Under the pieces are notes generated by a model, which saw only the letters and a program-made list of their open reading frames with translations, was not told the origin of the DNA and did not search any database. The translations under genes and the position numbers were made by a program. A stretch of DNA of 64,000 nt from Elusimicrobiota bacterium (GTDB taxonomy: Bacteria; Elusimicrobiota; Elusimicrobia; Elusimicrobiales; UBA9959): positions 124,001 to 188,000 of the forward strand of contig JAPLKI010000018.1 in NCBI GenBank assembly GCA_026388155.1, written 5' to 3'. This document shows positions 1-64,000 of this stretch, piece after piece. Within the stretch, counting starts at the first letter, position 1. Each line of letters starts with the position of its first letter.

Positions 1-2
1 TG

Positions 3-152
3 CTGGCAAGCGAAGCGGACTTTGAAAGTTACAAACTGCTTAATTCGCTCGGACGTAAGCCGGAAGCCGCGCTGGTTTTGAGGGATTGTGTTAAAAGAGC
101 TTCCCCTTCCTGGCCGGGGTTTTCCGCGGCCGCAAAAGAACTGGGCCGCTGA
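3..152 (+). CDS. C-terminal fragment of an unknown protein
   Basis: An open frame enters from the left edge and stops at 150-152, giving 49 residues rich in Ala, Leu, Lys and Arg. The pattern (SYKLLNSLGRKPEAALVLRDC) would suit a terminal TPR-like helical pair, but too little is visible to name the protein. The next gene starts 30 bp downstream on the same strand, so it may belong to the same operon. Confidence 0.45.
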   Translation: MASEADFESYKLLNSLGRKPEAALVLRDCVKRASPSWPGFSAAAKELGR

Positions 153-181
153 TTTTTTATATCATATGTTCTCGCTCATTT

Positions 182-856
182 ATGCTGTCACGGAATATTA
201 TACTCGGCGCGTTTCTGGCGGTTTTAGCCGGCTGTTCAACCGATTACGCCGGGTTGCGCCGCGGGAAAGATCTTTACCCGGACCTGGCGGCCCTGAAAGC
301 CGGCAATATTGAGGGCCGGGATTATTCCCGCGAGTTCTATAACCGCGGCTCTTCCGTGGCGGTGTTCGCTATACATGGCGGCGACATAGAACTTTTCACC
401 TCGCGCCTGGCCAGACGGATCGCGGACAGGGACCTGAACCTGTATATCTTTAACGGCTGGCTCGGGGAGGAAAGCGGCCGCCTGCATATAACCGCCGCGC
501 ATTTTGACGATCCCGAAGCTGTACGACTGGCCGCCGCGAGCGCCCTGGGGATCTCTGTTCACGCCCAGGCTGAGCCGGGCCGCCGGGTTTGCGTGGGCGG
601 CTCGAACAGGGAGGCGGCTGAAATTACCGTTTCAAGGCTTCGCGCCGCCGGTTTTTCAGCCGAGTTCCCCTGCGCGCGCAGCCCCGGAGTTTCGCCGCAA
701 AATATTGTGAACCGCGCCTCCAAAGGAGGGGTGCAGCTTGAAATAACCATGCCGCTCCTGAAAAGGCTTGAAAGTTCGCCCCTTGATTTATCAAAATTTA
801 CTGAGGCCGTAAGAAATGCGGTTTCGGACTATTTAACGCAAGGAGAAAAGCAATGA
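182..856 (+). CDS. Lipoprotein of the poly-gamma-glutamate hydrolase family
   Basis: A 224-residue protein with a lipoprotein signal peptide (lipobox LAGC, Cys18), so it is probably anchored in the periplasmic or outer membrane. The mature part resembles the poly-gamma-glutamate hydrolase family (PghP, PF05908), whose known members are zinc peptidases cutting gamma-glutamyl bonds. Visible features are AIHGGDIE (His65, Glu70), HITAAHFDDPEA (His102, His107) and SVHAQ (His127), typical family positions for metal and catalytic residues. No clear ribosome binding site precedes the ATG. The stop overlaps the carbamate kinase start (ATGA at 853), implying translational coupling. The substrate here is unknown; gamma-glutamyl peptides or capsule are inferences from the family. 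Confidence 0.75.
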   Translation: MLSRNIILGAFLAVLAGCSTDYAGLRRGKDLYPDLAALKAGNIEGRDYSREFYNRGSSVAVFAIHGGDIELFTSRLARRIADRDLNLYIFNGWLGEESGRLHITAAHFDDPEAVRLAAASALGISVHAQAEPGRRVCVGGSNREAAEITVSRLRAAGFSAEFPCARSPGVSPQNIVNRASKGGVQLEITMPLLKRLESSPLDLSKFTEAVRNAVSDYLTQGEKQ

Positions 857-1959
857 AGAAAATAAGAATTTTCGCTTTCGGCGGCAACGAGGTAGCCCCC
901 GTGGGCCTGAAAGATCCCAAAAGCGGGAAGGCCATAAATCCTGATATAGCCATGCAGTGGCAGCGCACGGCCGACACCTGCAAACTGGTAGCCGATATCT
1001 TCCAGCAGCACCCGGAAGATCTTTATGTGATGACGCACGGCAACGGCCCCCAGGTGGGCAATGTGCTGATGCGCGCGGAGCTGTGCCGCGACACCCTGCC
1101 GCCCCTGCCGCTGGATGTCTGCGTTGCCGACACCCAGGGCGCCATGGCCTACATGCTGGGCCAGCTCAACAATGAGCTGAACATACGCGGCATAGACAAT
1201 ATTCTCGCCGGTATCGTTACCCAGGTGGTGGTGGATAAAGACGATCCCGACTTTAAGAGCCCCTCCAAATATATAGGCCCCTCCTACTCCCGCGAAGAGG
1301 CGGACCAGCGCGTAAAAGAGAACGGCTGGGTCATGAAGCTCTATAAGAAAGACGCCCAGGGCGCGGAAATATGGCGGCGCGTGGTGCCCTCGCCGGTGCC
1401 CACTGATATTGTTGAAATAGACGCCATAGAGGCGCTGCTTGCCAAGGGCATAGTGCCCGTTACGGTTGGGGGCGGCGGCATCCCCGTGCGGGAGGTTCTG
1501 CCGGAAGAAGAGGCCGGAAAAGAAGTTTATACCTGCAATTACGGCGTTAAATTCTCCAAGGCCGCCAGGGCGGGCTCAAAGCCGCTTAAAATGTATACCG
1601 GCGTGGAAGCAGTGATAGACAAAGATCTGGCCTCAGCGCTTTTGGGCGTGATGCTTATGAAACGCGCCAGGGCCCGCGGCGAAGAGGTGGAAGTAAGCCT
1701 CACTATTTTCACGGGGGAGGACGGCGCGAAGCTCAATTACCAGAAGCCCGATCAGCGGGACCTGCGCGTGATAAAGGTGTCGGAACTGGCAGCCATTTAC
1801 AACCAGGATCCTCCGCCCTTTCCCGCCGGCTCCATGGGCCCGAAGATCAAGGCCGTCATAGAGTTCGTTAAACACGGCGGCAGCGTGGCGTATATTTCAA
1901 GGACCGATCTCTTTGAGGAAACGCTTAAAGGCAGGGCAGGCACAACGGTACTGCCCTAA
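853..1959 (+). CDS. arcC: Carbamate kinase-like amino acid kinase
   Basis: A 368-residue cytoplasmic enzyme of the amino-acid kinase superfamily, matching carbamate kinase, which interconverts carbamoyl phosphate plus ADP with carbamate (NH3 and CO2) plus ATP. Diagnostic stretches are FGGNEVAP near the N-terminus, MTHGNGPQVGNVLMR, DTQGAMAYMLGQ, PSPVPTDIVEIDAI and IVPVTVGGGGIPV. It is about 50 residues longer than typical carbamate kinases (around 310), with the extra length in the middle and near GEDGAKLNYQKPDQRD, so a family variant with another phosphoryl acceptor is possible. The start is fixed by the ATGA overlap with the upstream hydrolase. No ornithine carbamoyltransferase or arginine deiminase gene is next to it. 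Confidence 0.85.
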   Translation: MKKIRIFAFGGNEVAPVGLKDPKSGKAINPDIAMQWQRTADTCKLVADIFQQHPEDLYVMTHGNGPQVGNVLMRAELCRDTLPPLPLDVCVADTQGAMAYMLGQLNNELNIRGIDNILAGIVTQVVVDKDDPDFKSPSKYIGPSYSREEADQRVKENGWVMKLYKKDAQGAEIWRRVVPSPVPTDIVEIDAIEALLAKGIVPVTVGGGGIPVREVLPEEEAGKEVYTCNYGVKFSKAARAGSKPLKMYTGVEAVIDKDLASALLGVMLMKRARARGEEVEVSLTIFTGEDGAKLNYQKPDQRDLRVIKVSELAAIYNQDPPPFPAGSMGPKIKAVIEFVKHGGSVAYISRTDLFEETLKGRAGTTVLP

Positions 1960-1972
1960 GGGCGCCGCGCCC

Positions 1973-2057
1973 GCCATAAGCCATAGGCCGTATGCCATAT
2001 GCTTTTTTAGGAAGTTCCTTATAGCTTATGGCCTCTGGCATATGGCTTATGGCATAT
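1973..2057. repeat. Intergenic inverted repeat of GCATATGGC/TTATGGC units
   Basis: Between the carbamate kinase and threonine synthase genes lies an imperfect inverted repeat. The left arm (1973-2001) is made of GCCATAAGCCATA-like units and the right arm (about 2033-2057) of GGCATATGGCTTATGG-like units, separated by an AT-rich loop. Transcribed, it would fold into a long hairpin. The same word family recurs near 60958-60978, which suggests a dispersed host palindrome rather than a gene-specific signal. It has no clean T-run for a terminator. Confidence 0.65.
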
Positions 2058-2079
2058 GTTTTAATATACCAAGGATGTT

Positions 2080-3318
2080 ATGAAGAAGATAAAGACTTTA
2101 CAATGCATCAACTGCGGTAAGGACCACGCGCAGGACGAGGTGAAATATACATGCTCGGCATGCGGCGGGAACCTGCAGGTGCTTTACGACTACAACCTCA
2201 TAAAAAAGCGGCTTAATTGCGACGTGCTCAAAGAAAATCACGACAGGACCATGTGGCGGTATATGGACCTGCTGCCGCTGGCCGGCTTTAAAAATATCCC
2301 GCCCGTGCAGGTGGGCTGGACGCCGCTCTATAAAGCCGAGCGCCTGGGCGCCGAGGTCGGGGTGTCGAACCTGTATATTAAGGATGACGGGCGCAACCCA
2401 AGCGCCTCTTTCAAGGACCGGGCCAGCGCCGTGGTAGTGGCCAAGGCGCGAGAGCTGAAAGAAAAAGTCATAATCACCGCTTCCACCGGCAATGCGGCAT
2501 CCTCCCTTGCCTGCCTGACCGGCAGCCTGGACCTGAAAACGATCATCTTTGTGCCTGAAACCGCCCCCGTGGCCAAAGTGGCGCAGCTGCTTGTGTTCGG
2601 CGCGGTGGTCATTATGGTGAAAGGCACCTACGACGATGCTTTTGAGCTGTGCCTCAAGGCCTCGCTGGAATACGGCTGGTATAACCGCAGCACCGGCGTA
2701 AACCCATACACCCGCGAAGGGAAAAAGACCTGCGCCTTTGAGATCTGCGAACAGCTTAAATGGGAAACCCCCGACAAGGTTTTTGTTTCAGCGGGGGACG
2801 GCAATATTATAAGCGGCATGTGGAAAGGTTTTGTGGAATTCCACCGGCTGGGCATAATAGACAGGCTCCCGCAGATGATAGCCGTGCAGGCGGAAAAATC
2901 CGACGCCATAAAACGCGCTTTTGAGTCCGGCGGCGAAATTCAGGCCGTGTCCGGGGCTACCATAGCCGACAGCATTTCGGTAAGCATGCCGCGCGACGGG
3001 CTGGCCGCCATTATGGCCATAAAAGACTCCGGAGGCTTTGCGGTTTCAGTTACCGACGCGGAAATACTTGAAGCCATCCCGCAGATAGCCAGGGGTTCAA
3101 ATGTGTTCGCGGAACCGGCCGCCGCCGCCTCTTTCGCCGGTCTTAAAAAAGCGGCCGCCGCCGGCCTGGTGAAAGACAGCGAATCCGCGGTGGTCCTGAT
3201 AAGCGGCAACGGCCTGAAAGACATACAGAGCGCCATGAAATCAGTGGGCAAGCCCTTTGTTATCAAGCCGGATATAGGCGAGCTTAAAAAACTTGTGGCG
3301 GACAATAAGCTGGCGTAG
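2080..3318 (+). CDS. thrC: Threonine synthase
   Basis: A 412-residue cytoplasmic PLP enzyme of fold type II that converts O-phosphohomoserine to threonine. The N-terminus carries a zinc-ribbon-like pair of CxxC motifs (Cys9/Cys12 and Cys25/Cys28), common in long archaeal-type threonine synthases. The PLP lysine is Lys112 in GRNPSASFKDR, and the phosphate-binding region is ITASTGNAASS. GDGNIISGMWKG and SGNGLKD follow in the expected order. The ATG is preceded by AAGGATGTT as ribosome binding site. It stands alone between two palindrome-containing spacers and is probably its own transcription unit. Confidence 0.92.
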   Translation: MKKIKTLQCINCGKDHAQDEVKYTCSACGGNLQVLYDYNLIKKRLNCDVLKENHDRTMWRYMDLLPLAGFKNIPPVQVGWTPLYKAERLGAEVGVSNLYIKDDGRNPSASFKDRASAVVVAKARELKEKVIITASTGNAASSLACLTGSLDLKTIIFVPETAPVAKVAQLLVFGAVVIMVKGTYDDAFELCLKASLEYGWYNRSTGVNPYTREGKKTCAFEICEQLKWETPDKVFVSAGDGNIISGMWKGFVEFHRLGIIDRLPQMIAVQAEKSDAIKRAFESGGEIQAVSGATIADSISVSMPRDGLAAIMAIKDSGGFAVSVTDAEILEAIPQIARGSNVFAEPAAAASFAGLKKAAAAGLVKDSESAVVLISGNGLKDIQSAMKSVGKPFVIKPDIGELKKLVADNKLA

Positions 3319-3322
3319 GAAT

Positions 3323-3424
3323 AGCGGATAGGGGCGAGGGTATAGGGGTTAGGGAAGGTATTCCTTAACTACACTTTCTTTTATCCTAAACGCTAACCCC
3401 CATCCCCTGCTGTATACCCCCTGG
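3323..3424. repeat. Intergenic inverted repeat rich in GGGGTTAGGG/CCCTAACCCC words
   Basis: Downstream of thrC, a G-rich arm (3323-3358, with GGATAGGGG and GGGGTTAGGG) faces a C-rich arm (about 3388-3424, with CTAACCCCCAT and GTATACCCCC). More C-rich copies follow to about 3443. The arms are imperfect, with a loop of about 35 bp. A related word (GGATAGAGGCGAGCGGC...GGTTTAGGGAAGGGG) lies at 63555-63592, so this is probably a second dispersed intergenic repeat of the host. Confidence 0.55.
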
Positions 3425-3538
3425 CCTCTAATCCCTAGCCCCTGCCGTTTATAGGCCTTTCGGGTATTTTATCCGGGCCCAAAGACTTCAAAAACCTTCC
3501 CTTTTGCCCCTTAAAATAGCTGTCGCGGCCTGCTAAAG

Positions 3539-3544
3539 TATAAT
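3539..3544 (+). promoter_or_regulatory. Candidate -10 box for the exported protein gene at 3590
   Basis: TATAAT lies 45 bp upstream of the ATG at 3590, with a strong GGAG ribosome binding site at 3576-3579. I see no convincing -35 hexamer at 16-18 bp, so the promoter is only tentative. Confidence 0.4.
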
Positions 3545-3589
3545 GTGGGGCGTATCTACTTAAACCAAAAACGAATGGAGGCATAAAAA

Positions 3590-4600
3590 ATGAGCAAGCT
3601 CATTAGCGCACTCGTCTGCCTGGGTTTTGCGGCCAATGCAGGCGCTGAAGTAAATTTTGACCAGGGAGTGGATGTCAAGGCTGCCATACAGCAGGCCGTC
3701 AATATTGATGTTCCCGGCAAGTGGGGGAATGATTTTTATCATGGCAATTATCCTTATCCCGGCCCCTCGCCGCATCATGTAAGCTACTCGCGCGATTGTC
3801 ATACCTTTTCCTTTGGGCCCAACAATTCCGGCATGCTGTCGGAACTGGTCCGTATGGAAAGCATTGAATATGTGGAGGAATGTTATTATGTGCCGGACCC
3901 TCCTCCGGTCAATCCCAACGGCCCCGGCAATCATCCCGGCGGTCCCGGTGGTCCCGGCGGCCCTGGCGGTCCTGGCCATCATGGCAGGGATCAGGCTGTT
4001 ACCAAGGGTATGGAATGCCATGAGCGGCCCGGCGGTTCTATACAGCGCACAGCGCAGCTTTCCATGGCGCCGCGCCAGCTGTTTCCGTGGGAAACCGATT
4101 CCTTTGAGGTTTGTATCGAGGGACCTTCGGTGGACATACGGACGCTGTCGGCGGCTTATAACTACAACATAAACCGCACCGGCGAATATGACGTGCGCTA
4201 CGAGCTGACGCCTATCAATAAAGTGGCCACCAGCCCCGACAAAAACGGCCTTTCCGCGGGCGGACTTTCATATGCCGACGGCAAATTCACCTTCAGGGTG
4301 AACGATATCTGGGCCGCGCAATATGCCGGAGAAAAAGTAGCCGTAAACGTGGAGCTTTACAAAGACGGCTTCTGGTTCTTTGACGCCTTCAAAGGAAAGA
4401 AAGGGTTCACCTTTGACGCCGCGGCCGGCTATGAGATGGTATTCGCCGAGAGCGAGCTGGACACCTCCAAAGCCGTGATGACTCCGGACTCCCGCGGAGG
4501 CTCGAAGTATTTCATTAAGTGGAGCTTCAGTCGTGTGGGAACCATCTCCACCGGTGAATTCATAAGTAAGGGCGCCACTGATAAAATACAAGTGAATTGA
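3590..4600 (+). CDS. Exported protein with a Gly/Pro-rich linker, function unknown
   Basis: A 336-residue protein with an N-terminal signal peptide (MSKLISALVCLGFAANAGA, cleavage probably after AGA). Residues about 30-100 form a small N-terminal region with Cys69 and paired Cys residues. A proline/glycine-rich linker with repeated GGP triplets and a His-rich end follows at about 107-135. The C-terminal part of about 190 residues looks beta-rich. It is therefore probably periplasmic or surface-exposed. I do not recognise the family. The start is supported by GGAG 10 bp upstream, and two hairpins follow the stop. Confidence 0.75.
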   Translation: MSKLISALVCLGFAANAGAEVNFDQGVDVKAAIQQAVNIDVPGKWGNDFYHGNYPYPGPSPHHVSYSRDCHTFSFGPNNSGMLSELVRMESIEYVEECYYVPDPPPVNPNGPGNHPGGPGGPGGPGGPGHHGRDQAVTKGMECHERPGGSIQRTAQLSMAPRQLFPWETDSFEVCIEGPSVDIRTLSAAYNYNINRTGEYDVRYELTPINKVATSPDKNGLSAGGLSYADGKFTFRVNDIWAAQYAGEKVAVNVELYKDGFWFFDAFKGKKGFTFDAAAGYEMVFAESELDTSKAVMTPDSRGGSKYFIKWSFSRVGTISTGEFISKGATDKIQVN

Positions 4601-4612
4601 AGGTTTTGTAAA

Positions 4613-4648
4613 CCCCGCACTTTGGCCCATTTTGGAAAAAGTGCGGGG
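4613..4648. terminator. Hairpin after the exported protein gene
   Basis: CCCCGCACTTT (4613-4623) pairs with AAAGTGCGGGG (4638-4648) over a 14-nt loop. There is no T-run directly after it, but a second hairpin with a T-run follows within 10 bp, so the two probably act together. Confidence 0.6.
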
Positions 4649-4657
4649 TAAATAAAT

Positions 4658-4695
4658 TCTCCGCGTCCGCTTAAGGCTGGCGCGGAGAGTTTTTT
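4658..4695 (+). terminator. Rho-independent terminator
   Basis: TCTCCGCG (4658-4665) pairs with CGCGGAGA (4681-4688), followed by a run of T at 4690-4695. This is a good intrinsic terminator for the gene ending at 4600. Confidence 0.75.
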
Positions 4696-4800
4696 GTTCA
4701 GGGCTTGCCCATGGCCGGCCAGTGCCCATTCTAACCCTTGAAAGAGTCAAAAAAAAATCCGACAATGATGTGAAGGACAAACTCTTTTGGAAAAAAACGC

Positions 4801-4830
4801 TTGACTTTAAAAAAACCAAACTGCTATTAT
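4801..4830 (+). promoter_or_regulatory. Sigma70-type promoter for the small exported protein
   Basis: TTGACT at 4801-4806 and TATTAT at 4825-4830 are separated by 18 bp. Transcription would start near 4837, upstream of a GGAGG at 4852-4856 and the ATG at 4870. The sequence around it is AT-rich, as expected for a promoter. Confidence 0.7.
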
Positions 4831-4869
4831 TTTTTTCGCACAGATTATGATGGAGGAAAAATTAATAAT

Positions 4870-5265
4870 ATGAAAACCAACCTTATTGTAGCGGCCGTAC
4901 TGTTGATGTCGGTCGCGGCTATGGCGCAGACTGCGCCGGCCAAACCGGCGGCAGCGGCGCCCACTAAAGAGATGACCGCTCAGCACGCGGCGATCAAGAC
5001 CGCGAGGGAACAGATGCGGCTGCATCGTACCACCTTTATAGCGGACAGGAAAGCCGCCAAAGCGGCCTGTCAGACTGCGGGCGCGGCCTGCGACGCGGCC
5101 AAGGCGAAGCTTGAGACCGACAAGAAAACCATGAAGGCCGACCAGGACAGTCTCAGGCAGTCGTTTGAGGCGCTCCGTGCCGCCCAGCAGGCAGCACGCC
5201 CGGCGCAAGCCAAGCCAGCTCCTGCAGCCGCGCCTGCCGCTCAGCAGGCCCCGGCAAAAAAGTAA
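4870..5265 (+). CDS. Small exported Ala/Lys-rich coiled-coil protein
   Basis: A 131-residue protein with a clear signal peptide (MKTNLIVAAVLLMSVAAMAQ). The mature protein has an Ala/Pro-rich segment, then about 75 residues rich in Ala, Lys, Gln and Arg with heptad-like spacing that should form a helical hairpin or coiled coil. Two Cys pairs are near CQTAGAACDAA. It ends in a Pro/Ala/Lys tail. I chose this ATG because it begins the signal peptide and has GGAGG 13 bp upstream; an in-frame upstream extension would start inside the promoter. It may be a periplasmic or envelope-associated small protein. No specific function can be read from the sequence. Confidence 0.75.
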   Translation: MKTNLIVAAVLLMSVAAMAQTAPAKPAAAAPTKEMTAQHAAIKTAREQMRLHRTTFIADRKAAKAACQTAGAACDAAKAKLETDKKTMKADQDSLRQSFEALRAAQQAARPAQAKPAPAAAPAAQQAPAKK

Positions 5266-5352
5266 GCAGCGCTGCCAGCAATCTTTTCCGCGGACGGCCT
5301 GTGCCGTAAAGCGTTTATATGCTCCGCGGCAGATCAAGTGTCTTTAGGAACG

Positions 5353-5413
5353 GTTGCCTGCCTGTTCGGCAGGCAGGCAACAAACAACTCGCGCCGGCGG
5401 CTTAGCCGCCGGC
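5353..5413. repeat. Two perfect hairpins before the giant gene
   Basis: GTTGCCTGCCTG (5353-5364) is complementary to CAGGCAGGCAAC (5370-5381), and GCCGGCGGC (5393-5401) to GCCGCCGGC (5405-5413). Neither is followed by a T-run. They lie just upstream of the start at 5427 and may be leader structures or dispersed palindromes. Confidence 0.55.
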
Positions 5414-5426
5414 ATTCTCTGACAGG

Positions 5427-7715
5427 ATGACAGGTTCGATCCAACTGCGCATGCTATCACTGAAGACATATACTCATATCGGACGCAGTTTTGCCGCGGC
5501 GGGGCTGTGCATTGCCGCACAGCTTCTGGCGGGAGTTTCCGCTGCCACGCCACTGCCAACGTGGCCCCTATGCGGCGGGCCCGTTCCTTGCTATGTCAAT
5601 TCCGGCGGATATTCCACCATCCAGTCGGCGGTTGACGCTCTGCCCGCCTCCATTGATTACTCGGCTCATATCTATTTAGGCGACGAGACAGGCGACCCGG
5701 TCTATAATGAGACAGTCACGGTCGCCGGCAAAGAGATAACAGGCGCCGGCAGCATCACCATCGCGGCCAACCCGGCCAGGGCCTCCAATCTCGCCTATCC
5801 CACGGTCACCGGCGGGTTTCTTATTAAGACTCCAGCCGTCACCCTTTCCCATATCCGGATCTCCCCCACCGATGCCATTACTTACGGAGTGATGGTCTCA
5901 TCGCCCTTTGTGACCCTCTCATATGTGACCATTAACGACCCCAACGGTTACTATATAAATGAAGAAGACGGCGGGGCGGGCGTCTATTTTGGCGCACAGA
6001 GCGGCTCAAACACGCTTACCAATTGTACTATACGGACAGGCGGCGCCGACGCTATCTCGGACCAGGGCTTTGGCTATAATGCCATCACCGGCCACGGCAA
6101 TAACTACACCTATCCTTGGAATCATATCTATGATATCTATGCCGGCAACGACGGCATCGTCATTGGCGCCGCCAGTTCCGGTAATACCATCACCGCCATG
6201 TCAATCCAGTCGTCAGGAGACGGAGTCGGAATACGGGATTCTGGCGCCGGCGGCAATACCATTACCGGCAACGGAAACCCGTACAATTACGGGTATGGAA
6301 CTGATAACGGGGTTTACGACATACTCTCCAGCAGCGACGGCATCGTTCTCAGCGGCGCCAGCCAGGGCAATACTATTAATTATATTACTATCCGAGCGTA
6401 CGGAGCCGGAATCCGGGACTTCGGCGGCGGCGGCAATCACATCCTCGGCAACGATTCTTCCGGCAATAATTACTATTATCATACCTACGACATCTACTCG
6501 TACGGCGGCGACGGTATATCTATCAGCGGGGGCAGCTACAACAACACCATCAGCAGCGTCATTATTTCGGCGGCCGGCGCCGGAATTCGTGATTCTGGCG
6601 GCGGCAGCAATGTTATCACCGGTAATGGCAGCCGCCCCAACTACGATGTTTACGATATTTTTTCCAACGGCGATGGCGTTGTTATCAGCGGCGCCAGCCA
6701 CAACAATACCATTAACAATATCACTATTGAGGCGCATGCCGACGGAATCCGTGATTCGGGCTACGGCGGCAACCACATCAATGGCAACACCCCCTATTCT
6801 TATTACCGCAACATCTCCACCAGGTACGGTAACGGCATAGTGATAAGCAGTTCCAGCGCGAATAATTACATCAGCAGCATGTCTGTTTTCGGCAACTCCA
6901 ACGGGATATGGGATTCCGGCCGGGGGGACACTATTACCCTTAGTGATATTGCCGGCGACTCCGACGGCGTGCATTTTGACGAATACTCAAGCAGCGACAG
7001 CTTGATCTTAAACACTAGCATCTTTGGCTACGGCCGCGGTTTTTACTCCGACGGCCACTATAACAGCGCCACGTTACGTAGTGGTGGTAATATCAGAGGT
7101 TATCAGACAGCCGGTGTCTTCTTTGACCGGCATGGCGTGGGAAACAGCCTGAGCGGGGGGGGCAGCGCTTATTCCGACTATGGCAGCGGGGCGCTTTTCT
7201 ATGGTGACACGGGCAGTTCGGCCGACGGCGTTTCCTTCTCCGGCCTGCGCGCTGTTGAGATAGCCGGCGCAAGCAGCACCACCATTACAAACAGCAATTT
7301 ATCTACGGATTATGAAGCTGGGTTCGGGCTTTATGCCGTAAACAGCGACAGCCTGACCTTCTCGGGCAATAGCGTAACAGGCGGCGTGGACGGTTTGGGC
7401 GTGTGGCTTGAGTACCGCAAGGCGCTCGCGATTACCATGACTAATAACAGTGTCAGCGGCTCTGACACGGGCATGGTTATCTATTCCTCCCAGCCCTATG
7501 CTTCGGTCTTTAACATTTCCGATCTGCGCTTTAATGATTCCATGCCCGCCATGGCTACCGCAATTGATTTCTGGGGCAGCCAGGTGTTGACGGCTGCCTT
7601 TGAGGATGTAGAGTTCAACAGCGCTAATATCCTCTATAACGTCATTGCCTATTATAACGTATCAGGCAGTTTGAGAAAAAGTATCAGGTGGTTTGAGAAA
7701 AACATAGGCCTTTAG
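5427..7715 (+). CDS. 5' part of giant beta-helix surface protein, interrupted by the prophage
   Basis: The open frame gives 762 residues, of which the first 742 are host-encoded; the last 20 come from the prophage end. A signal peptide begins at Met1 or Met9 (MLSLKTYTHIGRSFAAAGLCIAAQLLAGVSA). It is followed by a pectin-lyase-like right-handed beta-helix with many short rungs of the type GNTI...GDGIVISGASxNNTI. The host part ends at NVIAY, and the sequence resumes exactly in frame at PALQAGS at position 40268. Homologous junctions elsewhere in the same protein (NVDAYPALQEGS near 48550) confirm this. As it stands the product lacks the C-terminal sorting domain, so it would not be attached by that route. 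The start codon choice is uncertain because no strong ribosome binding site is visible. Confidence 0.85.
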   Translation: MTGSIQLRMLSLKTYTHIGRSFAAAGLCIAAQLLAGVSAATPLPTWPLCGGPVPCYVNSGGYSTIQSAVDALPASIDYSAHIYLGDETGDPVYNETVTVAGKEITGAGSITIAANPARASNLAYPTVTGGFLIKTPAVTLSHIRISPTDAITYGVMVSSPFVTLSYVTINDPNGYYINEEDGGAGVYFGAQSGSNTLTNCTIRTGGADAISDQGFGYNAITGHGNNYTYPWNHIYDIYAGNDGIVIGAASSGNTITAMSIQSSGDGVGIRDSGAGGNTITGNGNPYNYGYGTDNGVYDILSSSDGIVLSGASQGNTINYITIRAYGAGIRDFGGGGNHILGNDSSGNNYYYHTYDIYSYGGDGISISGGSYNNTISSVIISAAGAGIRDSGGGSNVITGNGSRPNYDVYDIFSNGDGVVISGASHNNTINNITIEAHADGIRDSGYGGNHINGNTPYSYYRNISTRYGNGIVISSSSANNYISSMSVFGNSNGIWDSGRGDTITLSDIAGDSDGVHFDEYSSSDSLILNTSIFGYGRGFYSDGHYNSATLRSGGNIRGYQTAGVFFDRHGVGNSLSGGGSAYSDYGSGALFYGDTGSSADGVSFSGLRAVEIAGASSTTITNSNLSTDYEAGFGLYAVNSDSLTFSGNSVTGGVDGLGVWLEYRKALAITMTNNSVSGSDTGMVIYSSQPYASVFNISDLRFNDSMPAMATAIDFWGSQVLTAAFEDVEFNSANILYNVIAYYNVSGSLRKSIRWFEKNIGL
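7648..7652. repeat. Left copy of 5-bp target-site duplication
   Basis: CCTAT here and at 40263-40267 flank the prophage. The neighbouring bases differ (G/T here, A/C on the right), so the duplication is exactly 5 bp, the length made by Mu-type transposition. Confidence 0.9.
7660..7702 (+). other. Left-end transposase binding sites L1 and L2
   Basis: Two direct copies of a site start 22 bp apart: TATCAGGCAGTTTGAGAAA at 7660-7678 and TATCAGGTGGTTTGAGAAA at 7682-7700. The outer copy begins 7 bp from the element end. Inverted copies occur at the right end with the same 7-bp offset. By analogy with Mu attL/attR these should be bound by the DDE transposase. Confidence 0.8.
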
Positions 7716-7742
7716 ACCTATATTTAAGCAAAATTGGTGGCC

Positions 7743-7751
7743 TGTGGATAA
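7743..7751 (-). promoter_or_regulatory. Consensus DnaA box near the left end
   Basis: TGTGGATAA on the plus strand is the complement of the consensus DnaA box TTATCCACA. It lies inside CCTGTGGATAACT, a 13-bp word repeated in the same orientation near the right end at 39944-39956. Confidence 0.5.
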
Positions 7752-7798
7752 CTTTTCTCTTTCGGCCTAAATTTTGGGGCTAAAAAACTGGGATATTT

Positions 7799-9370
7799 TC
7801 ACCACATGATTACACAGATACCATCTCCACCTTTACCGCCGTTTCCTTGAATCTTACCCGAACATCCTCCGCCTCCACCACCCGGTGTTTGGCCATCCCC
7901 AGCGGCTGTAGCGCCAGAACCGCCGTTGCCGCCAACTCCCATTAATCCAATAATATTATACCCACCGCCGCCACCGCCACCACCGGCATAGCCGGCCCAA
8001 GGCGAACCACCACTGGTTTGCGCCGCACCACCATTGCCGCTGTTCACGAAGCCTATAAATTCTCCTTGAGAAATTGTGGTGAAAATTCCATTTCCGCCTG
8101 AGCCACCTGCTCCCGCAGAACCTCCACTACCGGCGCCGCCTGAGATTCCCGAACATCCAACACCGCCTGAGCCACCTGCTCCCGCTGGATAATTCGCATA
8201 AATCGTTCCCCCTCCTCCTCCTCCGCCACCTGAACCACCATTGCCACCTGCCCCGCCCGCACCACCGACCTCCCAGTTTTGAACACCGGCTCCACCGCTC
8301 TGCCCGCCTTGCGCTGTTACAGCGCCGAATATCGAATCGCCTCCGTTAATCCCCGAATCTCCTCCCTCTCCTATCGTTACTGTCACTGACCCTGGTGACA
8401 CAACCACATCATGCTGCACAACAATCCCTCCGCCTCCGCCGCCTCCTCCGCCTCCGACGTTTGATACGTTGCCACCACCACCACCACCACCCACCAACTG
8501 AACATGCACGACAGTTATCCCTAGGGGAACAACCCATGTTCCCGACTCGGTAAAGACATGGACACGGGACTGTGGAGCTTCGGACAGGCAAAGCCTGAAA
8601 TTCGTGCCGTCATAAACCAAGGTATGCTCATAGGCGGCGGTTATGTCACCGGCAAAAAGCGCTGTGTTGCCATCCGCTCGTTTTATGGCCGTTGCCGTTA
8701 AACCGTTTACTGCCACAGTGGATGCGCTGGTATTAGAATGGGCCGCTATAAAGCGGACGCGCATGCCTATAAACAGCGCAATAGGGGTCTGTTTGCTTCC
8801 AATAGGGGCAAGGACATAAGCGTCCGCCGCGCCGCTATCGGTGTAAAAATCGCCGCCGGCGGCATAAATCGCTATGGCTTTTGAAAGTTGCTGGGGATCT
8901 GCATCGGATAAAGTTTGGCCTGTTCCGGTTATAGCGTTTTCCACGTCGTTTACAATAACGTCTGAATGTTGCGACGGCCCGCGGGAGAGTAATTGAAAAT
9001 TGGTACCGTCGTAGGCAACGCAGAGAATTTGCCCTGCTAGAATTTCCCCAGCCGCTAATGGCTGGGTGTCTAATTTTTTTATTGATTTTTCACCCAGGTT
9101 GTTAATGTTAAGTGTGGCGGCGCCGGTGTTGGCGTTGGAGGCTTTGAACCATATAGGCATACCGGTGATATAAGCGGCCAGGGCGGGGGTAAGCGAAATT
9201 ATATAACTGTTGGCGGCCCCAGTATCCTCCGCATAGTCTAAGACTCCGGCGCCGTCCTGGTTTAAACCGTTATGGCGCTGGTTATTCAGCGCGTTCAGGA
9301 ACTCCGCGGTGATAATTGTTCCCGGTCTACCCTGGCTTTTATCCGCATTAACAAAAACTGTTTTACTCAT
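7799..9370 (-). CDS. Tail fibre protein with glycine-rich tip
   Basis: A 523-residue virion protein at the end of the leftward tail operon, where Mu-like phages keep receptor-binding fibres. Residues 1-270 are shaft-like beta repeats containing two related modules (ALAAYITGMPIWFKASNANTGAATLNINNLGEKSIKK and a second near VAVNGLTATAIKR), typical of phage tail-fibre repeats. From about 275 (GTWVVP...VVHVQLVGGGGGGG) to the end the sequence is about half glycine, in runs separated by short hydrophobic segments, ending KGGDGICVIMW. This resembles glycine-rich tip domains of phage adhesins that build polyglycine-II sandwiches. No separate fibre-assembly chaperone gene is visible downstream. Confidence 0.85.
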   Translation of the reverse strand: MSKTVFVNADKSQGRPGTIITAEFLNALNNQRHNGLNQDGAGVLDYAEDTGAANSYIISLTPALAAYITGMPIWFKASNANTGAATLNINNLGEKSIKKLDTQPLAAGEILAGQILCVAYDGTNFQLLSRGPSQHSDVIVNDVENAITGTGQTLSDADPQQLSKAIAIYAAGGDFYTDSGAADAYVLAPIGSKQTPIALFIGMRVRFIAAHSNTSASTVAVNGLTATAIKRADGNTALFAGDITAAYEHTLVYDGTNFRLCLSEAPQSRVHVFTESGTWVVPLGITVVHVQLVGGGGGGGNVSNVGGGGGGGGGGIVVQHDVVVSPGSVTVTIGEGGDSGINGGDSIFGAVTAQGGQSGGAGVQNWEVGGAGGAGGNGGSGGGGGGGGTIYANYPAGAGGSGGVGCSGISGGAGSGGSAGAGGSGGNGIFTTISQGEFIGFVNSGNGGAAQTSGGSPWAGYAGGGGGGGGYNIIGLMGVGGNGGSGATAAGDGQTPGGGGGGCSGKIQGNGGKGGDGICVIMW

Positions 9371-9395
9371 ATAATTTTCCTTTACTTTATGCTTC

Positions 9396-9890
9396 CTACG
9401 CCGTGGGCGGCGCTGGCGGGATTACAGAGGCCGCTGCGGCTGCTACAGGAGCCAGGGTCTTTAATTTGGCTACCGCTTCCTCTATTAAAACTTCCTGAGG
9501 CGCCGTAAGACCTTTATCTATAGATTCCTTCATAGTGGCCCAGAGCTGGTCTATGGCTGTGCTGATCATGGCCTGAATGGCCGACCCGGTATTTGCAAAG
9601 AAGGACATTACATACTTCTTTTTATCCTCTCCGGGAGCGGCCGGCAACGCACGATTGGCCACATCCATAAGTATTAACACGATCAGGTTGAGCCGGGCGT
9701 CTATCTCCGGGTCGCCGGTCTTAATGGTCTCGGCCGCAGCTATTTCCTTACCCAACATTTTTCCAAACGCTGTGCTGATTATGGCGGTTATTTTAGGAGC
9801 AGCGAGGTGAAGCACCACCGCGCCGATAGTTGATCCTCCAAGAATTGAAAGCCCAATATGTGCGACCGCCAAATTGATTATGCTTTGCAT
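9396..9890 (-). CDS. Phage protein of unknown function with hydrophobic N-terminus
   Basis: A 164-residue protein beginning MQSIINLAVAHIGLSILGG; GGAGG 5 bp upstream (9896-9900) fixes this start over a longer upstream one. Residues about 5-45 are hydrophobic and could be one or two membrane segments. The middle is helical (DARLNLIVLILMDVANRALP) and the C-terminus is Ala/Pro-rich. The topology and its place beside fibre and envelope genes would suit a holin or tail-associated protein, but no family is recognised and 164 residues is long for a simple holin. Its stop lies 25 bp from the fibre gene start. Confidence 0.7.
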   Translation of the reverse strand: MQSIINLAVAHIGLSILGGSTIGAVVLHLAAPKITAIISTAFGKMLGKEIAAAETIKTGDPEIDARLNLIVLILMDVANRALPAAPGEDKKKYVMSFFANTGSAIQAMISTAIDQLWATMKESIDKGLTAPQEVLIEEAVAKLKTLAPVAAAAASVIPPAPPTA

Positions 9891-9900
9891 GATTTCCTCC

Positions 9901-10386
9901 TTAGAATTTCCACCGAATACCCGCAAAGAGCGGAGTGCTCCAAACTTTAGCCGTGAAATCATATTCCAGGTTTATGCCCAGCGCCCCTACGATATCACCA
10001 TTGGCAGAAGAAGCGGGGGTGAGTAAAGATTTTAGGTTTGAATATTTATCCGGCGCAGTAACCGCATCCACAAATGCGGCCAGCGTTGATTTAATAGCCG
10101 GAAGCATATTCATGGAAGGTCCTGCAGAAAGATGAAAAGCCTTGGCTTTAAAGCCTCCACCCGCTGCAAGCGGAGTCCAATCCAGACCGGGAATAAGAAA
10201 GTAACCGTCGGCAGGGCTATGCGTAATAAGCGCTACCATAGTGGTCTGCCTTACGAAGTTTGCCCCTATGGACGTACCGGCATTAATCTGCGGATGGCCC
10301 ATATCTATAAGCCTGAAGTACGGCGCGGCCTGCGCCATGCTTACCACAAAACAGAACACCGCCGCTATCAACAGTTTTTTTATCAT
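9901..10386 (-). CDS. Exported, possibly outer-membrane protein encoded by the prophage
   Basis: A 161-residue protein with a strong signal peptide (MIKKLLIAAVFCFVVSMAQA) and a mature part of about 141 residues. The later half shows alternating beta-strand patterns (GFKAKAFHLSAGPSMN, VGALGINLEYDF, PLFAGIRWKF), and it ends in Phe as outer-membrane barrel proteins do. It therefore may be a small beta-barrel or periplasmic protein. It lies between gp48 and the fibre gene in the virion operon, so it is a candidate for late envelope modification, receptor masking or lysis. No conserved family is recognised, and the role is inference. Confidence 0.7.
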   Translation of the reverse strand: MIKKLLIAAVFCFVVSMAQAAPYFRLIDMGHPQINAGTSIGANFVRQTTMVALITHSPADGYFLIPGLDWTPLAAGGGFKAKAFHLSAGPSMNMLPAIKSTLAAFVDAVTAPDKYSNLKSLLTPASSANGDIVGALGINLEYDFTAKVWSTPLFAGIRWKF

Positions 10387-10436
10387 ATTTTCTCCTTTAT
10401 GCTTTAGCGGTACATCTTGTGTACCTGTAAATTCTC

Positions 10437-10931
10437 CTAGCTGACATATTCAAACGATACCAGTGTATGTGCCGGTTTTAAGGTGTTGAAGATGGTTTCA
10501 ATATCCATTGAGGAACCGCCTAATCTCTCGCCGGCGCATATTTCTCCGGCTCGCGCAAAATCATCGGAAGAAACCAGCCCGCTGACAATCCATTCCCATT
10601 GCGTCGAAACATCATCTATCGTGATAGTCTGCCCCAATAGCGCAGCCAACTGAATAAAAAATGTTTTACTCAATCCCCGGCTAAAAAACTTAACCAGTAT
10701 ACCCCGTCGCCGTTCAACCAGCGTCAGTTCCGGGTTGGTGGGTATCCCCAGTATCCGTTCCCAGTCGGACATCGTTATCAATGCCAGGTCCGGCAACACT
10801 TCCTGCAGTAACTGTTCCGCCGAGGCCTCCGCACTATCAAGCGCCGCGCCTTCTATAATGTTGATATCATCCACAATACCTTCCAGAGGCACCGGCGCGG
10901 TTAAGGATTTCAGGATATCCGCTTGATTCAT
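10437..10931 (-). CDS. Baseplate protein, Mu gp48 family (YmfQ/DUF2313)
   Basis: A 164-residue protein of the Mu gp48/YmfQ family, which sits at the edge of the contractile-tail baseplate and helps link it to tail fibres. Typical motifs are LLQEVLPDLALITMSDWERILGI near residues 40-63 and LVERRRGILVKF after it. A C-terminal LKPAHTLVSFEY also fits the family. Its start overlaps the stop of the gp47 gene by ATGA, matching the conserved Mu order 46-47-48. Confidence 0.88.
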   Translation of the reverse strand: MNQADILKSLTAPVPLEGIVDDINIIEGAALDSAEASAEQLLQEVLPDLALITMSDWERILGIPTNPELTLVERRRGILVKFFSRGLSKTFFIQLAALLGQTITIDDVSTQWEWIVSGLVSSDDFARAGEICAGERLGGSSMDIETIFNTLKPAHTLVSFEYVS

Positions 10932-11707
10932 ACGTTTATCGTTATCACTCCGGAGCGGATCACCTGGTAATCCGTCGCAGTCACATTCGCTATAGGCGCT
11001 GTCACCACGGCGTCATTGGCACCGAGTTCAAGCGCTAAATTAACCAACTGGGAAAGAAACAAAGTATCCTTACATTTCAGTGTGTCGCAATAGCTTTTGA
11101 TATTCGCGGCCAGGGTGTCGGCGTTAATGCTGCCGGATATTGTCATGGTTATCGCCGGCGACAATACCGCCACCGCCAAAACAGTAAAATCTCCGGCGGT
11201 TACTGGCCGCAACTCATCTATATGCGCATAAACTGCATCCAGCAGTGGCTGAGCCGGCACAGGTGGGTTATCCCCAGCTGAGGCAAGCACTACCACGTCC
11301 ACGGTACCGGCGCCCCGCGGCGTAGGAATGCAATGCGCCCCGGCTACTCCGTCCACCTCGGTAGCCCAGGTCTCGTAATCATCCTTATTGCCGCCGGCGC
11401 CCGGCTTACGCTTCTTCTCCAGCACGCGGGCGGCCAGGCTTTCAGTGCTCTCACCGGCGGCGCGGCTTAACCCTGCGCAATAGGCATGCCGGTCCACCAG
11501 CAGGTCAATAGCGGTGTCGGGGAATATTTGCTCGGCTATCTTGCTTTGTTTTTTATGCAGTCCCCATGTGGCCGATGCCAGACGAACAGCCATCATAAAC
11601 AGCGGGCTGCCCTGGCTTGTATCCGCTCCCGGATACTGGTTCCGCGTATCGGTCAGTATCTCTTCCAGGATAGTTTCAAAATCTTTTTCAAAATCCGAGC
11701 TGCTCAT
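10928..11707 (-). CDS. Baseplate wedge protein, gp47/J family
   Basis: A 259-residue baseplate J-like protein forming the wedge around the tail hub. SQGSPLFMMAVRLASATWGLHKKQSKIAEQIFPDTA and FGLSR-like YCAGLSRAAGESTESLAARVLEKKRKPGAGGNKDDYETWA are the family hallmarks, followed by a core beta domain and the C-terminal VIRSGVITINV. It is shorter than Mu gp47 (about 360 residues), so the middle domain is reduced. It overlaps gp48 and follows gp46. Confidence 0.9.
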   Translation of the reverse strand: MSSSDFEKDFETILEEILTDTRNQYPGADTSQGSPLFMMAVRLASATWGLHKKQSKIAEQIFPDTAIDLLVDRHAYCAGLSRAAGESTESLAARVLEKKRKPGAGGNKDDYETWATEVDGVAGAHCIPTPRGAGTVDVVVLASAGDNPPVPAQPLLDAVYAHIDELRPVTAGDFTVLAVAVLSPAITMTISGSINADTLAANIKSYCDTLKCKDTLFLSQLVNLALELGANDAVVTAPIANVTATDYQVIRSGVITINV

Positions 11708-11710
11708 AAG

Positions 11711-12070
11711 TTATGCTCCGACTGGTATAAATTTTTCAAACGTCACCGGTTCGCCGGCGGCCGTGGTCACTGTCACAGTAAGCACCAGACCGCCCTTCAC
11801 ATGCGAAGTAGCCGCATCCACCGCCGATGCCTTATTAGCGTCCACCAGCCATTGCAACGCCTCTTTCGCATACGTCACGGCCAGCATTGCCACGCGCGCC
11901 ACATCCTTTTCCCTGTTCAGCTCGTGCAACCGGCTGCCGAATTCCGGATTGAACCACCAGCTGCCGCGCGGTATACTCAATGACATAAAAATATTGTTCA
12001 ACAGCGTGTCGGTTGTCTCCAGTGTTAATGTGCCGCGTCCGTCTTGAATATCTATTTTTAAATCCATCAC
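11711..12070 (-). CDS. Baseplate protein, Mu gp46 family
   Basis: A 119-residue protein of the phage gp46 family, related to the gp25-type lysozyme-like wedge component that attaches the sheath to the baseplate. GSWWFNPEFGSRLHELNREKD and AKEALQWLVD are characteristic. The start overlaps the spike gene end by 4 bp. Confidence 0.9.
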   Translation of the reverse strand: MMDLKIDIQDGRGTLTLETTDTLLNNIFMSLSIPRGSWWFNPEFGSRLHELNREKDVARVAMLAVTYAKEALQWLVDANKASAVDAATSHVKGGLVLTVTVTTAAGEPVTFEKFIPVGA

Positions 12071-12531
12071 ATGGTCGGTGCCGGGCCGCCGGTCACGCCT
12101 CCCTGGGGATCTATGTGTGTATGCGGATTGTAAGCCAGCCGCATGGCAGCCATGCTGCCGGCGGAGTCGGATACGCTGCCGGTCACCTGCAAATTCCCGG
12201 ATAGTTCCATAGTCGGCGCGGTAATTTTAACCTTCGTCCCGGCGGTAATCTCAATCTCGCGGCCGCGCTTAAAATGCACACTATCCCCTTCGTCGCTATA
12301 TAACGCCACTTCGCCTTCCGCGATCGCCAGGCGGTAACGCCGATCATCCTCTGCTATGCTGATAAAGATATTTCCGTCGCGCAGCACTATTGCCTCGGCT
12401 CCCGCCTTCGCCCGGCTGGTGAAACCGTAGTGCTGGAACAGCTCCCGGCTTTCCAGCGCGCCATGCGCGGAGCTTCCGCTGAAGCGTTTAATAACACCCT
12501 CGGCCACAGAAACTATAAGCGCGCGGATCAT
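12067..12531 (-). CDS. Tail spike, Mu gp45 family
   Basis: A 154-residue membrane-piercing spike protein. The N-terminal OB-like domain contains YGFTSRAKAGAEAIVLRDGN. A short beta-helical stem (VHFKRGREIEITAGTKVKITAPTMELSGNLQVTG) leads to a tip with NPHTHIDPQGG, whose HxH motif binds iron in the Mu gp45 and P2 gpV spikes. It is shorter than Mu gp45 (about 197). The gene overlaps both neighbours by 4 bp, indicating coupled translation in the baseplate operon. Confidence 0.9.
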   Translation of the reverse strand: MIRALIVSVAEGVIKRFSGSSAHGALESRELFQHYGFTSRAKAGAEAIVLRDGNIFISIAEDDRRYRLAIAEGEVALYSDEGDSVHFKRGREIEITAGTKVKITAPTMELSGNLQVTGSVSDSAGSMAAMRLAYNPHTHIDPQGGVTGGPAPTM

Positions 12532-13538
12532 AATAGCCCAGGGAGCCCGAGCCGTACTTCGGTATATGCTCCCTCCTCCTTGCTCAGCGCAAAGCGCCGG
12601 CCATAGACGAAATATATGCCATGCAATTCGTTAACCTGGTCGTCCACAGAGCAGAGTTCATTTATCGCCCAGTTCCGCCCGTTCTGTGTATGTCCTTTCA
12701 CTTTATAAGTCAGTTGGAATCCCTGGCGCCGCTGCATATCCATTATCATCTGCGCCTGGCGCTGCGGCGTCATTGCGCCGGTGGTTTCAATGGCATAGAA
12801 CGGTTTATAAAAGGGAAAGCTGCTGTCTGTCACCGTGGCGGCGGTATATAACTGGCTGGTGGTTTTGGCATCTGTCCCCTGGCCGTTTGAAATCACGCTC
12901 ACCTTGGAAAACCGTTTAGAGAGATCTTCAGCGTAATCGTAATAAAAACAATTATTCCCTTTCCCATCTTTGCGATTGACTATAGAGAATACTGGCTCGC
13001 CTGTGCTTTTCGGTTTGCCATAATAAAACTTCCCGTCGGGCATGGCATAAAACACTAAACCGCAGGCCTTGGCTTTCTCGGAGAGTACGTCGAAAATAGA
13101 TCTGCATGGTTCCACATATGCCGTTTCCCAGGTAAGTGATGGAGTATCTTTGGGGATCTGATAAAACACATTATTCCGCTGGATGAACGGCACTTTGTTT
13201 ATCAGCGTTTCTGTTAATGCTTTAAGCGTCACGTTCTTAATATCGCCATAGCCGTCGCAGTGCGTATCTACCAATAGCCCGGCCAGGTCCCGGCCGGAGA
13301 GCTTCATTGAAATCTTTCCTTTTCCACCGGTGCGCCTCGGGGCGTCTATTATTCCATCCAGCTCCACAACCCCATTCAGTTTCAACTGCACCCGCTGCCC
13401 GGCTTTTATTCCACTTATACCGCCGGCGGTCTCAACCTGGAAAGCGTCGGCCGCCAGGTAGAAGTCAGCATCCACAGAATAAGATGCGAACCGGGATAAC
13501 TCGACATTATTTATCAGCAGGGATATCTGGTCAGGCAT
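12528..13538 (-). CDS. Baseplate hub protein, Mu gpP (gp44) family
   Basis: A 336-residue tail hub protein, structural counterpart of T4 gp27, linking tail tube and spike. The N-terminus (ISLLINNVELSRFASYSVDADFYLAADAFQVE) and SFPFYKPFYAIETTGAMTPQRQAQMIMDMQRRQ are typical of Mu gpP homologues. It lies in the conserved order N-P-45 and overlaps the gpN gene at the start and the spike gene at the end. Confidence 0.88.
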   Translation of the reverse strand: MPDQISLLINNVELSRFASYSVDADFYLAADAFQVETAGGISGIKAGQRVQLKLNGVVELDGIIDAPRRTGGKGKISMKLSGRDLAGLLVDTHCDGYGDIKNVTLKALTETLINKVPFIQRNNVFYQIPKDTPSLTWETAYVEPCRSIFDVLSEKAKACGLVFYAMPDGKFYYGKPKSTGEPVFSIVNRKDGKGNNCFYYDYAEDLSKRFSKVSVISNGQGTDAKTTSQLYTAATVTDSSFPFYKPFYAIETTGAMTPQRQAQMIMDMQRRQGFQLTYKVKGHTQNGRNWAINELCSVDDQVNELHGIYFVYGRRFALSKEEGAYTEVRLGLPGLL

Positions 13539-14718
13539 AGATTGATATCTCCCCAGAAACCCTATTGGGGTCCATTATCTGCGGGTTCAGCGCCAGCAAG
13601 CGCGGCGCGGCGCTATATGGCAGCCCATAGCGCAGACAAATCAGGTGTATCGGCGTAGGGTTATTAATACGCACCACCTTCACATTCTCGGCCGACTTCT
13701 TCAGTTGCGCGGCCGCGCTATATAGAACAGCCGCCATGCGCTTAAGCGAATCATTGCCTCTATCGCCTTCAACCGCGGTCTGAATAGCGGTGTTGGTTAA
13801 AGCCAGGATAGTCTCTATCTCGTTAGAATTCAATGTGTCGTCCGTGCTTACGGAAACCCGGTTCCCGTTCACGTCAAACCCGGCGGCCTGGTCCATGATG
13901 TTGTTTGTTTGGCTCAACTGTTCGTCGGCGGAGAAAAAACCGGCGGCTTCAAGCCCCATCCTGGCGGCCGAGGCGGCGTCCACCTGCCCACCGAATTTAT
14001 CAAACTGCGCGTTCAGGTCTTTCAGGGCGGCCGCAAGCTGCGCCTGGAACGCCGCCGGCGCATCGCGCAGCGTCTCGTAGGCTATGGCGTAACGCTCAAC
14101 AGCCAGCGCGGCCGCCTCAACAAACCGGCCGGGTAAATCCGTGCCATAGTCAACCAGGGATGCCAGGGTATTGGCCGGGTTAGCCACGCTGGTCATAAAC
14201 GATCCGAATTTTTCTATAGCGGCTTCAGCCATCGCTTCGCGCTTTGCGCCCAGGGTAAGGATCTTCTGCAGGACGGACGCTTTCTGCTCTGCCACGGAGT
14301 TGTTAAATTCTTTTTCCGCTTCGGCTTTTGGGTCCTGCCAGGGCTTTATATTCGCCTGCACCTGGCCATCCTCAATCAGGTTTAAGTCAATCTCGGCCGC
14401 GCGTGATTGGTCATCATGGTGAACGACCAGTTTTTTAATGCGTACATTGGTCAGGCCATAAACCGGGTGGACAAAAGCAAGCAAGTCGAACTCTTTGGCA
14501 AGTTCTATTAATGATTGGTGGTTGCTGTAATTTTCGTCATAAAAATAACAGCGCAGTCCTATTGTCCGGGCTTTCAATCCGAGGTCTTCGGTTTGTGCGC
14601 CGTTGGTATAAGGAATCTCCGACTCGGAGATAGCTTTCTCAAAACCGTCTTCGGTGGTTTGGCATTGCAGGGGAATGCCGCCCAGGGTGGCTTTATAGAG
14701 GGGGTCGGTTTCATTCAT
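13531..14718 (-). CDS. Tail protein of the DNA-circularisation N family (Mu gpN)
   Basis: A 395-residue tail protein. Residues 1-115 form the DNA_circ_N domain (YKATLGGIPLQCQTTEDGFEKAISESEIPYTNG, AKEFDLLAFVHPVYGLTNVRI), followed by a long helical part and a LysM-like C-terminal segment (LICLRYGLPYSAAPRLLALNP). Despite the family name, in Mu this protein belongs to the tail baseplate. It sits between the tape measure and gpP as in Mu. Confidence 0.87.
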   Translation of the reverse strand: MNETDPLYKATLGGIPLQCQTTEDGFEKAISESEIPYTNGAQTEDLGLKARTIGLRCYFYDENYSNHQSLIELAKEFDLLAFVHPVYGLTNVRIKKLVVHHDDQSRAAEIDLNLIEDGQVQANIKPWQDPKAEAEKEFNNSVAEQKASVLQKILTLGAKREAMAEAAIEKFGSFMTSVANPANTLASLVDYGTDLPGRFVEAAALAVERYAIAYETLRDAPAAFQAQLAAALKDLNAQFDKFGGQVDAASAARMGLEAAGFFSADEQLSQTNNIMDQAAGFDVNGNRVSVSTDDTLNSNEIETILALTNTAIQTAVEGDRGNDSLKRMAAVLYSAAAQLKKSAENVKVVRINNPTPIHLICLRYGLPYSAAPRLLALNPQIMDPNRVSGEISIYA

Positions 14719-16388
14719 GGATGTTTCTCATCGTAATAATGGAAATTGCCTCTATTATTGGTATTTACTTTCAGGTCAACGCCCTGTCCGGTAGATGCCG
14801 TAACCCTTCCTTTTATGTCTGTGTTGAAATTGATATTTATCTCAGGAATATTTTTATCGGAGAGATGAATATTGTCGGCGCCAGGTATTCCGGCCGCGCC
14901 AAAATTGATTCGGCGCAACCGCTCGTTAAGCCATTCCTCACCTTTATAAACCCCATAAGTGGCCAATGGGATGGCTAGAAGATCTCCAAGAGTTATCGCC
15001 ATTCCGGCTCCAGCAGCTGCTGTTCCGCCAAGCACCATTTCCTCACCCATCATCCCGGTTCCCGCTAAAGCTTTCCCGGCAGTTACCGCGGCTCCGGCAC
15101 CAGCTAACCCGGTTGCTATGGATTTCAAACCCATAAGAGCCTTACCCATTCCCCACAATCCATATGCCGCACCGCCGGCGGCCACCAGGCCGCCAAGTCC
15201 CGCCACTCCTGCTGACACTCCGGGATGATTCTCCGCAAGCTTTCCAAGCCACACAAAAGTATCGCGGCCGCCGCGTGCGCCGGCCGCCAGCATTTCGGTT
15301 ATCGGCGCGAACACCGAGCCTTCGGCGTTCTTCATGGCCCGTATCATCTCCTCGTAAGAAGTGGTCAACCCATCGTTAACTTCTTTCAACTTCGCCTCAA
15401 ATTTCAGGCGGCGTTCATTCTGCGCGTTAATCTCGGCTAATGGTTTGGCGTCTATTAAAGCTTTAGCTACCGGAGCTCCGGCGCCAAATACCCTTTCAAG
15501 CAGGGGTAAAAGATCAGTTTTAAATCCGCCGAATTTTTCTTTCAGCTCCTTCTGTATAGCTTCAAATCCGATAAATTTTCCCTTCGCGTTGTATCCATTA
15601 AACCCAATGTCGCGCATCATAACAGCCTCGTGACTGGTAGCATCAGGCCGCATGGATTTTAAAAACTCACCCAAAGCGGGTGCGGCTCTTCGCGCTACCG
15701 TATGCATCATGCCTAATGTTGACACAACGTCTTTCAACGGTATTACCATATCCGATGCACGGGTGCCGACACTTAATAAACCAGAGGTTAGATAAGGTAG
15801 TTTATCCTCCAATCCATTCTGAGCTATAGCGTCAAATGCGGAATTAATTTCTTTTAAGTTGGCGCCAAACTGTTGATGAAAAATATCAACCAAGTCCCGC
15901 ACTTCTTCCATGCTCTGGCCGCTCAACTGGCTCATGCCGGATACTGATGCAGCTAGGCCATTTTGCCCCGCTATCTCGCCCGGCTTAAACCCACTTTCCA
16001 GCAGTAATTGTTCCGCGCGCATTATATCCGGCGCTCCGAATGGTGAATGCGCGCTAAGATAAAGCGCGGTGGACCGCATTTTAGTGAACTCCGCGCCCAT
16101 GGCAGCGGCTGTCTTACCGCTTTCCCAGAGCGAATTTTTCACAGATAATCCCGAGGCTTCCAACATAGCCGCGGCCTCGATGCCCGGCTTCATAAACTGC
16201 ATAGTGGAAAACGCCACTCCAAACCCCTTCAGCCCCTCGGCAAAATGGCTTTTCATGGCGTCGTAATCGCCGCGCAGTTTCTTGCCGGATTCTCCAAGCG
16301 AATCAATACGGCGCTCCATGTCGGCTAAATAGCCGCTGGCCGCGTCTATAGCGGTGAAAGTCAGCGCCACCTTCATCGTTTCGCCCAT
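14715..16388 (-). CDS. Tail tape-measure protein
   Basis: A 557-residue tape-measure protein that sets tail length and occupies the tube. It has an N-terminal helical region, a conserved PhageMin-type core (GLAASVSGMSQLSGQSMEEVRDLVDIFHQQFGANLKEI) and hydrophobic Gly/Ala-rich segments at about 395-490. It is shorter than the Mu protein, predicting a somewhat shorter tail. Met5 is an alternative start. The gene follows the frameshifting chaperone pair directly, the usual order. Confidence 0.87.
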   Translation of the reverse strand: MGETMKVALTFTAIDAASGYLADMERRIDSLGESGKKLRGDYDAMKSHFAEGLKGFGVAFSTMQFMKPGIEAAAMLEASGLSVKNSLWESGKTAAAMGAEFTKMRSTALYLSAHSPFGAPDIMRAEQLLLESGFKPGEIAGQNGLAASVSGMSQLSGQSMEEVRDLVDIFHQQFGANLKEINSAFDAIAQNGLEDKLPYLTSGLLSVGTRASDMVIPLKDVVSTLGMMHTVARRAAPALGEFLKSMRPDATSHEAVMMRDIGFNGYNAKGKFIGFEAIQKELKEKFGGFKTDLLPLLERVFGAGAPVAKALIDAKPLAEINAQNERRLKFEAKLKEVNDGLTTSYEEMIRAMKNAEGSVFAPITEMLAAGARGGRDTFVWLGKLAENHPGVSAGVAGLGGLVAAGGAAYGLWGMGKALMGLKSIATGLAGAGAAVTAGKALAGTGMMGEEMVLGGTAAAGAGMAITLGDLLAIPLATYGVYKGEEWLNERLRRINFGAAGIPGADNIHLSDKNIPEININFNTDIKGRVTASTGQGVDLKVNTNNRGNFHYYDEKHP

Positions 16389-16392
16389 GGTT

Positions 16393-16590
16393 TTATGCCT
16401 TTTTTTTCTTCCGCACTATGGTTTTAGGTTCCGGATTGTTTAACTCTTGCCAGGCGTCCAGGTAAAGGTACGCCTCATCCTCCCGAAGGCCGAGGGCCTC
16501 GGTATAGCTGAACCTCAGCTTCATCAAGGCCAGGATCAATTTACGGCGTACCTGCGCTTTCCGGCTATGGCTTCGGCTGAAGCTGCCCCC
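16393..16590 (-). CDS. Frameshift extension of the tail assembly chaperone (gp42-like)
   Basis: After the gp41-like frame, a second open frame without its own convincing start reads GSFSRSHSRKAQVRRKLILA through LREDEAYLYLDAWQEL to KKKKA and stops at 16393. It aligns with the GGGGGC run at 16590-16585 in the -2 frame. In Mu, gp41 and gp42 are joined by a -2 frameshift on a GGGGGC-type sequence to make a longer chaperone. Here the fusion would have 91 plus 64 residues, 155 in all. A highly basic C-terminus and the position directly before the tape measure fit this role. Confidence 0.75.
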   Translation of the reverse strand, partial: GGSFSRSHSRKAQVRRKLILALMKLRFSYTEALGLREDEAYLYLDAWQELNNPEPKTIVRKKKKA

Positions 16591-16858
16591 TGTCGGTCTT
16601 CTGGATAGCCGCCATATCGGCGGCGTCCATCTTCATTATTAAGTCCGGGGTGATAGACTCTTTGGGGATGTCGCCGAGTTTATTCAGCCGGCGGGCAAGA
16701 ATGCAGACCCCGGCGAAATAGCTGTTTTTCTCCGCGCGCGCACCGTGGTCAGGATCTTCATAGATCAGCACGGCATCCTCCACCAGCTGCGGCCGCAACT
16801 CGAACTCCTGGTGCCGCTTGCCGGCGAACTCTAGCCCTATGGGCAGTTTACCGGTCAT
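16565..16858 (-). CDS. Tail assembly chaperone, gp41/E-like
   Basis: A 97-residue short form of the tail assembly chaperone, located between tail tube and tape measure as in all contractile-tailed Mu-like phages. LPIGLEFAGKRHQEFELRPQLVEDAV matches the tail assembly protein E/gp41 pattern (substrate of the form target-range plus binding segment). It ends six codons after the GGGGG run, where the -2 shift would extend it. The start overlaps the tube gene stop by ATGA. Confidence 0.82.
   Translation of the reverse strand: MTGKLPIGLEFAGKRHQEFELRPQLVEDAVLIYEDPDHGARAEKNSYFAGVCILARRLNKLGDIPKESITPDLIMKMDAADMAAIQKTDRGQLQPKP
16585..16590 (-). other. Predicted -2 ribosomal frameshift site
   Basis: On the minus strand the codons read AGG GGG C. 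A GGG-decoding tRNA can slip back two bases and still pair with GGG, after which GGC is read in the frame of the extension. This is the same logic and nearly the same sequence as the Mu gp41/gp42 frameshift. Confidence 0.7.
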
Positions 16859-17214
16859 TCCGGCCTCCGGCCTGTGGCCGCGAAGTCAATGGTCCTGTTT
16901 ATTTCATTCTCGCCGTCGGCTTTAGCTTCGCCTATTTCAAGCGTGGTGATGCCGGTATAAATAACGCGGGCGCCACTTTCGTAGGTGATAGTCAGCGTGC
17001 CGTTTTTAACGGAGTCAAAGTCAAACTGCGTTTTGCTGTCCGGAACGACGTATTCCACCGTCGCCCCCAGCTCGGGTGTGACATTCGCTGTTCCGATGCC
17101 GCCCATCAGCTTCACCACTTTCCGGATGGTCCGTTTCTTCTCGGTTACGGATTTAAAATCGTCTATCTTCTTGCCGTTGATTTCCAAAACTATCGCACTC
17201 GCGTATTCTTTCAT
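16855..17214 (-). CDS. Tail tube protein, Mu gpM family
   Basis: A 119-residue tail tube protein, nearly the same length as Mu gpM (118). SAIVLEINGKKIDDFKSVTEKKRTIRKVVKLMGGIGTANVTP and the beta-rich remainder fit the family. It is preceded by GGAGG near 17221 and follows the sheath gene. Confidence 0.87.
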   Translation of the reverse strand: MKEYASAIVLEINGKKIDDFKSVTEKKRTIRKVVKLMGGIGTANVTPELGATVEYVVPDSKTQFDFDSVKNGTLTITYESGARVIYTGITTLEIGEAKADGENEINRTIDFAATGRRPE

Positions 17215-17275
17215 TTGTTCCTCCCATTATTATGTCCGGAGCGGCCGGCCGCACACCGGCCGCCCCGGCGCCGTA

Positions 17276-18694
17276 TTAAAGTATCAGGTCTATGCGGGCG
17301 GCAAACACGTGCAGGCCGGGCACCACAGCGGCCGGGATAACGCAGTTGAGGCGTCCGGCAATATTGGCGTCAGGCTCCACTATCAGCGCATCGGCGTTGG
17401 CGTCCACGTTCTGCACTATTTCCAACTCTTCCGCGTCCTTCAGCATCGAATACAGTTCCGTGCGCACCGATTTAGCCACGCGGGCATTCAACTTCGACTG
17501 CGGGAACCGCAGCCCTATCCTGGTCGCAGCGGCTTCGCGGATATAATCCAGCGAGTCTACCGTGGTGGTATCCAGCAGCGCGCTGCTGGCCACCCCGGCG
17601 CTGTTTGTGGTATAGGTGGTAATGGAGCGCACTATCGTCACCTCTTCGCTCGCATTCACTTCCAGGGGCGTCACACCGGCCGCCAGGCAGCTTTCCTGCT
17701 CCGCCCTGGTAAGCCGGTCGGCAGTCGCCGGCGCGGCTATGCCGGTAAGCGGTAAGCCGTTCAAGGGCAGCGCCGGATCCGAAACTGATATCTCCACCGC
17801 ACCCATGGCCGCCGCCTGTTCCCAGGAGAGGCTTATTCCGCCTTTCAAAAGCGCGCATTGCATCCGGCCTGAAGTGTTGTAATTGAGGGCCAGCGTCAAA
17901 GCATCCGCCACCGCGCCTATGTAGGCATATACGCCGATTCCGGGGTGCTGTTCCAGCGGTCCGGAGACCAGCTCCATATGCGTCTTCAGCTTACCCAGCG
18001 CCGTTGAGGAATTATAGGCGCATACTATTCTGTGATAGCGCGTGGCATGCACCGCGGTCAGGCAGTTGGCGATGTCCGGATCCACCAGGCCGCCGCTCAT
18101 GGCCTGCACCGTAACAGTGGCTCCGGGCGCGGTGCTTTCTGCGGATAACCCGATGGTGTTGCTCAGAAGGCCGGTATTTCGTGCCGTCAGTACAAGATTA
18201 TGTTGGATATCCATGGTGACTATCACTGGCAGATCCACATATTTATCCAATGCAGCTTTTAACGCGGTCATTATTACAGTGGCGGTATCTCCGGAGGCTA
18301 TGGGGACTTCGGTGGTCACATTGCCTATCTTAAACGTCAGCAGACCGGGACCGGTGGCGGTACCGACGCATGGACTTCCTGAGGTGGCGGCGACAGCCTG
18401 CGAACCATCGGCAGGCGCTATCACCGTTATATTGGCGTAAGGATTAGCCTTAAACGCGGCTTTTACCATCAGATGCGCCACTGACCCTGCGCCGAAGTAG
18501 GTTATTGCCTCGGTCTCTGAATACACGCGCACCGGCACTTCCACCGCCTTTGAACCGGCAGAAGTCTTCTGCCCTATCAGCAGCAACTTGCGGTCGCCGG
18601 AAGGCAGCCCCGCGCCGGCTAGCCGCGTGTTGAATTCTATGTATCTGCCTGGTTTGCGAATGTTACTGGGTATTCCGTCAAATGCTATGGTCAT
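17276..18694 (-). CDS. Tail sheath protein, Mu gpL family
   Basis: A 472-residue contractile sheath protein (Mu gpL is about 495). The N-terminus IAFDGIPSNIRKPGRYIEFN is diagnostic of this family, followed by LLLIGQ and the typical MVKAAFKANPYANITVIAP. The C-terminal region contains the conserved YIREAAATRIGLRFPQSKLN. An ATG with good ribosome binding site follows gp37 by 5 bp. Confidence 0.92.
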   Translation of the reverse strand: MTIAFDGIPSNIRKPGRYIEFNTRLAGAGLPSGDRKLLLIGQKTSAGSKAVEVPVRVYSETEAITYFGAGSVAHLMVKAAFKANPYANITVIAPADGSQAVAATSGSPCVGTATGPGLLTFKIGNVTTEVPIASGDTATVIMTALKAALDKYVDLPVIVTMDIQHNLVLTARNTGLLSNTIGLSAESTAPGATVTVQAMSGGLVDPDIANCLTAVHATRYHRIVCAYNSSTALGKLKTHMELVSGPLEQHPGIGVYAYIGAVADALTLALNYNTSGRMQCALLKGGISLSWEQAAAMGAVEISVSDPALPLNGLPLTGIAAPATADRLTRAEQESCLAAGVTPLEVNASEEVTIVRSITTYTTNSAGVASSALLDTTTVDSLDYIREAAATRIGLRFPQSKLNARVAKSVRTELYSMLKDAEELEIVQNVDANADALIVEPDANIAGRLNCVIPAAVVPGLHVFAARIDLIL

Positions 18695-18699
18695 TTTTA

Positions 18700-19221
18700 C
18701 TATCCTCCTGTTTGAAGTGTTACTACGTCCTGTGCGGCAGCGGTTGTGCTCCCGTTCAGCAGGTAATTCAGCCCCACCGATAACAACGCCTGTGTTCCCT
18801 CTTCGTCCATTTTGGAAACCACATACCAGGTTTTAAAATCCAATTGGTAAACCGCCATGCCGCCGGCGCGTTCCGCCTCGTCGGTCACATCGGTAAATCC
18901 GGTATATTTGAGTCCCTTTATTTCCAGCCCGAGCTTTTGATCCAGCAATATCTGCGCTATCGCTTCCACCACCGGGAAAGCGCCATGCCGGCGATCCTTA
19001 TCGGATTTGATGTTCTTGAACGCCAGCCAGATAGACAGATTAATATGCTGTTTCGTATTCTCCGACTGTGTAATAGGTTCCGCCGTGCCCTTTAAAATCG
19101 CCAGGGTATAGGCCGGTGTGTTTATCAGTACCACTTCGCTCTTGGCCGTATCAAGTTGTTTAAGCGTAGGCGCTTTCTCGGCCAGCCTGGTTATTACGGC
19201 GTTCTCTATCTCGGCAAGCAT
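18700..19221 (-). CDS. Neck/terminator protein, Mu gp37 family (DUF1834)
   Basis: A 173-residue protein matching the Mu gp37 family, thought to join head to tail. MLAEIENAVITRLAEKAP at the N-terminus and HGAFPVVEAIAQILLDQKLGLEIKGLKYTGFTDV in the middle are typical. It sits just upstream of the sheath gene as in Mu; the small gp38 seen in Mu is absent here. Confidence 0.87.
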   Translation of the reverse strand: MLAEIENAVITRLAEKAPTLKQLDTAKSEVVLINTPAYTLAILKGTAEPITQSENTKQHINLSIWLAFKNIKSDKDRRHGAFPVVEAIAQILLDQKLGLEIKGLKYTGFTDVTDEAERAGGMAVYQLDFKTWYVVSKMDEEGTQALLSVGLNYLLNGSTTAAAQDVVTLQTGG

Positions 19222-19225
19222 ATAT

Positions 19226-19690
19226 TCAGGCTTCCTTTATTGTCAGCTGGAAATCTTCTCCGTTCATATCGGCCATAAGAGCAGCCAGTGTATTTTTACT
19301 ATCGGTAACGCCAAGCTGCTTTGCACCGGCGGGCTTTCCGAAACTTGCGGGGAGCGCTATATCTGCAATGCTGCTCCCTGGGGCTATGCAACCTAACAAC
19401 TGGCTGACTTTTCCTTTAAGCCTATCCCCCGCCCAATTAGCCGAATGTATTTCCACATTCTCCCGGCGGCATGTACCAAGAACGTGATATAGAAACGCCT
19501 GGTGTGCATTAGACCACAGGTTTTTACAGATATATATGCCTGGGAAAATGCAAGAATAACCTACAGCGTTCATTTCCCAGGGGGGTTCTATGGTTACACA
19601 CTTGAAACCGGACCAGCTCTCCCATCCGCCGAAAGTTCCATCCGGACCGGATATTTTAAGGATGCGGGTTAGTATTGCCCCTTTATACAT
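19226..19690 (-). CDS. DUF5675-like protein, possible cell-wall or lysis-associated
   Basis: A 154-residue protein with the pattern of DUF5675 phage proteins: CVTIEPPWEMNAVGYSCIFPGIYIC, then VLGTCRRENVEIHSANWAGD and LLGCIAPG. In that family the IH-x-GN and GCI elements surround a probable active site, but its biochemical role is not established. It interrupts the virion order between gp36 and gp37, where other Mu-like phages sometimes carry lysis or accessory genes. Confidence 0.65.
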   Translation of the reverse strand: MYKGAILTRILKISGPDGTFGGWESWSGFKCVTIEPPWEMNAVGYSCIFPGIYICKNLWSNAHQAFLYHVLGTCRRENVEIHSANWAGDRLKGKVSQLLGCIAPGSSIADIALPASFGKPAGAKQLGVTDSKNTLAALMADMNGEDFQLTIKEA

Positions 19691-19692
19691 TC

Positions 19693-20127
19693 CTAAAATT
19701 CCTCCAGCTTCCTCTTGCTGAATATCCTGTCCGAAGGACGCTTGTTGGTCTTCATCAGCGAAGCCGGCGGCAGCGCCGCCCGGTCGCTGGTCTCCAGCTG
19801 TATAATGCCCACCTGAATGTCTTTAAGCTGGCTGATAGCCTGCTTATACATCAGCTCGCGGGCCCCGATATCAAACTGCTGATTACGCCGCTTGAACAAT
19901 TTATAGGCCGTTAAATCGAGCGCGAGATTTTTGATTATGCCTGGTACGGATACCAGGGGCACCGTATAGCGCCCCCGCAGGTATCCGTTAATGGTGTCCT
20001 GCGCCGCGGAGATAGCTTTGGCGATTATGTCCTGATTAGCGACGCCGGTATTGGCGTCATCAGTGAGCTGGATGAGCTCATCATTTGACAATCGCTCGGT
20101 TAAATCTTCCGCGGCACAGTAATCCAT
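19693..20127 (-). CDS. Head completion protein, Mu gp36 family (DUF1320)
   Basis: A 144-residue member of the DUF1320/gp36 family, an all-helical head-tail connector. The N-terminus YCAAEDLTERLSNDELIQLTDD and DTINGYLRGRYTVPL are diagnostic. It directly follows the major head protein gene, as in Mu. Confidence 0.9.
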   Translation of the reverse strand: MDYCAAEDLTERLSNDELIQLTDDANTGVANQDIIAKAISAAQDTINGYLRGRYTVPLVSVPGIIKNLALDLTAYKLFKRRNQQFDIGARELMYKQAISQLKDIQVGIIQLETSDRAALPPASLMKTNKRPSDRIFSKRKLEEF

Positions 20128-20138
20128 CTTTCAGATCC

Positions 20139-21023
20139 TCAGTCCAGCCAGGGTGAAACCAGCACTTCGGCGGAACCCTTCCAGGGGTTGCTCTCCGCGT
20201 TGACAAGATTCTCGCCATAGCAGATCTTGCGGGCGGCCGCTTCATTGGACGGCCCCACCACCAGCAGGTTGCCTTTCAGCCCCAGCGGCACGCCGGCGTC
20301 GTTCTTAACGCCGCCTATGGCCGCCCGTGCGGCGCCATAGTTGGTAACGTCAAGCGCCTTCTTGGAACCGAACGCCATCTGCCACAGGCCAAACCCGACA
20401 TTATCGCGCGAATCCACACCGTACAGGAACTTCTTGGTTTTGAAGACATGCTCGGCTTCCGGATTAGTCAGCGCAACAAACTGCGCCGCCTGCCGCTTCT
20501 GGAATATCAGCGGTTTCACAGCGCGGCTGGTGTCCAGCAGGAACCAGGGATTACCCGGATTAGTTTCCGGCACAGCCATGTTGGATACGGTGGTCTTGCC
20601 CACTTTATGCGCGCCGAAGAACGGCAGTCCGTCATAGCACAGAGCGCTGAACCCGAGCGGCAGCAGGCCGAATACCAATTCGTCCGGATGCGCGGCCGCG
20701 GCGCGGCCCATCTCAGAGAAGACCGGCTTGAAGATGCCTATCTTATCGTCGTTGATGTCGTTCCGGTCCACCTCAACCGTTGACTCGAAGTCTTTATTGA
20801 CTATCGAGTATTTCCCGGCTTTCAGGTTCTTAAACGCGCGCTCGCCTATCCACTCGCGCATTGACGGGAACGCTCCCAGCCAGGCGTAGTTCTCTTCGGT
20901 AACGGTGGAAGGCACCTCCATGGCCACCTGCTGGAACTGCGGGGTGTAGGCGGTGAACGCCTCCTGGAACAGCGTGTTGAACGCCGCGAATATCGCGGAC
21001 AATGTGTCTTTATTGATTATCAT
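20139..21023 (-). CDS. Major head protein, Mu gpT family
   Basis: A 294-residue major capsid protein, essentially the length of Mu gpT (296). FNTLFQEAFTAYTPQFQQVAMEVPSTVTEENYAWLGAFPSMREWIGER and KSIVNKDFESTVEVDRNDINDD-like text are signature stretches of the HK97-fold Mu gpT family. GGAGG precedes the ATG. Confidence 0.93.
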   Translation of the reverse strand: MIINKDTLSAIFAAFNTLFQEAFTAYTPQFQQVAMEVPSTVTEENYAWLGAFPSMREWIGERAFKNLKAGKYSIVNKDFESTVEVDRNDINDDKIGIFKPVFSEMGRAAAAHPDELVFGLLPLGFSALCYDGLPFFGAHKVGKTTVSNMAVPETNPGNPWFLLDTSRAVKPLIFQKRQAAQFVALTNPEAEHVFKTKKFLYGVDSRDNVGFGLWQMAFGSKKALDVTNYGAARAAIGGVKNDAGVPLGLKGNLLVVGPSNEAAARKICYGENLVNAESNPWKGSAEVLVSPWLD

Positions 21024-21053
21024 TACTATATCCCTCCTTGTTGGGATGTTGGT

Positions 21054-21767
21054 TTACACCGAAGCCATCAGGCCGGCGGTCTTAAGCGCGGCTATGACTG
21101 CGTTGAGCTGGGTCTTGTTCTCATCGGCCAGCGTAGCGATGCGCTGCACATCCATCTGGACGTAGCTTATGCCCTGGGTGCCGGCATTGTCCGAAGCAAC
21201 GGCGCCAACATAAGCCGCTTCCGTGAACTCGCCGGGATCTCCCTGGTCGCCCTTGTCACCCTTGTCGCCCTTGGCGCCCGCTGAACCGGGGTCGCCAGCG
21301 TCGCCCTTGTCACCCTTGGCTCCCGCTGAACCGGGATCTCCCTGGTCGCCTTTATCGCCGCGTATCGCCATGCCCATCTTCACCCACGCCTCATCGGCGG
21401 AAACCACTTCCATTATGACGCCCGCAAACACGTGGTTGGTCCCGCCGTCCAGGTTCACGGTCTGGTCATCAGCCGCGTAGCACTCCTTGCCGGCGTCGCC
21501 CTCGGTCAATCCGGCTGAGTCGTAGAGAAAGACGCCCTGTTCTATCTCCACCTGCAAATCCCCGTTCTCGCCGCCTGAGTTATCCACTGTCTTGGCTGCG
21601 CGGCCTTCAACCACCAGCCCGGCGGTATCGGCGGCAGGCACCGCATAGCCGGAAGCGTTCCTGGCTACCATGGAACCCGCAAATATCCTCACTTCAGCCG
21701 CCGCGCCGCGTACAATTATCTTGCCCGCGCGTTTAGCGGTATCCCTTTCTTGATCTAATTCGCTCAT
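21054..21767 (-). CDS. Capsid decoration protein with collagen-like insert
   Basis: A 237-residue protein. Residues 1-135 look like a DUF2190-type capsid decoration or cement domain (GKIIVRGAAAEVRIFAGSMVARNASGYAVP... AGVIMEVVSADE). Residues about 136-180 are collagen-like triplets (GDKGDQGDPGSAG and similar, about 14 G-x-y units). The C-terminal 55 residues are helical and could act as a trimerisation or projecting end. It sits between protease/scaffold and major capsid genes, as decoration proteins do. The fusion suggests thin triple-helical fibres protruding from the capsid. Confidence 0.75.
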   Translation of the reverse strand: MSELDQERDTAKRAGKIIVRGAAAEVRIFAGSMVARNASGYAVPAADTAGLVVEGRAAKTVDNSGGENGDLQVEIEQGVFLYDSAGLTEGDAGKECYAADDQTVNLDGGTNHVFAGVIMEVVSADEAWVKMGMAIRGDKGDQGDPGSAGAKGDKGDAGDPGSAGAKGDKGDKGDQGDPGEFTEAAYVGAVASDNAGTQGISYVQMDVQRIATLADENKTQLNAVIAALKTAGLMASV

Positions 21768-21830
21768 ATTTCTTCCTCCTTAATATTCCGAAAATCTCCC
21801 CGGCTTCAGCCTCGGAGACCGTTTCAGGCT

Positions 21831-22355
21831 TTAGGCCTTTTTGTTGTGCTTCTTGAAGTCCTCAACGCTTATGCCGAGCTGCTTGCAGGCCACTACTTCA
21901 GCCGCGGTCAGCTCCTGGCTTGTCGGCTCAGGGGCGGGTTCTTTATGCTCGTTCCCCATAGGCACCACCACCGGCGCTTTAGCCACGAATACCTTAAACC
22001 CCTCGGGGTCTTCGGCGGCGTATTTCTTCGCCCAGTCGTTCTGCGCGGGTGAAATCTTCCCGGCCTTCAAAGCCACCTGCACCAACTCATCCGCATCGCG
22101 CGCGGCCAGTTTATCGCTAAGGGTTTTTACCCGGGCGGCCAGTTCGGATGTCTTGTCGGATCCGCTTTTCATGGCCACTATGGTCCCCACGGTTTCCGAC
22201 TCGCTCGCGCCGTCCGTCAGTCCCAGAGCGGTCAGCACGCCTTTGCAGGCCACCGGAATTTTCCCGGCGGTTTCCTTCAGGCTGGTTATTGCGGCTATCG
22301 CTTCATCCACAGTCGCCGTGGCGGCAAGCCCCAGCGCTTTAAGTATGTTATCCAT
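21831..22355 (-). CDS. Nested in-frame scaffold protein, Mu gpZ-like
   Basis: Inside the protease gene an ATG at 22355 begins MDNILKALGLAATATVDEA, 11 bp after a strong AAGGAGG (22367-22373). The product would be the 174-residue scaffold alone. Mu and lambda-like phages make scaffold from such an internal start in the protease gene. The strong internal ribosome binding site is direct evidence; use of the site is inference. Confidence 0.65.
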   Translation of the reverse strand: MDNILKALGLAATATVDEAIAAITSLKETAGKIPVACKGVLTALGLTDGASESETVGTIVAMKSGSDKTSELAARVKTLSDKLAARDADELVQVALKAGKISPAQNDWAKKYAAEDPEGFKVFVAKAPVVVPMGNEHKEPAPEPTSQELTAAEVVACKQLGISVEDFKKHNKKA

Positions 22356-22868
22356 CTTTATGGTTTCCTCCTTCTTGGTTGCGGCGTTGCCGCCGTTTAC
22401 TTCCTGCTTGGCTACCACAGGCTCCATTCCGTCAATGGCGGGGGTGTTGGTGAGCGCCGCGTGCAAAAACTTCACAACGCGGTTCTTTTTATCGCGCAAA
22501 AACACCGGTGATAAATAGCGGTATTCCCGGTTATTAAGCATCTCGGCGGCGCGTTTGCACCAGGAGACCTTTCCCCAAATGCCGTCCGCACCCTTATTTT
22601 CCAACTCAGTCACCCAACCGGCAGCCGGCGCCTCATTGCCGCTCAGTGTCTGGTGCTCATAGTCAATAACCGGGTCGGTCTGGCTGGCCTTGTAAAAATC
22701 CATCACCATGTCGGCGCCGGCCTTGTCCAGGATAACCATGCCTTTGTCGGTTTTATGCTCCCCGAATGGGAGAAGCTGGATAATTTCCGGCGCTTGGCCC
22801 TGTCCTCCCATAGACATTGCCACCACCATCGTCCGTACCGCCTGCCCGTCATCAGCCTGCCTTGCCAT
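21831..22868 (-). CDS. Prohead protease with C-terminal scaffold, Mu gpI family
   Basis: A 345-residue protein of the Mu-like protease I family. The protease domain (about 20-155) shows IQLLPFGEH, DPVIDYEHQTLSGNEAPAAGWV and REYRYLSPVF, with the conserved His and Ser residues expected for capsid maturation proteases. The C-terminal 170 residues are helical and Ala/Lys-rich, a scaffold. It is the first gene of the leftward virion operon, starting 50 bp from the divergent promoter. Confidence 0.9.
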   Translation of the reverse strand: MARQADDGQAVRTMVVAMSMGGQGQAPEIIQLLPFGEHKTDKGMVILDKAGADMVMDFYKASQTDPVIDYEHQTLSGNEAPAAGWVTELENKGADGIWGKVSWCKRAAEMLNNREYRYLSPVFLRDKKNRVVKFLHAALTNTPAIDGMEPVVAKQEVNGGNAATKKEETIKMDNILKALGLAATATVDEAIAAITSLKETAGKIPVACKGVLTALGLTDGASESETVGTIVAMKSGSDKTSELAARVKTLSDKLAARDADELVQVALKAGKISPAQNDWAKKYAAEDPEGFKVFVAKAPVVVPMGNEHKEPAPEPTSQELTAAEVVACKQLGISVEDFKKHNKKA

Positions 22869-22912
22869 CGTTTCTCCGTCAATTTCCGCGTTTTTTTGTT
22901 GCAGCCAAGGAT

Positions 22913-22984
22913 TTTATAGCAGAAGTGTGAATCCCATCTCTACTAAACGGTTTAGTAGAGGAAAGACTCTTTACCGAGTATGAT
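22913..22984. promoter_or_regulatory. Divergent late promoters sharing one palindromic activator site
   Basis: A perfect palindrome with arms CTCTACTAAA (22938-22947) and TTTAGTAGAG (22951-22960) lies in the 150-bp gap between the two virion operons. Rightward, TATGAT at 22979-22984 is a -10 box. Leftward, TATAAA (minus strand, 22918 to 22913) is a -10 box. Neither has a recognisable -35, and the palindrome centre (22949) falls about 42 and 43 bp upstream of the two predicted starts. Mor-type activators bind at this distance, and a Mor homologue is encoded at 38939. Confidence 0.6.
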
Positions 22985-23018
22985 ATTTCCGGTATGACAA
23001 AATTTTCCTGGAGGCATA

Positions 23019-23381
23019 ATGAGCGATTTTAATTTTTGGCTGGAAGGCATAAAGAACTGGGGACTCCCCGTAGCGGTCCTGGCCGCCTGGTTTTACCATA
23101 ACCGCGGCCAGAACAAGCTTTGGGCGCAGATGCTGGAAAACAACAAAACCTATACCGCCGAGATGATTAAAACCAACAGCACACAGGCCGCCCAGACGCT
23201 TGAGAATACCAATAAGATTTGGAGTAATGTGCTGGATATGGTGCGCCAGCAATGGTGCCAGCAGAACGAAGTTTTGAAAGGCCTGCTGGAAAATGACCAG
23301 TACCATGGCGCGCAACTGGCGCGCATAGAGCAGAAAATAGACACCAACCAGTCTTGCCCGATGATCAGGAGCGACAAATGA
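23019..23381 (+). CDS. Membrane-anchored coiled-coil phage protein
   Basis: A 120-residue first gene of the rightward virion operon, with ribosome binding site GGAGG before the ATG. Residues about 12-28 (NWGLPVAVLAAWFYH) form a single membrane segment, followed by a long Gln/Asn-rich helix with coiled-coil spacing and a C-terminal CP motif. The topology resembles inner-membrane spanins (Rz-like) or holins, which Mu-like phages place before the terminase genes. No family assignment is certain. Confidence 0.65.
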   Translation: MSDFNFWLEGIKNWGLPVAVLAAWFYHNRGQNKLWAQMLENNKTYTAEMIKTNSTQAAQTLENTNKIWSNVLDMVRQQWCQQNEVLKGLLENDQYHGAQLARIEQKIDTNQSCPMIRSDK

Positions 23382-23635
23382 ACCCCGAAATAATCCAGAT
23401 GCGCAACGATCTTGCCCTGCTGCGCCGCAAAGCTTTAAGGCAACGCGAAGAGGCCGCCGGCATTACACTGCTTATCCGGCTTGAACTGCCAGTCTATGGT
23501 GAAGACCCCATCTTACGCACCGATACCGCCAAAGTGCTCCAATTCACCAAGCGCCTGCACGAGTTGAAGACCGACCTGGTTAAAAGCCTAGCCGGGATTA
23601 AGGCTCTTGAGGAGGCGCTGGGCGAAAATGAGTAA
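23378..23635 (+). CDS. Small helical phage protein (Mu gp26-like position)
   Basis: An 85-residue, fully helical and charged protein. I chose the ATG at 23378 because it overlaps the upstream stop (ATGA) and has AGGAG 6 bp before it; a longer upstream start would be less natural. It lies between the membrane protein and the small terminase, where Mu has small proteins of unknown role. No domain is recognised. Confidence 0.7.
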   Translation: MNPEIIQMRNDLALLRRKALRQREEAAGITLLIRLELPVYGEDPILRTDTAKVLQFTKRLHELKTDLVKSLAGIKALEEALGENE

Positions 23636-24116
23636 AAAACACCTTCTTTTTGCCGAGGCTGAGCGTTTATTTACCATAGAGCAAACAAGCGTTGATGGTA
23701 TTGCCGTGCGTCTCAAGATATGCGAGAAAACCGTACGTCTCTGGAAAGAAGAAGGCAGCTGGGACGCCAAACGCAAAGCTTACCTGTCCAGCCGCCAGCA
23801 ATTCCATGAGGAAATGTACGAGTTTTGCCGCGCCCTCATGAAATCTGTCAGCGAGGATCTAAAAGCTAGCAATCCAATAGATCCAAAGCGCCTGGGAACC
23901 ATAGCCCGCATAATCCCCAATATCTACAAGGTTAAAGATTACGAGGATGCTGTAAAAAAACTCTCCGGCGCCGACTCCGGCAAAAGCAAAGACCTGGTCA
24001 AAGATATGGCCCGGATTATTAACGAGCAGCTCACGGGAGAGACCTCCGATGAACCAGCCGCGGCCGACCCCACTAAACCACAGGAAGCCCCGCAACCCGG
24101 CGGTACCGTCAAATGA
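23628..24116 (+). CDS. Terminase small subunit, DUF1804-like
   Basis: A 162-residue protein with an N-terminal helix-turn-helix: LFTIEQTSVDGIAVRLKICEKTVRLWKEEGSWDAKR resembles the DUF1804 and terminase small-subunit pattern (a DNA-binding domain that recognises DNA for packaging). The C-terminal 40 residues are acidic and Pro-rich. The ATG at 23628 has GGAGG 12 bp upstream and overlaps the previous stop. It overlaps the large subunit gene by ATGA. Confidence 0.82.
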   Translation: MSKKHLLFAEAERLFTIEQTSVDGIAVRLKICEKTVRLWKEEGSWDAKRKAYLSSRQQFHEEMYEFCRALMKSVSEDLKASNPIDPKRLGTIARIIPNIYKVKDYEDAVKKLSGADSGKSKDLVKDMARIINEQLTGETSDEPAAADPTKPQEAPQPGGTVK

Positions 24117-25540
24117 AACCAGCGGCGTATTTCCTCCCCTATCAAATAGCCTGGCTAAAGGATAAGTCCAGGATTAAGATTTGGGAAAAATCACGCCGCA
24201 TAGGCGCTACCTACGTCCAGAGTTATGAAGATGTGCGCGACTGCGTTGAAGGCGCTGTCCCCTGCGTCTGGTTCTCCTCCGCCGACGAATCCGCCGGCCG
24301 CGAATATATCCTCTATTGCGAAAAGTGGGCAAAAATTTTCAATGCCGGCGCGCAAATGCTCGGCGAGATTATCCTGGACGAAAAGAAAGGCATCAAAGGC
24401 CGGGTCCTGGAATTTAAAGACGGCCGCCGCATCACGGCTTTAACCTCCAACCCAAAGGCATTCCGCTCCAAAGGCGGCAAAGTTATCCTGGACGAATATG
24501 CCCACCATGACGATGCCGACGAAATGTGGAAAGCCGCCAAGCCCTGTATCACCTGGGGCTTCCCGCTCAGGATCCTTTCTACTCATAACGGCACCAGCAC
24601 CCGCTTCAACCGCTTCATCGAGAGCATCCGCAAAGGCCGGCTTAACTGGAGTCTGCATACAGTCTCCATCTTCAAAGCGGTGGAAGACGGCCTGGCCGAC
24701 AAAATCGTCGGCCATGTTCTAACCAAAGCGGAGCGCGACGCCTGGATAGAAGCCGAGCATCAGGACTGTGATGATGAAGACACCTGGCAGCAGGAATATT
24801 GCGTAGTTGCCACCGACAGCGCTTCCTCCTTTCTGCCATATAATCTTATCCGCCCCTGCGAATTCAAAGATTGCCTGGTCTCGGACAAGCGCGATCTGCT
24901 GACTCTGCCGGGAGATCTCTATGCGGGCTTCGACGTAGCACGCAAAAAACACCTGGCCGTTATCGCTATCCTGCAAAAATACGGCGGTATGCTCTGGCTG
25001 CGCTGGCTGAGCGTTATGCAGAACCAGAAGTTTAAGTTTATGAAGGAGGAGCTCTACTGGCTCCTGAAACTGCCGCAGTTGCGCCGGGGCTGCATAGACG
25101 CCACCGGGTTGGGGATGCAGCTCGGCGAAGAAGCACAGGACGATTTCGGCAAGTTCAAGGTTGAGCCTATCACGTTTAACGAAGGCGTAAAAGAAGAACT
25201 CGCCTATGGCCTGCATCCCTACTTTGAAGACGTCGCCATCCATATCCCGGACCAGTTTGAGCTGCGCGAGGATCTCCATTCGGTCAAAAAGATAGTCACC
25301 AAGGCAAATCATATCCGTTTTGACGCTGAGGCTAGTGAAAACGGCCATGGGGACCGTTTCTGGGCTATGTCTTTGGCCGCCCATGCCATCAGCAAGTGCG
25401 TAGGCCCCATACACTTAGCCTCAGGTTCAGGCAACCAGGACTCAAAGATTTTGCAAGGCTACGAAAAGCAGGAAAACGGCCTGTTTTTAATGCGCCCGGA
25501 CCATAAACGGCGAAAAAGGTCAATTTTGAGCGGTTTTTGA
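24113..25540 (+). CDS. Terminase large subunit, Mu gp28 family
   Basis: A 475-residue packaging motor protein. The ATPase domain has a divergent Walker A (EKSRRIGAT, residues 25-33) and Walker B ending at Asp127-Glu128 (KVILDEYAHHDD). The nuclease domain begins at YAGFDVARKKHLAVI (Asp274), with further acidic residues downstream (DATGLG, and DRF near GHGDRFWAM). The Mu family packages host DNA beyond the prophage ends by a headful mechanism. The basic tail (KRRKRSI) is unusual but short. Confidence 0.92.
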   Translation: MKPAAYFLPYQIAWLKDKSRIKIWEKSRRIGATYVQSYEDVRDCVEGAVPCVWFSSADESAGREYILYCEKWAKIFNAGAQMLGEIILDEKKGIKGRVLEFKDGRRITALTSNPKAFRSKGGKVILDEYAHHDDADEMWKAAKPCITWGFPLRILSTHNGTSTRFNRFIESIRKGRLNWSLHTVSIFKAVEDGLADKIVGHVLTKAERDAWIEAEHQDCDDEDTWQQEYCVVATDSASSFLPYNLIRPCEFKDCLVSDKRDLLTLPGDLYAGFDVARKKHLAVIAILQKYGGMLWLRWLSVMQNQKFKFMKEELYWLLKLPQLRRGCIDATGLGMQLGEEAQDDFGKFKVEPITFNEGVKEELAYGLHPYFEDVAIHIPDQFELREDLHSVKKIVTKANHIRFDAEASENGHGDRFWAMSLAAHAISKCVGPIHLASGSGNQDSKILQGYEKQENGLFLMRPDHKRRKRSILSGF

Positions 25541-25763
25541 AACATCCTAAAACGCTCACAAATGCCCCAGGAGCGTTTTAGCCGTCCCTCTACAGGCGCG
25601 GCAGTCTAAAAATGCGGATTGAACGCTATTTTATGCGAGCCAAATGAATATTAGGCATATGGCAATGCCCCGGTTTTAGAGGTTCCGAAACTCGGCAATA
25701 TTTTTATTTTTAATTAACTTTGACTGACCGGCTCCCAAAAACCCGGTAAAAACGGAGAAAACC
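25541..25763. other. 223-bp non-coding gap inside the head operon
   Basis: No open frame is supported here. An inverted repeat AAAACGCTC (25549-25557) / GAGCGTTTT (25571-25579) with a 13-nt loop follows the terminase stop. An AT-rich segment (about 25700-25725) precedes a GGAG at 25754 and the portal start. It could be an attenuator plus an internal promoter, or a scar of a lost insert. Confidence 0.5.
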
Positions 25764-27311
25764 ATGTCCCCAAAAAAGACCAACCACCGCGCCCCCAACC
25801 CGCGCCGGTTTCAGCGCATAGTCTGCAAATCCCTTCCGGCTTTCGTCCCCTCTTTCCGACCCGGCGAAATAGCCTCCCGCGAGCGCAGCCTCGATTTCTA
25901 TCTGTCGGCTGGTATGCCGCTCCCCAACCCCGACCCCGTGCTAAAACGCATGGGTAAAGACATCAGCGTCTATACCGACCTCCTCGCCGACGACCATGTC
26001 GGCGGCTGCGCCGACTCCCGCGCCGCCGGCGTCCTATCGCTCGACTGGGCCGTGGACAACGGCAAAGCGCAGAGCCGCTCCGCCGCGTTCGTCAAGGATA
26101 TGCTCGACGCTCTCGATATGCCGCGCCTGGTCGCCGAGATCTTAAAGGCGCCGCTCTTCGGCTACTCCGTGCTCGAAATAGTCTGGAACATCGGCGCGGA
26201 TAACCTGGTGCGCCCCGTCTCCGTGCAGAAAAAGCCCTGCGCCTGGTTCAGCTTCGATGGTTACGATAAACTCATGTTCCGCAGTAAAGAAAATCCCCTG
26301 GGTGAGATTTTGCCGCCTCGCAAATTCCTGCTCGCTTCGCATAAAGCCAGTTATGAAAACCCCTACGGCGAGCCTGTCTTAAGCCGCATCTTCTGGCCCG
26401 CCACCTTTAAAAAAGGCGGCCTGAAGTTTTGGACCATCTTCATAGAAAAATACGGCATGCCGCACGTGATAGGTAAAAACCCGCGCGGCACCGGTGATGC
26501 TGACACCAACGACCTGCTCTACAAGCTGGAGAATATGGTGCAGGACGCCGTTGCCGTAATACCCGATGATTCCTCCGTTGAGATAAAAGACTTCGCAGCC
26601 TCCGGCGGCTCCATAGACGCCTATGAGCGTTACCTGGTCTATTGCGAAAAGTCCATCTCAAAAGGCCTGCTCGGCCAAACCCTCACTACCGACGTGGGAG
26701 ATAAAGGCAGCTACGCCGCCGCCAAAACCCACATGGAGGTACGCGGCGATATTGTGACCAGCGATAAAAAGGTTGTGGAGCAGACCATCCAGCAGCTAAT
26801 CAACTGGACCTGCGAGTTAAACTTCCCCGGCGAACCCGTTCCCGTCTATTCCATGTTCGCCCCCGAAGACGTTGACATGGACCAGGCCACCCGCGACAAA
26901 GTCCTAACCGACTGCGGCGTGAAATTTACCCCGGTCTACTTCCAGCGCGAGTATAACCTGAAGCCGGAAGATTTCACCCTGATAGACCCGCCAGGATACT
27001 CCGGCGCCGCGCAACCATCCAACGCAACCCCCTTCGCCGGCAAAGCCCCAGCCCCGGCCGCGCAGCAGGCCGAAGTAGAGGATCCCATCACCGCCGCGGC
27101 CGATAAACTTGACCCGGCAGCTCTCCAGGCACAGATAGAAGGTGTTCTCGCCCCGGTCCTGGAAGCCATAAAAGCCGGCGACTACCAGGCAATGGAATCC
27201 GGCCTCATCGCCGCCTATCCCGAGATGGACACCAAAAAATTCCAGGAAACGCTTGCCCGCGCAATTTACGTCTCAGAGATTTGGGGCCGTCTCACCGCCA
27301 ACAAAGCTTAA
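25764..27311 (+). CDS. Portal protein, Mu gp29 family (DUF935)
   Basis: A 515-residue portal protein that forms the ring through which DNA enters the head. DPVLKRMGKDISVYTDLLADDHVGGCADSRAAGVLSLDW and LKAPLFGYSVLEIVW are hallmarks of DUF935. A GLLGQTLTTDVG motif and the helical, Ala-rich C-terminal crown follow. GGAG lies 7 bp before the ATG. Confidence 0.92.
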   Translation: MSPKKTNHRAPNPRRFQRIVCKSLPAFVPSFRPGEIASRERSLDFYLSAGMPLPNPDPVLKRMGKDISVYTDLLADDHVGGCADSRAAGVLSLDWAVDNGKAQSRSAAFVKDMLDALDMPRLVAEILKAPLFGYSVLEIVWNIGADNLVRPVSVQKKPCAWFSFDGYDKLMFRSKENPLGEILPPRKFLLASHKASYENPYGEPVLSRIFWPATFKKGGLKFWTIFIEKYGMPHVIGKNPRGTGDADTNDLLYKLENMVQDAVAVIPDDSSVEIKDFAASGGSIDAYERYLVYCEKSISKGLLGQTLTTDVGDKGSYAAAKTHMEVRGDIVTSDKKVVEQTIQQLINWTCELNFPGEPVPVYSMFAPEDVDMDQATRDKVLTDCGVKFTPVYFQREYNLKPEDFTLIDPPGYSGAAQPSNATPFAGKAPAPAAQQAEVEDPITAAADKLDPAALQAQIEGVLAPVLEAIKAGDYQAMESGLIAAYPEMDTKKFQETLARAIYVSEIWGRLTANKA

Positions 27312-27312
27312 T

Positions 27313-28623
27313 ATGCCCAAAGTCCCGGACCTGCACTACGCCATCGGCCTAGAGCCCAAAGAAGCGCTCCGCTATCTGGCCGGCCAGACGGACTATCACC
27401 CTGCCTTCAACTGGTATGACGTATGGCAGGACGCCCACGCCAAAGCCTTCACCGTCGCCAAAGCCATGCAGGTGGACCTGCTGAAAGATATTCACTCCGC
27501 CGTGCAGAATGGTATGAAGAATGGCCTCACCGTCTCGCAATTCCGTAAAACCATAGAACCCACTCTCCAGGCTAAAGGCTGGTGGGGCAAGAAGATAATG
27601 ACCAACCCAGACACCGGCAAGGAACAAGTGGTCCAGCTCGGCAGCCCGCGCCGCCTGGAATTAATCTACCGGGCCAATATGTCTGTAGCCGAGTCTGCCG
27701 CCCGTTACCAGGACTTTGTTGAATCCGCCCCTGAGCGTCCCTACTGGCAGTTCGTCTGCGTGCTGGATGCGCACACCCGCCCCTCGCACCGCGCCCTGAA
27801 CGGTAAAGTATTCCGCTGGGATGATCCGTTCTGGAATACCTTCTGGCCGCCCCTGGACTGGGGCTGCCGCTGCACCGTGCGCAAGCTCACCGCCGAGCAG
27901 GTGCGCAAGCTGGGCCTTAAAGTGGAATCCTCCGTGGGGAAAATTGCCTACAACCAGCCCGGCGCTGAACTGCAAAAGATAGGCGCGCAGCGTTCCACCT
28001 ATACCGACCCCGTCACCGGAGAAAAAGTCTCCACCGGCGCCGGATGGGATTATAACCCCGGCCAAGCCTGGTATCTGGATGCGCAGACCTGGCAGAAAGC
28101 GGAAGATCTTCCCGACCCCTTGCGTCGCACCTTCCTCGCGGATATGGCAAAGAATAATCTGGCGGCCGAGATGTGGCCAACCTGGGTGGATGGCATCCTG
28201 GCGCGCAATAGCACAAACGGTTTTGCCGCCACTATCGGCTGGATGAAACCTGTTGTCTTTGACAAACTAACAGCATTAAACCTGAAACCCGAAAGCCCGC
28301 TGATAATCGCCAACGATAAAGGAATACTTCACGCTCAGCGCCCCGCGAAACAAAAATCCGGCCAGGCGATATCTATTGAGGAATTAAAAAAATTGCCGGG
28401 TTATATTTCTGATTATGAAGCGGTCCTCTACGACAAAATAAATAAGAACATCCTTTACGTCGTAAAGTCGGCCGAGGTTAAAGCGACCAAGATCGTGATT
28501 GAGGTAAATTATAATCTGCGCGAAATGCAAACCCCGGCCAATTTATTTAAGACGGTATCCGATGTAAACGCCTATAACCTGGCTGAGGACCGCTATGTTT
28601 TGCTGGATGGTAAATTAAAATGA
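27313..28623 (+). CDS. Head morphogenesis protein (gpF/gp30) with C-terminal nuclease-like domain
   Basis: A 436-residue minor head protein of the SPP1 gp7/Mu gp30 family. The core motif CVLDAHTRPSHRALNGKVFRWDDPFWNTFWPPLDWGCRCTV (shown in pieces: CVLDAHTRPSHRALNGK and PPLDWGCRCTV) is present at about residues 155-200. After about residue 320 an extra domain follows (GYISDYEAVLYDKINKNILYV, TKIVIEVNYNLRE, SDVNAYNLAED). Similar gp30-linked domains belong to the phage-borne Barnase/EndoU/ColicinE5-RelE-like (PBECR) group. The start at 27313 follows the portal stop; upstream in-frame starts overlap the portal gene. Confidence 0.85.
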   Translation: MPKVPDLHYAIGLEPKEALRYLAGQTDYHPAFNWYDVWQDAHAKAFTVAKAMQVDLLKDIHSAVQNGMKNGLTVSQFRKTIEPTLQAKGWWGKKIMTNPDTGKEQVVQLGSPRRLELIYRANMSVAESAARYQDFVESAPERPYWQFVCVLDAHTRPSHRALNGKVFRWDDPFWNTFWPPLDWGCRCTVRKLTAEQVRKLGLKVESSVGKIAYNQPGAELQKIGAQRSTYTDPVTGEKVSTGAGWDYNPGQAWYLDAQTWQKAEDLPDPLRRTFLADMAKNNLAAEMWPTWVDGILARNSTNGFAATIGWMKPVVFDKLTALNLKPESPLIIANDKGILHAQRPAKQKSGQAISIEELKKLPGYISDYEAVLYDKINKNILYVVKSAEVKATKIVIEVNYNLREMQTPANLFKTVSDVNAYNLAEDRYVLLDGKLK

Positions 28624-28805
28624 GCGCGCTCCTTACGAAGCCACGCTCATTTAGTTTAGAAGACGGAGGGACGGCTCTTCCCCTCATACCATGGATCTCG
28701 GACAAGTCCGCTAACCACGCCGTAGGCAACGCCGATTTTCCTACTGTCGTCTCCTGGGTATATTATAGCCCCCGGCCGGCAGGATTTCAAGGCCTATTTT
28801 TATGA
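28620..28805 (+). CDS. Possible 61-residue protein between gp30 and gpG
   Basis: The frame begins in an ATGA overlap with the gp30 stop and ends in an ATGA overlap with the gpG start, an arrangement typical of real coupled genes. The product (MSALLTKPRSFSLEDGG...) has no recognisable domain, a low-complexity composition and no obvious ribosome binding site of its own. It may instead be spacer sequence that happens to be open. Confidence 0.45.
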   Translation: MSALLTKPRSFSLEDGGTALPLIPWISDKSANHAVGNADFPTVVSWVYYSPRPAGFQGLFL

Positions 28806-29284
28806 TCAAGATTTCCGTTGACCTCGGCCCTGTTCAAAAACGTCTGGCCGAAATCCATAAAAAGTTGAAGAACACCCGCCCGCTCATGCGCGAGATAGCT
28901 GATATCCTGTGGGATTCCACCATGGAGAACTTCCAGCAGGGTGGCCGCCCCAAATGGGTGCCGTCCGCCGCCGCGTTAAAAAGAAAAGGCCAGACGCTTA
29001 TAGCTAAAGGCCGGCTTATGCGTTCCGTCCATAAAGCCTATGGCAACAACTATGCTATGGCCGGCACTAATGAAGTTTACGCCGCCATCCACCAGTTCGG
29101 CGGCTTCATCCGGCGCCGCCAGGTTGCCGCCACTTCCGACTTCCGCAAATTCGACGGTCGTCCCACAAAATTAAACAGTTATGCCGTAGGCGAAATAGTA
29201 GCCCGGCCATATTTTAAACTTCAGCCCGACGAACTCAAAGACATCGAAAATACCGCAGCCAAATACCTCGGAGATAAAAAATGA
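28802..29284 (+). CDS. Virion morphogenesis protein, Mu gpG family
   Basis: A 160-residue member of the phage virion morphogenesis family (Mu gpG, P2 gpS-like), involved in tail completion or head-tail joining. IADILWDSTMENFQQGGRPKWVPSAAALKRKGQTLIAKGRLMRSV and YAAIHQFGG are the classic motifs. The ATG overlaps the upstream stop and the stop overlaps the next start. Confidence 0.9.
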   Translation: MIKISVDLGPVQKRLAEIHKKLKNTRPLMREIADILWDSTMENFQQGGRPKWVPSAAALKRKGQTLIAKGRLMRSVHKAYGNNYAMAGTNEVYAAIHQFGGFIRRRQVAATSDFRKFDGRPTKLNSYAVGEIVARPYFKLQPDELKDIENTAAKYLGDKK

Positions 29285-29550
29285 AACCCCTTTCCCGCAC
29301 CCCGCGCGCTCTTGCTCGCCGTCTTAAAACCCCCATCTGCAAAGCCTGCAGCCGCCCGAAGCTGGCCGAGACCAGCCATATCCCCGGCCAGCGCAAGACC
29401 TTCAGCTTCACCTGCTGGACCCCAGGCTGCCCTGAAGGCGAGATGAAGACCTGGGCAAAGCTGAAAGAGTCGGAAGTTATACGAAAGGAGGTTACACATG
29501 AAACTGTAGACGGACCATCTCTTATTTCAAGCCGCAGTCTTTTCGATTAA
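29281..29550 (+). CDS. Small zinc-ribbon phage protein
   Basis: An 89-residue basic protein with two Cys pairs (CKACSRPK and CWTPGC) that should form one zinc ribbon. It is the last gene of the rightward virion operon, coupled by ATGA to gpG, and followed by a terminator. The position matches small zinc proteins of other transposable phages, but no specific function is recognised. Confidence 0.6.
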   Translation: MKPLSRTPRALARRLKTPICKACSRPKLAETSHIPGQRKTFSFTCWTPGCPEGEMKTWAKLKESEVIRKEVTHETVDGPSLISSRSLFD

Positions 29551-29559
29551 ATTAAAACC

Positions 29560-29587
29560 CCCAGCGGAAAGCCGCCGTGGTTTTTTA
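29560..29587 (+). terminator. Terminator of the rightward virion operon
   Basis: CCAGCGG followed by a 4-base loop and CCGCCGTGG (stem with one bulge) ends in TTTTTT at 29581-29586. It lies 10 bp after the stop of the zinc-ribbon gene. Confidence 0.65.
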
Positions 29588-29612
29588 TTGATCCTTGACA
29601 ATTCAAAAACAC

Positions 29613-29647
29613 AGTTCCCCGTCGGTTATGGGCCGTCGGGGGGAACT
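29613..29647 (-). terminator. Terminator of the leftward lysogeny block
   Basis: AGTTCCCC (29613-29620) pairs with GGGGAACT (29640-29647), with T-richness on the minus-strand side (GTGTTTTTG). The loop and right arm (TTATGGGCCGTCGGGGGG) are repeated at 30062-30079. Confidence 0.6.
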
Positions 29648-30056
29648 ATTCTTTCTTCTTTTTCCAGCGCGGCCGCATAATAATATTAGGCCTGCTACCA
29701 CATGCCGGACAGAACCAATACGGATAACTTTTAGATTCATCTTTACTAATACGGTAATCTGAATATCCGGTTTGAATTTGGACAAGCTTCTTTTCTTTCT
29801 GAAAACAATTTAAACAGTAAGGGTCGGATATTCCGCGTTTCCATAGGAGGTTTCTATGTATCATGAAGTCTTCGCCAAGTTCTTTGACGTAATCGTATAT
29901 TCCGGCTGTCTTATCCTGGTCGGGTGGATGTGGTGTCTTCTTATCAGAGTTTCGCTTAAAATGGAACTCAAAGATTTTCTTGACGAGCTCGACCGCCGTA
30001 AGAAAGAGGACCAAAACTCCTAACCAAATCTGGATTTTCCCGAAGTTTAAGTTCAT
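29646..30056 (-). CDS. Membrane-anchored zinc-ribbon protein, lysogeny cargo
   Basis: A 136-residue protein with one N-terminal membrane segment (IQIWLGVLVLFLTAVELV) and a C-terminal zinc ribbon (CLNCF... CPACG). The middle is charged and helical. It lies leftward, downstream of the repressor, and is thus probably expressed in the lysogen. Membrane-anchored, repressor-linked genes of temperate phages often block superinfection, but that is inference here. AT content is higher than in neighbouring virion genes, a sign of separate acquisition. Confidence 0.7.
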   Translation of the reverse strand: MNLNFGKIQIWLGVLVLFLTAVELVKKIFEFHFKRNSDKKTPHPPDQDKTAGIYDYVKELGEDFMIHRNLLWKRGISDPYCLNCFQKEKKLVQIQTGYSDYRISKDESKSYPYWFCPACGSRPNIIMRPRWKKKKE

Positions 30057-30080
30057 GTTATTTATGGGCCGTCGGGGGGA

Positions 30081-30815
30081 CTAATTAATCAAAACAAAAT
30101 CCTGCTGATATCCGAATGGTGGTCTATAATAATCAGCAAGTTTGGTTAAATTTTGTTTTACCTCTTTCACTGATATATTCAAATGCCTGGCTATTATAGG
30201 CAAGATTTCTTTCTCCGATGTCTGGTATTTGTGTATTTCATTAACTTCTTTATATTCCTCTTTAATTGAAAGCCAGCGATCGAATGTCTGTTGATCTGGT
30301 CGGATCATTTCTGGATAGTCATAATGCTGGATTTTACCTTGATAGATAAAAGGCTTTCCTTTTAAATTTAACTCGACATCGTTTCGTGTTTTATTATATT
30401 CGGCCAGTTGTTGATCATTCGGAATAGAAGTTATTTCCAAGTGCCCTTTTTCATATGTCGCTACCGCCGCATATATCCCCAATTCCTGAAACTCCAAAGA
30501 TCCTGGGCTAAGACAAACTTGAAAATTATTTTCATTTGAAATTTTGCCCCACTGATCTTTAATCACTGAAAAAAGAGTCGCACGTGCTTGAATTGGAGTT
30601 ATGTCAAAAGCCACAACCCCCTCTATTCTTTTTCCAGGAGAAAGATTTGTGATATTGATATCAGTTACCTCCATTGCAGCGGAGATATTTTGTAGATCAA
30701 CAAATTTCTTTATTGGGGACGGTTTCTCAGCAAAGAAAACAGCGAGCATTGCTCCTGCAATAGCACAAATGATCACGATATCTTTAAAACTCAATTTTTT
30801 ATTTAAATTTAACAT
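30081..30815 (-). CDS. Membrane-anchored cargo protein of unknown function
   Basis: A 244-residue protein whose ATG (MLNLNKKLSF) is preceded by GGGGGAG; the in-frame ATG 15 bp further upstream would place that ribosome binding site inside the gene. One membrane segment (IVIICAIAGAMLAVFFAE) is followed by a large extracytoplasmic or cytoplasmic domain. That domain mixes beta strands (ISAAMEVTDINITNLSPG) with a C-terminal helical bundle (EKEILPIIARHLNISVKEVKQNLTKL). The sequence is clearly AT-richer than the phage core. It lies between the repressor and the membrane zinc-ribbon gene, in the same direction, and is a typical position for superinfection-exclusion or lysogenic-conversion genes. No family is recognised. 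Confidence 0.72.
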   Translation of the reverse strand: MLNLNKKLSFKDIVIICAIAGAMLAVFFAEKPSPIKKFVDLQNISAAMEVTDINITNLSPGKRIEGVVAFDITPIQARATLFSVIKDQWGKISNENNFQVCLSPGSLEFQELGIYAAVATYEKGHLEITSIPNDQQLAEYNKTRNDVELNLKGKPFIYQGKIQHYDYPEMIRPDQQTFDRWLSIKEEYKEVNEIHKYQTSEKEILPIIARHLNISVKEVKQNLTKLADYYRPPFGYQQDFVLIN

Positions 30816-30859
30816 GCAATTCTCCCCCAAGGTTTATTTCTATCGCTTTCTTTTATCTA

Positions 30860-31255
30860 TTAAGCAGGTTTTCGTTTAGGCTGCTGATGAAGCTGTTTAA
30901 ATCTTTTAAAAGCTTCCTGACTCCCCTTAGCTCCTCGAATATATCCAAGGATAAGGTTTCTCTCCTTCTGATGCTCTAAAAAGTAACTGGCGATTTCCTG
31001 TATATCCTCGTCAGGAGGAAGCTTTTTTTTAACTTCGGCAAATTTCTCTTCGGCGATAACTGTTATGGCAACCCCCAACAACGATGCAATCTTTTTCGCA
31101 AGCTCGAAGGACATATGGTATTTGCTGGTCTCGATATTCGCAAGTGTTATTCGATGTATTCCAACCTTAGAGGAGAATGTTTCCTGAGAGGGCGCGTCAG
31201 GCAACGCTTTCCGTAATTCCTGTATCTTTTTCCCGTGTGGAATAAATGTCTGCAT
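30860..31255 (-). CDS. XRE-family repressor (c-type)
   Basis: A 131-residue regulator. The helix-turn-helix is at about 20-62 (APSQETFSSKVGIHRITLANIETSKYHMSFELAKKIASLLGVA), a Cro/CI-type fold. The basic C-terminal half is helical. It is transcribed leftward from the 61-bp region shared with the rightward early gene, matching the c/ner switch of Mu. It should repress the early promoter at 31265-31293 and keep the lysogenic state. Confidence 0.82.
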   Translation of the reverse strand: MQTFIPHGKKIQELRKALPDAPSQETFSSKVGIHRITLANIETSKYHMSFELAKKIASLLGVAITVIAEEKFAEVKKKLPPDEDIQEIASYFLEHQKERNLILGYIRGAKGSQEAFKRFKQLHQQPKRKPA

Positions 31256-31264
31256 AAAAGGCCC

Positions 31265-31298
31265 TTGACAGATTGTAGTGTAGTTCGTATACTACAAT
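31265..31298 (+). promoter_or_regulatory. Early promoter with overlapping dyad operator
   Basis: TTGACA (31265-31270) and TATACT (31288-31293) are spaced by 17 bp, an excellent sigma70 promoter for the early block. An inverted repeat ATTGTAGT (31272-31279) / ACTACAAT (31291-31298) overlaps it, so a repressor or Ner-like dimer bound there would block polymerase. A weaker minus-strand promoter for the repressor may overlap the same region. Confidence 0.75.
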
Positions 31299-31316
31299 AG
31301 AGGTTTAAAACAAACT

Positions 31317-31553
31317 ATGGCAACAAGACATATCCTACCAATAAACGAGCGCAGAATAAAATCGCAGATGATTCTTTGTGGAGTACGCCAGATTGATGTC
31401 GCAAGAAAATTAAAATGCAGTTCTACCGCTGTCAGGAAAGTAATATCCGGGGTTCCTTGCAGCAACAGAATCAAGGCCGAGATCGCCATCCGCTTAGGAA
31501 TGTCGGTCTCCCAACTCTGGCCGCACAAGCGCCGCCGTGCCGCCCGCGCCTAA
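31317..31553 (+). CDS. Ner-like transcription regulator
   Basis: A 78-residue helix-turn-helix protein, first gene of the early block. RRIKSQMILCGVRQIDVARKLKCSSTAVRKVISG followed by AIRLGMSVSQLWPHKRR matches the Ner/Nlp family, including the conserved LG.s...LWP ending. In Mu, Ner turns down the repressor and early promoters at the onset of lytic growth. The ATG begins 24 bp after the -10 box with little visible ribosome binding site. Confidence 0.8.
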   Translation: MATRHILPINERRIKSQMILCGVRQIDVARKLKCSSTAVRKVISGVPCSNRIKAEIAIRLGMSVSQLWPHKRRRAARA

Positions 31554-31568
31554 TATGAGGAGAGAATA

Positions 31569-31823
31569 ATGTCCGCACAAAACGACAAGATATATCTTCG
31601 GTTTAAAAAAATCGCAATAAGACATGGATTGGAAGCTGCGCTTATCTGTTTTCAAAGCTATTTAAATAAAAATGGACGCAGGGAATCTCGCTCAACCGCA
31701 GCTTTAGTTTTCGGATTTTATGCGAATAATTATGGGGACTCGATGATTTTTGAAACTCTTTATAAAAAATACCCAATACTACAGGAGATTCATCCGACTC
31801 GGCCCTCCCGGCGCATAATATAA
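31569..31823 (+). CDS. Early phage protein of unknown function
   Basis: An 84-residue helical, basic protein (MSAQNDKIYLRFKKIAIRHGLEAALICFQSYL...). GGAG with a spacer of 9 bp precedes the ATG. It follows the Ner-like gene in the early operon. No domain is recognised. Confidence 0.65.
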   Translation: MSAQNDKIYLRFKKIAIRHGLEAALICFQSYLNKNGRRESRSTAALVFGFYANNYGDSMIFETLYKKYPILQEIHPTRPSRRII

Positions 31824-31834
31824 GGAAAGGGATT

Positions 31835-31996
31835 ATGGCAACTCTTTACTGCGTCACTCTGAAATATCGCTGCGGCCATACCGCATTCGCCTGGACAAGT
31901 GACCAGCAAAAAGCGCACCACGAAAGACGCCTTAACAAAAACTGCGACCTCTGCTCCGGCAGACTCGCCCGCATAATGAAAGCCAAAAAGTCTTAA
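31835..31996 (+). CDS. Very small zinc-finger-like early protein
   Basis: A 53-residue protein (MATLYCVTLKYRCGHTAFAW... NCDLCSGRLARIMKAKKS) with a CxxH-type and CxxC pair able to bind one zinc, and a basic tail. AAGGAAAGG lies just before the ATG and the next ribosome binding site follows at once, so it fits the operon well. Function unknown. Confidence 0.6.
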   Translation: MATLYCVTLKYRCGHTAFAWTSDQQKAHHERRLNKNCDLCSGRLARIMKAKKS

Positions 31997-32003
31997 GGAG
32001 AAT

Positions 32004-32195
32004 ATGCCCACCCCCTGGACCAAACCCGAACTTATCATCTGGCTCCGCCGCCAGGCGCACCGCCTGCACCGCCTGCCCGGCCGGCACGACATTCTGATCG
32101 CAAAAAACGCGCCTTCCATCAATCTGTTTTATTCAAAATTCGGCAGCCTGGCCGATGCCTACCGCGCCGCCGGGCTCCTTAAAGGAGATAAATAA
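32004..32195 (+). CDS. Small early protein with a DNA-binding-like repeat
   Basis: A 63-residue, strongly basic protein (WTKPELIIWLRRQAHRLHRLPGRHDI... FYSKFGSLADAYRAAGLLKGDK). The FGSLADAYRAAGL ending resembles repeats found in homing-nuclease-associated and small phage DNA-binding proteins. AAGGAG precedes the ATG. It probably binds nucleic acid; this rests only on the motif. Confidence 0.6.
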   Translation: MPTPWTKPELIIWLRRQAHRLHRLPGRHDILIAKNAPSINLFYSKFGSLADAYRAAGLLKGDK

Positions 32196-32197
32196 TA

Positions 32198-32392
32198 ATG
32201 GACCCTATCCCTCCACAGATACTAGTCGCACATATCCACCGCACCGGAATAGAATCCGCTTTACGTCGTCTTAAGGCCGAAGGCAAAGACCACAAAGACG
32301 CTTTATACGAAATCATCGAAGCCGCCAAGGAAGCCGATTGCGCCGCGTTGTTTGCCGCTGCCTGTTCCATGTACGAAGTTTCGCCGGATTAA
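32198..32392 (+). CDS. Small early protein of unknown function
   Basis: A 64-residue acidic helical protein (MDPIPPQILVAHIHRTGIESALRRLKAEGKDHKDALYEII...), starting 2 bp after the preceding stop with AAAGGAGATAA as ribosome binding site. It ends 19 bp before the transposase start. No domain recognised. Confidence 0.6.
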   Translation: MDPIPPQILVAHIHRTGIESALRRLKAEGKDHKDALYEIIEAAKEADCAALFAAACSMYEVSPD

Positions 32393-32411
32393 TTTACGGG
32401 GGAAAAGAAGC

Positions 32412-34385
32412 ATGTATTCACTGAAACAAATAAGTTGCATGTCACAACTGTCGGTTCCTGTCTTACGCAAACGCGCCCAGCGCGAAAACTGGCTCCCGGC
32501 CGAGACCACCACAGTAAACCACGCCAGTGCCAAGCTATACGTGCTGGAGCAGCTGCCGCAGGACATCCGCACCAGGCTGTCGGTTGTCACACCTTCCGGC
32601 AACACCATCCCGGTTCCCATTTGCGCCGCCTCCATCTCCGAAAAGACCAAGCGCATAGCCCTTGCCCGCCTGGACCTCTTGCGCCATTGGCAAAACTGGC
32701 GCGCGCATCATAAAAACCAGCCGCTCACTCAGGTGGACTTCGGTTTTATCTCCGCGTACAACACCGGTGCCGCGTTCCACCCGGTGCATGACCTGCTCGG
32801 CGAAGTCTCCATAAAAACCCTGTACCGCTGGCAGGCCGCGATGGAAAACACCCTGGATTGGACCCGCCTGGTGCCTCTCTATAACTGCGGCTCGAACGAA
32901 GCCCCGGAGCTTAACCCCGCAGAAAAATCCATGTTTGAAAAGCTGCTGCTTAATCCCAAAAAGCCATCAGTTGGATCAGCCGCTCACCTGGTGCGCTATG
33001 CGCTCACCCTCCAGGGCATTCAGCCGCACTCGCCAATAACCTTCCGCCGGTACGCGCAATGGCTGCGCTCCCGCAATAATGATTTATGGGTATTCTGCCG
33101 TGAGGGTCACAAAGCCCTGGTGGATAAAGTGGCCCCGTTCATTCGCCGCGATTCCGCCATGCTCGAAGTCGGCCAGGTGCTGGTGGCCGACGGCCATCGC
33201 CTGAACTTCCTTATGATAAATCCCTACACCGGCAAACCCTGCCGCTGCACCATGATAGGCTACCTCGACTGGAAAAGTTATTACCTGGCCGGCTACGAGA
33301 TCATGCCCGAAGAAAACACCCAGGCCATAGCCTCCGCGCTCCGCAACGCCATCATCAACCTCGGCAAGATACCCCAGGTCTGCTACCAGGACAACGGCAG
33401 CTCATTCCGCAGTCGTTTCTTTACCGCTGATGAAAATCTTGAAGACTGCGGTTTCTACGGCCTCTTCGGCCGGCTCGGTATCGCGCCGGTCTTTGCGCAG
33501 CCTTACAACGCGCGGGCGAAAGTGATAGAAGGCTGGTGGCGGCATTTCGCCGAAACGTTCGAACGCCTTATCCCAAGCTACACCGGCGCGAGCATCGCCG
33601 ATAAACCGGCCTGGATGGCGCGGAATGAAAAATTTCACCGCGCCATCCATAACAACTACGTCTTCAATATTGACGAGATTAAGGAATATATAAATATCTG
33701 GCTGGACTATGCCGGCAGTTGCCCGAATCCTTACGTTAAAAACAAGACCTGTAAACAAGTTTTCGACGAAGGCAGCGGCCCCGGCGTTAACATCTCCGAC
33801 CTGGACGATCTGATGCTCTCCGTGAACATCACCCGGTTGGGCCGCAACGGCGTCCGTTTGTTCGGCCAGGAATATTTTAATGAGGCGCTCTACGGCATGA
33901 TCTCCGAAGTGGTGGTGAAATATAGCCTGTCCGATCTGACCAAAGTGAAGATATACGACCTTAAAGGCAAGTTCATCTGCGAAGCGCCCCGCGTGGAAAG
34001 AATTCACCCCATGGCCACGCTCTTCGGCGACGCCAAAGATAAAACTGCGCTGGCTATGGCGCAGCATATGCAGCGCAAGCTGACCGCCGATACCAAAGAG
34101 CGTTCCATAGAACGCTTTGCCCCGGTGCCCGAAATAGCCTGGTGCGGAATCCCGGCAAACCCCGCGCCTGTGAATGCGGTCCGGGTCTCCGCTATTCCAG
34201 CCTCCGCCGTAGCCGTAACCTCGGCGCATCCCAAAGAAGGCGAGCGCCCTTTGTTTATGGAAATGTTTGAACGCTACGATTGGCTGCTTAAGCATGGCGC
34301 AAATACCGATGAGGATAAAACTTTTATGGCCGACTACGAAAAGAGCAAAGAATTCACACTGCTCTACCGGTCATATAATTCGTAA
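32412..34385 (+). CDS. DDE transposase, MuA family
   Basis: A 657-residue MuA-type transposase (Mu A is 663). The N-terminal domain begins with a winged-helix element (YSLKQISCMSQLSVPVLRKRAQRENW), followed by site-specific DNA-binding domains to about residue 245. The catalytic triad is visible: Asp260 (LVADGHRLN), Asp327 (CYQDNGSSF) and Glu373 (NARAKVIEGWWRHF). The C-terminal part is a beta-barrel domain (TRLGRNGVRLFGQEYFN) and a Pro/Ala-rich tail that in Mu contacts MuB and ClpX. It should bind the 19-bp sites at both prophage ends. The ATG at 32412 has GGGGGAAAAG upstream and begins at the usual YS-x-x-E-like motif; a longer frame start is not needed. Confidence 0.95.
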   Translation: MYSLKQISCMSQLSVPVLRKRAQRENWLPAETTTVNHASAKLYVLEQLPQDIRTRLSVVTPSGNTIPVPICAASISEKTKRIALARLDLLRHWQNWRAHHKNQPLTQVDFGFISAYNTGAAFHPVHDLLGEVSIKTLYRWQAAMENTLDWTRLVPLYNCGSNEAPELNPAEKSMFEKLLLNPKKPSVGSAAHLVRYALTLQGIQPHSPITFRRYAQWLRSRNNDLWVFCREGHKALVDKVAPFIRRDSAMLEVGQVLVADGHRLNFLMINPYTGKPCRCTMIGYLDWKSYYLAGYEIMPEENTQAIASALRNAIINLGKIPQVCYQDNGSSFRSRFFTADENLEDCGFYGLFGRLGIAPVFAQPYNARAKVIEGWWRHFAETFERLIPSYTGASIADKPAWMARNEKFHRAIHNNYVFNIDEIKEYINIWLDYAGSCPNPYVKNKTCKQVFDEGSGPGVNISDLDDLMLSVNITRLGRNGVRLFGQEYFNEALYGMISEVVVKYSLSDLTKVKIYDLKGKFICEAPRVERIHPMATLFGDAKDKTALAMAQHMQRKLTADTKERSIERFAPVPEIAWCGIPANPAPVNAVRVSAIPASAVAVTSAHPKEGERPLFMEMFERYDWLLKHGANTDEDKTFMADYEKSKEFTLLYRSYNS

Positions 34386-34411
34386 AAAACCGCACAGGAG
34401 AAACAAAAAAG

Positions 34412-35095
34412 ATGAAAACCAACTATGTACCAACCGCAAACGTCAAAGCCTTAACTGCCGCCCTCAATCGCATCCACACATTGGAACGCAAAAGCAATCG
34501 CATGGCGCTGGTATTCGGCGATCCAGGCCTGGGCAAGACCGAGGCCGCAGTTCAGTTCCAGGCGAACAACTCGGCCTCAATCTACCTCCGCGCCAAGGCG
34601 CTTATCAGCCCGCGCTGGTTCCTGGAAGACCTGGTGAAAGAACTCGGCGAGCAGCCGCTATATCGCGCCTCAGCGCTATTCGGCCAGGCAAAGGAGCAGC
34701 TCGATAAAAACCCGCGCCTGGTGATAGTGGACGAAGCCGATTATCTGCTGCATGATCCCCGCGCTATGGAAACCCTGCGCGACCTGCACGATTTGACGCC
34801 CGCCTCTATCTGCATAATCGGCATGGCCCTGATGGATCGCAAACTCGCCCGCTTCCGCCATCTGTTTGATCGTTTCGCCGAAGTAATCAAATTCTCCGAT
34901 TTGACGCTAAACGACGTTAAAACTATAGCCGCCCAAAACTGCGAAGTGCGAATAAGCGACGATGCCGCCGCCTTCATCCACCGCAATACACCCCGCTTCC
35001 GCCAGGTAATAGCCTGGCTGCATAAAGCCGAGCACCTTGCCCGCACCAACAGCCTTAAAGAGATAACCGCCGCGCATCTGGAAGGCCGGAAATGA
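34412..35095 (+). CDS. Transposition target ATPase, MuB family
   Basis: A 227-residue AAA+ ATPase that, in Mu, delivers target DNA to the transposase and gives target immunity. Walker A is GDPGLGKT (36-43) and Walker B is LVIVDEAD (103-110), followed by IIGMALMDRKLARF (sensor region). It lacks the N-terminal helix-turn-helix extension of the Mu protein (312 residues), so DNA binding would rest on the AAA+ core and the C-terminal segment. AGGAG lies before the ATG, and the stop overlaps the next start. Confidence 0.93.
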   Translation: MKTNYVPTANVKALTAALNRIHTLERKSNRMALVFGDPGLGKTEAAVQFQANNSASIYLRAKALISPRWFLEDLVKELGEQPLYRASALFGQAKEQLDKNPRLVIVDEADYLLHDPRAMETLRDLHDLTPASICIIGMALMDRKLARFRHLFDRFAEVIKFSDLTLNDVKTIAAQNCEVRISDDAAAFIHRNTPRFRQVIAWLHKAEHLARTNSLKEITAAHLEGRK

Positions 35096-35358
35096 AGAAT
35101 AATCCCACCCTTCCACCGATAGAGCGCCTGTGGCGTTCCACGCGCGCCCTGCGTAGCTTTATCACTATGGACCTTATGCTGATGGCTGGCACCGAGCGCC
35201 AGCAGACTATAAACTTCTGCCGCGCGCTGGTCCGCGCCGGTTACGCCGTGCGCGAGTCCGTCACCCGCACCCAGGTGCGCGGCCGCCTGCCGCATTATCG
35301 CCTGGTCAAAGACCCCGGCCCCAATCTGCCGGTTGAACTTATCAGGGAGGATAAATGA
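35092..35358 (+). CDS. Early phage protein of unknown function
   Basis: An 88-residue basic protein coupled by ATGA to the MuB gene and the next gene. RQQTINFCRALVRAGYAVRESVTRTQVRGRLPHYRLVKDPGP has a winged-helix-like ending (a strand-turn-strand RLPHYRLVKD), so DNA binding is possible. No family is assigned. Confidence 0.65.
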   Translation: MKNNPTLPPIERLWRSTRALRSFITMDLMLMAGTERQQTINFCRALVRAGYAVRESVTRTQVRGRLPHYRLVKDPGPNLPVELIREDK

Positions 35359-35600
35359 CCGTGCAAGAAGCTCTTTCTATTGTAAAGGATATCGCTCTCC
35401 GGCATGGCATTAGGAAGACGGCTAAAATTTTTGGGGTTACTCCTGGGACCGTCTCTTATATTGCAAGGGGAAATAGTCGTATAAGTGGTAAAAGGATTTT
35501 TAAAAAAGTAGCAAGGGTTATGTTGACAATATGCTCTGGCTGGACTCCTTTATGTTCTACCTGTGCAAGAGCCAAGGATATAACGCCATGCCAGAAATAA
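35355..35600 (+). CDS. Small helix-turn-helix protein
   Basis: An 81-residue protein with a clear helix-turn-helix (KTAKIFGVTPGTVSYIARGNSRISG, residues about 22-46) and a Cys-containing tail (CSTCARAKDITPC). It is coupled by ATGA to the preceding gene and overlaps the GemA gene by 13 bp. It could regulate early or middle genes; no target is visible. Confidence 0.65.
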   Translation: MTVQEALSIVKDIALRHGIRKTAKIFGVTPGTVSYIARGNSRISGKRIFKKVARVMLTICSGWTPLCSTCARAKDITPCQK

Positions 35601-36028
35601 CCCCCGCGCAGATAAAGCGTATCCACACGCTCAAAAATGCCCTGGAAATGACCGACACGCAATACCGCGCCGCCCTGGAGCAGTTCCACGTCTTCAGCAG
35701 CAAGCAGCTCACAGAGGCGCAGGCTGGCCAGTTTGCAAGCGAGCTGGAGAACGTGGCCGTCAGCAAAGGCAAATGGGTGCGCCCCTACCGCAAATACCAG
35801 CACCTGGGCGGCCGCCGCGACATGGCCACCCCGAAGCAGCTCCGCATGATAGAGGCTATGTGGGGGGACGTCTCACGCGCCGGCACCAACGCGGACCGCG
35901 CCGCCGCGCTTAAAAAGTTCCTGCAACGGTTTGATATCTCCACCATGGAGGACATCCGCTGGTATGACGTGCGCAAAATAGTAGCCGCCCTTAAAGCCAT
36001 GCAGGCGGGGGTTAAAGGTGAAATTTAA
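35588..36028 (+). CDS. gemA: GemA/gp16-family regulator (DUF1018)
   Basis: A 146-residue protein of the phage gp16/GemA family, which in Mu affects host gene expression and DNA supercoiling. ITPAQIKRIHTLKNALEMTDTQYRAALEQFHV and ATPKQLRMIEAMWGDVSR are family signatures. The ATG at 35588 has AAGGA upstream; the longer in-frame start would lie inside the previous gene. Confidence 0.88.
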   Translation: MPEITPAQIKRIHTLKNALEMTDTQYRAALEQFHVFSSKQLTEAQAGQFASELENVAVSKGKWVRPYRKYQHLGGRRDMATPKQLRMIEAMWGDVSRAGTNADRAAALKKFLQRFDISTMEDIRWYDVRKIVAALKAMQAGVKGEI

Positions 36029-36029
36029 T

Positions 36030-36203
36030 ATGCATAAAGATATTCAGGACAATGTTTGTTTCTGGTTAGGCCGCCGGATGGAAGATAACGTCGAAGACCG
36101 CATAACCCTATATGACATTTTCTTTACGGTGATGATTTTTGTGGACATCTACGCCCTGGACGCCGCCGCGCACCAGCTCGCGCTTATCCTGGTAAAAAGG
36201 TGA
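36030..36203 (+). CDS. Small early protein with a hydrophobic segment
   Basis: A 57-residue protein whose C-terminal half (YDIFFTVMIFVDIYALDAAAHQLALILV) is hydrophobic and could be a membrane segment. AAAGGTG is 9 bp upstream of the ATG. It may be a small membrane protein; no family recognised. Confidence 0.55.
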   Translation: MHKDIQDNVCFWLGRRMEDNVEDRITLYDIFFTVMIFVDIYALDAAAHQLALILVKR

Positions 36204-36206
36204 TCT

Positions 36207-36773
36207 ATGGCGGACTCTAATTTTTGGTGCTCGGAATGCAAGCGTAACACTGATCACACTGATATCAGGGAGACCCGGATTCATATATGCGCAATCTGTG
36301 GCCTTGAGACGCACTGGAAAAAAGGCTATACGCTCGCCAGGCCTAAAGATGAAGTTCGAAAAGCGTATTTTGGCGGCGGCCAGCAATATTACCGCACAAC
36401 CAAAACAATAAAGGAGACTAAAACCATGGCATACAAGAAATTATCAGAAGACGAACTTCGGGAACTGCGCGATCACTGGAACGCGCTGCCCGAAGAAGAA
36501 AAAAACACCGCGCAAATTGCTTCTCTGGCGGAAAGATTCGGCGTCAGCAAGAACACCATCATCCGCAAGGTGAAAAGTGATACCGGCGGCAAACGCAAAA
36601 CCCCCGGCGCTAAAAGAGCCTATACAAAAAAAACAAAGAACATCCCCGCGGCTCCCGGCGCCGGGATGTTCCAGAGCGCTGTCTGTGGCATTGTGGACGC
36701 TAAATTCGCCGCCTTCCGCGAAGAGTTGCCCGCGCTTATAGAAGCCGCCCTGGCAAAGCTGATAAAGGGCTGA
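36207..36773 (+). CDS. Zinc-ribbon plus helix-turn-helix early protein, with internal start
   Basis: A 188-residue protein. Residues 1-35 carry a zinc ribbon (CSECKRN... CAICGLE). From Met74 a helix-turn-helix follows (AQIASLAERFGVSKNTIIRKVKSD) and then a basic linker and a C-terminal amphipathic helix (FAAFREELPALIEAALAKLIKG). AGGAG with correct spacing precedes the in-frame ATG at 36426, so a 115-residue form lacking the zinc ribbon is also likely. The two forms would share DNA-binding but differ in the N-terminal domain. Confidence 0.68.
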   Translation: MADSNFWCSECKRNTDHTDIRETRIHICAICGLETHWKKGYTLARPKDEVRKAYFGGGQQYYRTTKTIKETKTMAYKKLSEDELRELRDHWNALPEEEKNTAQIASLAERFGVSKNTIIRKVKSDTGGKRKTPGAKRAYTKKTKNIPAAPGAGMFQSAVCGIVDAKFAAFREELPALIEAALAKLIKG

Positions 36774-36795
36774 CCGGGCGCCAAGGAGCGACGTG

Positions 36796-37191
36796 ATGAA
36801 GACTCTTAAAAAGATAACCAACGAACTCAGCAGCACCGGCCTCACCATCTGCCCGGTCTGCAATCAGCCGCCAAACTGGTTTAAAGACGGCAAGCTTCAC
36901 ACGTCGCCCATGGTGAATATTGAATTAAACAATCTGGACGCGCTGGTCCACCGTTGCTGCCTGCATCAGCTCTATACCGACATTAACGGCCAGATCAGAA
37001 TCCACTACCGCAAAAAGTTCCTGCTGACCTTCATCCCGGCCTGCGGTAAGTTCCTTGTCGGCGCGGCCAAGCTGATCCGTTTATTATCTAAGCACGGCAT
37101 AAAAGCCGGCTTAGAGCAGTTTAAAAACTCCCGGCGTCCTCTCTCCTCACCCCCTAAAATGGACGCCGGGAGCCGTTTTCATAAACATTAA
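36796..37191 (+). CDS. Early zinc-binding protein
   Basis: A 131-residue protein with a zinc-binding N-terminal motif (CPVCNQPPNW and HRCC) and a hydrophobic middle (FLLTFIPACGKFLVGAAKLI). AAGGAG sits 7 bp before the start. A GTG 3 bp upstream is also possible. Function unknown. Confidence 0.65.
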   Translation: MKTLKKITNELSSTGLTICPVCNQPPNWFKDGKLHTSPMVNIELNNLDALVHRCCLHQLYTDINGQIRIHYRKKFLLTFIPACGKFLVGAAKLIRLLSKHGIKAGLEQFKNSRRPLSSPPKMDAGSRFHKH

Positions 37192-37218
37192 AACACATTG
37201 TAATACATTGGAGTGATT

Positions 37219-37776
37219 ATGCAAAACACCATCCCCGCAGAACAAAAAGAAACCGCGCGCGAATATCTGCGCCGTGCATTCTCCGCCCGCGCCGGCCAAT
37301 GGTTCACCATGGAAGAAATAAAATCCGCCGTGGACACCACCCACGGCATCCGCGCTTTATGCACTCGAGGCGACGAAGCCGTTCTTGCTGGCGAGCTGAT
37401 AAACCGTTTCCGCTCCGGCAGGAATTATAAGGAATGGTCATGGCTCGGCCATGACAAACCCGAATTTTTCTTCTACCAACTCAACGGCGAATATAGCCCG
37501 CTCTACCCCAATTATTGTGACCTGGACGCATATGTCAAAAAGCTGCTTAAAAAGCCGAAGGAAGAGATATCCATTTACCGCGGCTCCCATGACACCCCGG
37601 TGTTTATGCTCGCTATACATCTCTCCCCGCTCGACCTGGTAGAGCGTGATTATTCCCTCTGCACTAACTGCCATGGGACTGGCCGTGCCTGGCAATTGAT
37701 TATTGGAAAATTTACTCCTGATGATCCCTGTTTGTTTTGCGAAGGTTCAGGCTGGTCCGAAAAGGAGAAAACATGA
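37219..37776 (+). CDS. Early protein with DnaJ-type zinc-finger motif
   Basis: A 185-residue protein whose last third has two CxxCxGxG-like units (CTNCHGTGRAW and CLFCEGSGW), as in the DnaJ central zinc finger, where they bind two zinc ions or unfolded substrate. The N-terminus has a winged-helix-like segment (AGQWFTMEEIKSAVDTTHGIR). GGAG is 5 bp before the ATG. The stop overlaps the next start. It could recruit host chaperones or fold a phage protein; this is inference from the motif. Confidence 0.68.
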   Translation: MQNTIPAEQKETAREYLRRAFSARAGQWFTMEEIKSAVDTTHGIRALCTRGDEAVLAGELINRFRSGRNYKEWSWLGHDKPEFFFYQLNGEYSPLYPNYCDLDAYVKKLLKKPKEEISIYRGSHDTPVFMLAIHLSPLDLVERDYSLCTNCHGTGRAWQLIIGKFTPDDPCLFCEGSGWSEKEKT

Positions 37777-38048
37777 TCACGTTCAAACCCTATCAGCATC
37801 TTCCCATCCAAGTTAAAGCTCTCCACTATACCGGCACCTTGAACGATGCCGGCGACCTGGAGAGCTTATATAAAGGAAAGGTCCACCTGGAATTCCGTGG
37901 TATCTTCACCGGGTGCATCATGGTGGATATACCCGGAGGCCGGCTCCAGCGCGTGATGCCCGGCGACTTCCTGATAGACTCCCCCATTTTAGGGCTTTAC
38001 GCTATGACAACGGAAGATTTTATTCAATGTTACGAGGCGCATAAATGA
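37773..38048 (+). CDS. Early beta-rich phage protein of unknown function
   Basis: A 91-residue protein (MITFKPYQHLPIQVKALHYTGT...) with alternating strands and no metal motif. It starts in an ATGA overlap with the previous stop and has AAGGAG 5 bp upstream. It resembles small PGDWI-like phage proteins by its VMPGDFLIDSP motif. Confidence 0.65.
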   Translation: MITFKPYQHLPIQVKALHYTGTLNDAGDLESLYKGKVHLEFRGIFTGCIMVDIPGGRLQRVMPGDFLIDSPILGLYAMTTEDFIQCYEAHK

Positions 38049-38218
38049 CGTTCCAGAAAATAACCCACAAAAAAGGAAAGACATACCTGTTCCTCGGAGA
38101 ACTCCACCACGCTCCCAATAAAGACGCGGTTCTCCGCCGCCTTAAATGGAGCGTCAGCCCGCAAAATTTAAAGCTTGTAAGGAAAATAAAACGGACCGCA
38201 CAAGGAGAAAATAAATGA
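38045..38218 (+). CDS. Very small basic early protein
   Basis: A 57-residue basic protein (MTFQKITHKKGKTYLFLGELHHAPNKD...) that begins in an ATGA overlap with the preceding stop and ends in an ATGA overlap with the Gam start. The double coupling supports that it is real. No domain is recognised. Confidence 0.6.
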   Translation: MTFQKITHKKGKTYLFLGELHHAPNKDAVLRRLKWSVSPQNLKLVRKIKRTAQGENK

Positions 38219-38733
38219 CCGGACTGAAACTTGCAGACATCGAAGTCTTCGCCAGCGACTATGCGAAGAAACGCCAGGCTGTTGTAGAGCTGGCCGAAAC
38301 CATGCGCCGTGAGATGGAAGACGTGAAGCGTAAATACATCACTGAACTTAAAATCCGCGTAGCCTCAGCCGCCGAAAAAAAACACGCGCTCAGTAATATC
38401 CTGGAGTCCAATAAAGAACTTTTTGATAAACCCCGCACCCAGGTCTTCAGCGGCATCAAAGTCGGCTTCCAGAAGCAGACCGGCACCATAGAATGGACCG
38501 ACATTGATAAAACTGTGGAGCTGATAAAGAAGAACTTCCCTGAAAGTGCTGACACCCTGCTTAAGACCGAGACTACCCCGGTAAAAGCCTCCCTGGCGCA
38601 GCTCAGTGCGGCCGAGCTTAAATCCATCTCCTGCCGCCTTGAAGGCACGGACGATAAGCTGCTCATAAAGCCTGTGGACGCCAACGTAGACAAACTGGTG
38701 GAAGCCCTGCTAAAAGACGAAAACAAGGATTAA
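38215..38733 (+). CDS. gam: Host-nuclease inhibitor Gam
   Basis: A 172-residue protein of the Mu Gam family (Mu Gam is 174), which binds DNA ends and protects them from host exonucleases, and is a Ku-like dimer. Long coiled-coil helix (EVFASDYAKKRQAVVELAETMRREMEDVKRKYITEL) followed by SGIKVGFQKQTGTIEWTDIDKTVELIK is diagnostic. AAGGAGAA precedes the ATG. Confidence 0.88.
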   Translation: MTGLKLADIEVFASDYAKKRQAVVELAETMRREMEDVKRKYITELKIRVASAAEKKHALSNILESNKELFDKPRTQVFSGIKVGFQKQTGTIEWTDIDKTVELIKKNFPESADTLLKTETTPVKASLAQLSAAELKSISCRLEGTDDKLLIKPVDANVDKLVEALLKDENKD

Positions 38734-38736
38734 ACT

Positions 38737-38955
38737 ATGACCTCCTCACTATGGAATAAACGATATAAAGAAGGAACGCCAGTCCGATATTTCCCGACAC
38801 TGGGTTGTAAAGAATTTATGGATGGCATCACCCGTTCCTGGGCTTGGGATTTATGCGGTACACCTGTAGTATTAATAACAGGAAAAATTGGTGGCGTAGC
38901 TTTACGCAACCTTGTGGTTATTCCTGGGAAGGGGGATTATGCAGGAACCAAATGA
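38737..38955 (+). CDS. Small early protein of unknown function
   Basis: A 72-residue protein (MTSSLWNKRYKEGTPVRYFPTLGCKEF... GKIGGVALRNLVVIPG) that looks like a small beta-barrel. Similar compact proteins occur in phage early regions. It overlaps the Mor-type gene by 17 bp. Confidence 0.6.
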   Translation: MTSSLWNKRYKEGTPVRYFPTLGCKEFMDGITRSWAWDLCGTPVVLITGKIGGVALRNLVVIPGKGDYAGTK

Positions 38956-39283
38956 GGATTTAAGTTGGATTAAAAAACTCGACGAAAAAGATATAGCCAA
39001 GCATTTCACTAACGATATAACTTTGATTTACGAGCATTGCGGGCTGGAGGTTTTGATAAAACTTTGGGAAAAACTCGCCTCTATAAATCTCTATTTATCT
39101 GAGAAACCGCTAATGGCTATGCGCCGGGAATATATCCATAAGAACTACGTAAAAACCAACACTGGCAACAATGCAAAAGAACTGGCAGTGCTTTTGCATG
39201 TTTCGGAACAATATGTCTATATCGCGCTCAAAGATAATAGCGGATCACTCCCTGACGATCCCAAATTATTCCCCAACATATAA
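38939..39283 (+). CDS. mor: Mor-type transcription activator
   Basis: A 114-residue member of the Mor family, which activates middle or late transcription in Mu-like phages. The dimerisation region (ITLIYEHCGLEVLIKLWEKLASINLYLSE) is followed by RREYIHKNYVKTNTGNNAKELAVLLHVSEQYVYIAL, the helix-turn-helix. The ATG at 38939 follows GGAAGGGGGATT; the longer in-frame start lies in the upstream gene. It is the only Mor/C-type gene seen, so it probably acts at the divergent promoter near 22949. Confidence 0.85.
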   Translation: MQEPNEDLSWIKKLDEKDIAKHFTNDITLIYEHCGLEVLIKLWEKLASINLYLSEKPLMAMRREYIHKNYVKTNTGNNAKELAVLLHVSEQYVYIALKDNSGSLPDDPKLFPNI

Positions 39284-39292
39284 GGAAAGGCT

Positions 39293-39490
39293 ATGTCACA
39301 AACTTTAAAGACAAAAATACCGCTACCCGAACCGGAAAGAGTTTTCGCCCCGGAAACCTGCCCCAAATGCGGCAAACCCACTAAGTTCTGTTCGCACTGC
39401 ACCAGCCGCTTCTGCGATAACCCGGCCTGCCCAGACTGCGACACCTACCACCGAGCCGAATGCCGGGACCAGCACGACCTGGGGGACTGA
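39293..39490 (+). CDS. Small zinc-finger early protein
   Basis: A 65-residue protein with six Cys in CPKCGKPTKFCSHCTSRFC... CPDC and a C-terminal His/Asp-rich segment, which should bind one or two zinc ions. AAGGAAAGG precedes the ATG. Function unknown. Confidence 0.65.
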   Translation: MSQTLKTKIPLPEPERVFAPETCPKCGKPTKFCSHCTSRFCDNPACPDCDTYHRAECRDQHDLGD

Positions 39491-39491
39491 T

Positions 39492-39739
39492 ATGCGCTCA
39501 GTAAAATATTAGTAGTAGATAACGACGCCCATTTAAAAAAAGCCTTTTTAGCTACGCTTATGGTGATTGCGGCTAACTCAATCTCAAAATTTAAAAACTC
39601 GGGAATAGATATTCCTCCTTTATGGAGTCCGGTTATTCAATATAAAAAAACCTCTCCAAAAGTCGGCAGAAATCAACTCTGTCCATGTGGCTCAAATCTT
39701 AAATTTAAAAGATGCTGCGGTAATAAAAAATTGGAGTAA
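39492..39739 (+). pseudogene. Frameshifted SEC-C motif protein
   Basis: GGGGGA precedes an ATG at 39492, but that frame reads MRSVKY and stops. One base later the other frame continues [20 protein letters not shown] through [18 protein letters not shown] to KKLE with stop at 39739. Adding one A to the A-run near 39503 would restore an 82-residue protein with a C-terminal SEC-C zinc motif (CPCGS...RCC). Either it is a real deletion, or an error, or translation restarts at the ATG at 39560 (59 residues). Confidence 0.55.
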
Positions 39740-39740
39740 T

Positions 39741-39932
39741 ATGGCCATCAAAAACGAACGGGTTGAATGCCCCTACTGCGGCCGCGCCATGGTTCATGTT
39801 GAAGGCCGAAAATACCTTTGCCCCAAGCGTTGCCTGACCCGCCCCATAACGCGCCAGGAGGCCGCTTCCTGGCTCAAAAAAAAGGCCGCACAAAGCGACC
39901 TAGAACCCTCACCCGGCGGGCTCCTTTTTTGA
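39741..39932 (+). CDS. Small zinc-ribbon protein at the end of the early block
   Basis: A 63-residue protein with CPYCGRAMVHVEGRKYLCPKRC, one zinc-ribbon-like motif, and a basic helix. GGAG at 39733-39736 with 4-bp spacing precedes the ATG, so I reject the longer upstream start. It is the last gene before the right end; a short hairpin-like GC-rich stretch followed by TTTTTT at about 39921-39930 may help stop transcription. Confidence 0.65.
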   Translation: MAIKNERVECPYCGRAMVHVEGRKYLCPKRCLTRPITRQEAASWLKKKAAQSDLEPSPGGLLF

Positions 39933-40262
39933 CCCCAAAAAAACCTGTGGATAACTATGCTAAAACCTGTTAATAACCCTCAAAAAAGGACCTATAAGGA
40001 CCTATGCCCGACCCCTAGGACACACCCCTAGGACAAACCCAAAATTACCACTTTCTTACAAACCCCCACTTTCCCCAATGAGAACCGCCCCTAAAACCAT
40101 CCTCCCCGCCGCCCCGATTTCTCAAACCACCTGATACTTTCCGGTAAGAATCCGGTAAATTTCTCAAACCTCTCGCCGCCCCCTTCTAGACCCCATTTCC
40201 CCAATGAAAACCTATCCAAAATCGCCCCAAAATGCTATTCTCAAATTACCAGATAATATCTA
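39933..40262. other. Non-coding right-end region with transposase sites and DnaA boxes
   Basis: No gene is supported in these 330 bp. Inverted copies of the end site lie at 40118-40136 (complement of TATCAGGTGGTTTGAGAAA), 40160-40171 (core AGGTTTGAGAAA only) and 40237-40255 (TATCTGGTAATTTGAGAAT). The outermost is 7 bp from the end. A consensus DnaA box (39946-39954) and a near-match 22 bp further on (39968-39976) lie inside. TTTCCCCAATGARAACC is repeated at 40070-40086 and 40196-40212. ACCCCTAGGAC occurs twice near 40011-40034. Confidence 0.8.
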
Positions 40263-43200
40263 CCTATCCCGCCCTTCAGGCCGGGTCCCTTATTACCATG
40301 GACAGTCCGAGCGGGACCGCTTCGGGGCCGGATTACTCTTTAGACCCGTCCGGCTATGTTAAATGGCCTTCGCCCAGCGCGGCGCCGTCTGCCGACTGGC
40401 CGGCCGGCTGCGGCACAGCAAACAGCCTTAATGTGATGCAGGGCGTGGTGCCTGACGTAAGCACCTTCACCACTATCAGCGGCGCGGTAGCGTCTTTGAA
40501 AGCGTCTTTGGCCGGAACAGGCCTGAGCGAGGACACCTGCATTGTTATCAGGGATAATAAAGTTTACGCGGAATCCGTATTGATCGACGGTATCGAGGCC
40601 AATGACCACCGCCTTATCATCATGGCCGACCCGGCATTTGCCGGGGGGGCCAACCCGGTGATAGAACCTCCGGCCCTTTCAAATTCAGCGCTGGAAATCA
40701 AGGTCGCCTCAGTGACGCTTACCCATATTGGAGTGATCGCCGCCTCGTCGCTGCCTTACGGTATTGTAGTTTCCTCCCCCGATGTTAATATCTCCGGTTT
40801 GACCATCCACGATGTGGACCAGAATATGGGATTTCCGGACCTGGGATTTATTGAATCAGCCGGAATTTATTTTAAAGGCGCCGCGGCCCATGGCACGGTG
40901 GAGCAAACCTATATTTCAGCGGGCGGCTATGGCATACTTGATGAGAGCGCGGGCGGGAACAATGTCAACAACAGCATCGTCTATTCACTTGACTCCGACG
41001 CAGTCTCATTTGCCGGCGACAATAACTCGGTCACCAACAGTACCATCGGTTCGGGCGGGCCTGGCGGCGGAACGGGGCGCGGCGTATACTCCAACGGCGA
41101 CTGGAACACTATCTCCGGGACCCGCGTCCTTATCAACTCCGCATACGGCGTGTATTTTGACGCGGGCTCAAGCAACAACAGCGTCACTGGCTGCACTTTT
41201 GACGGAAAGGACTATTACACCTTTGACGGCGTCGGCCTCTACTCCAACGGCCTGAACAACAGCGTGACCAGCGACTTCTCCAATACCGGCCGCCTTGCCA
41301 TTGAATACGGCCCGGCCAGTTCCAGCGGCACGATAAGCGGCTGCACCGTTAACAACACAAGTTACGACGGCGATAATAAGGGCGTGGAGATAGACGGCAG
41401 CAGCGTCACCGTCCGTTTAAATAATATCTACTCATATGGAACGGCGCTGGCGGTTTCCGGCATCTATCAACTAGTAACAGACAACCCCCAAATACAATCC
41501 GAGCAGGATGATGCGCTGGTCGTTTACTCTTCCGCAAGCCTGTTCGCAGGCAACAATATTACAGGCTACTCCGGCTCAGGGGTCGTATTTGAGGAGGGCG
41601 GCTATAACGCATTGGGCCCGAGCGCGGACAATATCTGTGTAGTCACTTCCTACTATGATGCCGGGTTGAGCGAGGCAAGCCCCGGCGGCAATACTATTAC
41701 TCAATGCGCTATTAACAGTTATTACCATAACGGCGTGTATTTTGAAAGTGTAAGCGGCGGCGGGGACACCATTACTTTCAGCACTATAACTTCCGCTTAT
41801 TACAGGGATGGACTTATTGACGAAGGCGCCGGCAGTAATAAGGTCAGCCAATGCCTCGTTTCCGGCGGTTATTCCGGCATAGATTTAGAAGGCAGTGGCC
41901 GCGATCAGATAAGTTTAAGCACTATTTCCGCGAGTTATTGGGGGGGAAATACTGCCGGACTGCGTGTTGGAGGCGAAGGAAATAATACCATAACCGATTG
42001 CTCAATTACCTCCGATTATTTCCATGGGGTGTATCTGGAGGGGCAGGGCGGCAATGCCATCAGCGGAAGTATCGTTAGAGCGAATTATGATGGCTATAAT
42101 TACTATTCGGGCAGCGCTCTTTACGACCAAAGCAACGGCGGCAATAACATTACCCAAAGCACCTTCACCACGAAATCCTGGAATTATCCCGCTTTGTATC
42201 TGGGGAACAGCGCGGTTGCCGACGATATCAGCGAGAGCACTATTACAGCGCCGAACAGCTATGGTATCCAGGACTATAGTCAAGCCGGAAATATCATCTC
42301 ACAATCCTATATTTCCGGGGGCTGGTTCGGAGTCAAGCTAAATGGGCGCGATACCGATATCAGCGACAGCTATATCTCAGCCGACGGCCTGGGCTTATTA
42401 TACCCGCAAAACACCGGCTGGCCCAATTACATCGATGTGAGCGGAAAGAGTTTATATGACGGGCGCTACGCCAGAGGCTTCGGCGTGCTGATGGACGGGT
42501 TCGCGCAAAACTGCAGCGTGAGCCTTAGCACAATAAGCGCGGCGGCGGACGCAGTAATTACCCAGGATTATTATGGCGGCAATATTATTGACGAAAGCTT
42601 TCTCTATCCGCAAAATGGCAACGGCGTCCTTTACCTTGGCAGCGGCGGCAATATCGTTTCGGGCAGCACTATCACGGCTGTTGACGAGCTTTTTGCAGGG
42701 GTTAAAGACACGGGGCTGAACGATTTTATTTATGAGAACTATATATCCGCCGCCTCAATCGGTATTTATCTAAGCAACGGCAGTGAACGTTACAGCACCA
42801 TGATCGGCAACACCGTGAGCGCCGCTGATGTGGGCATAGACGATGAAAGCTATGGCTACAACAGCATAGGCTGGAGCGGTATAACCGCCGCAACCGCTGT
42901 AAGAATGGGCAGCCACAGGAGCTCTCCCGACCTCATGTACTGGAACACAATATCGGGCGCACTGGTGGGCCTGGACATCGCCCGGAACCCCGCCGTCAAC
43001 CCAGACCCCGGCGTCGGCATACTTGGCCTCACCTTCCAGGACCCCTTGCCGGCAAACTCAACCGCCATTAACTTTGAGGGGAGTGAAGTTTTCGTTTCCA
43101 CCTTCACCAGTGTTGTCTTCAACAGCGCCAATACCCAATTCAATGTCAATGCCGTCAACCTTTTGGACGGCTCGGCCGTCAGCATGGTCAATTCCGTGGG

Positions 43201-46200
43201 CATTTCAAGCGGTCCGGCCCATGAAAATGACATTGTACTGGACCCGGAACCCGGCTATGTGCAATGGAATACCGTTGTTCCGCCGCCTTCCTCGCCCGGC
43301 TGCGACCTGCTCTACAATGTCCTGAAAGATACGGCTGCGCCTTCCCCCGGCTATTATCCGGGCATCCAGGAGGCGCTGGATGCGTTCCATGCCGCTTATT
43401 TCGGCATGCGTCCCGGCAATGTATGCGTTATCGTGCGCGATACCGAAACCTACGCCGGCGCAAGCGTACTGGGCCCCCGCAGCAGCTTCTATCGCCTGAC
43501 TATCATGGCGGACCCGACTTTTGTCAGTTCCGCGCCCGTAGTGGACCCCGCCCTGGGTGGGAACTGGACCGCTTTTGACATTGAAGCCGGCAGCGTCACT
43601 ATTTCGCACATTAACATAATTCCCACTGCCCAGGTGGACTACGGTATTTATGCCGGCCAAGCCGATTCCCTGATAGTTTCCGGCGTTTCCATAAGGGATA
43701 CCGGCGGGATGTTCAGCTCGTATGGAATCTACAAGAGTGACGGCGACCTCACGATCACCGGCAGCACAGTTGCGGTCGGGAACGGCGACTCGATTTGGGG
43801 CGTCCGTACCAATGATAATGGAACAGGGAGACTCAGCATTACTGACAGCTATATTCATGGCTCCGGCGCAGTTTATGTCTATAATGCCGAGAAAGCCGCC
43901 ATAAGCGGGAGCGTCCTTGTTTCCAATTCCGCCGCGGGCTACGGCTTCTATTCTTACGGCATTCCCGGCGGCTTCAGCCTGGTTTCCAGCACAGTGACGG
44001 GAGGGGCCAGCGGGGCCGGCGTTCGGGTCGATGGCTCCGCGGGAGCTGTCAGCATAGCCGACAGTCATATTCAGGGCGGTGACGCCGTTTATTTTAGTCA
44101 AACAGCCAACACCGCCATAAGTGGGAGCGTCCTTATTTCCAAGTCTGACACGGGCAACGGCTTCAATGCCTATGTTTCCGGAGACTTCAGCCTGGTTTCC
44201 AGCACGGTGACGGGCGGGGCCAATGGGGAGGGCGTCGGGTTCTATGGCGCTGAAGGGAGAGACAGCATAACCGACAGTTATATACAGGGCGCTAATGCCG
44301 TCTCCATTGATTACGGCGGTAAAATATCTATAAGCACGAGCGTTCTTGTTTCCAATTTTGACGCGGGCTATGGACTGGATGCCTATGTTTCCGGAGACTT
44401 CAGCCTGGTTTCCAGCACGGTGACCGGCGGCGCCAACGGGGCCGGAGTCTGGCTCTACTACGATAACCCGAGCGCGGTTGTTCTTTCAAGCGTCACCATT
44501 GCCGGCTCTATGGAAGGGCTTGTTTTGCAGGGTTACTCCTCTAACCCCGGGGCGTTTGCCGTGTCCGACATAGTATTCAGGGACATGCCGGCCGGTCTCA
44601 TGAGCACGGCTATAGATTTTATAGGGTATCAGTTCATCGTATCTACTTTCACAGGCGTTTCTTTCAACAGCCCGAATATAGATGTAAATGTAAACGCCTA
44701 CCCGACCCTCAGCGACGGGTCCACTATTTACATGGTAAACCATTCGGGGCCGAAGACCGGCCCGGCCTACGCTTTTGATCTGCTGGGCCAGGTTAAATGG
44801 GGGCCTGAAACGCTCACGCCGTGGTCCGGCGGGCCCATTCCGGCCGGCTGCGGCGACGCCAGCGTCAATGTGGCGCAGAACGGGGCCAGCGGCGCCTTTA
44901 CCTCAATTGGCGGCGCGGTAGCGTCTTTAACCAGCCTGAGCGCGAACACCTGCATCGTTATCAGAGACAGCAAAGTTTACCGGGAATCCGTATTAATTGA
45001 CAGTGTCGCCACCAACGGCTACCGGCTTACCGTCATGGGCGACCCGGCTTTGGGTCCGGCTATACCCGTGGTCTCCGGGCATTACGGAGAGGAATTCTTA
45101 TCTCACGCCCGTGAGGAGGGATATGCGGAGAATCTGGACGCTGTTTTCCAGATCACGGCCGCTTCAGTGACGCTTAATAACCTCGCCGTCATCCCCGAAG
45201 TGGAGACCCTTTATGGCGTGGAAATTTCCTCGCCTGACATGAAACTTTCCAGCGTTACCATCCGCGACGCCTATCAGGACATTGACTACGCTGCCCTCTA
45301 TTTAACCGGAGAGGCAGCAAACACCGTTGTGGAGGACAGTCAACTCTCACTATATTCTGACGGTGTCTATGATGACAGCCTGGGCGGCAACCGCGTCAGC
45401 CGCAGCCGCATCAACTCGAACTATGGCCACGCTGTTTACTTCACGGCCCCCGGCGGCGGCGAGACGGTTTCACAACCAGGGCCCGAACAGGCCGCCAGCG
45501 CCAACAACAGCGTTATTGACAGCACTATTGAGGCCGGCGGCTACGGCTTCTACTCCGACGGGGCCAACAATAATATCAGCCGGAGCGTCATCATACCCGA
45601 CGGCCAAGGAAGCGGTGTATATTTAGACTACAACAGCAGCAGCAACAGTGTGAACTCCTGCCTTATTGAAGGGATACCCGACTCCTATGTTCAGGGAGTT
45701 TATTCCTACGGCGCGGCCAACAGCATAATCGGCGGCGCCATCAGTGTCGCAGGCGGCGGAGCGATTTTTGAAGGGGCCGGAAACCTTGTCAGCGGGGCCT
45801 CTATCTCGGTTTGGGGGGACAGCGACGGGGTAAGTTTATATGGCGAGGGCTCTAATATAATTACCGGCAGTACCATCGCCACCCGGGGCTGGTCCGGAAT
45901 CCACGATGCAAGTTCGGGCTCCAATATCATCACCGGCAGTATAATCTCCGCCCGGGATTACGGAGTTTACTTTGAGGGCGGCAACGATAATGCCAACCTC
46001 TGCGCGCAAGCTCTTGCCGCTAAGAACGTGAAAGGCTGCAATTATTATAACTACGGCGGCAATACCATCAGCGGGAGCGTTATCTCCGCCGCGAGCGGTT
46101 CTGAGGGATACGGAGTCTATTATTATGCCACCGGCGGCGGCAACAGCATCAGCGGAAGCACCATTGCCGCCGCGGGGTACGAAGAAGGATATGGAGTTTA

Positions 46201-49200
46201 TTACGAAGAAGACGCCGGCCAAAACACCATAAGCGCAAGTGTCATCTCCGCCGCGAGCGGGGACGAATATGAATACGGGTCCGGGATCGGATTACATTAT
46301 GGGTACAGCGGCGGCGAGAACAGCATCAGCGGAAGCACCATTACCGCCACGGGTCATTATGAAGGATACGGAGTCGTCTCCGACGAAGATGCCGGCCAAA
46401 ACACCATAAGCGCAAGCGTCATCTCCGCCTCTGGCATGGTTGGATTCGGAGTCCTGGATTACAGCTACGGCGGCGATACCATCAGCGAAAGCTCCATTAC
46501 CGCCGCGGGCGGCGAATACGTGGCATTTGGGGTCTATGATGACGGCTACGGAGAGAACAGCATAAGCGGAAGCTCCATTACCGCCACGGGCGGGGACGAA
46601 GGATACGGGATCTACGATGAAAGTGACGGCGGCAATACCATAAGCGGAAGCACCATTGCCGCCACGGGCGTGTACGACGGATACGGGATCTATGATGAAA
46701 GCTATGGCGATAACACCGTCAGCGCAAGCGTCATTTCCGCCATGGGCGGATACGGATATGGAGTCTATTCCGACGCTGAATATACGGATGTAAATACGAG
46801 CCGCATTTCCGCCACCGGCGAGGGCGTGACCCTTGACGGCGGGTTCAATTTCATTGAGCAAAACATAATCAATTCGCTTAATATCGGCATCAACGATGAC
46901 GGTGAAGGCGCCAACAGCTTCGGCAGGAATTACATCACGGCGCCGGGAACGGCGGCTTACTTCGGCGCCAGCCGGGTGGATTACCCGGATGTCGTGTACG
47001 ACAGCACTATTTCAGGCGCGGCCGTGGGGCTCCACATCGCCCGGAACGCCAATGCAGACGATGGCTATTCTAACCCCGGGCTCCCCATACTGGGCCTCAC
47101 TTTCACGGACCTGCTGCCGGGCGCTACCGCAATAAATTTTGAGGGCGGCGAGATCTTTATTTCCACATTCACCGATGTCATTTTCAACGGCAATATCGCG
47201 GTCAATGTGAACGGCGCCGGGCTTTTGGACGGCTCCACCGTCTACATGGTCAATTCCGTGGGCCTCTCCAGCGGACCGGCCTTTGAAAATGACATTGTGC
47301 CGGACCCGGCCCCCGGCTATATTCAATGGAACACTGTCAATATACCGCCCATGCCGCCTGACCCTGCCGGCTGCGACCTGGTTTACAATGTCAAATGGGC
47401 TCCCGAAGACCTGCCTCCCCCGGCGCCGAGCCCCGGAAAACAAGGCGTCGTTTCTCCGGACTCCGGCGAGACGGGCTATTACTCCGGCATCAACGACGCG
47501 CTCTACACTTTCTACGATGACTATAACGGCATGCGGCCCGGCAACACCTGCATCGTCATACGCGATACCCAGACCTATCACGAATCGGTTTGGATCGAAG
47601 GTTACAATGCCGGCTCCCGCCTTACGATAATGGCCGACCCGACCTTTGTGAGTTCCGCGCCAGTGATAGATCCCGCCCACGACAGCGGGGATGATCTCAA
47701 GGACAGCGACATCAACGGTATTAATTCGAAATGGGCCGCTTTTGCTATTTTTGACAGCAGCGTCACTATTCAACACATCAACATCATCCCCAGCGGCCCG
47801 GTTGGATATGGAATCTTGGCGGCCGGCATATGGGGTGATGTCGGCAACATTATCGTTTCCAGCGTTACCATCATTGATAACGGCGGCATGATCTTAAATG
47901 CGGGGATAGGATTTGTTTACTCTTTTGGCAACAACAGCGTGGCCGGCAGCACTGTGATCGCCGGGAACGGGGATTACAGCATGGGAGTCTGGTCCTACAG
48001 CCAACCCCTCGTGAACCTGTCCGAGGGAGACGCCGGCCTGATCTCCTATGGCGGAGGCGATACCTTCATCACCGACAGCTATATCAGGGGTTCGGATGCC
48101 GTCTCCATTGAAGGCGCGCGTGCCGCCGCGGTCACCCGCTGCGTCCTGACCGCGTCCGATTATGAGGCCGGCATCGGCCTTGACGCCAACGGCAACCATG
48201 CTCTGACCGTGTCCTTGAGCTCGGTAGCCGGCGGCGGCGCCGGCATGGGCATATGGCTCGACAATAAAGACTATAATCCGCAGTATGTACAGGAAACCCC
48301 GGTAACCATCACTCTTTCCTCTGTTACCATTACCAACGCGTTTGACGGCCTGGTAATCTCGCCGCATAACGCGAACGTGGGCACCCAGCCGCAGAGCGAC
48401 AACGCGGTATATCATTTCTCCAACCTGACTTTTAAAGATCCCTCGCCCGCCGGTCCCATGAACACCGCCATCTCCTTCATGGGCGACCAGGTGGTGACGG
48501 CCACCTTCACCGCTATCGCCTTTGACAGCCCGAATATTGAGGTGAATGTGGATGCCTACCCGGCCCTCCAGGAGGGTTCTGACATTCATATGGCCGGCGC
48601 AAGCGGCGTCAGGAGCGGCCCGTACTACGCGCTGGATCCGCTGGGTTATGTGAAATGGACCTCGCAAGTGGCGCCGTGGTCCGGCGGCTCCATGCCGGAT
48701 GGCTGCGGCGCCGGCAGCCTCAACGTGGCGCAGAATGTGGCGTCGGACGGGGTAAGCACCTTCACCTCTATCGGTGACGCGGTCGCGTCTTTGGCGGGAG
48801 CCAGCCTGAGCAATACTACCTGCATCGTCATCCGCGACACTGGCACCTATAACGAGTCGGTGACGGTAGACGGCTTCACTTTCGCCAACAATACCTCAAG
48901 GCTTATAATCACCGGCGACCCCGCCCTGGGCTCCGCAATGCCCTCCGTGGTTCCGTACGACGGCTACTACGACGCGGCATTCAATATATTGACAGCCTCC
49001 GTTACCCTGTCCCGTATGGTTATTTCCCCGCGCTACGCGTACCTGGACTACGGGGTTATGGTTTCCTCTCCCAATGTGGCGCTGTCAAGCGTCACCATTG
49101 ATGATAAGACGGATGCCCTCAACGCCTCCTACTACGAAGACTGGGGGATCTGGGCGGCAGGCGTCTATTTAAATGGGGAGGCGGGCAGCGGCACCGTTAC

Positions 49201-52200
49201 ACAGAGCCATATTAATGTGGGGGGGAGCGGCTACGGTATAATGGACATGGGAACGGGGGGCAATATTATCAGCAACAGCCGCGTTACCTCACGTAACAGC
49301 GCCGCGGTAGCGTTCGGATGCTCGGAGGAGGGCCCATGCTCGCTGTACGACTCCGACTACGCGCAGTCAAGCAATAACAGCGTTATCACAAGCACCCTGG
49401 CCGGCGGCTACCTTGGGCTTTACTCTTATGGTACCAGTAACACTGTCAGTGACAGCGTGATCGTGCAGCCGGTTGCCGCGCCGGATGAAGATATGCATGT
49501 CTACGCGGGCCTTTATTTTGACTACGATACCAGCGGCAACAGCGCCGTGCGCGCCATCATCAATGTCCGGGGCAATGGCGCGATAATTTTAGGTGACGGA
49601 AACGACATCAGTTCCAGCACCATAGTCGCCGTTGACGGCGATGGAATCGTACTTTCCGGCTCAGGCAATCATCTTGTCACCAATAGCAATATTTCCGTGT
49701 TTGCCGGGGAGACCGGAGTGTATCTTGAGAGTGGAGGCAACATCCTCAGCGGGAGCACCATCACCGTCGAGGGATGGGCCGGAGTCTATGATTACAGCGC
49801 CGGCTCCAACACCATCAGCGGAAGCGTCATAAACGCGTGGGACAAAAACACTGAGGCCGGCGTGTATCTTGACAGCGGTGTTAAAGGCGACATGATCAGC
49901 GGGAGCACCGTCACCACCCGGGGCTGGGCCGGAGCCTATGATTACAGCGCCGGCTCCAACACCGTCAGCGGAAGCGTAATCTCCGGCCGGGACTATGGAG
50001 TCTACTATGATAACAATTGGGATGTATCGGGCGGCAACACCGTCACTGGAAGCGAAATCTCCGCTACAGGCGAATACGGAACGGGGGTTTTAGATTACAG
50101 CAACGGCCGCAACATCGTCAGCGGAAGCTTCATCTCCGCTCCGGGTTGCGGAGTGGACGATGAAAGCTGGGGCGGGAACAGCATCAGCTTCAGCTCCATT
50201 ACCGTCACCGGCGTGGACGGAACCGGGATCTACTATTCTGGAGATGGCGGCAACACCGTCAGCGGGAGCGCGATTTCAGCCCTGTATAGCGGAATCGACG
50301 ATGAAAGCGGGGACGGCGCCACCGTCAGCGGGAGCGTCATCTCCGCCACGGGTTCGGGCGGAACAGGCGTTTTCGATTACAGCTCCGGCGGCGACAAGAT
50401 CAGCGGGAGCGTAATCTCCGCCATGGGCGAATACGGAACAGGTGTCTACAAAGGCAGCTACGGCGGCCAGTTCACGCTTTCAACCAACACCATCGCCGGC
50501 TCCCAATACAGCCTCTACATCTACCCGCAGGGCGACACCCGGATTTTAATTACCTCCAACACCATAATTTCCGCGCTTAGCGGCGACAATAATACCTACG
50601 GCATTTATATCGGCGGCCTTACAACCGGAGCCACCATCTACAACAACGGCATCTATTATCGCTCCTCAGGCGACAACAGCGGCTATACCGCTTACGGCCT
50701 CTATGCCAACGCCGCAGCGGGGCTCAGCTTTAACCATAACCGCCTGAACGATCCGGGCCTGGCTGCCGGCGGCAGTATCGTCATGGCCTATTTTGAAGGG
50801 GTCCCGGATACTGATTTCAGGTTCAATGATGTCAACTCCACCGGCACGGGCCTGACCGACGCCTATCTGCTCCAACTGGTCAATTCCACTGTGACGGTTA
50901 AAAACAATATATTCCTGGCCTCCTGGAGCGTTTCCGGTTCTTCGGCCTCTCTTTGGATGGATTCGGACAGCGGTATATATTCGGATTATAACGACTGGTT
51001 CGCGCCGGCCGGGTCTAACGCCGCCGTCCTGGGCGGTCAAAGCTATCCCCTGGCCCAGAGCTGGGCCGCGGGTTATGACGCCAATTCTATTTTTGTGGAC
51101 CCGCTCTGGTATAACCGCTCGGCCGGCGCTGAAGATTTCCACCCCGAGTCCCATACCGGGCGCTACTCGAACGGCTCGTGGATAATTGACGGGGATCATT
51201 CGCCCGCCATAGACAAGGCGGACCCGGCGGAGCCGTACTCGGATGAGCCGGTCCCTAACGGTTTGCGCGCCAATCTCGGCTCATACGGCGGCACCGCCGA
51301 GGCCTCTAAGACCGGGCTGCTCAAGCCGGTTCTCTTAACTCCGCTCAATGGCGGGATGCTGACTACCAAGACGCCGTTGTTTGACTGGACGGATATCAGC
51401 AGTTCCTACCCCAACGACGCGGTTTATTATGAGGTGCGCTACAGCACGACCAGCGATTTCAGCATCGTACATACGACGTCGGCTCTGATCGTGTCGCACT
51501 TCACGCTCGATGCGGAGTTGATCCCGCACACGGTGTACTATTGGTCGGTACACGCATACTCATATGATTCAGCGGACGCGCCGCTGGAACTGGTATCGCC
51601 GGAATCGGCGGTATGGAATTTCGAGACGCCCGCCGCGCCCGGGGCGCCTGAGCTGCATGCTTTCGCCCTCTCAAGCGCTACGGTGAACTGGCACTGGACC
51701 GCCGCCCCCGCACCAGCCGGCGCGCCTTCCGTTTACACTTTGTACACCTCTACCGGCTGGCTCATCGCCACGCTCCCGGGCTCGGCTACCTCTTTCCTGG
51801 AAACGGAACTTACAACCGCTGCCGCGTACAGCCGCTACCTGAAAGCGGAGAATATTACCGGCTGGGCGCTCTCCAGTACGGTTACGGTCGCCATACCCAT
51901 ATCTTTCGATCTTGCCGCGGGGGGGGTCTCCTCTGGCACCATCAGTGATCCGGCTACGAATGATCCCCTGATCGACATTCCGGCCGGAGCGTCAGGCACC
52001 GACATGCGCTGGCTTGTGTCGCTGGACCCCGTTCAGAAACCGCTGACGGACGAGACGCCTGGCTTGATCATAGCCGCGGGCGCGAGTATGCCGGCGGGAC
52101 TTGGCGGAACGACCACAATGATACGGGAGTACCTGGTCACCATCAATGAGGAAAGATTCACCGGTCTTTTAGGGTCGTCCGTAACGGTTTACGTTTCCTA

Positions 52201-52693
52201 TACGGACGCGGACAATGACGGGAATGTGGACGGAACCTCTCCGCCTGTCCTTATCGCTTCCCTTAAGCTCTATACTCTTAATGAAACCACTCAGCTTTGG
52301 GAAGAGGTTCCTGGTTCGGTGCTGGACCGGGTTAATCACCGCGTGAGCGCGCAGGTGTGGCACCTCTCTATTTATACGGCCCTGGGGACGACAGCGGCTA
52401 CCGACCTTTCAAGGGCGCTGGCCTATCCGAATCCTTGGAGGCCCGGAAGCGGGGGGGCCTATGACGCGACCGTGATAACCTTTACCAACCTGACCGCGGA
52501 AGCGACTATCCGCATCTTCACGCTCAGCGGCGATCTGGTCCGCAAACTGGACAAAGTATCGGCTGAAGGGAATCAAAAGAAGTGGGACGGGAAAAACACT
52601 GACGGAGCGCGGGTGGCTACAGGGGTGTATTACTATGTGGTCTCAAGCCCGCAATGCAAAAAAGCTACGGGCCGGCTGGCGGTGGTGCGATGA
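40232..52693 (+). CDS. 3' part of giant beta-helix surface protein with T9SS-like C-terminal domain
   Basis: The open frame begins inside the prophage end; host sequence starts at 40268. The host part has 4,141 residues, giving about 4,883 with the 5' half. Repeated modules begin near 40350, 43255, 44790, 47320 and 48645. They alternate between a form with AVASL...NTCIVIRDxKVYxESV and a form with MRPGNxCIVIRDTxTY, each followed by a right-handed beta-helix built of NTISGSxISAxG rungs. Residues near 50,950-51,330 bp form the closing part (DPLWYNRSAGAEDFHPES, NLGSYGGT). A fibronectin-like domain and a choice-of-anchor stretch follow. The end (AYPNPWRPGSGG... IFTLSGDLVRKLDK... WDGKNTDGARVATGVYYYVV) is a FlgD/T9SS type-A-like domain. 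Without a signal peptide it cannot be exported alone. The stop overlaps the next start (ATGA). Confidence 0.85.
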   Translation: MLFSNYQIISTYPALQAGSLITMDSPSGTASGPDYSLDPSGYVKWPSPSAAPSADWPAGCGTANSLNVMQGVVPDVSTFTTISGAVASLKASLAGTGLSEDTCIVIRDNKVYAESVLIDGIEANDHRLIIMADPAFAGGANPVIEPPALSNSALEIKVASVTLTHIGVIAASSLPYGIVVSSPDVNISGLTIHDVDQNMGFPDLGFIESAGIYFKGAAAHGTVEQTYISAGGYGILDESAGGNNVNNSIVYSLDSDAVSFAGDNNSVTNSTIGSGGPGGGTGRGVYSNGDWNTISGTRVLINSAYGVYFDAGSSNNSVTGCTFDGKDYYTFDGVGLYSNGLNNSVTSDFSNTGRLAIEYGPASSSGTISGCTVNNTSYDGDNKGVEIDGSSVTVRLNNIYSYGTALAVSGIYQLVTDNPQIQSEQDDALVVYSSASLFAGNNITGYSGSGVVFEEGGYNALGPSADNICVVTSYYDAGLSEASPGGNTITQCAINSYYHNGVYFESVSGGGDTITFSTITSAYYRDGLIDEGAGSNKVSQCLVSGGYSGIDLEGSGRDQISLSTISASYWGGNTAGLRVGGEGNNTITDCSITSDYFHGVYLEGQGGNAISGSIVRANYDGYNYYSGSALYDQSNGGNNITQSTFTTKSWNYPALYLGNSAVADDISESTITAPNSYGIQDYSQAGNIISQSYISGGWFGVKLNGRDTDISDSYISADGLGLLYPQNTGWPNYIDVSGKSLYDGRYARGFGVLMDGFAQNCSVSLSTISAAADAVITQDYYGGNIIDESFLYPQNGNGVLYLGSGGNIVSGSTITAVDELFAGVKDTGLNDFIYENYISAASIGIYLSNGSERYSTMIGNTVSAADVGIDDESYGYNSIGWSGITAATAVRMGSHRSSPDLMYWNTISGALVGLDIARNPAVNPDPGVGILGLTFQDPLPANSTAINFEGSEVFVSTFTSVVFNSANTQFNVNAVNLLDGSAVSMVNSVGISSGPAHENDIVLDPEPGYVQWNTVVPPPSSPGCDLLYNVLKDTAAPSPGYYPGIQEALDAFHAAYFGMRPGNVCVIVRDTETYAGASVLGPRSSFYRLTIMADPTFVSSAPVVDPALGGNWTAFDIEAGSVTISHINIIPTAQVDYGIYAGQADSLIVSGVSIRDTGGMFSSYGIYKSDGDLTITGSTVAVGNGDSIWGVRTNDNGTGRLSITDSYIHGSGAVYVYNAEKAAISGSVLVSNSAAGYGFYSYGIPGGFSLVSSTVTGGASGAGVRVDGSAGAVSIADSHIQGGDAVYFSQTANTAISGSVLISKSDTGNGFNAYVSGDFSLVSSTVTGGANGEGVGFYGAEGRDSITDSYIQGANAVSIDYGGKISISTSVLVSNFDAGYGLDAYVSGDFSLVSSTVTGGANGAGVWLYYDNPSAVVLSSVTIAGSMEGLVLQGYSSNPGAFAVSDIVFRDMPAGLMSTAIDFIGYQFIVSTFTGVSFNSPNIDVNVNAYPTLSDGSTIYMVNHSGPKTGPAYAFDLLGQVKWGPETLTPWSGGPIPAGCGDASVNVAQNGASGAFTSIGGAVASLTSLSANTCIVIRDSKVYRESVLIDSVATNGYRLTVMGDPALGPAIPVVSGHYGEEFLSHAREEGYAENLDAVFQITAASVTLNNLAVIPEVETLYGVEISSPDMKLSSVTIRDAYQDIDYAALYLTGEAANTVVEDSQLSLYSDGVYDDSLGGNRVSRSRINSNYGHAVYFTAPGGGETVSQPGPEQAASANNSVIDSTIEAGGYGFYSDGANNNISRSVIIPDGQGSGVYLDYNSSSNSVNSCLIEGIPDSYVQGVYSYGAANSIIGGAISVAGGGAIFEGAGNLVSGASISVWGDSDGVSLYGEGSNIITGSTIATRGWSGIHDASSGSNIITGSIISARDYGVYFEGGNDNANLCAQALAAKNVKGCNYYNYGGNTISGSVISAASGSEGYGVYYYATGGGNSISGSTIAAAGYEEGYGVYYEEDAGQNTISASVISAASGDEYEYGSGIGLHYGYSGGENSISGSTITATGHYEGYGVVSDEDAGQNTISASVISASGMVGFGVLDYSYGGDTISESSITAAGGEYVAFGVYDDGYGENSISGSSITATGGDEGYGIYDESDGGNTISGSTIAATGVYDGYGIYDESYGDNTVSASVISAMGGYGYGVYSDAEYTDVNTSRISATGEGVTLDGGFNFIEQNIINSLNIGINDDGEGANSFGRNYITAPGTAAYFGASRVDYPDVVYDSTISGAAVGLHIARNANADDGYSNPGLPILGLTFTDLLPGATAINFEGGEIFISTFTDVIFNGNIAVNVNGAGLLDGSTVYMVNSVGLSSGPAFENDIVPDPAPGYIQWNTVNIPPMPPDPAGCDLVYNVKWAPEDLPPPAPSPGKQGVVSPDSGETGYYSGINDALYTFYDDYNGMRPGNTCIVIRDTQTYHESVWIEGYNAGSRLTIMADPTFVSSAPVIDPAHDSGDDLKDSDINGINSKWAAFAIFDSSVTIQHINIIPSGPVGYGILAAGIWGDVGNIIVSSVTIIDNGGMILNAGIGFVYSFGNNSVAGSTVIAGNGDYSMGVWSYSQPLVNLSEGDAGLISYGGGDTFITDSYIRGSDAVSIEGARAAAVTRCVLTASDYEAGIGLDANGNHALTVSLSSVAGGGAGMGIWLDNKDYNPQYVQETPVTITLSSVTITNAFDGLVISPHNANVGTQPQSDNAVYHFSNLTFKDPSPAGPMNTAISFMGDQVVTATFTAIAFDSPNIEVNVDAYPALQEGSDIHMAGASGVRSGPYYALDPLGYVKWTSQVAPWSGGSMPDGCGAGSLNVAQNVASDGVSTFTSIGDAVASLAGASLSNTTCIVIRDTGTYNESVTVDGFTFANNTSRLIITGDPALGSAMPSVVPYDGYYDAAFNILTASVTLSRMVISPRYAYLDYGVMVSSPNVALSSVTIDDKTDALNASYYEDWGIWAAGVYLNGEAGSGTVTQSHINVGGSGYGIMDMGTGGNIISNSRVTSRNSAAVAFGCSEEGPCSLYDSDYAQSSNNSVITSTLAGGYLGLYSYGTSNTVSDSVIVQPVAAPDEDMHVYAGLYFDYDTSGNSAVRAIINVRGNGAIILGDGNDISSSTIVAVDGDGIVLSGSGNHLVTNSNISVFAGETGVYLESGGNILSGSTITVEGWAGVYDYSAGSNTISGSVINAWDKNTEAGVYLDSGVKGDMISGSTVTTRGWAGAYDYSAGSNTVSGSVISGRDYGVYYDNNWDVSGGNTVTGSEISATGEYGTGVLDYSNGRNIVSGSFISAPGCGVDDESWGGNSISFSSITVTGVDGTGIYYSGDGGNTVSGSAISALYSGIDDESGDGATVSGSVISATGSGGTGVFDYSSGGDKISGSVISAMGEYGTGVYKGSYGGQFTLSTNTIAGSQYSLYIYPQGDTRILITSNTIISALSGDNNTYGIYIGGLTTGATIYNNGIYYRSSGDNSGYTAYGLYANAAAGLSFNHNRLNDPGLAAGGSIVMAYFEGVPDTDFRFNDVNSTGTGLTDAYLLQLVNSTVTVKNNIFLASWSVSGSSASLWMDSDSGIYSDYNDWFAPAGSNAAVLGGQSYPLAQSWAAGYDANSIFVDPLWYNRSAGAEDFHPESHTGRYSNGSWIIDGDHSPAIDKADPAEPYSDEPVPNGLRANLGSYGGTAEASKTGLLKPVLLTPLNGGMLTTKTPLFDWTDISSSYPNDAVYYEVRYSTTSDFSIVHTTSALIVSHFTLDAELIPHTVYYWSVHAYSYDSADAPLELVSPESAVWNFETPAAPGAPELHAFALSSATVNWHWTAAPAPAGAPSVYTLYTSTGWLIATLPGSATSFLETELTTAAAYSRYLKAENITGWALSSTVTVAIPISFDLAAGGVSSGTISDPATNDPLIDIPAGASGTDMRWLVSLDPVQKPLTDETPGLIIAAGASMPAGLGGTTTMIREYLVTINEERFTGLLGSSVTVYVSYTDADNDGNVDGTSPPVLIASLKLYTLNETTQLWEEVPGSVLDRVNHRVSAQVWHLSIYTALGTTAATDLSRALAYPNPWRPGSGGAYDATVITFTNLTAEATIRIFTLSGDLVRKLDKVSAEGNQKKWDGKNTDGARVATGVYYYVVSSPQCKKATGRLAVVR
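40263..40267. repeat. Right copy of 5-bp target-site duplication
   Basis: CCTAT, identical to 7648-7652. Host sequence continues from 40268 with PALQAGS, in frame with the 5' half of the giant gene. Confidence 0.9.
46060..46770. repeat. Tandem beta-helix rung repeats in the giant gene, block 1
   Basis: About ten in-frame repeats of 60-90 bp encode units such as NTISGSTIAATGxxxGYGIYDES, with near-identical DNA words (AACACCATAAGCG and GGAAGCACCATTACCGCC). Each is probably one or two turns of the helix. Such tandem DNA could expand or contract by recombination. Confidence 0.6.
49740..50480. repeat. Tandem beta-helix rung repeats in the giant gene, block 2
   Basis: A second run of similar units (NTVSGSVISA, GVYDYSAGSNT) in module 6. 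One pair near 49770 and 49920 shares a long nearly identical stretch (GGCCGGAGYCTATGATTACA and following), suggesting recent duplication. Confidence 0.6.
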
Positions 52694-54699
52694 AAATAAT
52701 AATGGCGGCTCCAGGCATTGTTCTGGCGGGCCTGATAGGGGCGCAGCCGGCGCTGGCCGCGGGCGCGGGAACTACCGCGGCCGAGTTCCTCCGTTTCGGA
52801 GTGGGCCAGCCCGCGATCATGTCGGACGCGTCCGGAGCTTGCCAGCGGGGCGCAACGGCCTTATACTGGAACCCGGCCGGCCTCGCGGACTCCCAGTGCA
52901 TGGACGCGTACGCGGCGCATTACGGCTTGCCGGGAACGGTCAGTTACGATTTTGCGGGGCTTGTGCTGCCCATCCGCCGCGGCGTGTTTGAGGGCGGTCT
53001 TGGCCTGTCTCTCCAGATGCTGAGTCAGGGCGATCTGATGCGGGTGGATAATACGGGGACCCGGACCGGCGATTTTTCGGCCGGAGATTTTGCGGCCGGC
53101 GCGGCCTGGGGAGGCATGTTTGGTCCGTTCCGCGGCGGCCTGGGTTTTAAATTTATCCGGCAGAACATTGACGACAGCGCGGGTTCGGCTGTGGCTTTGG
53201 ACGCGGGGGTACAGCGCGATATGGGGAAATGGTCTGTTGGCGCCGCGGTTACGAACCTCGGTTCCTCTCTCAAGGTCGGTTCAACGGCGTTTAAGCTGCC
53301 TGCCACGCTGCGCGCGGGCGCCACTTATGAGGTTGTGAAGCGGTTAACGCTGGCTTCCGACATGAGCGTTTCAAACGGGCAGGGGACGCGGTTGCACGGA
53401 GGGGCTTTGTTCAAGCTCGCGGGACCGATCTCTATCGGGGCGGGGTACACGACAGGGCAGGGAGAGGACGGGCCTTCCGGGCTGGCGGCCGGGATGCGGC
53501 TCAGCTGGAACAATTTTATCTTTGACGCCTCTTACCGGCCATTCGGAGAAATAGGCAACGCGATGCAGATCGGGGTGGGAGCGCGGTTTGGTTGCCCTAA
53601 GGCCGCTCCTCCCGCTCCTCCCGCTCCCCCCGCGGCCTCCGTACTCCCCGTGCCCGTCGATTCGGACGGGGATGGCGTGCGGGACTCTTTGGATAAATGC
53701 CCCGGCACTTCCGCCGGGACGATAGTTGACGCGGCCGGCTGCCCCCTGGACAGCGATGCCGACGGCGTACCGGATTACTTAGACAAGTGTCCCGGCACAC
53801 CGGCGGCGGTAGCCGTGGATACGGTCGGTTGTCCTTCGGCGCCGGTTGCAGCAGTTGTTCCCGAAGCCTTGAACCCCGCCTGCCCATGGGAGCAGGCGGA
53901 CAAGTCGTGCCAGTTGGATATAGAATTTGATTACGACAAGGCCGAGCTCAAAGGCGATTTCGCCGAACAGTTAAAAAAGATAGCGGTGTATATGTCGGCC
54001 AATCCCGGGGCGCGGCTTGACCTGCGGGGTTATACCGATGACCACGGCGAGGATGAATATAATATCAATCTTTCCAAAGACCGGGCAGAGGCGGTTCAAA
54101 AGTACCTTGTCCAGGCGGGGGCTCTGGACGCCGGCCGCCTATTAGTCAAGGGAATGGGCAAGTCGCAGCCCATCGCATCCAACGAGACCGAAGAAGGCCG
54201 CAAGAAAAACCGGCGCGTGACCGCGGTCCTCGCCGGCGAGCCGGAACCCGCGGCGCAGCCTGTCGCCGCGCCGCCCGCGGAGCAGCCTGTCGTAGCGCCG
54301 CCCGCGGTTGAACCGGCTCCGCCCGCCGCCGAACCTAAAACTGCTGTTGAGCCGAAACCCGCTGCTGAACTTAAAGTTACCAATATAAAAATTGCTCAAA
54401 GCATAAGCGGGGGCTATCCGCAGGGAACGGCGGATAAGTTCGATCCGAATGTCGGCCGGCTATACTGCTGGACCGCGGTGAAAGTTTCGCCCGCGCCGGG
54501 GACTATAAAACACGTCTGGTACAACCCGGAAAGAAGAAAAGCCCTGACGGTTAAACTGCCGGTGCAGCCGGTGGAGGAAAATGCGTCCTGGCGTACGTGG
54601 AGCACGACCAAAGTATACCCGGGCAAATGGAAAGTTGAAGTAACCGACGAGAACGGAAATGTGCTGGATACTATAACGTTCATGGTCGGGGAGCCGTAA
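52690..54699 (+). CDS. PorV-like barrel fused to TSP3 repeats, OmpA and DUF2914
   Basis: A 669-residue outer-membrane protein. A signal peptide (MKIIMAAPGIVLAGLIGAQPALA) precedes a PorV/UPF0164-like barrel (about 25-300; TTAAEFLRFGVGQPAIMSDASGACQRGATALYWNPAG). Calcium-binding TSP3 repeats (DSDGDGVRDSLDKCPG, DSDADGVPDYLDKCPG) cover about 320-390. An OmpA-like peptidoglycan-binding domain (about 415-520; IEFDYDKAEL, RGYTDDHGEDEYN, NRRVTAVL) is followed by a Pro/Ala linker and a C-terminal DUF2914-like domain (HVWYNPERR, GKWKVEVTDENG). It starts in an ATGA overlap with the giant cargo gene, so the two are translated together. Known PorV delivers T9SS cargo to the attachment complex; here the OmpA part would also tie it to the wall. 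Confidence 0.85.
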   Translation: MKIIMAAPGIVLAGLIGAQPALAAGAGTTAAEFLRFGVGQPAIMSDASGACQRGATALYWNPAGLADSQCMDAYAAHYGLPGTVSYDFAGLVLPIRRGVFEGGLGLSLQMLSQGDLMRVDNTGTRTGDFSAGDFAAGAAWGGMFGPFRGGLGFKFIRQNIDDSAGSAVALDAGVQRDMGKWSVGAAVTNLGSSLKVGSTAFKLPATLRAGATYEVVKRLTLASDMSVSNGQGTRLHGGALFKLAGPISIGAGYTTGQGEDGPSGLAAGMRLSWNNFIFDASYRPFGEIGNAMQIGVGARFGCPKAAPPAPPAPPAASVLPVPVDSDGDGVRDSLDKCPGTSAGTIVDAAGCPLDSDADGVPDYLDKCPGTPAAVAVDTVGCPSAPVAAVVPEALNPACPWEQADKSCQLDIEFDYDKAELKGDFAEQLKKIAVYMSANPGARLDLRGYTDDHGEDEYNINLSKDRAEAVQKYLVQAGALDAGRLLVKGMGKSQPIASNETEEGRKKNRRVTAVLAGEPEPAAQPVAAPPAEQPVVAPPAVEPAPPAAEPKTAVEPKPAAELKVTNIKIAQSISGGYPQGTADKFDPNVGRLYCWTAVKVSPAPGTIKHVWYNPERRKALTVKLPVQPVEENASWRTWSTTKVYPGKWKVEVTDENGNVLDTITFMVGEP

Positions 54700-54718
54700 T
54701 TTTAACCCGTTGGAGAAA

Positions 54719-54750
54719 ACCGCCGGCTCCGGCCGGCGGTTATTGTTTTG
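54719..54750 (+). terminator. Terminator after the PorV-OmpA gene
   Basis: ACCGCCGG (54719-54726) pairs with CCGGCGGT (54733-54740) over a 6-nt loop, followed by TATTGTTTTG. A TATAAT at 54751-54756 immediately after may start the next transcript. Confidence 0.65.
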
Positions 54751-54837
54751 TATAATGAAACATAGGGAACTCTCCGTCGTAAACTTCTTTTTCAATTAAA
54801 ATAATTTTATCATAACGAAGGGGTCCCTCAAATTTTA

Positions 54838-57800
54838 ATGAAGACCTATTCTTTCGGACCGGCTTTTCCAGCAAAGCCCGCGCGCCCGCTCGCGCGGGCT
54901 TTCTTTTTAGCCCGCAAGTTGCAGTTGACTGCAACTTGCGCCCCAAAGGGTAGGGGAAACCACAATGTGGTTGCCACCTGTGGCTCAATTCCCCCGGAAG
55001 GGGTGCCTCCGCCCTTTTCCGATGGCAAGCAAGGCGAATGTGCACTCGGTACGGAGCGCGCAAAAAAATGCGCTCAAAACCTACCTGCGAGCGTAAAAGG
55101 GCGGGGCAACCCAGCCCTTTTGCCCAATAAGTTGTTGAATCATAGGGCAAAAGAGCTGCCCTTCGGGCGAATCCTGATTGCAGGATTCGGGTTGTCCGTG
55201 TTTGCCGCCATCCCTCTTGTCGCGCCCTCAGGACTTTCCGCCCAGGAGCCGCAGATCTCCACGGCGCCTCTGAATCCGGCGTTTGAAGCTTATTTCGCCG
55301 TTCCCGCTAAAACCAAAGCTGTGTCCGCCCCGGCGCCGGGCAGGGCGCTTGGAGGCTTGCCCTCGCCTTTCGATTTCTCCCACATGAAAGGGGCTCACCC
55401 GCGGGCCCTTTCTTCAGGTATTGAAAGCGCCGGCTCCGGCTACGCCGCCTCTTATGACCTGCGCGCCCTTGGAAAGGTCTCGTCCGTTAAAGACCAGGGG
55501 AACTGCGGTTCCTGCTGGGCTTTTGCCGCTATGGGCTCGCTGGAATCACGCCTGCTTACCGGTGAATTCTGGGACTTCTCCGAGAACAACCTGAAGGATA
55601 GCGCCGGTTTTAACTGGGGTCCCTGCGATGGGGGGAACCGCGACCTGGCCACGGCGTATCTGTCGCGCTGGAGCGGCCCGTGGACGGAGGCGGCCGACCC
55701 CTACGACGATAATGACTTGAGCAGAAAAACTCCGGCCTACCCGTCGGCGAACGCGCAGAAACACGTTCAGGAGATACTGTTCCTCCCGGACAGGGGCGGC
55801 GCCGCCGATAACGACAATATCAAGTGGGCTCTTACCAATTATGGCGCGGTACAGACTTCAATATACTGGGACGATGCTTATTACAATGCCTCCTACAATT
55901 CATACTATTTCAACGGCATTTCCGGCACAAACCATGCCGTCGCCATAGTCGGCTGGGATGATAATTTCGACAGGAACAGGTTTAACACGGCGCCGGCCGG
56001 CAACGGCGCGTTTATTATAAAGAATTCCTGGGGCCTCAGCTGGGGTGACAACGGCTATTTTTACATTTCGTATTACGACACGAATATAATAGACAACACT
56101 GTTTATGCCGACCCCGAAGCCGCCGGCGCCTATTACAGGGTTTACCAGTACGATCCGCTTGGCCAGACTTCAGCTATCGGATATGGGTCAAGCACGGGCT
56201 GGTTCGCCAATGTCTTTACGGCCGCCGAGGACTATACGCAGGTGGACGCGGTCAGTTTCTATACCCTGGCGGTAAACTCCAGCTACGAAATATATGTTTA
56301 CCGGGACATGCCCGCCGCCGGCAACCCGCGTTCCGGCACGCTGGCGGACAGCCAGTCCGGTTCCTTCGCCTACGCCGGCTACCATAGCGTCCCGCTTGCC
56401 GCCAAGGTGCCGCTCGCCAACGGGCAGAAATTTACGGTAGTCATAAAGATGACGACCCCCGGCTATAACTATCCGATACCGATCGAGAAGCCCATAACGG
56501 GCTATTCAAGCGCCGCCGCCGCCGGCGCCGGCCAAAGCTATCGCAGTTCCGCCGGCTCCACCTGGAGCGATATTACAGCAAAATACCCGAACACCAACGC
56601 CAATGTGAAGGCTTTCACTTCCGTCATTGAGGACGCGACGCCGCCGGCCGCTATAACAACGGTGCGCGACGGTCTTTCCGCGGATATAACCTATGCGAAC
56701 TCGCTCTCCCAGCTGTCGGCCAACTGGACCGCGTCCAGCGACGCTGAAAGCGGCATACGCCGCTACTGGTACGCCATCGGAACCACGGCCGGAGATACGA
56801 ATGTCGCGGGTTGGACGGATAACGGCGCCAGCACCTCGGCCACAAAGACCGGCCTGTCCCTGACCGACGGGCAGATATATTATTTCACGGTCAGGGCGGA
56901 AAACTGGGCCGGCCTGCAGTCGGACGCGGCAAATTCCGACGGCCAGACGGTAGATAATACCGCCCCTTCAACTATTGAAACCGTGAACGATGGCCTTGGG
57001 GAAGACATCGTCTACACTACTTCCGGCACCCGGCTGTCGGCCAACTGGACTCCCAGTTCCGACGGGCAGTCCGGCATAGCCGGATACTGGTATGCGATAG
57101 GCGCCGCCGCGGGCGGGACGGACGTAAGCGGGGGCTGGGCAGATAACGGAATGAATACTTCGGTTACCAAAACCGGCTTGAACCTTGCCAAAAACCAGAT
57201 CTATTATTTCACGGTAAAGGCGGAAAACGGGGCCGGCTTATGGTCGGCTGCGACGAATTCCAACGGCCAGCGGGTGGATAATACCCCGTTAAATCCCGCG
57301 TTCACGCAGGTTAATTTCTCCAGTCTGACCGTAACGTGGACCGCAATGCCGGGAGCGGATTACGCCGTCGCGCTGTCCTCGGACGCTGATTTCACGAATA
57401 TCGTTTCTTCAGGCCCGCAAAGCGGAAATTCGTCGGCCTTTACCGGCCTCCTTGGGGCGACACAGTATTTTTTTAAAGTCAGGCTTTCCACCGAGACCGA
57501 ATGGGACTATGCCGGCAACAGGATCTCCTCGGCCACCTTCGCGTTTATGCCGGATCTGCCCGGGGAAAAAATATACACCGGGGTCTGCTCAAGCAGCATG
57601 ACGGTAAACTGGTCGTCGGGAACCGCCGCGGCCGGCTATAATTCGGCGGAGGCGCTTTACGAAGTGGAAGTGTCCACCGTCCAGGATTTTAGTCCGGTGC
57701 TTAGTTCTTCGCAGACCTGTAATTTGAATGCCGGCTTTACCGGATTAACGCCTAACACGGCATATTATACCCGCGTGCGGGCAATAAACAAAGGCGGCTC

Positions 57801-59934
57801 AGGCACGGATTTCGCAGTATTGGGCTCAACATTGCTGCCCGCCGCCATGCCCGGCCGGCCCGCGGGCGCGGCATACACGCAAGTCTATGCCAGCAGTATG
57901 ACGGTCAACTGGTCGTCGGGAACCGCCATATCCGGCTATAATCCGGCGGGCACTCTTTACAAAGTGGAAGTGTCGACGGCTGCGGAATCCGGCCTCGTAT
58001 TCGGAACGTCGCTGACTTACGAGCTTAACGCCGGCTTTACCGGATTAACGCCGAACACGACATATTATGCCCGCGCGCAGGCAATAAACAATGGCGGCTT
58101 AAGCACGGATTTCGCCATATTGGACTCAACGGCCACTGCAGCGGTTATGCCGGATTTTCCCACCGGGTCCGTATTTACGCAGGTCTGCGTGAGCAGCATT
58201 ACCGTGAACTGGTCGTCGGGCACCGCCGCGGCCGGTTATAATCCGGCTGATACGCTGTACAAAGCGGAACTATCCGCTGCCGAGGGGTTTAACTCCGTTT
58301 CCGGCTCTTCGCTGACATATATCTTAACCTCAGGCTTTACCGGCCTTACGCCTGATACCACCTACTATGCGCGTGTCCGGGCGCTTGGTTATAGCGGCGC
58401 CGGGCTTTTCGCGGATCTGGGCGCGATCGTGACGCTGGCGAATGCGCCGTCGCAGACGGCGGCGATAGCCATAACTTCAATGTCGGCGAGTCTGGACTGG
58501 CTGTCCAACGGGAATCCGGAACCGGGCACAAAATATGAGCTGTGGCGGGCTATTGACCCGGAATTCACGGCGCCGGTGAAGACTATTTTGTACGCAAGCG
58601 ATTGTCTTGTTGACGGTTTGTTTCCGCAAACCACATATTACTTCAAGGTCCGCGCTGTGAATAAAACCGGGATATACACGGATTTCGATTCAAAATTAAT
58701 TGTCCGCACGCCTCCGTCTTCCCCGGGAACCATAGTGTTGTCCGGGACGGAGCCGGATGTGTCTTCCATCAAATGGACCTGGAACGCCGCCGCCGCCGAA
58801 GCGATATACAGGATCGTGAACTCCGCGGGCGATAATTTGTCGGGAGACCTTGAGGCGGGCGATGTGTTCTGGGTTGAAACCCAGCTTTCAACTAACACCG
58901 CGTATACCCGCAAAGCGGTGGTGTCCAATATATCGGGGGCTTCCACCTCAACGGCCGTTACCCTTTACACGCTGGCCGCGCCGCCGGCCGGTTCCGGGTT
59001 TTTTACGGTCTGGGGCAGTTCGGCCGTGGTGCAATGGTCGGCCAACGGCAATCCGCCGGGAACTTCATTCGAGGCGGAATATTGGACCGCCGGCGGTTCA
59101 ACGACTTCATTGGCCGTCAGCCTGACCAGCGCCGTATTGACCGGCCTGGCGCGGGAAACAACGGTCTATGCGAGGGTCAGAGCGGTTAACGGCGACGGCA
59201 TTCCCGCCGAGTATGATTCAACGGTTACCGCGTTTATTCCGAACACAATGGCGGTTATCCGGTCCGGCGGCGCCTCTACGCTTGTTTATGATCAAATATC
59301 GCTGAATATTTTACCGGATACGTTTAATGAAACCGCCACTGTTCTATTAAAACGGCCCGCCGCGGTTCCGCCGGACAACGGCGGGCTTGAGGGGTTTTTA
59401 AACAGGGTGCTGGTGGATGTGTCCGCGCAAAACCCTTCAACGCAAAAGCTTCAGCCGTTAAAGGACGTGACCGTTACCATAGATTACCACGGCATAAATC
59501 TTGCGGGAGCCGATGAAGACACGCTGGTCATCGCTGATTATAATGAAAGCCGTTCCGTCTGGGTCCCGCTTCCTTCAGCAAGGGATAAGAGCGCAAAAAC
59601 AGTAACGGCAAGAACGGGCCATTTTTCACTGTTCCAGCTTATGCACTCGCTTGCGGCGGCGAGCATGTCGGAGATAACCGTGGGCCCGAATCCCTTAAGG
59701 CCGGTCAGAGACCCGTGGGCTCAGTTCACGTTCAGGCATCTGCCTTCCGGCGCGAGCGTGAAAGTTTACACTTATCTCGGCGAATTGCTGCATGAAACGG
59801 ACGCTGACGCCTCAGGGCTCGCCGTCTGGGACGGAAAGAATAAAGCCGGCAGGCCGGCCGCCAGCGACATATATCTGGCGCTGATAGAATGGAAAGGCGA
59901 AAAGAAGATCTTGAAACTGGTAGTGGAAAAATGA
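54838..59934 (+). CDS. Papain-like (C1A) protease with Fn3 repeats and FlgD/T9SS-like C-terminal domain
   Basis: Up to 1,698 residues. The protease has catalytic Cys226 (QGNCGSCWAF), His366 (GTNHAVAIVGW) and Asn396 (IIKNSWGLSWGDNGYFYISY), numbered from the ATG at 54838. About seven fibronectin-type III-like domains follow. Three are close copies (VNWSSGTAAAGYNxAxTLYKxE...GFTGLTPxTxYYxR, about 57570-58440 bp). A ZU5-like stretch and the C-terminal VGPNPLRPVRDPW... VYTYLGELLHETD... AVWDGKNKAGRPA domain close the protein, the same type as in the giant protein. The true start is doubtful. The first 100-115 codons run through palindromes, one terminator-like, and the likely signal peptide (GRILIAGFGLSVFAAIPLVAPSGLSA) begins only near 55160. 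A TTG start at 55132 or 55135 is possible. It is probably secreted and surface-attached. Confidence 0.82.
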   Translation: MKTYSFGPAFPAKPARPLARAFFLARKLQLTATCAPKGRGNHNVVATCGSIPPEGVPPPFSDGKQGECALGTERAKKCAQNLPASVKGRGNPALLPNKLLNHRAKELPFGRILIAGFGLSVFAAIPLVAPSGLSAQEPQISTAPLNPAFEAYFAVPAKTKAVSAPAPGRALGGLPSPFDFSHMKGAHPRALSSGIESAGSGYAASYDLRALGKVSSVKDQGNCGSCWAFAAMGSLESRLLTGEFWDFSENNLKDSAGFNWGPCDGGNRDLATAYLSRWSGPWTEAADPYDDNDLSRKTPAYPSANAQKHVQEILFLPDRGGAADNDNIKWALTNYGAVQTSIYWDDAYYNASYNSYYFNGISGTNHAVAIVGWDDNFDRNRFNTAPAGNGAFIIKNSWGLSWGDNGYFYISYYDTNIIDNTVYADPEAAGAYYRVYQYDPLGQTSAIGYGSSTGWFANVFTAAEDYTQVDAVSFYTLAVNSSYEIYVYRDMPAAGNPRSGTLADSQSGSFAYAGYHSVPLAAKVPLANGQKFTVVIKMTTPGYNYPIPIEKPITGYSSAAAAGAGQSYRSSAGSTWSDITAKYPNTNANVKAFTSVIEDATPPAAITTVRDGLSADITYANSLSQLSANWTASSDAESGIRRYWYAIGTTAGDTNVAGWTDNGASTSATKTGLSLTDGQIYYFTVRAENWAGLQSDAANSDGQTVDNTAPSTIETVNDGLGEDIVYTTSGTRLSANWTPSSDGQSGIAGYWYAIGAAAGGTDVSGGWADNGMNTSVTKTGLNLAKNQIYYFTVKAENGAGLWSAATNSNGQRVDNTPLNPAFTQVNFSSLTVTWTAMPGADYAVALSSDADFTNIVSSGPQSGNSSAFTGLLGATQYFFKVRLSTETEWDYAGNRISSATFAFMPDLPGEKIYTGVCSSSMTVNWSSGTAAAGYNSAEALYEVEVSTVQDFSPVLSSSQTCNLNAGFTGLTPNTAYYTRVRAINKGGSGTDFAVLGSTLLPAAMPGRPAGAAYTQVYASSMTVNWSSGTAISGYNPAGTLYKVEVSTAAESGLVFGTSLTYELNAGFTGLTPNTTYYARAQAINNGGLSTDFAILDSTATAAVMPDFPTGSVFTQVCVSSITVNWSSGTAAAGYNPADTLYKAELSAAEGFNSVSGSSLTYILTSGFTGLTPDTTYYARVRALGYSGAGLFADLGAIVTLANAPSQTAAIAITSMSASLDWLSNGNPEPGTKYELWRAIDPEFTAPVKTILYASDCLVDGLFPQTTYYFKVRAVNKTGIYTDFDSKLIVRTPPSSPGTIVLSGTEPDVSSIKWTWNAAAAEAIYRIVNSAGDNLSGDLEAGDVFWVETQLSTNTAYTRKAVVSNISGASTSTAVTLYTLAAPPAGSGFFTVWGSSAVVQWSANGNPPGTSFEAEYWTAGGSTTSLAVSLTSAVLTGLARETTVYARVRAVNGDGIPAEYDSTVTAFIPNTMAVIRSGGASTLVYDQISLNILPDTFNETATVLLKRPAAVPPDNGGLEGFLNRVLVDVSAQNPSTQKLQPLKDVTVTIDYHGINLAGADEDTLVIADYNESRSVWVPLPSARDKSAKTVTARTGHFSLFQLMHSLAAASMSEITVGPNPLRPVRDPWAQFTFRHLPSGASVKVYTYLGELLHETDADASGLAVWDGKNKAGRPAASDIYLALIEWKGEKKILKLVVEK
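54873..55189. repeat. Palindrome-rich leader of the C1A protease gene
   Basis: Four clear structures lie in 317 bp. AAAGCCCGCGCG / CGCGCGGGCTTT (54873-54902) is followed by CTTTTTA like a terminator. A perfect 13-bp-arm palindrome CGCAAGTTGCAGT / ACTGCAACTTGCG is at 54913-54940. AAAAGGGC (55095-55102) can pair with GCCCTTTT (55114-55121), whose overlapping CTTTTGCCC can instead pair with GGGCAAAAG (55145-55153). CGAATCCTG / CAGGATTCG is at 55168-55189. Alternative pairing of the middle segment could control expression. Confidence 0.6.
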
Positions 59935-60893
59935 AGATGCGTAAATTCAGCAATTTCCGCTGTTCCCTTGTTTTTCTGGCGGCCTTTGCCGCGCTCTGCC
60001 GGGCGCAGCCTGCTTTTGCCGCGTTCGGCGGCGGTGACAAAGGGACATCCGCCGCGCAATTTTTGAAATTGGGAGCAGGCGCCAGGGCCGCGGGAATGGG
60101 GGAGGCTTATTCGGCGGTCTGCGCCGACGCGGGGGCTGTTTACTGGAATCCCGGCGCGCTAAGCGCTCTGAGAGGCGTTTCCGGGACTTTTACGCACGCC
60201 GGCTTGTTCGGCGCGCTGACTTATGACTATCTGGGCTACGCGCAGTCCCTGAAGAATATCGGAACTGTCGCTTTGGGCATTCAGTATTTGTCCGCCGGCC
60301 GCATACCTGAAACGGACTCCGGCGGCTTTGAAACCGGGAATAATATGACCCCGGTCCAGCTTGCCGTCTCCGCAGCCTATAGCCGGAAGATCGGCGGTTT
60401 TGGAATAGGCGCGGCCGCCAAATATATCAGGTCCCGGCTTGCGGGGAGCGCCTCCGCGTTAGCCGCCGACGCCGGCATTTTAAGCCCGGGATTAATAAAC
60501 GATAAACTGCGGCTGGCATTCGTCGTTCAGAACGCCGGAGGCGGCTTGAAATACGGGCAAAGGGCCGATCCGCTGCCTTTGAATTTTAAACTGGGCGGCG
60601 CATTTTCTTTTTCGGACAAGCTCATTCTCGGCCTTGACGTGAATTTTCCGCGGGATAACGGGCTTTATGCCGGCGCGGGCGCCGAATATCTTTTCCGTTA
60701 TTCCGCTGTTTCTTTTGCGGGGCGGCTCGGGTATAATACCAGAACGCCGGGAGATATTGACGGTATGGCCGGAGTATCTGCGGGCCTTGGGATTATGTTC
60801 CGCAACCTGGCGCTGGATTACGCTTTTATTCCGTTCGGTTCGCTTGGCAGCGCGCATAGAATATCATTGAACTTTAACTTCGGCGGCGATTGA
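59931..60893 (+). CDS. PorV/PorQ-like outer-membrane barrel
   Basis: A 320-residue outer-membrane protein with a signal peptide (MKMRKFSNFRCSLVFLAAFAALCRAQPAFA). The N-terminal motif GTSAAQFLKLGAGARAAGMGEAYSAVCADAGAVYWNPGALSAL is the PorV/UPF0164 signature, followed by about fourteen strands and a C-terminal HRISLNFNFGGD. It starts in an ATGA overlap with the protease gene. In Bacteroidota PorV carries T9SS cargo; the pairing here mirrors the giant protein plus PorV-OmpA couplet and suggests a cargo-specific partner. A bidirectional terminator follows. Confidence 0.85.
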   Translation: MKMRKFSNFRCSLVFLAAFAALCRAQPAFAAFGGGDKGTSAAQFLKLGAGARAAGMGEAYSAVCADAGAVYWNPGALSALRGVSGTFTHAGLFGALTYDYLGYAQSLKNIGTVALGIQYLSAGRIPETDSGGFETGNNMTPVQLAVSAAYSRKIGGFGIGAAAKYIRSRLAGSASALAADAGILSPGLINDKLRLAFVVQNAGGGLKYGQRADPLPLNFKLGGAFSFSDKLILGLDVNFPRDNGLYAGAGAEYLFRYSAVSFAGRLGYNTRTPGDIDGMAGVSAGLGIMFRNLALDYAFIPFGSLGSAHRISLNFNFGGD

Positions 60894-60900
60894 CTTGAAT

Positions 60901-60940
60901 AAAAAATGTCCCGCCGTAAAAACGACGGGACATTTTTTAT
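60901..60940. terminator. Bidirectional terminator between convergent genes
   Basis: AAAAAATGTCCCG... and ...CGGGACATTTTTT form a hairpin with A-run on the left and T-run on the right, serving both the PorV-like gene (plus) and the histidine kinase (minus). Confidence 0.8.
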
Positions 60941-60949
60941 GCCTAATTG

Positions 60950-60982
60950 CCTACGACGTATGGCTTATGGCCTACGGCAGTA
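60950..60982. repeat. Copy of the TATGGCTTATGGCCTA intergenic word
   Basis: GTATGGCTTATGGCCTACGGC lies between the terminator and the kinase stop (shown in parts: GTATGGCTTATGG, CCTACGGC). It matches the arms of the repeat at 1973-2057. Confidence 0.45.
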
Positions 60983-60987
60983 TTGTA

Positions 60988-62550
60988 TTACAGCGGCAGG
61001 AGTATGGTAAAAGCGGAGCCTTTTTGCAGCTGCGACTTCACAACAACGCGGCCCTTATGCAGCTCCGCCATTTTTTTAACGAACGCAAGCCCAAGCCCCC
61101 AGCCTTCAACCTGGCCGGTGAATGAGGCCTCTACCTGGTAGAATTTATTGAAAATGTTGTCCAGTTCTTCGCCGGGGATGCCCGGACCGTTGTCTCCTAC
61201 CGACAACAGGACGTGGCCGTTCCTGCTCTGGGCGGAGATGAGAACCATTTTTTCTTTGGCCGGGTTGAATCTGACGGCGTTTTCCATAAGACATTTAAGA
61301 GCGCTTTTCGTCAGGTTCCTGTCGGCGTTCAGAATCACCGGTTCCGTAACCGATATCTGAAAGGTGATGCCCTCAACATCCCTGAAGCGGTTTTTCAGCA
61401 TGTCCGTCGTTTCTTCTATAAGTTTAAGGATGTCGAAACTTGTTTTGTTCAGGGCCGTTTCATCCAGACTCTCTATGGTCACAAAATCAAGCAGATTTTC
61501 CACAAGGGCGTTCAGTTTCCGGCCCTGCGCAAATATTGTGCCTGAAGATTTTTTTATCATGTCCGGCAGATTTTTGGCCTGCGCCTCTTCGCTGAGTATC
61601 TGGGCATAGCCGTTTATCGAGGCCAGGGGCGTTTTGAATTTGTGCGAGATAAGCGACAGGAAATTCCTTGCCATACACTCTTCAAGGCGCTGGGCGGTTA
61701 TATCCGAGAGTATCCAGAGCCAGCCTTCATGCAGTGAAACTCCGTCCTTGTTTTCCTTGAAAAGCTTCATGGCCGCGCCTTCCAGATAGAATTTTTTCGG
61801 TTTTTCCCTGAAGGCCTCAAAGCGGGACACCGGTTGGTCGCATATCAGAATGGTTTCAAGGCCGGGTTTTATGGAAAAATCCTGAAAGGCCGTTTTTATA
61901 TTATTGAACTGGTATTTATCGTGTTCAAGATAGAGTTTGGCGGAATTGTTGAGTATCGTTATTTCTCCGGCGGTGTCGGTCAGTATGGCGCCTTCTTTTA
62001 TCTTTTTAAAAACTATCTCCATCTTGCGCTTTTCCTCTTTCACGGAGGAAAAAAGCCGCGAGTTTTCTATGGCGATGGCGGCCTGTGAGGCGAAGGCTTC
62101 AAAATTATTCTTGTCGGTTTCGGAAAAATCCCCGTCCGTCTTGTTTATGGCCTGCACCACCCCTATAACCTTGCCCTTGATGATCATGGGGCAGGTTAAA
62201 AGCGACCGGGTGGTATACCCGCTTTTAGCGTCGGCTTTTTTTGAATGACGCGGGTCGTTAACTACGTCGTTAATTATTATCGAGCGCGCTTCTTTGGCGC
62301 AGGAGCCCGCTATCCCCTCGTCAAGTTTGAAGCGCATTTTCTGCACGTCTTCCGGCAGGCCGAGAGCCACGTCAAAATAAAGCTCTTTGTTTTTTTCATC
62401 CAGCAGGTAAAGCGAGGCGCGCTCCGCCCCTACCACGCGCGAGGCCAGGCGCATTATGGTGTTCAGCAGTTCCGATATCTCCAGTTTAGAGGACAGCAGC
62501 CGTGAAACCATCACCAGCATTTCAAGGCTTTCCTGAGATTGCAGTATCAT
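60988..62550 (-). CDS. Soluble GAF-PAS sensor histidine kinase
   Basis: A 520-residue cytoplasmic kinase without membrane segments. A GAF domain (about 25-160; ERASLYLLDEKNKELYF, CPMIIKGKVIGVVQAINK) is followed by a PAS-like domain (about 185-295). HisKA carries the phospho-acceptor His near residue 303 (SLISHKFKTPLASINGY). HATPase_c has the N box (LKCLMENAVRFNP), G1 (DNGPGIP) and G2 (GWGLGLAFVKKM). It probably senses a soluble ligand or redox state and phosphorylates an unseen response regulator. I use the ATG at 62550 with GGAAA upstream; a TTG 30 bp further upstream is possible. It runs opposite to the PorV-like gene. Confidence 0.88.
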   Translation of the reverse strand: MILQSQESLEMLVMVSRLLSSKLEISELLNTIMRLASRVVGAERASLYLLDEKNKELYFDVALGLPEDVQKMRFKLDEGIAGSCAKEARSIIINDVVNDPRHSKKADAKSGYTTRSLLTCPMIIKGKVIGVVQAINKTDGDFSETDKNNFEAFASQAAIAIENSRLFSSVKEEKRKMEIVFKKIKEGAILTDTAGEITILNNSAKLYLEHDKYQFNNIKTAFQDFSIKPGLETILICDQPVSRFEAFREKPKKFYLEGAAMKLFKENKDGVSLHEGWLWILSDITAQRLEECMARNFLSLISHKFKTPLASINGYAQILSEEAQAKNLPDMIKKSSGTIFAQGRKLNALVENLLDFVTIESLDETALNKTSFDILKLIEETTDMLKNRFRDVEGITFQISVTEPVILNADRNLTKSALKCLMENAVRFNPAKEKMVLISAQSRNGHVLLSVGDNGPGIPGEELDNIFNKFYQVEASFTGQVEGWGLGLAFVKKMAELHKGRVVVKSQLQKGSAFTILLPL

Positions 62551-62619
62551 ATCGTTTCCGGTTATCCGAATCGCTGACAACGCCGCAAGCCCCGCCCCTT
62601 TGGTCCGGGAAATTCGGGT

Positions 62620-63489
62620 TTAAAAAAACACCTGAACCAACAGCTTATAATAATCCTTGCAGGCCCCGGGGTTTTGCTTATACAAGTTATACGCCAAATC
62701 AAGCGAGGATTTTTCATTCAGCCGCATTTTGAGCCCGAAAACAGCCGAATTAGCCGGATCCTCCTGCCTGAAAGATATTCTACTAAATCCCGCGTAAAGA
62801 TAACTATTAAAATCAGGCGCCATGTTGCGCGCGAATTGGAGTGTCAGCGTCCACTCGGGCAGCGCGTTGATCGTTCTAAAGGTTCCCAGGTAGAACAATT
62901 CCGACTGGTCCAGGGCCGGGTTTATTAAATTTGAGTTTTTCGCCCCGGAGGGTTTGGTGAAACCCGCGGCTGAGACCGAAAAGAAAAACTGGTTCTCCAG
63001 AGCCTTTTCCATCTGCGCGCCAAAGGCGCTCTGGCTGAATGTTTTGTTTATTATTGTTCCGCCGGTGTTTTGGCCGGTTTTTTGTTCGGCCGTCGCTCCT
63101 GAAAGGGTGAGGTGCAGGTAGCTTGGATTTGAGTTGTCGTTCAGAGAGGTCAGAACGGAAAATTGCGCCCCGTGCGCGCTTGATCTTATGCGGCCCGCGG
63201 GATACAGAAAGGGCTTAAAAGACAGAAAATAATGAGCGCCTGAATACAAGACAGGCAGCCGCAAAGAATACACTTTGTCCCGGTATGTCCCGCCGTCCTC
63301 ATAGAAAGAGGCGCCCGGCGCGATCACGGTTCGGGTTGAGATGTTGGTAAAAACAGAGAAAGCGTCTTTGGCAAAACCGTTCGAGCCAAAGGAGTACTCA
63401 TTCTCCGCCCACCAGGCGCCGCGAAGCGGAGCGCACGCAAGCAATAAAAGGACCGCCAGTGCCGGTAACGGCTTCAAGGACTTTCTCAT
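62620..63489 (-). CDS. Outer-membrane beta-barrel-like protein
   Basis: A 289-residue exported protein with a signal peptide (MRKSLKPLPALAVLLLLACAPLRGA). The mature part is made of alternating hydrophobic strands (HYFLSFKPFLYPAG, FFFSVSAAGF, SYLYAGFSRISF, LDLAYNLYK) and ends in VQVFF, an outer-membrane assembly signal. It is possibly a 12- to 14-stranded barrel of unknown cargo. It lies 69 bp upstream of the kinase start, on the same strand, and may be co-transcribed with it. Confidence 0.72.
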   Translation of the reverse strand: MRKSLKPLPALAVLLLLACAPLRGAWWAENEYSFGSNGFAKDAFSVFTNISTRTVIAPGASFYEDGGTYRDKVYSLRLPVLYSGAHYFLSFKPFLYPAGRIRSSAHGAQFSVLTSLNDNSNPSYLHLTLSGATAEQKTGQNTGGTIINKTFSQSAFGAQMEKALENQFFFSVSAAGFTKPSGAKNSNLINPALDQSELFYLGTFRTINALPEWTLTLQFARNMAPDFNSYLYAGFSRISFRQEDPANSAVFGLKMRLNEKSSLDLAYNLYKQNPGACKDYYKLLVQVFF

Positions 63490-63619
63490 GTTTTCATATT
63501 ATATATTATTGAGCCCCGCCGTCCGTTATTTTTACGCGTGTCAACAGGATAAGGGGATAGAGGCGAGCGGCTGGCGGTTTAGGGAAGGGGTGCGAAGCAC
63601 AATTCAGTGATCAAGTTTT
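63490..63619. repeat. Intergenic space with G-rich host repeat
   Basis: This 130-bp space holds AAGGGGATAGAGGCGAG and GGTTTAGGGAAGGGG (63555-63592), resembling the G-rich arm at 3323-3358. AT-rich TATTATATATTATT near 63496 could contain a promoter for the barrel gene. No gene is seen. Confidence 0.45.
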
Positions 63620-64000
63620 TTATTTCTGCCCCTCCACCCTATGCGCTGCCCCCTGTCGTAAAACGGCCAGCCAGCTTTTCGCCGATTCGACCGTTATTAC
63701 GGCGGCCAGCGCCAGCATGATCACCGTAAGAGCCACGTTCAGCCAGCCCTGCAGGTCGTGGCGGGGAAGATAGTTGCCTGTTATGTTCATTATACCCGCG
63801 GTGACCGTTGTGGCCAGCATGAAAAGAAACGGTATAAAGGTCACTAACGCATGTACGGCTTTAGTCCTTTTAAGTATGAAAGTTGTGCCTATGGCCAGCG
63901 CTATTGCCGATAACAGCTGGTTGGCTACCCCGAACATCGGCCAGATCGTGCTGATATTGCCGGCAAGCAGCATACCGCCCCAGGCAGCGCAGACCAGAAA
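63620..64000 (-). CDS. cstA: C-terminal part of a CstA-type carbon starvation/peptide transporter
   Basis: The frame runs off the right edge and stops at 63620; 126 residues are visible. TIWPMFGVANQLLSAIALAIGTTFILKRTKAVHALVTFIPFLFMLATTVTAGI (in parts: WPMFGVANQLLSAIAL, ALVTFIPFLFMLATTVTAG) is the conserved C-terminal membrane region of CstA, which imports peptides or pyruvate. Three hydrophobic segments are visible, followed by a short charged tail. Confidence 0.85.
   Translation of the reverse strand, partial: FLVCAAWGGMLLAGNISTIWPMFGVANQLLSAIALAIGTTFILKRTKAVHALVTFIPFLFMLATTVTAGIMNITGNYLPRHDLQGWLNVALTVIMLALAAVITVESAKSWLAVLRQGAAHRVEGQK

Follow-up and report, generated by a model that had tools for sequence, protein, structure and literature searches.

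The divergent gap and its two promoters

The window, by which we mean the whole 64,000-nucleotide stretch analysed here, contains a Mu-like prophage of an uncultured Elusimicrobia bacterium, with a MuA-type transposase, a B protein, Gam and a Mu I-type protease (profile matches in the prophage: PF09299, phrog_310, phrog_296, phrog_491 and PF10123). Genes for a major head protein, a contractile tail sheath, a tape measure, a baseplate, a tail fibre, a portal and a large terminase are also present. The virion genes form two divergent runs that lead away from a gap flanked on the minus strand by the protease gene (21831-22868) and on the plus strand by a small gene (23019-23381). The early genes lie on one strand in the order ner-like, A, B, gam, Mor; they extend from the Ner-like protein (31317) to the Mor-type protein (38939-39283), which ends the run after the transposase and gam. 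The features used below are:

7799-22868, minus strand: leftward virion run, with the protease (21831-22868), major head protein, sheath, tape measure, baseplate and tail fibre
22913-22918, minus strand: leftward -10, TATAAA, first base 31 bp from the dyad centre, predicted start at about 22906
22919-22921, minus strand: TGC adjoining the leftward -10 on its upstream side, an extended -10 (TGn in all four close relatives)
22938-22960, no strand: perfect palindrome (11-1-11), proposed Mor-type activator site common to both promoters
22979-22984, plus strand: rightward -10, TATGAT, first base 30 bp from the dyad centre, predicted start at about 22991
23019-29550, plus strand: rightward virion run, first part, with the small protein (23019-23381) and a DNA-binding protein (23607-24116) at the terminase small-subunit position
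within 23019-29550, plus strand: rest of the rightward virion run, with the large terminase, portal, minor head protein and neck protein
31265-31293, plus strand: early promoter, TTGACA-17-TATACT, with an overlapping dyad TTGTAGT...ACTACAA; a control for the promoter scan and for the repressor alternative
38939-39283, plus strand: putative Mor-family activator of 114 residues, the sole Mor/C-type profile match in the window (phrog_836; PF08765 in relatives)

Read directly from the sequence, the palindrome CTCTACTAAAC-G-GTTTAGTAGAG occupies the 23 letters from 22938 to 22960. An earlier note on this DNA had centred a palindrome at 22949 with 10-bp arms around 3 bp; the centre is correct, and the arms are slightly longer, at 11 bp around a single base. 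None of 3000 first-order Markov sequences of the length of the gap reached an 11-bp arm, the maximum being 10 bp in two of them. Elsewhere in the window, perfect inverted repeats with arms of at least this length number only three, and all lie outside the prophage. No second site within three mismatches of the palindrome pattern was found in the window or across the 3.36-Mb assembly. Among 341 Elusimicrobiota genomes, only 2 contain the motif ACTRAACSGTTYAGT, so the motif does not mark a host regulon.

The two -10 hexamers and the position of the dyad at about -42/-43 of the predicted starts were just as the earlier note had placed them. Its claim that both promoters lack a -35 was borne out by a promoter scan, which detected no sigma70-type -35/-10 pair in the gap and scored the prophage early promoter at 11/12. 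Both promoters thus have a -10 without a -35 and a dyad near -43.5, at 30 and 31 bp from the -10 where about 30.5 bp is expected of a Mor-dependent promoter. The rightward -10 is also Pm-like in having no upstream TG (GAG stands there). By contrast, TG precedes TATAAA in the leftward promoter (TGCTATAAA), which we therefore describe as like, rather than class as, a Mor-dependent promoter. Extended -10 promoters can operate without a -35 or an activator (PMC4390567), and the leftward promoter may not be strictly activator-dependent.

Conservation of the dyad in close and distant relatives

Three close relatives, G040, G041 and the viral contig L201, encode proteases 59-70% identical to that of the window and carry a perfect 11-1-11 palindrome in the same gap (CTCTACTGAACGGTTCAGTAGAG in G040 and L201; CGTTATTAAACGGTTTAATAACG in G041). 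A search of related prophages, which the earlier note had proposed as a check, thus returned the palindrome in the same place and equally perfect in all three. Four of the 11 arm positions differ among the four phages, always with a matching change in the other arm; every arm position stays paired in all of them, and pairing stops abruptly after position 11. These paired changes point to selection on two-fold symmetry. The spacing from the dyad to both -10s is likewise invariant across the four phages.

The fourth member, L201, came from a blind scan of IMG/VR for the motif plus its spacing, which returned five contigs; IMG/VR was also scanned with the pattern CTACTAAA-N3-TTTAGTAG. The other four contigs (L202-L205) showed no homologue of the prophage and were set aside as probable chance matches, L202 reading as an unrelated phage. 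Also rejected was a motif on contig C106 of G040, which lies inside a homologue of the host gene at 60988-62580. Scans of public collections with single protease sequences found no relatives, whereas alignments did. We noted, separately, that in L202 (around 3754) and L205 (around 4762) a portal-type gene, of a phage that appears unrelated, has next to it a palindrome ACTGAACGGTTTAGT and then TTTAGT units repeated about every 11-12 bp.

A large-terminase alignment search returned 52 viral loci, many of which have the layout of protease (minus strand), gap and terminase operon (plus strand), and a subset keeps a related dyad with the consensus ACTGAAC-S-GTTCAGT. An earlier -10 profile had rested on hand-picked loci and was repeated as an unselected test, in which a fixed stretch upstream of the terminase was taken from 31 dereplicated loci and dyads were scored blind to the -10s. 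Ten dyads scored at least 11.5, against 1.55 expected by shuffling. At these dyads, -10-like hexamers (score at least 7) were found at +30 in five of the ten and at -30/-31 in seven, over a background of about 1%. Examples are L176, L158, L161 and L162, and also L152 and L171, which have TAAGAT 30 bp from the dyad on each side; the half-site pooled over loci reads G-T-(T/G)-(C/T)-A-G-T-A. L169 (4190-4310) and L172 (8825-8945) instead have three GAACCCGTTC-type dyads in tandem in the divergent gap, spaced by about 34 bp, apparently a multi-site form of the same switch; in L169, TATAAT lies 30.5 bp from the rightmost of them. A clear dyad is absent from about two thirds of the wider loci. No matching dyad was found before the protease in the colinear relatives L133-L142, where portal, minor head protein and protease lie in one run, nor was such a site found in the Mor-lysozyme gap of Sinorhizobium phage StopSmel. 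As a further observation, the promoter regions of L152 (around 8972) and L171 (around 7243) are nearly mirror-symmetric, with matching flanks (ATCTTACC / GGTAAGAT).

The putative Mor-family protein and its precedents in phage Mu

The 38939-39283 protein is placed in the Mor family, tentatively, by modest profile scores and by weak fold similarity. The window protein itself matches phrog_836 (E 6e-4, a modest score) and has no PF08765 match; within its family, 9 of 12 members match PF08765 (best 3e-5) and 11 of 12 match phrog_836. When its predicted fold was compared by Foldseek, Mu Mor (1rr7, 9l0y) took the first to third ranks at weak E values of 0.3-0.6, and the corresponding VIA Z of 5.1-5.2 is level with that of unrelated helix-turn-helix proteins. 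A PDB profile search with two Mor sequences returned no match. By profile search, the window and the G041 contig each have one Mor-family gene, and no second Mor/C-like gene was found in either; viral contigs with a Mor-family match have one such gene apiece. Several contigs that bear the palindrome are too fragmentary to show Mor. L183 combines Mor with the divergent layout and has no recognisable dyad.

At the Mu middle promoter Pm, the place of the -35 is taken by a dyad, centred at -43.5, to which a Mor dimer binds (PMC4390567), and activation requires the alpha and sigma subunits (PMC4287176). In the Mu record, the -10 of Pm (TATCCT) begins at -13, 30.5 bp from the dyad centre, close to the 30 and 31 bp seen here. 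Pm also resembles the present promoters in having a -10 without a -35 and a Mor-family protein (putative in the present case) supplied by the early genes, and its dyad AGTAAAGCCGGTTAAT resembles the inner part of the sites here (TAAA-GCCGG-TTAA against TAAAC-G-GTTTA). It differs, however, in being a 16-bp element with 5-bp arms and a 6-bp spacer rather than 11-bp arms and a 1-bp spacer, in lacking an extended -10 (PMC4287176), such as the leftward promoter has here, and in being one-way: its product, C, in turn activates separate late promoters. Those promoters (Plys, PI, PP and Pmom) use a Mor-related activator, as proposed here, with a dyad in the -35 region (PMC4287176, PMC4461284), and PI, by its name, precedes gene I (protease), as the leftward promoter does here. 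Unlike the present pair, they are four separate promoters, each with its own site, under a second activator. The Mu promoters momP1 and momP2 are also divergent and near one C site, but there C shifts polymerase from momP2 to momP1, favouring one at the other's cost (PMC4287176).

Among other transposable phages, KS10 also keeps its portal/terminase and protease/capsid genes apart on opposite strands (PMC2628397), although its two groups are about 11 kb apart rather than back to back over one short gap.

In E. coli, one CRP site can serve two divergent promoters. That arrangement shares with the present one a single symmetric activator site and two outward promoters, but CRP is a global host regulator and not a phage late switch.

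A proposed shared activator site and its alternatives

In the best-supported reading, which we regard as probable, one Mor-type site controls both virion operons. The palindrome would be a two-fold symmetric activator site that takes the -35 position of two promoters set back to back. Its activator would most likely be the Mor-family protein that the phage itself encodes near the end of the early run. This protein would bind once and offer an equivalent face to RNA polymerase on each side, and the one site would control the leftward head-tail operon and the rightward packaging-portal operon. Within this reading we infer that Mor binds the palindrome, that binding activates, and that both promoters depend on the palindrome. 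The earlier note had proposed such a single Mor site for both directions, and the proposal gains from the paired conservation of the arms, the fixed, Pm-like spacing to both -10s, the absence of a -35, the lone Mor-family gene and the scarcity of the motif in host genomes.

The idea that the site switches on both directions at once is, by contrast, doubtful. The predicted starts (22906 and 22991) are only 85 bp apart, and the polymerase footprint in closed complexes covers about -60 to -5 (PMC4287176). The footprints would therefore overlap, and two polymerases would probably compete for the same DNA. Simultaneous occupancy of both promoters is thus doubtful, and on one DNA molecule they probably fire by turns rather than together.

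A site for another lytic-cycle regulator, such as a small early protein other than Mor, would still be a shared activator site, and several early-region proteins have no family match. We nevertheless consider a non-Mor regulator unlikely, since the dyad spacing equals that of Mu Pm, the inner bases resemble the Mu dyad, and Mor is the one recognisable activator among the early genes. Less probable again is an operator through which the prophage repressor or Ner would silence both virion promoters in the lysogen. Repressors commonly bind at a dyad between divergent promoters, where one would shut both together, but the early control region has a different dyad of its own over the -35/-10, TTGTAGT...ACTACAA (GCTAGTG...CACTAGC in G041), and the late core TAAACGGTTTA is common to the window and G041 while these early dyads differ. 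Moreover, an operator would not have to keep a set distance from a pair of -10s, neither of which has a -35. The difference between the early dyads suggests that the two phages have different immunity specificities.

We also weighed a DNA structure element without a part in promoter activation, which might be a cruciform, a site for packaging or partition, or the equivalent of the central gyrase site of Mu. The Mu gyrase site adjoins gene I, and the palindrome here, too, is next to the protease gene and about halfway along the prophage. Such an element would not be expected to keep a constant distance to a -10 on either side or to conserve its central bases, and the palindrome, being upstream of both predicted starts, would not form a hairpin in either transcript; we judge this explanation very improbable.

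Returning to the shared Mor-type site, we advance a broader form only tentatively, as a possibility that falls somewhat short of an even chance: that a clade of transposable phages has condensed late control into one two-way switch. Both virion operons would be fired from one palindrome by a single Mor-type complex with polymerase engaged on each of its faces, and this would stand in for the relay from Mor to C and the separate late promoters seen in Mu. The earlier note had called this simpler than the Mu cascade, which is fair on gene content. However, a single Mor-type gene also occurs in colinear relatives (L133-L137), and the Mor-only state is hence not peculiar to the divergent layout. 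The geometry of Mor-type promoters was already known, whereas a phage clade that employs it for a shared, divergent late switch appears to be a new variation on that geometry; no description of a shared Mor site was found in the open-access literature searched.

The shared-site reading makes a base-by-base prediction of one site controlling all virion genes of phages whose known members here come only from uncultured bacteria and metagenomes. In this reading the one-way Mor-type promoter becomes symmetric. Whether two polymerases can be served simultaneously by one activator complex could be tested cleanly in this system, and the natural variants with paired changes are ready-made half-site swaps. 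The Mu Mor sequence accounts for five chains over two PDB entries, and these chain counts suggest that the polymerase complex 9l0y contains four copies of Mor. If so, the longer palindrome here might hold more than one dimer.

Lastly, we noted several features of the DNA around the prophage. Directly past its right end is an open reading frame of 4153 residues (40232-52693), followed by one of 1698 residues (54838-59934), before which two long perfect inverted repeats with 12- and 13-bp arms adjoin each other (54873-54940). The homologues of the window genes at 3590-4600 and 60988-62580 are neighbours in G040 (L207), and the intervening stretch, prophage included, is thus absent from that place.
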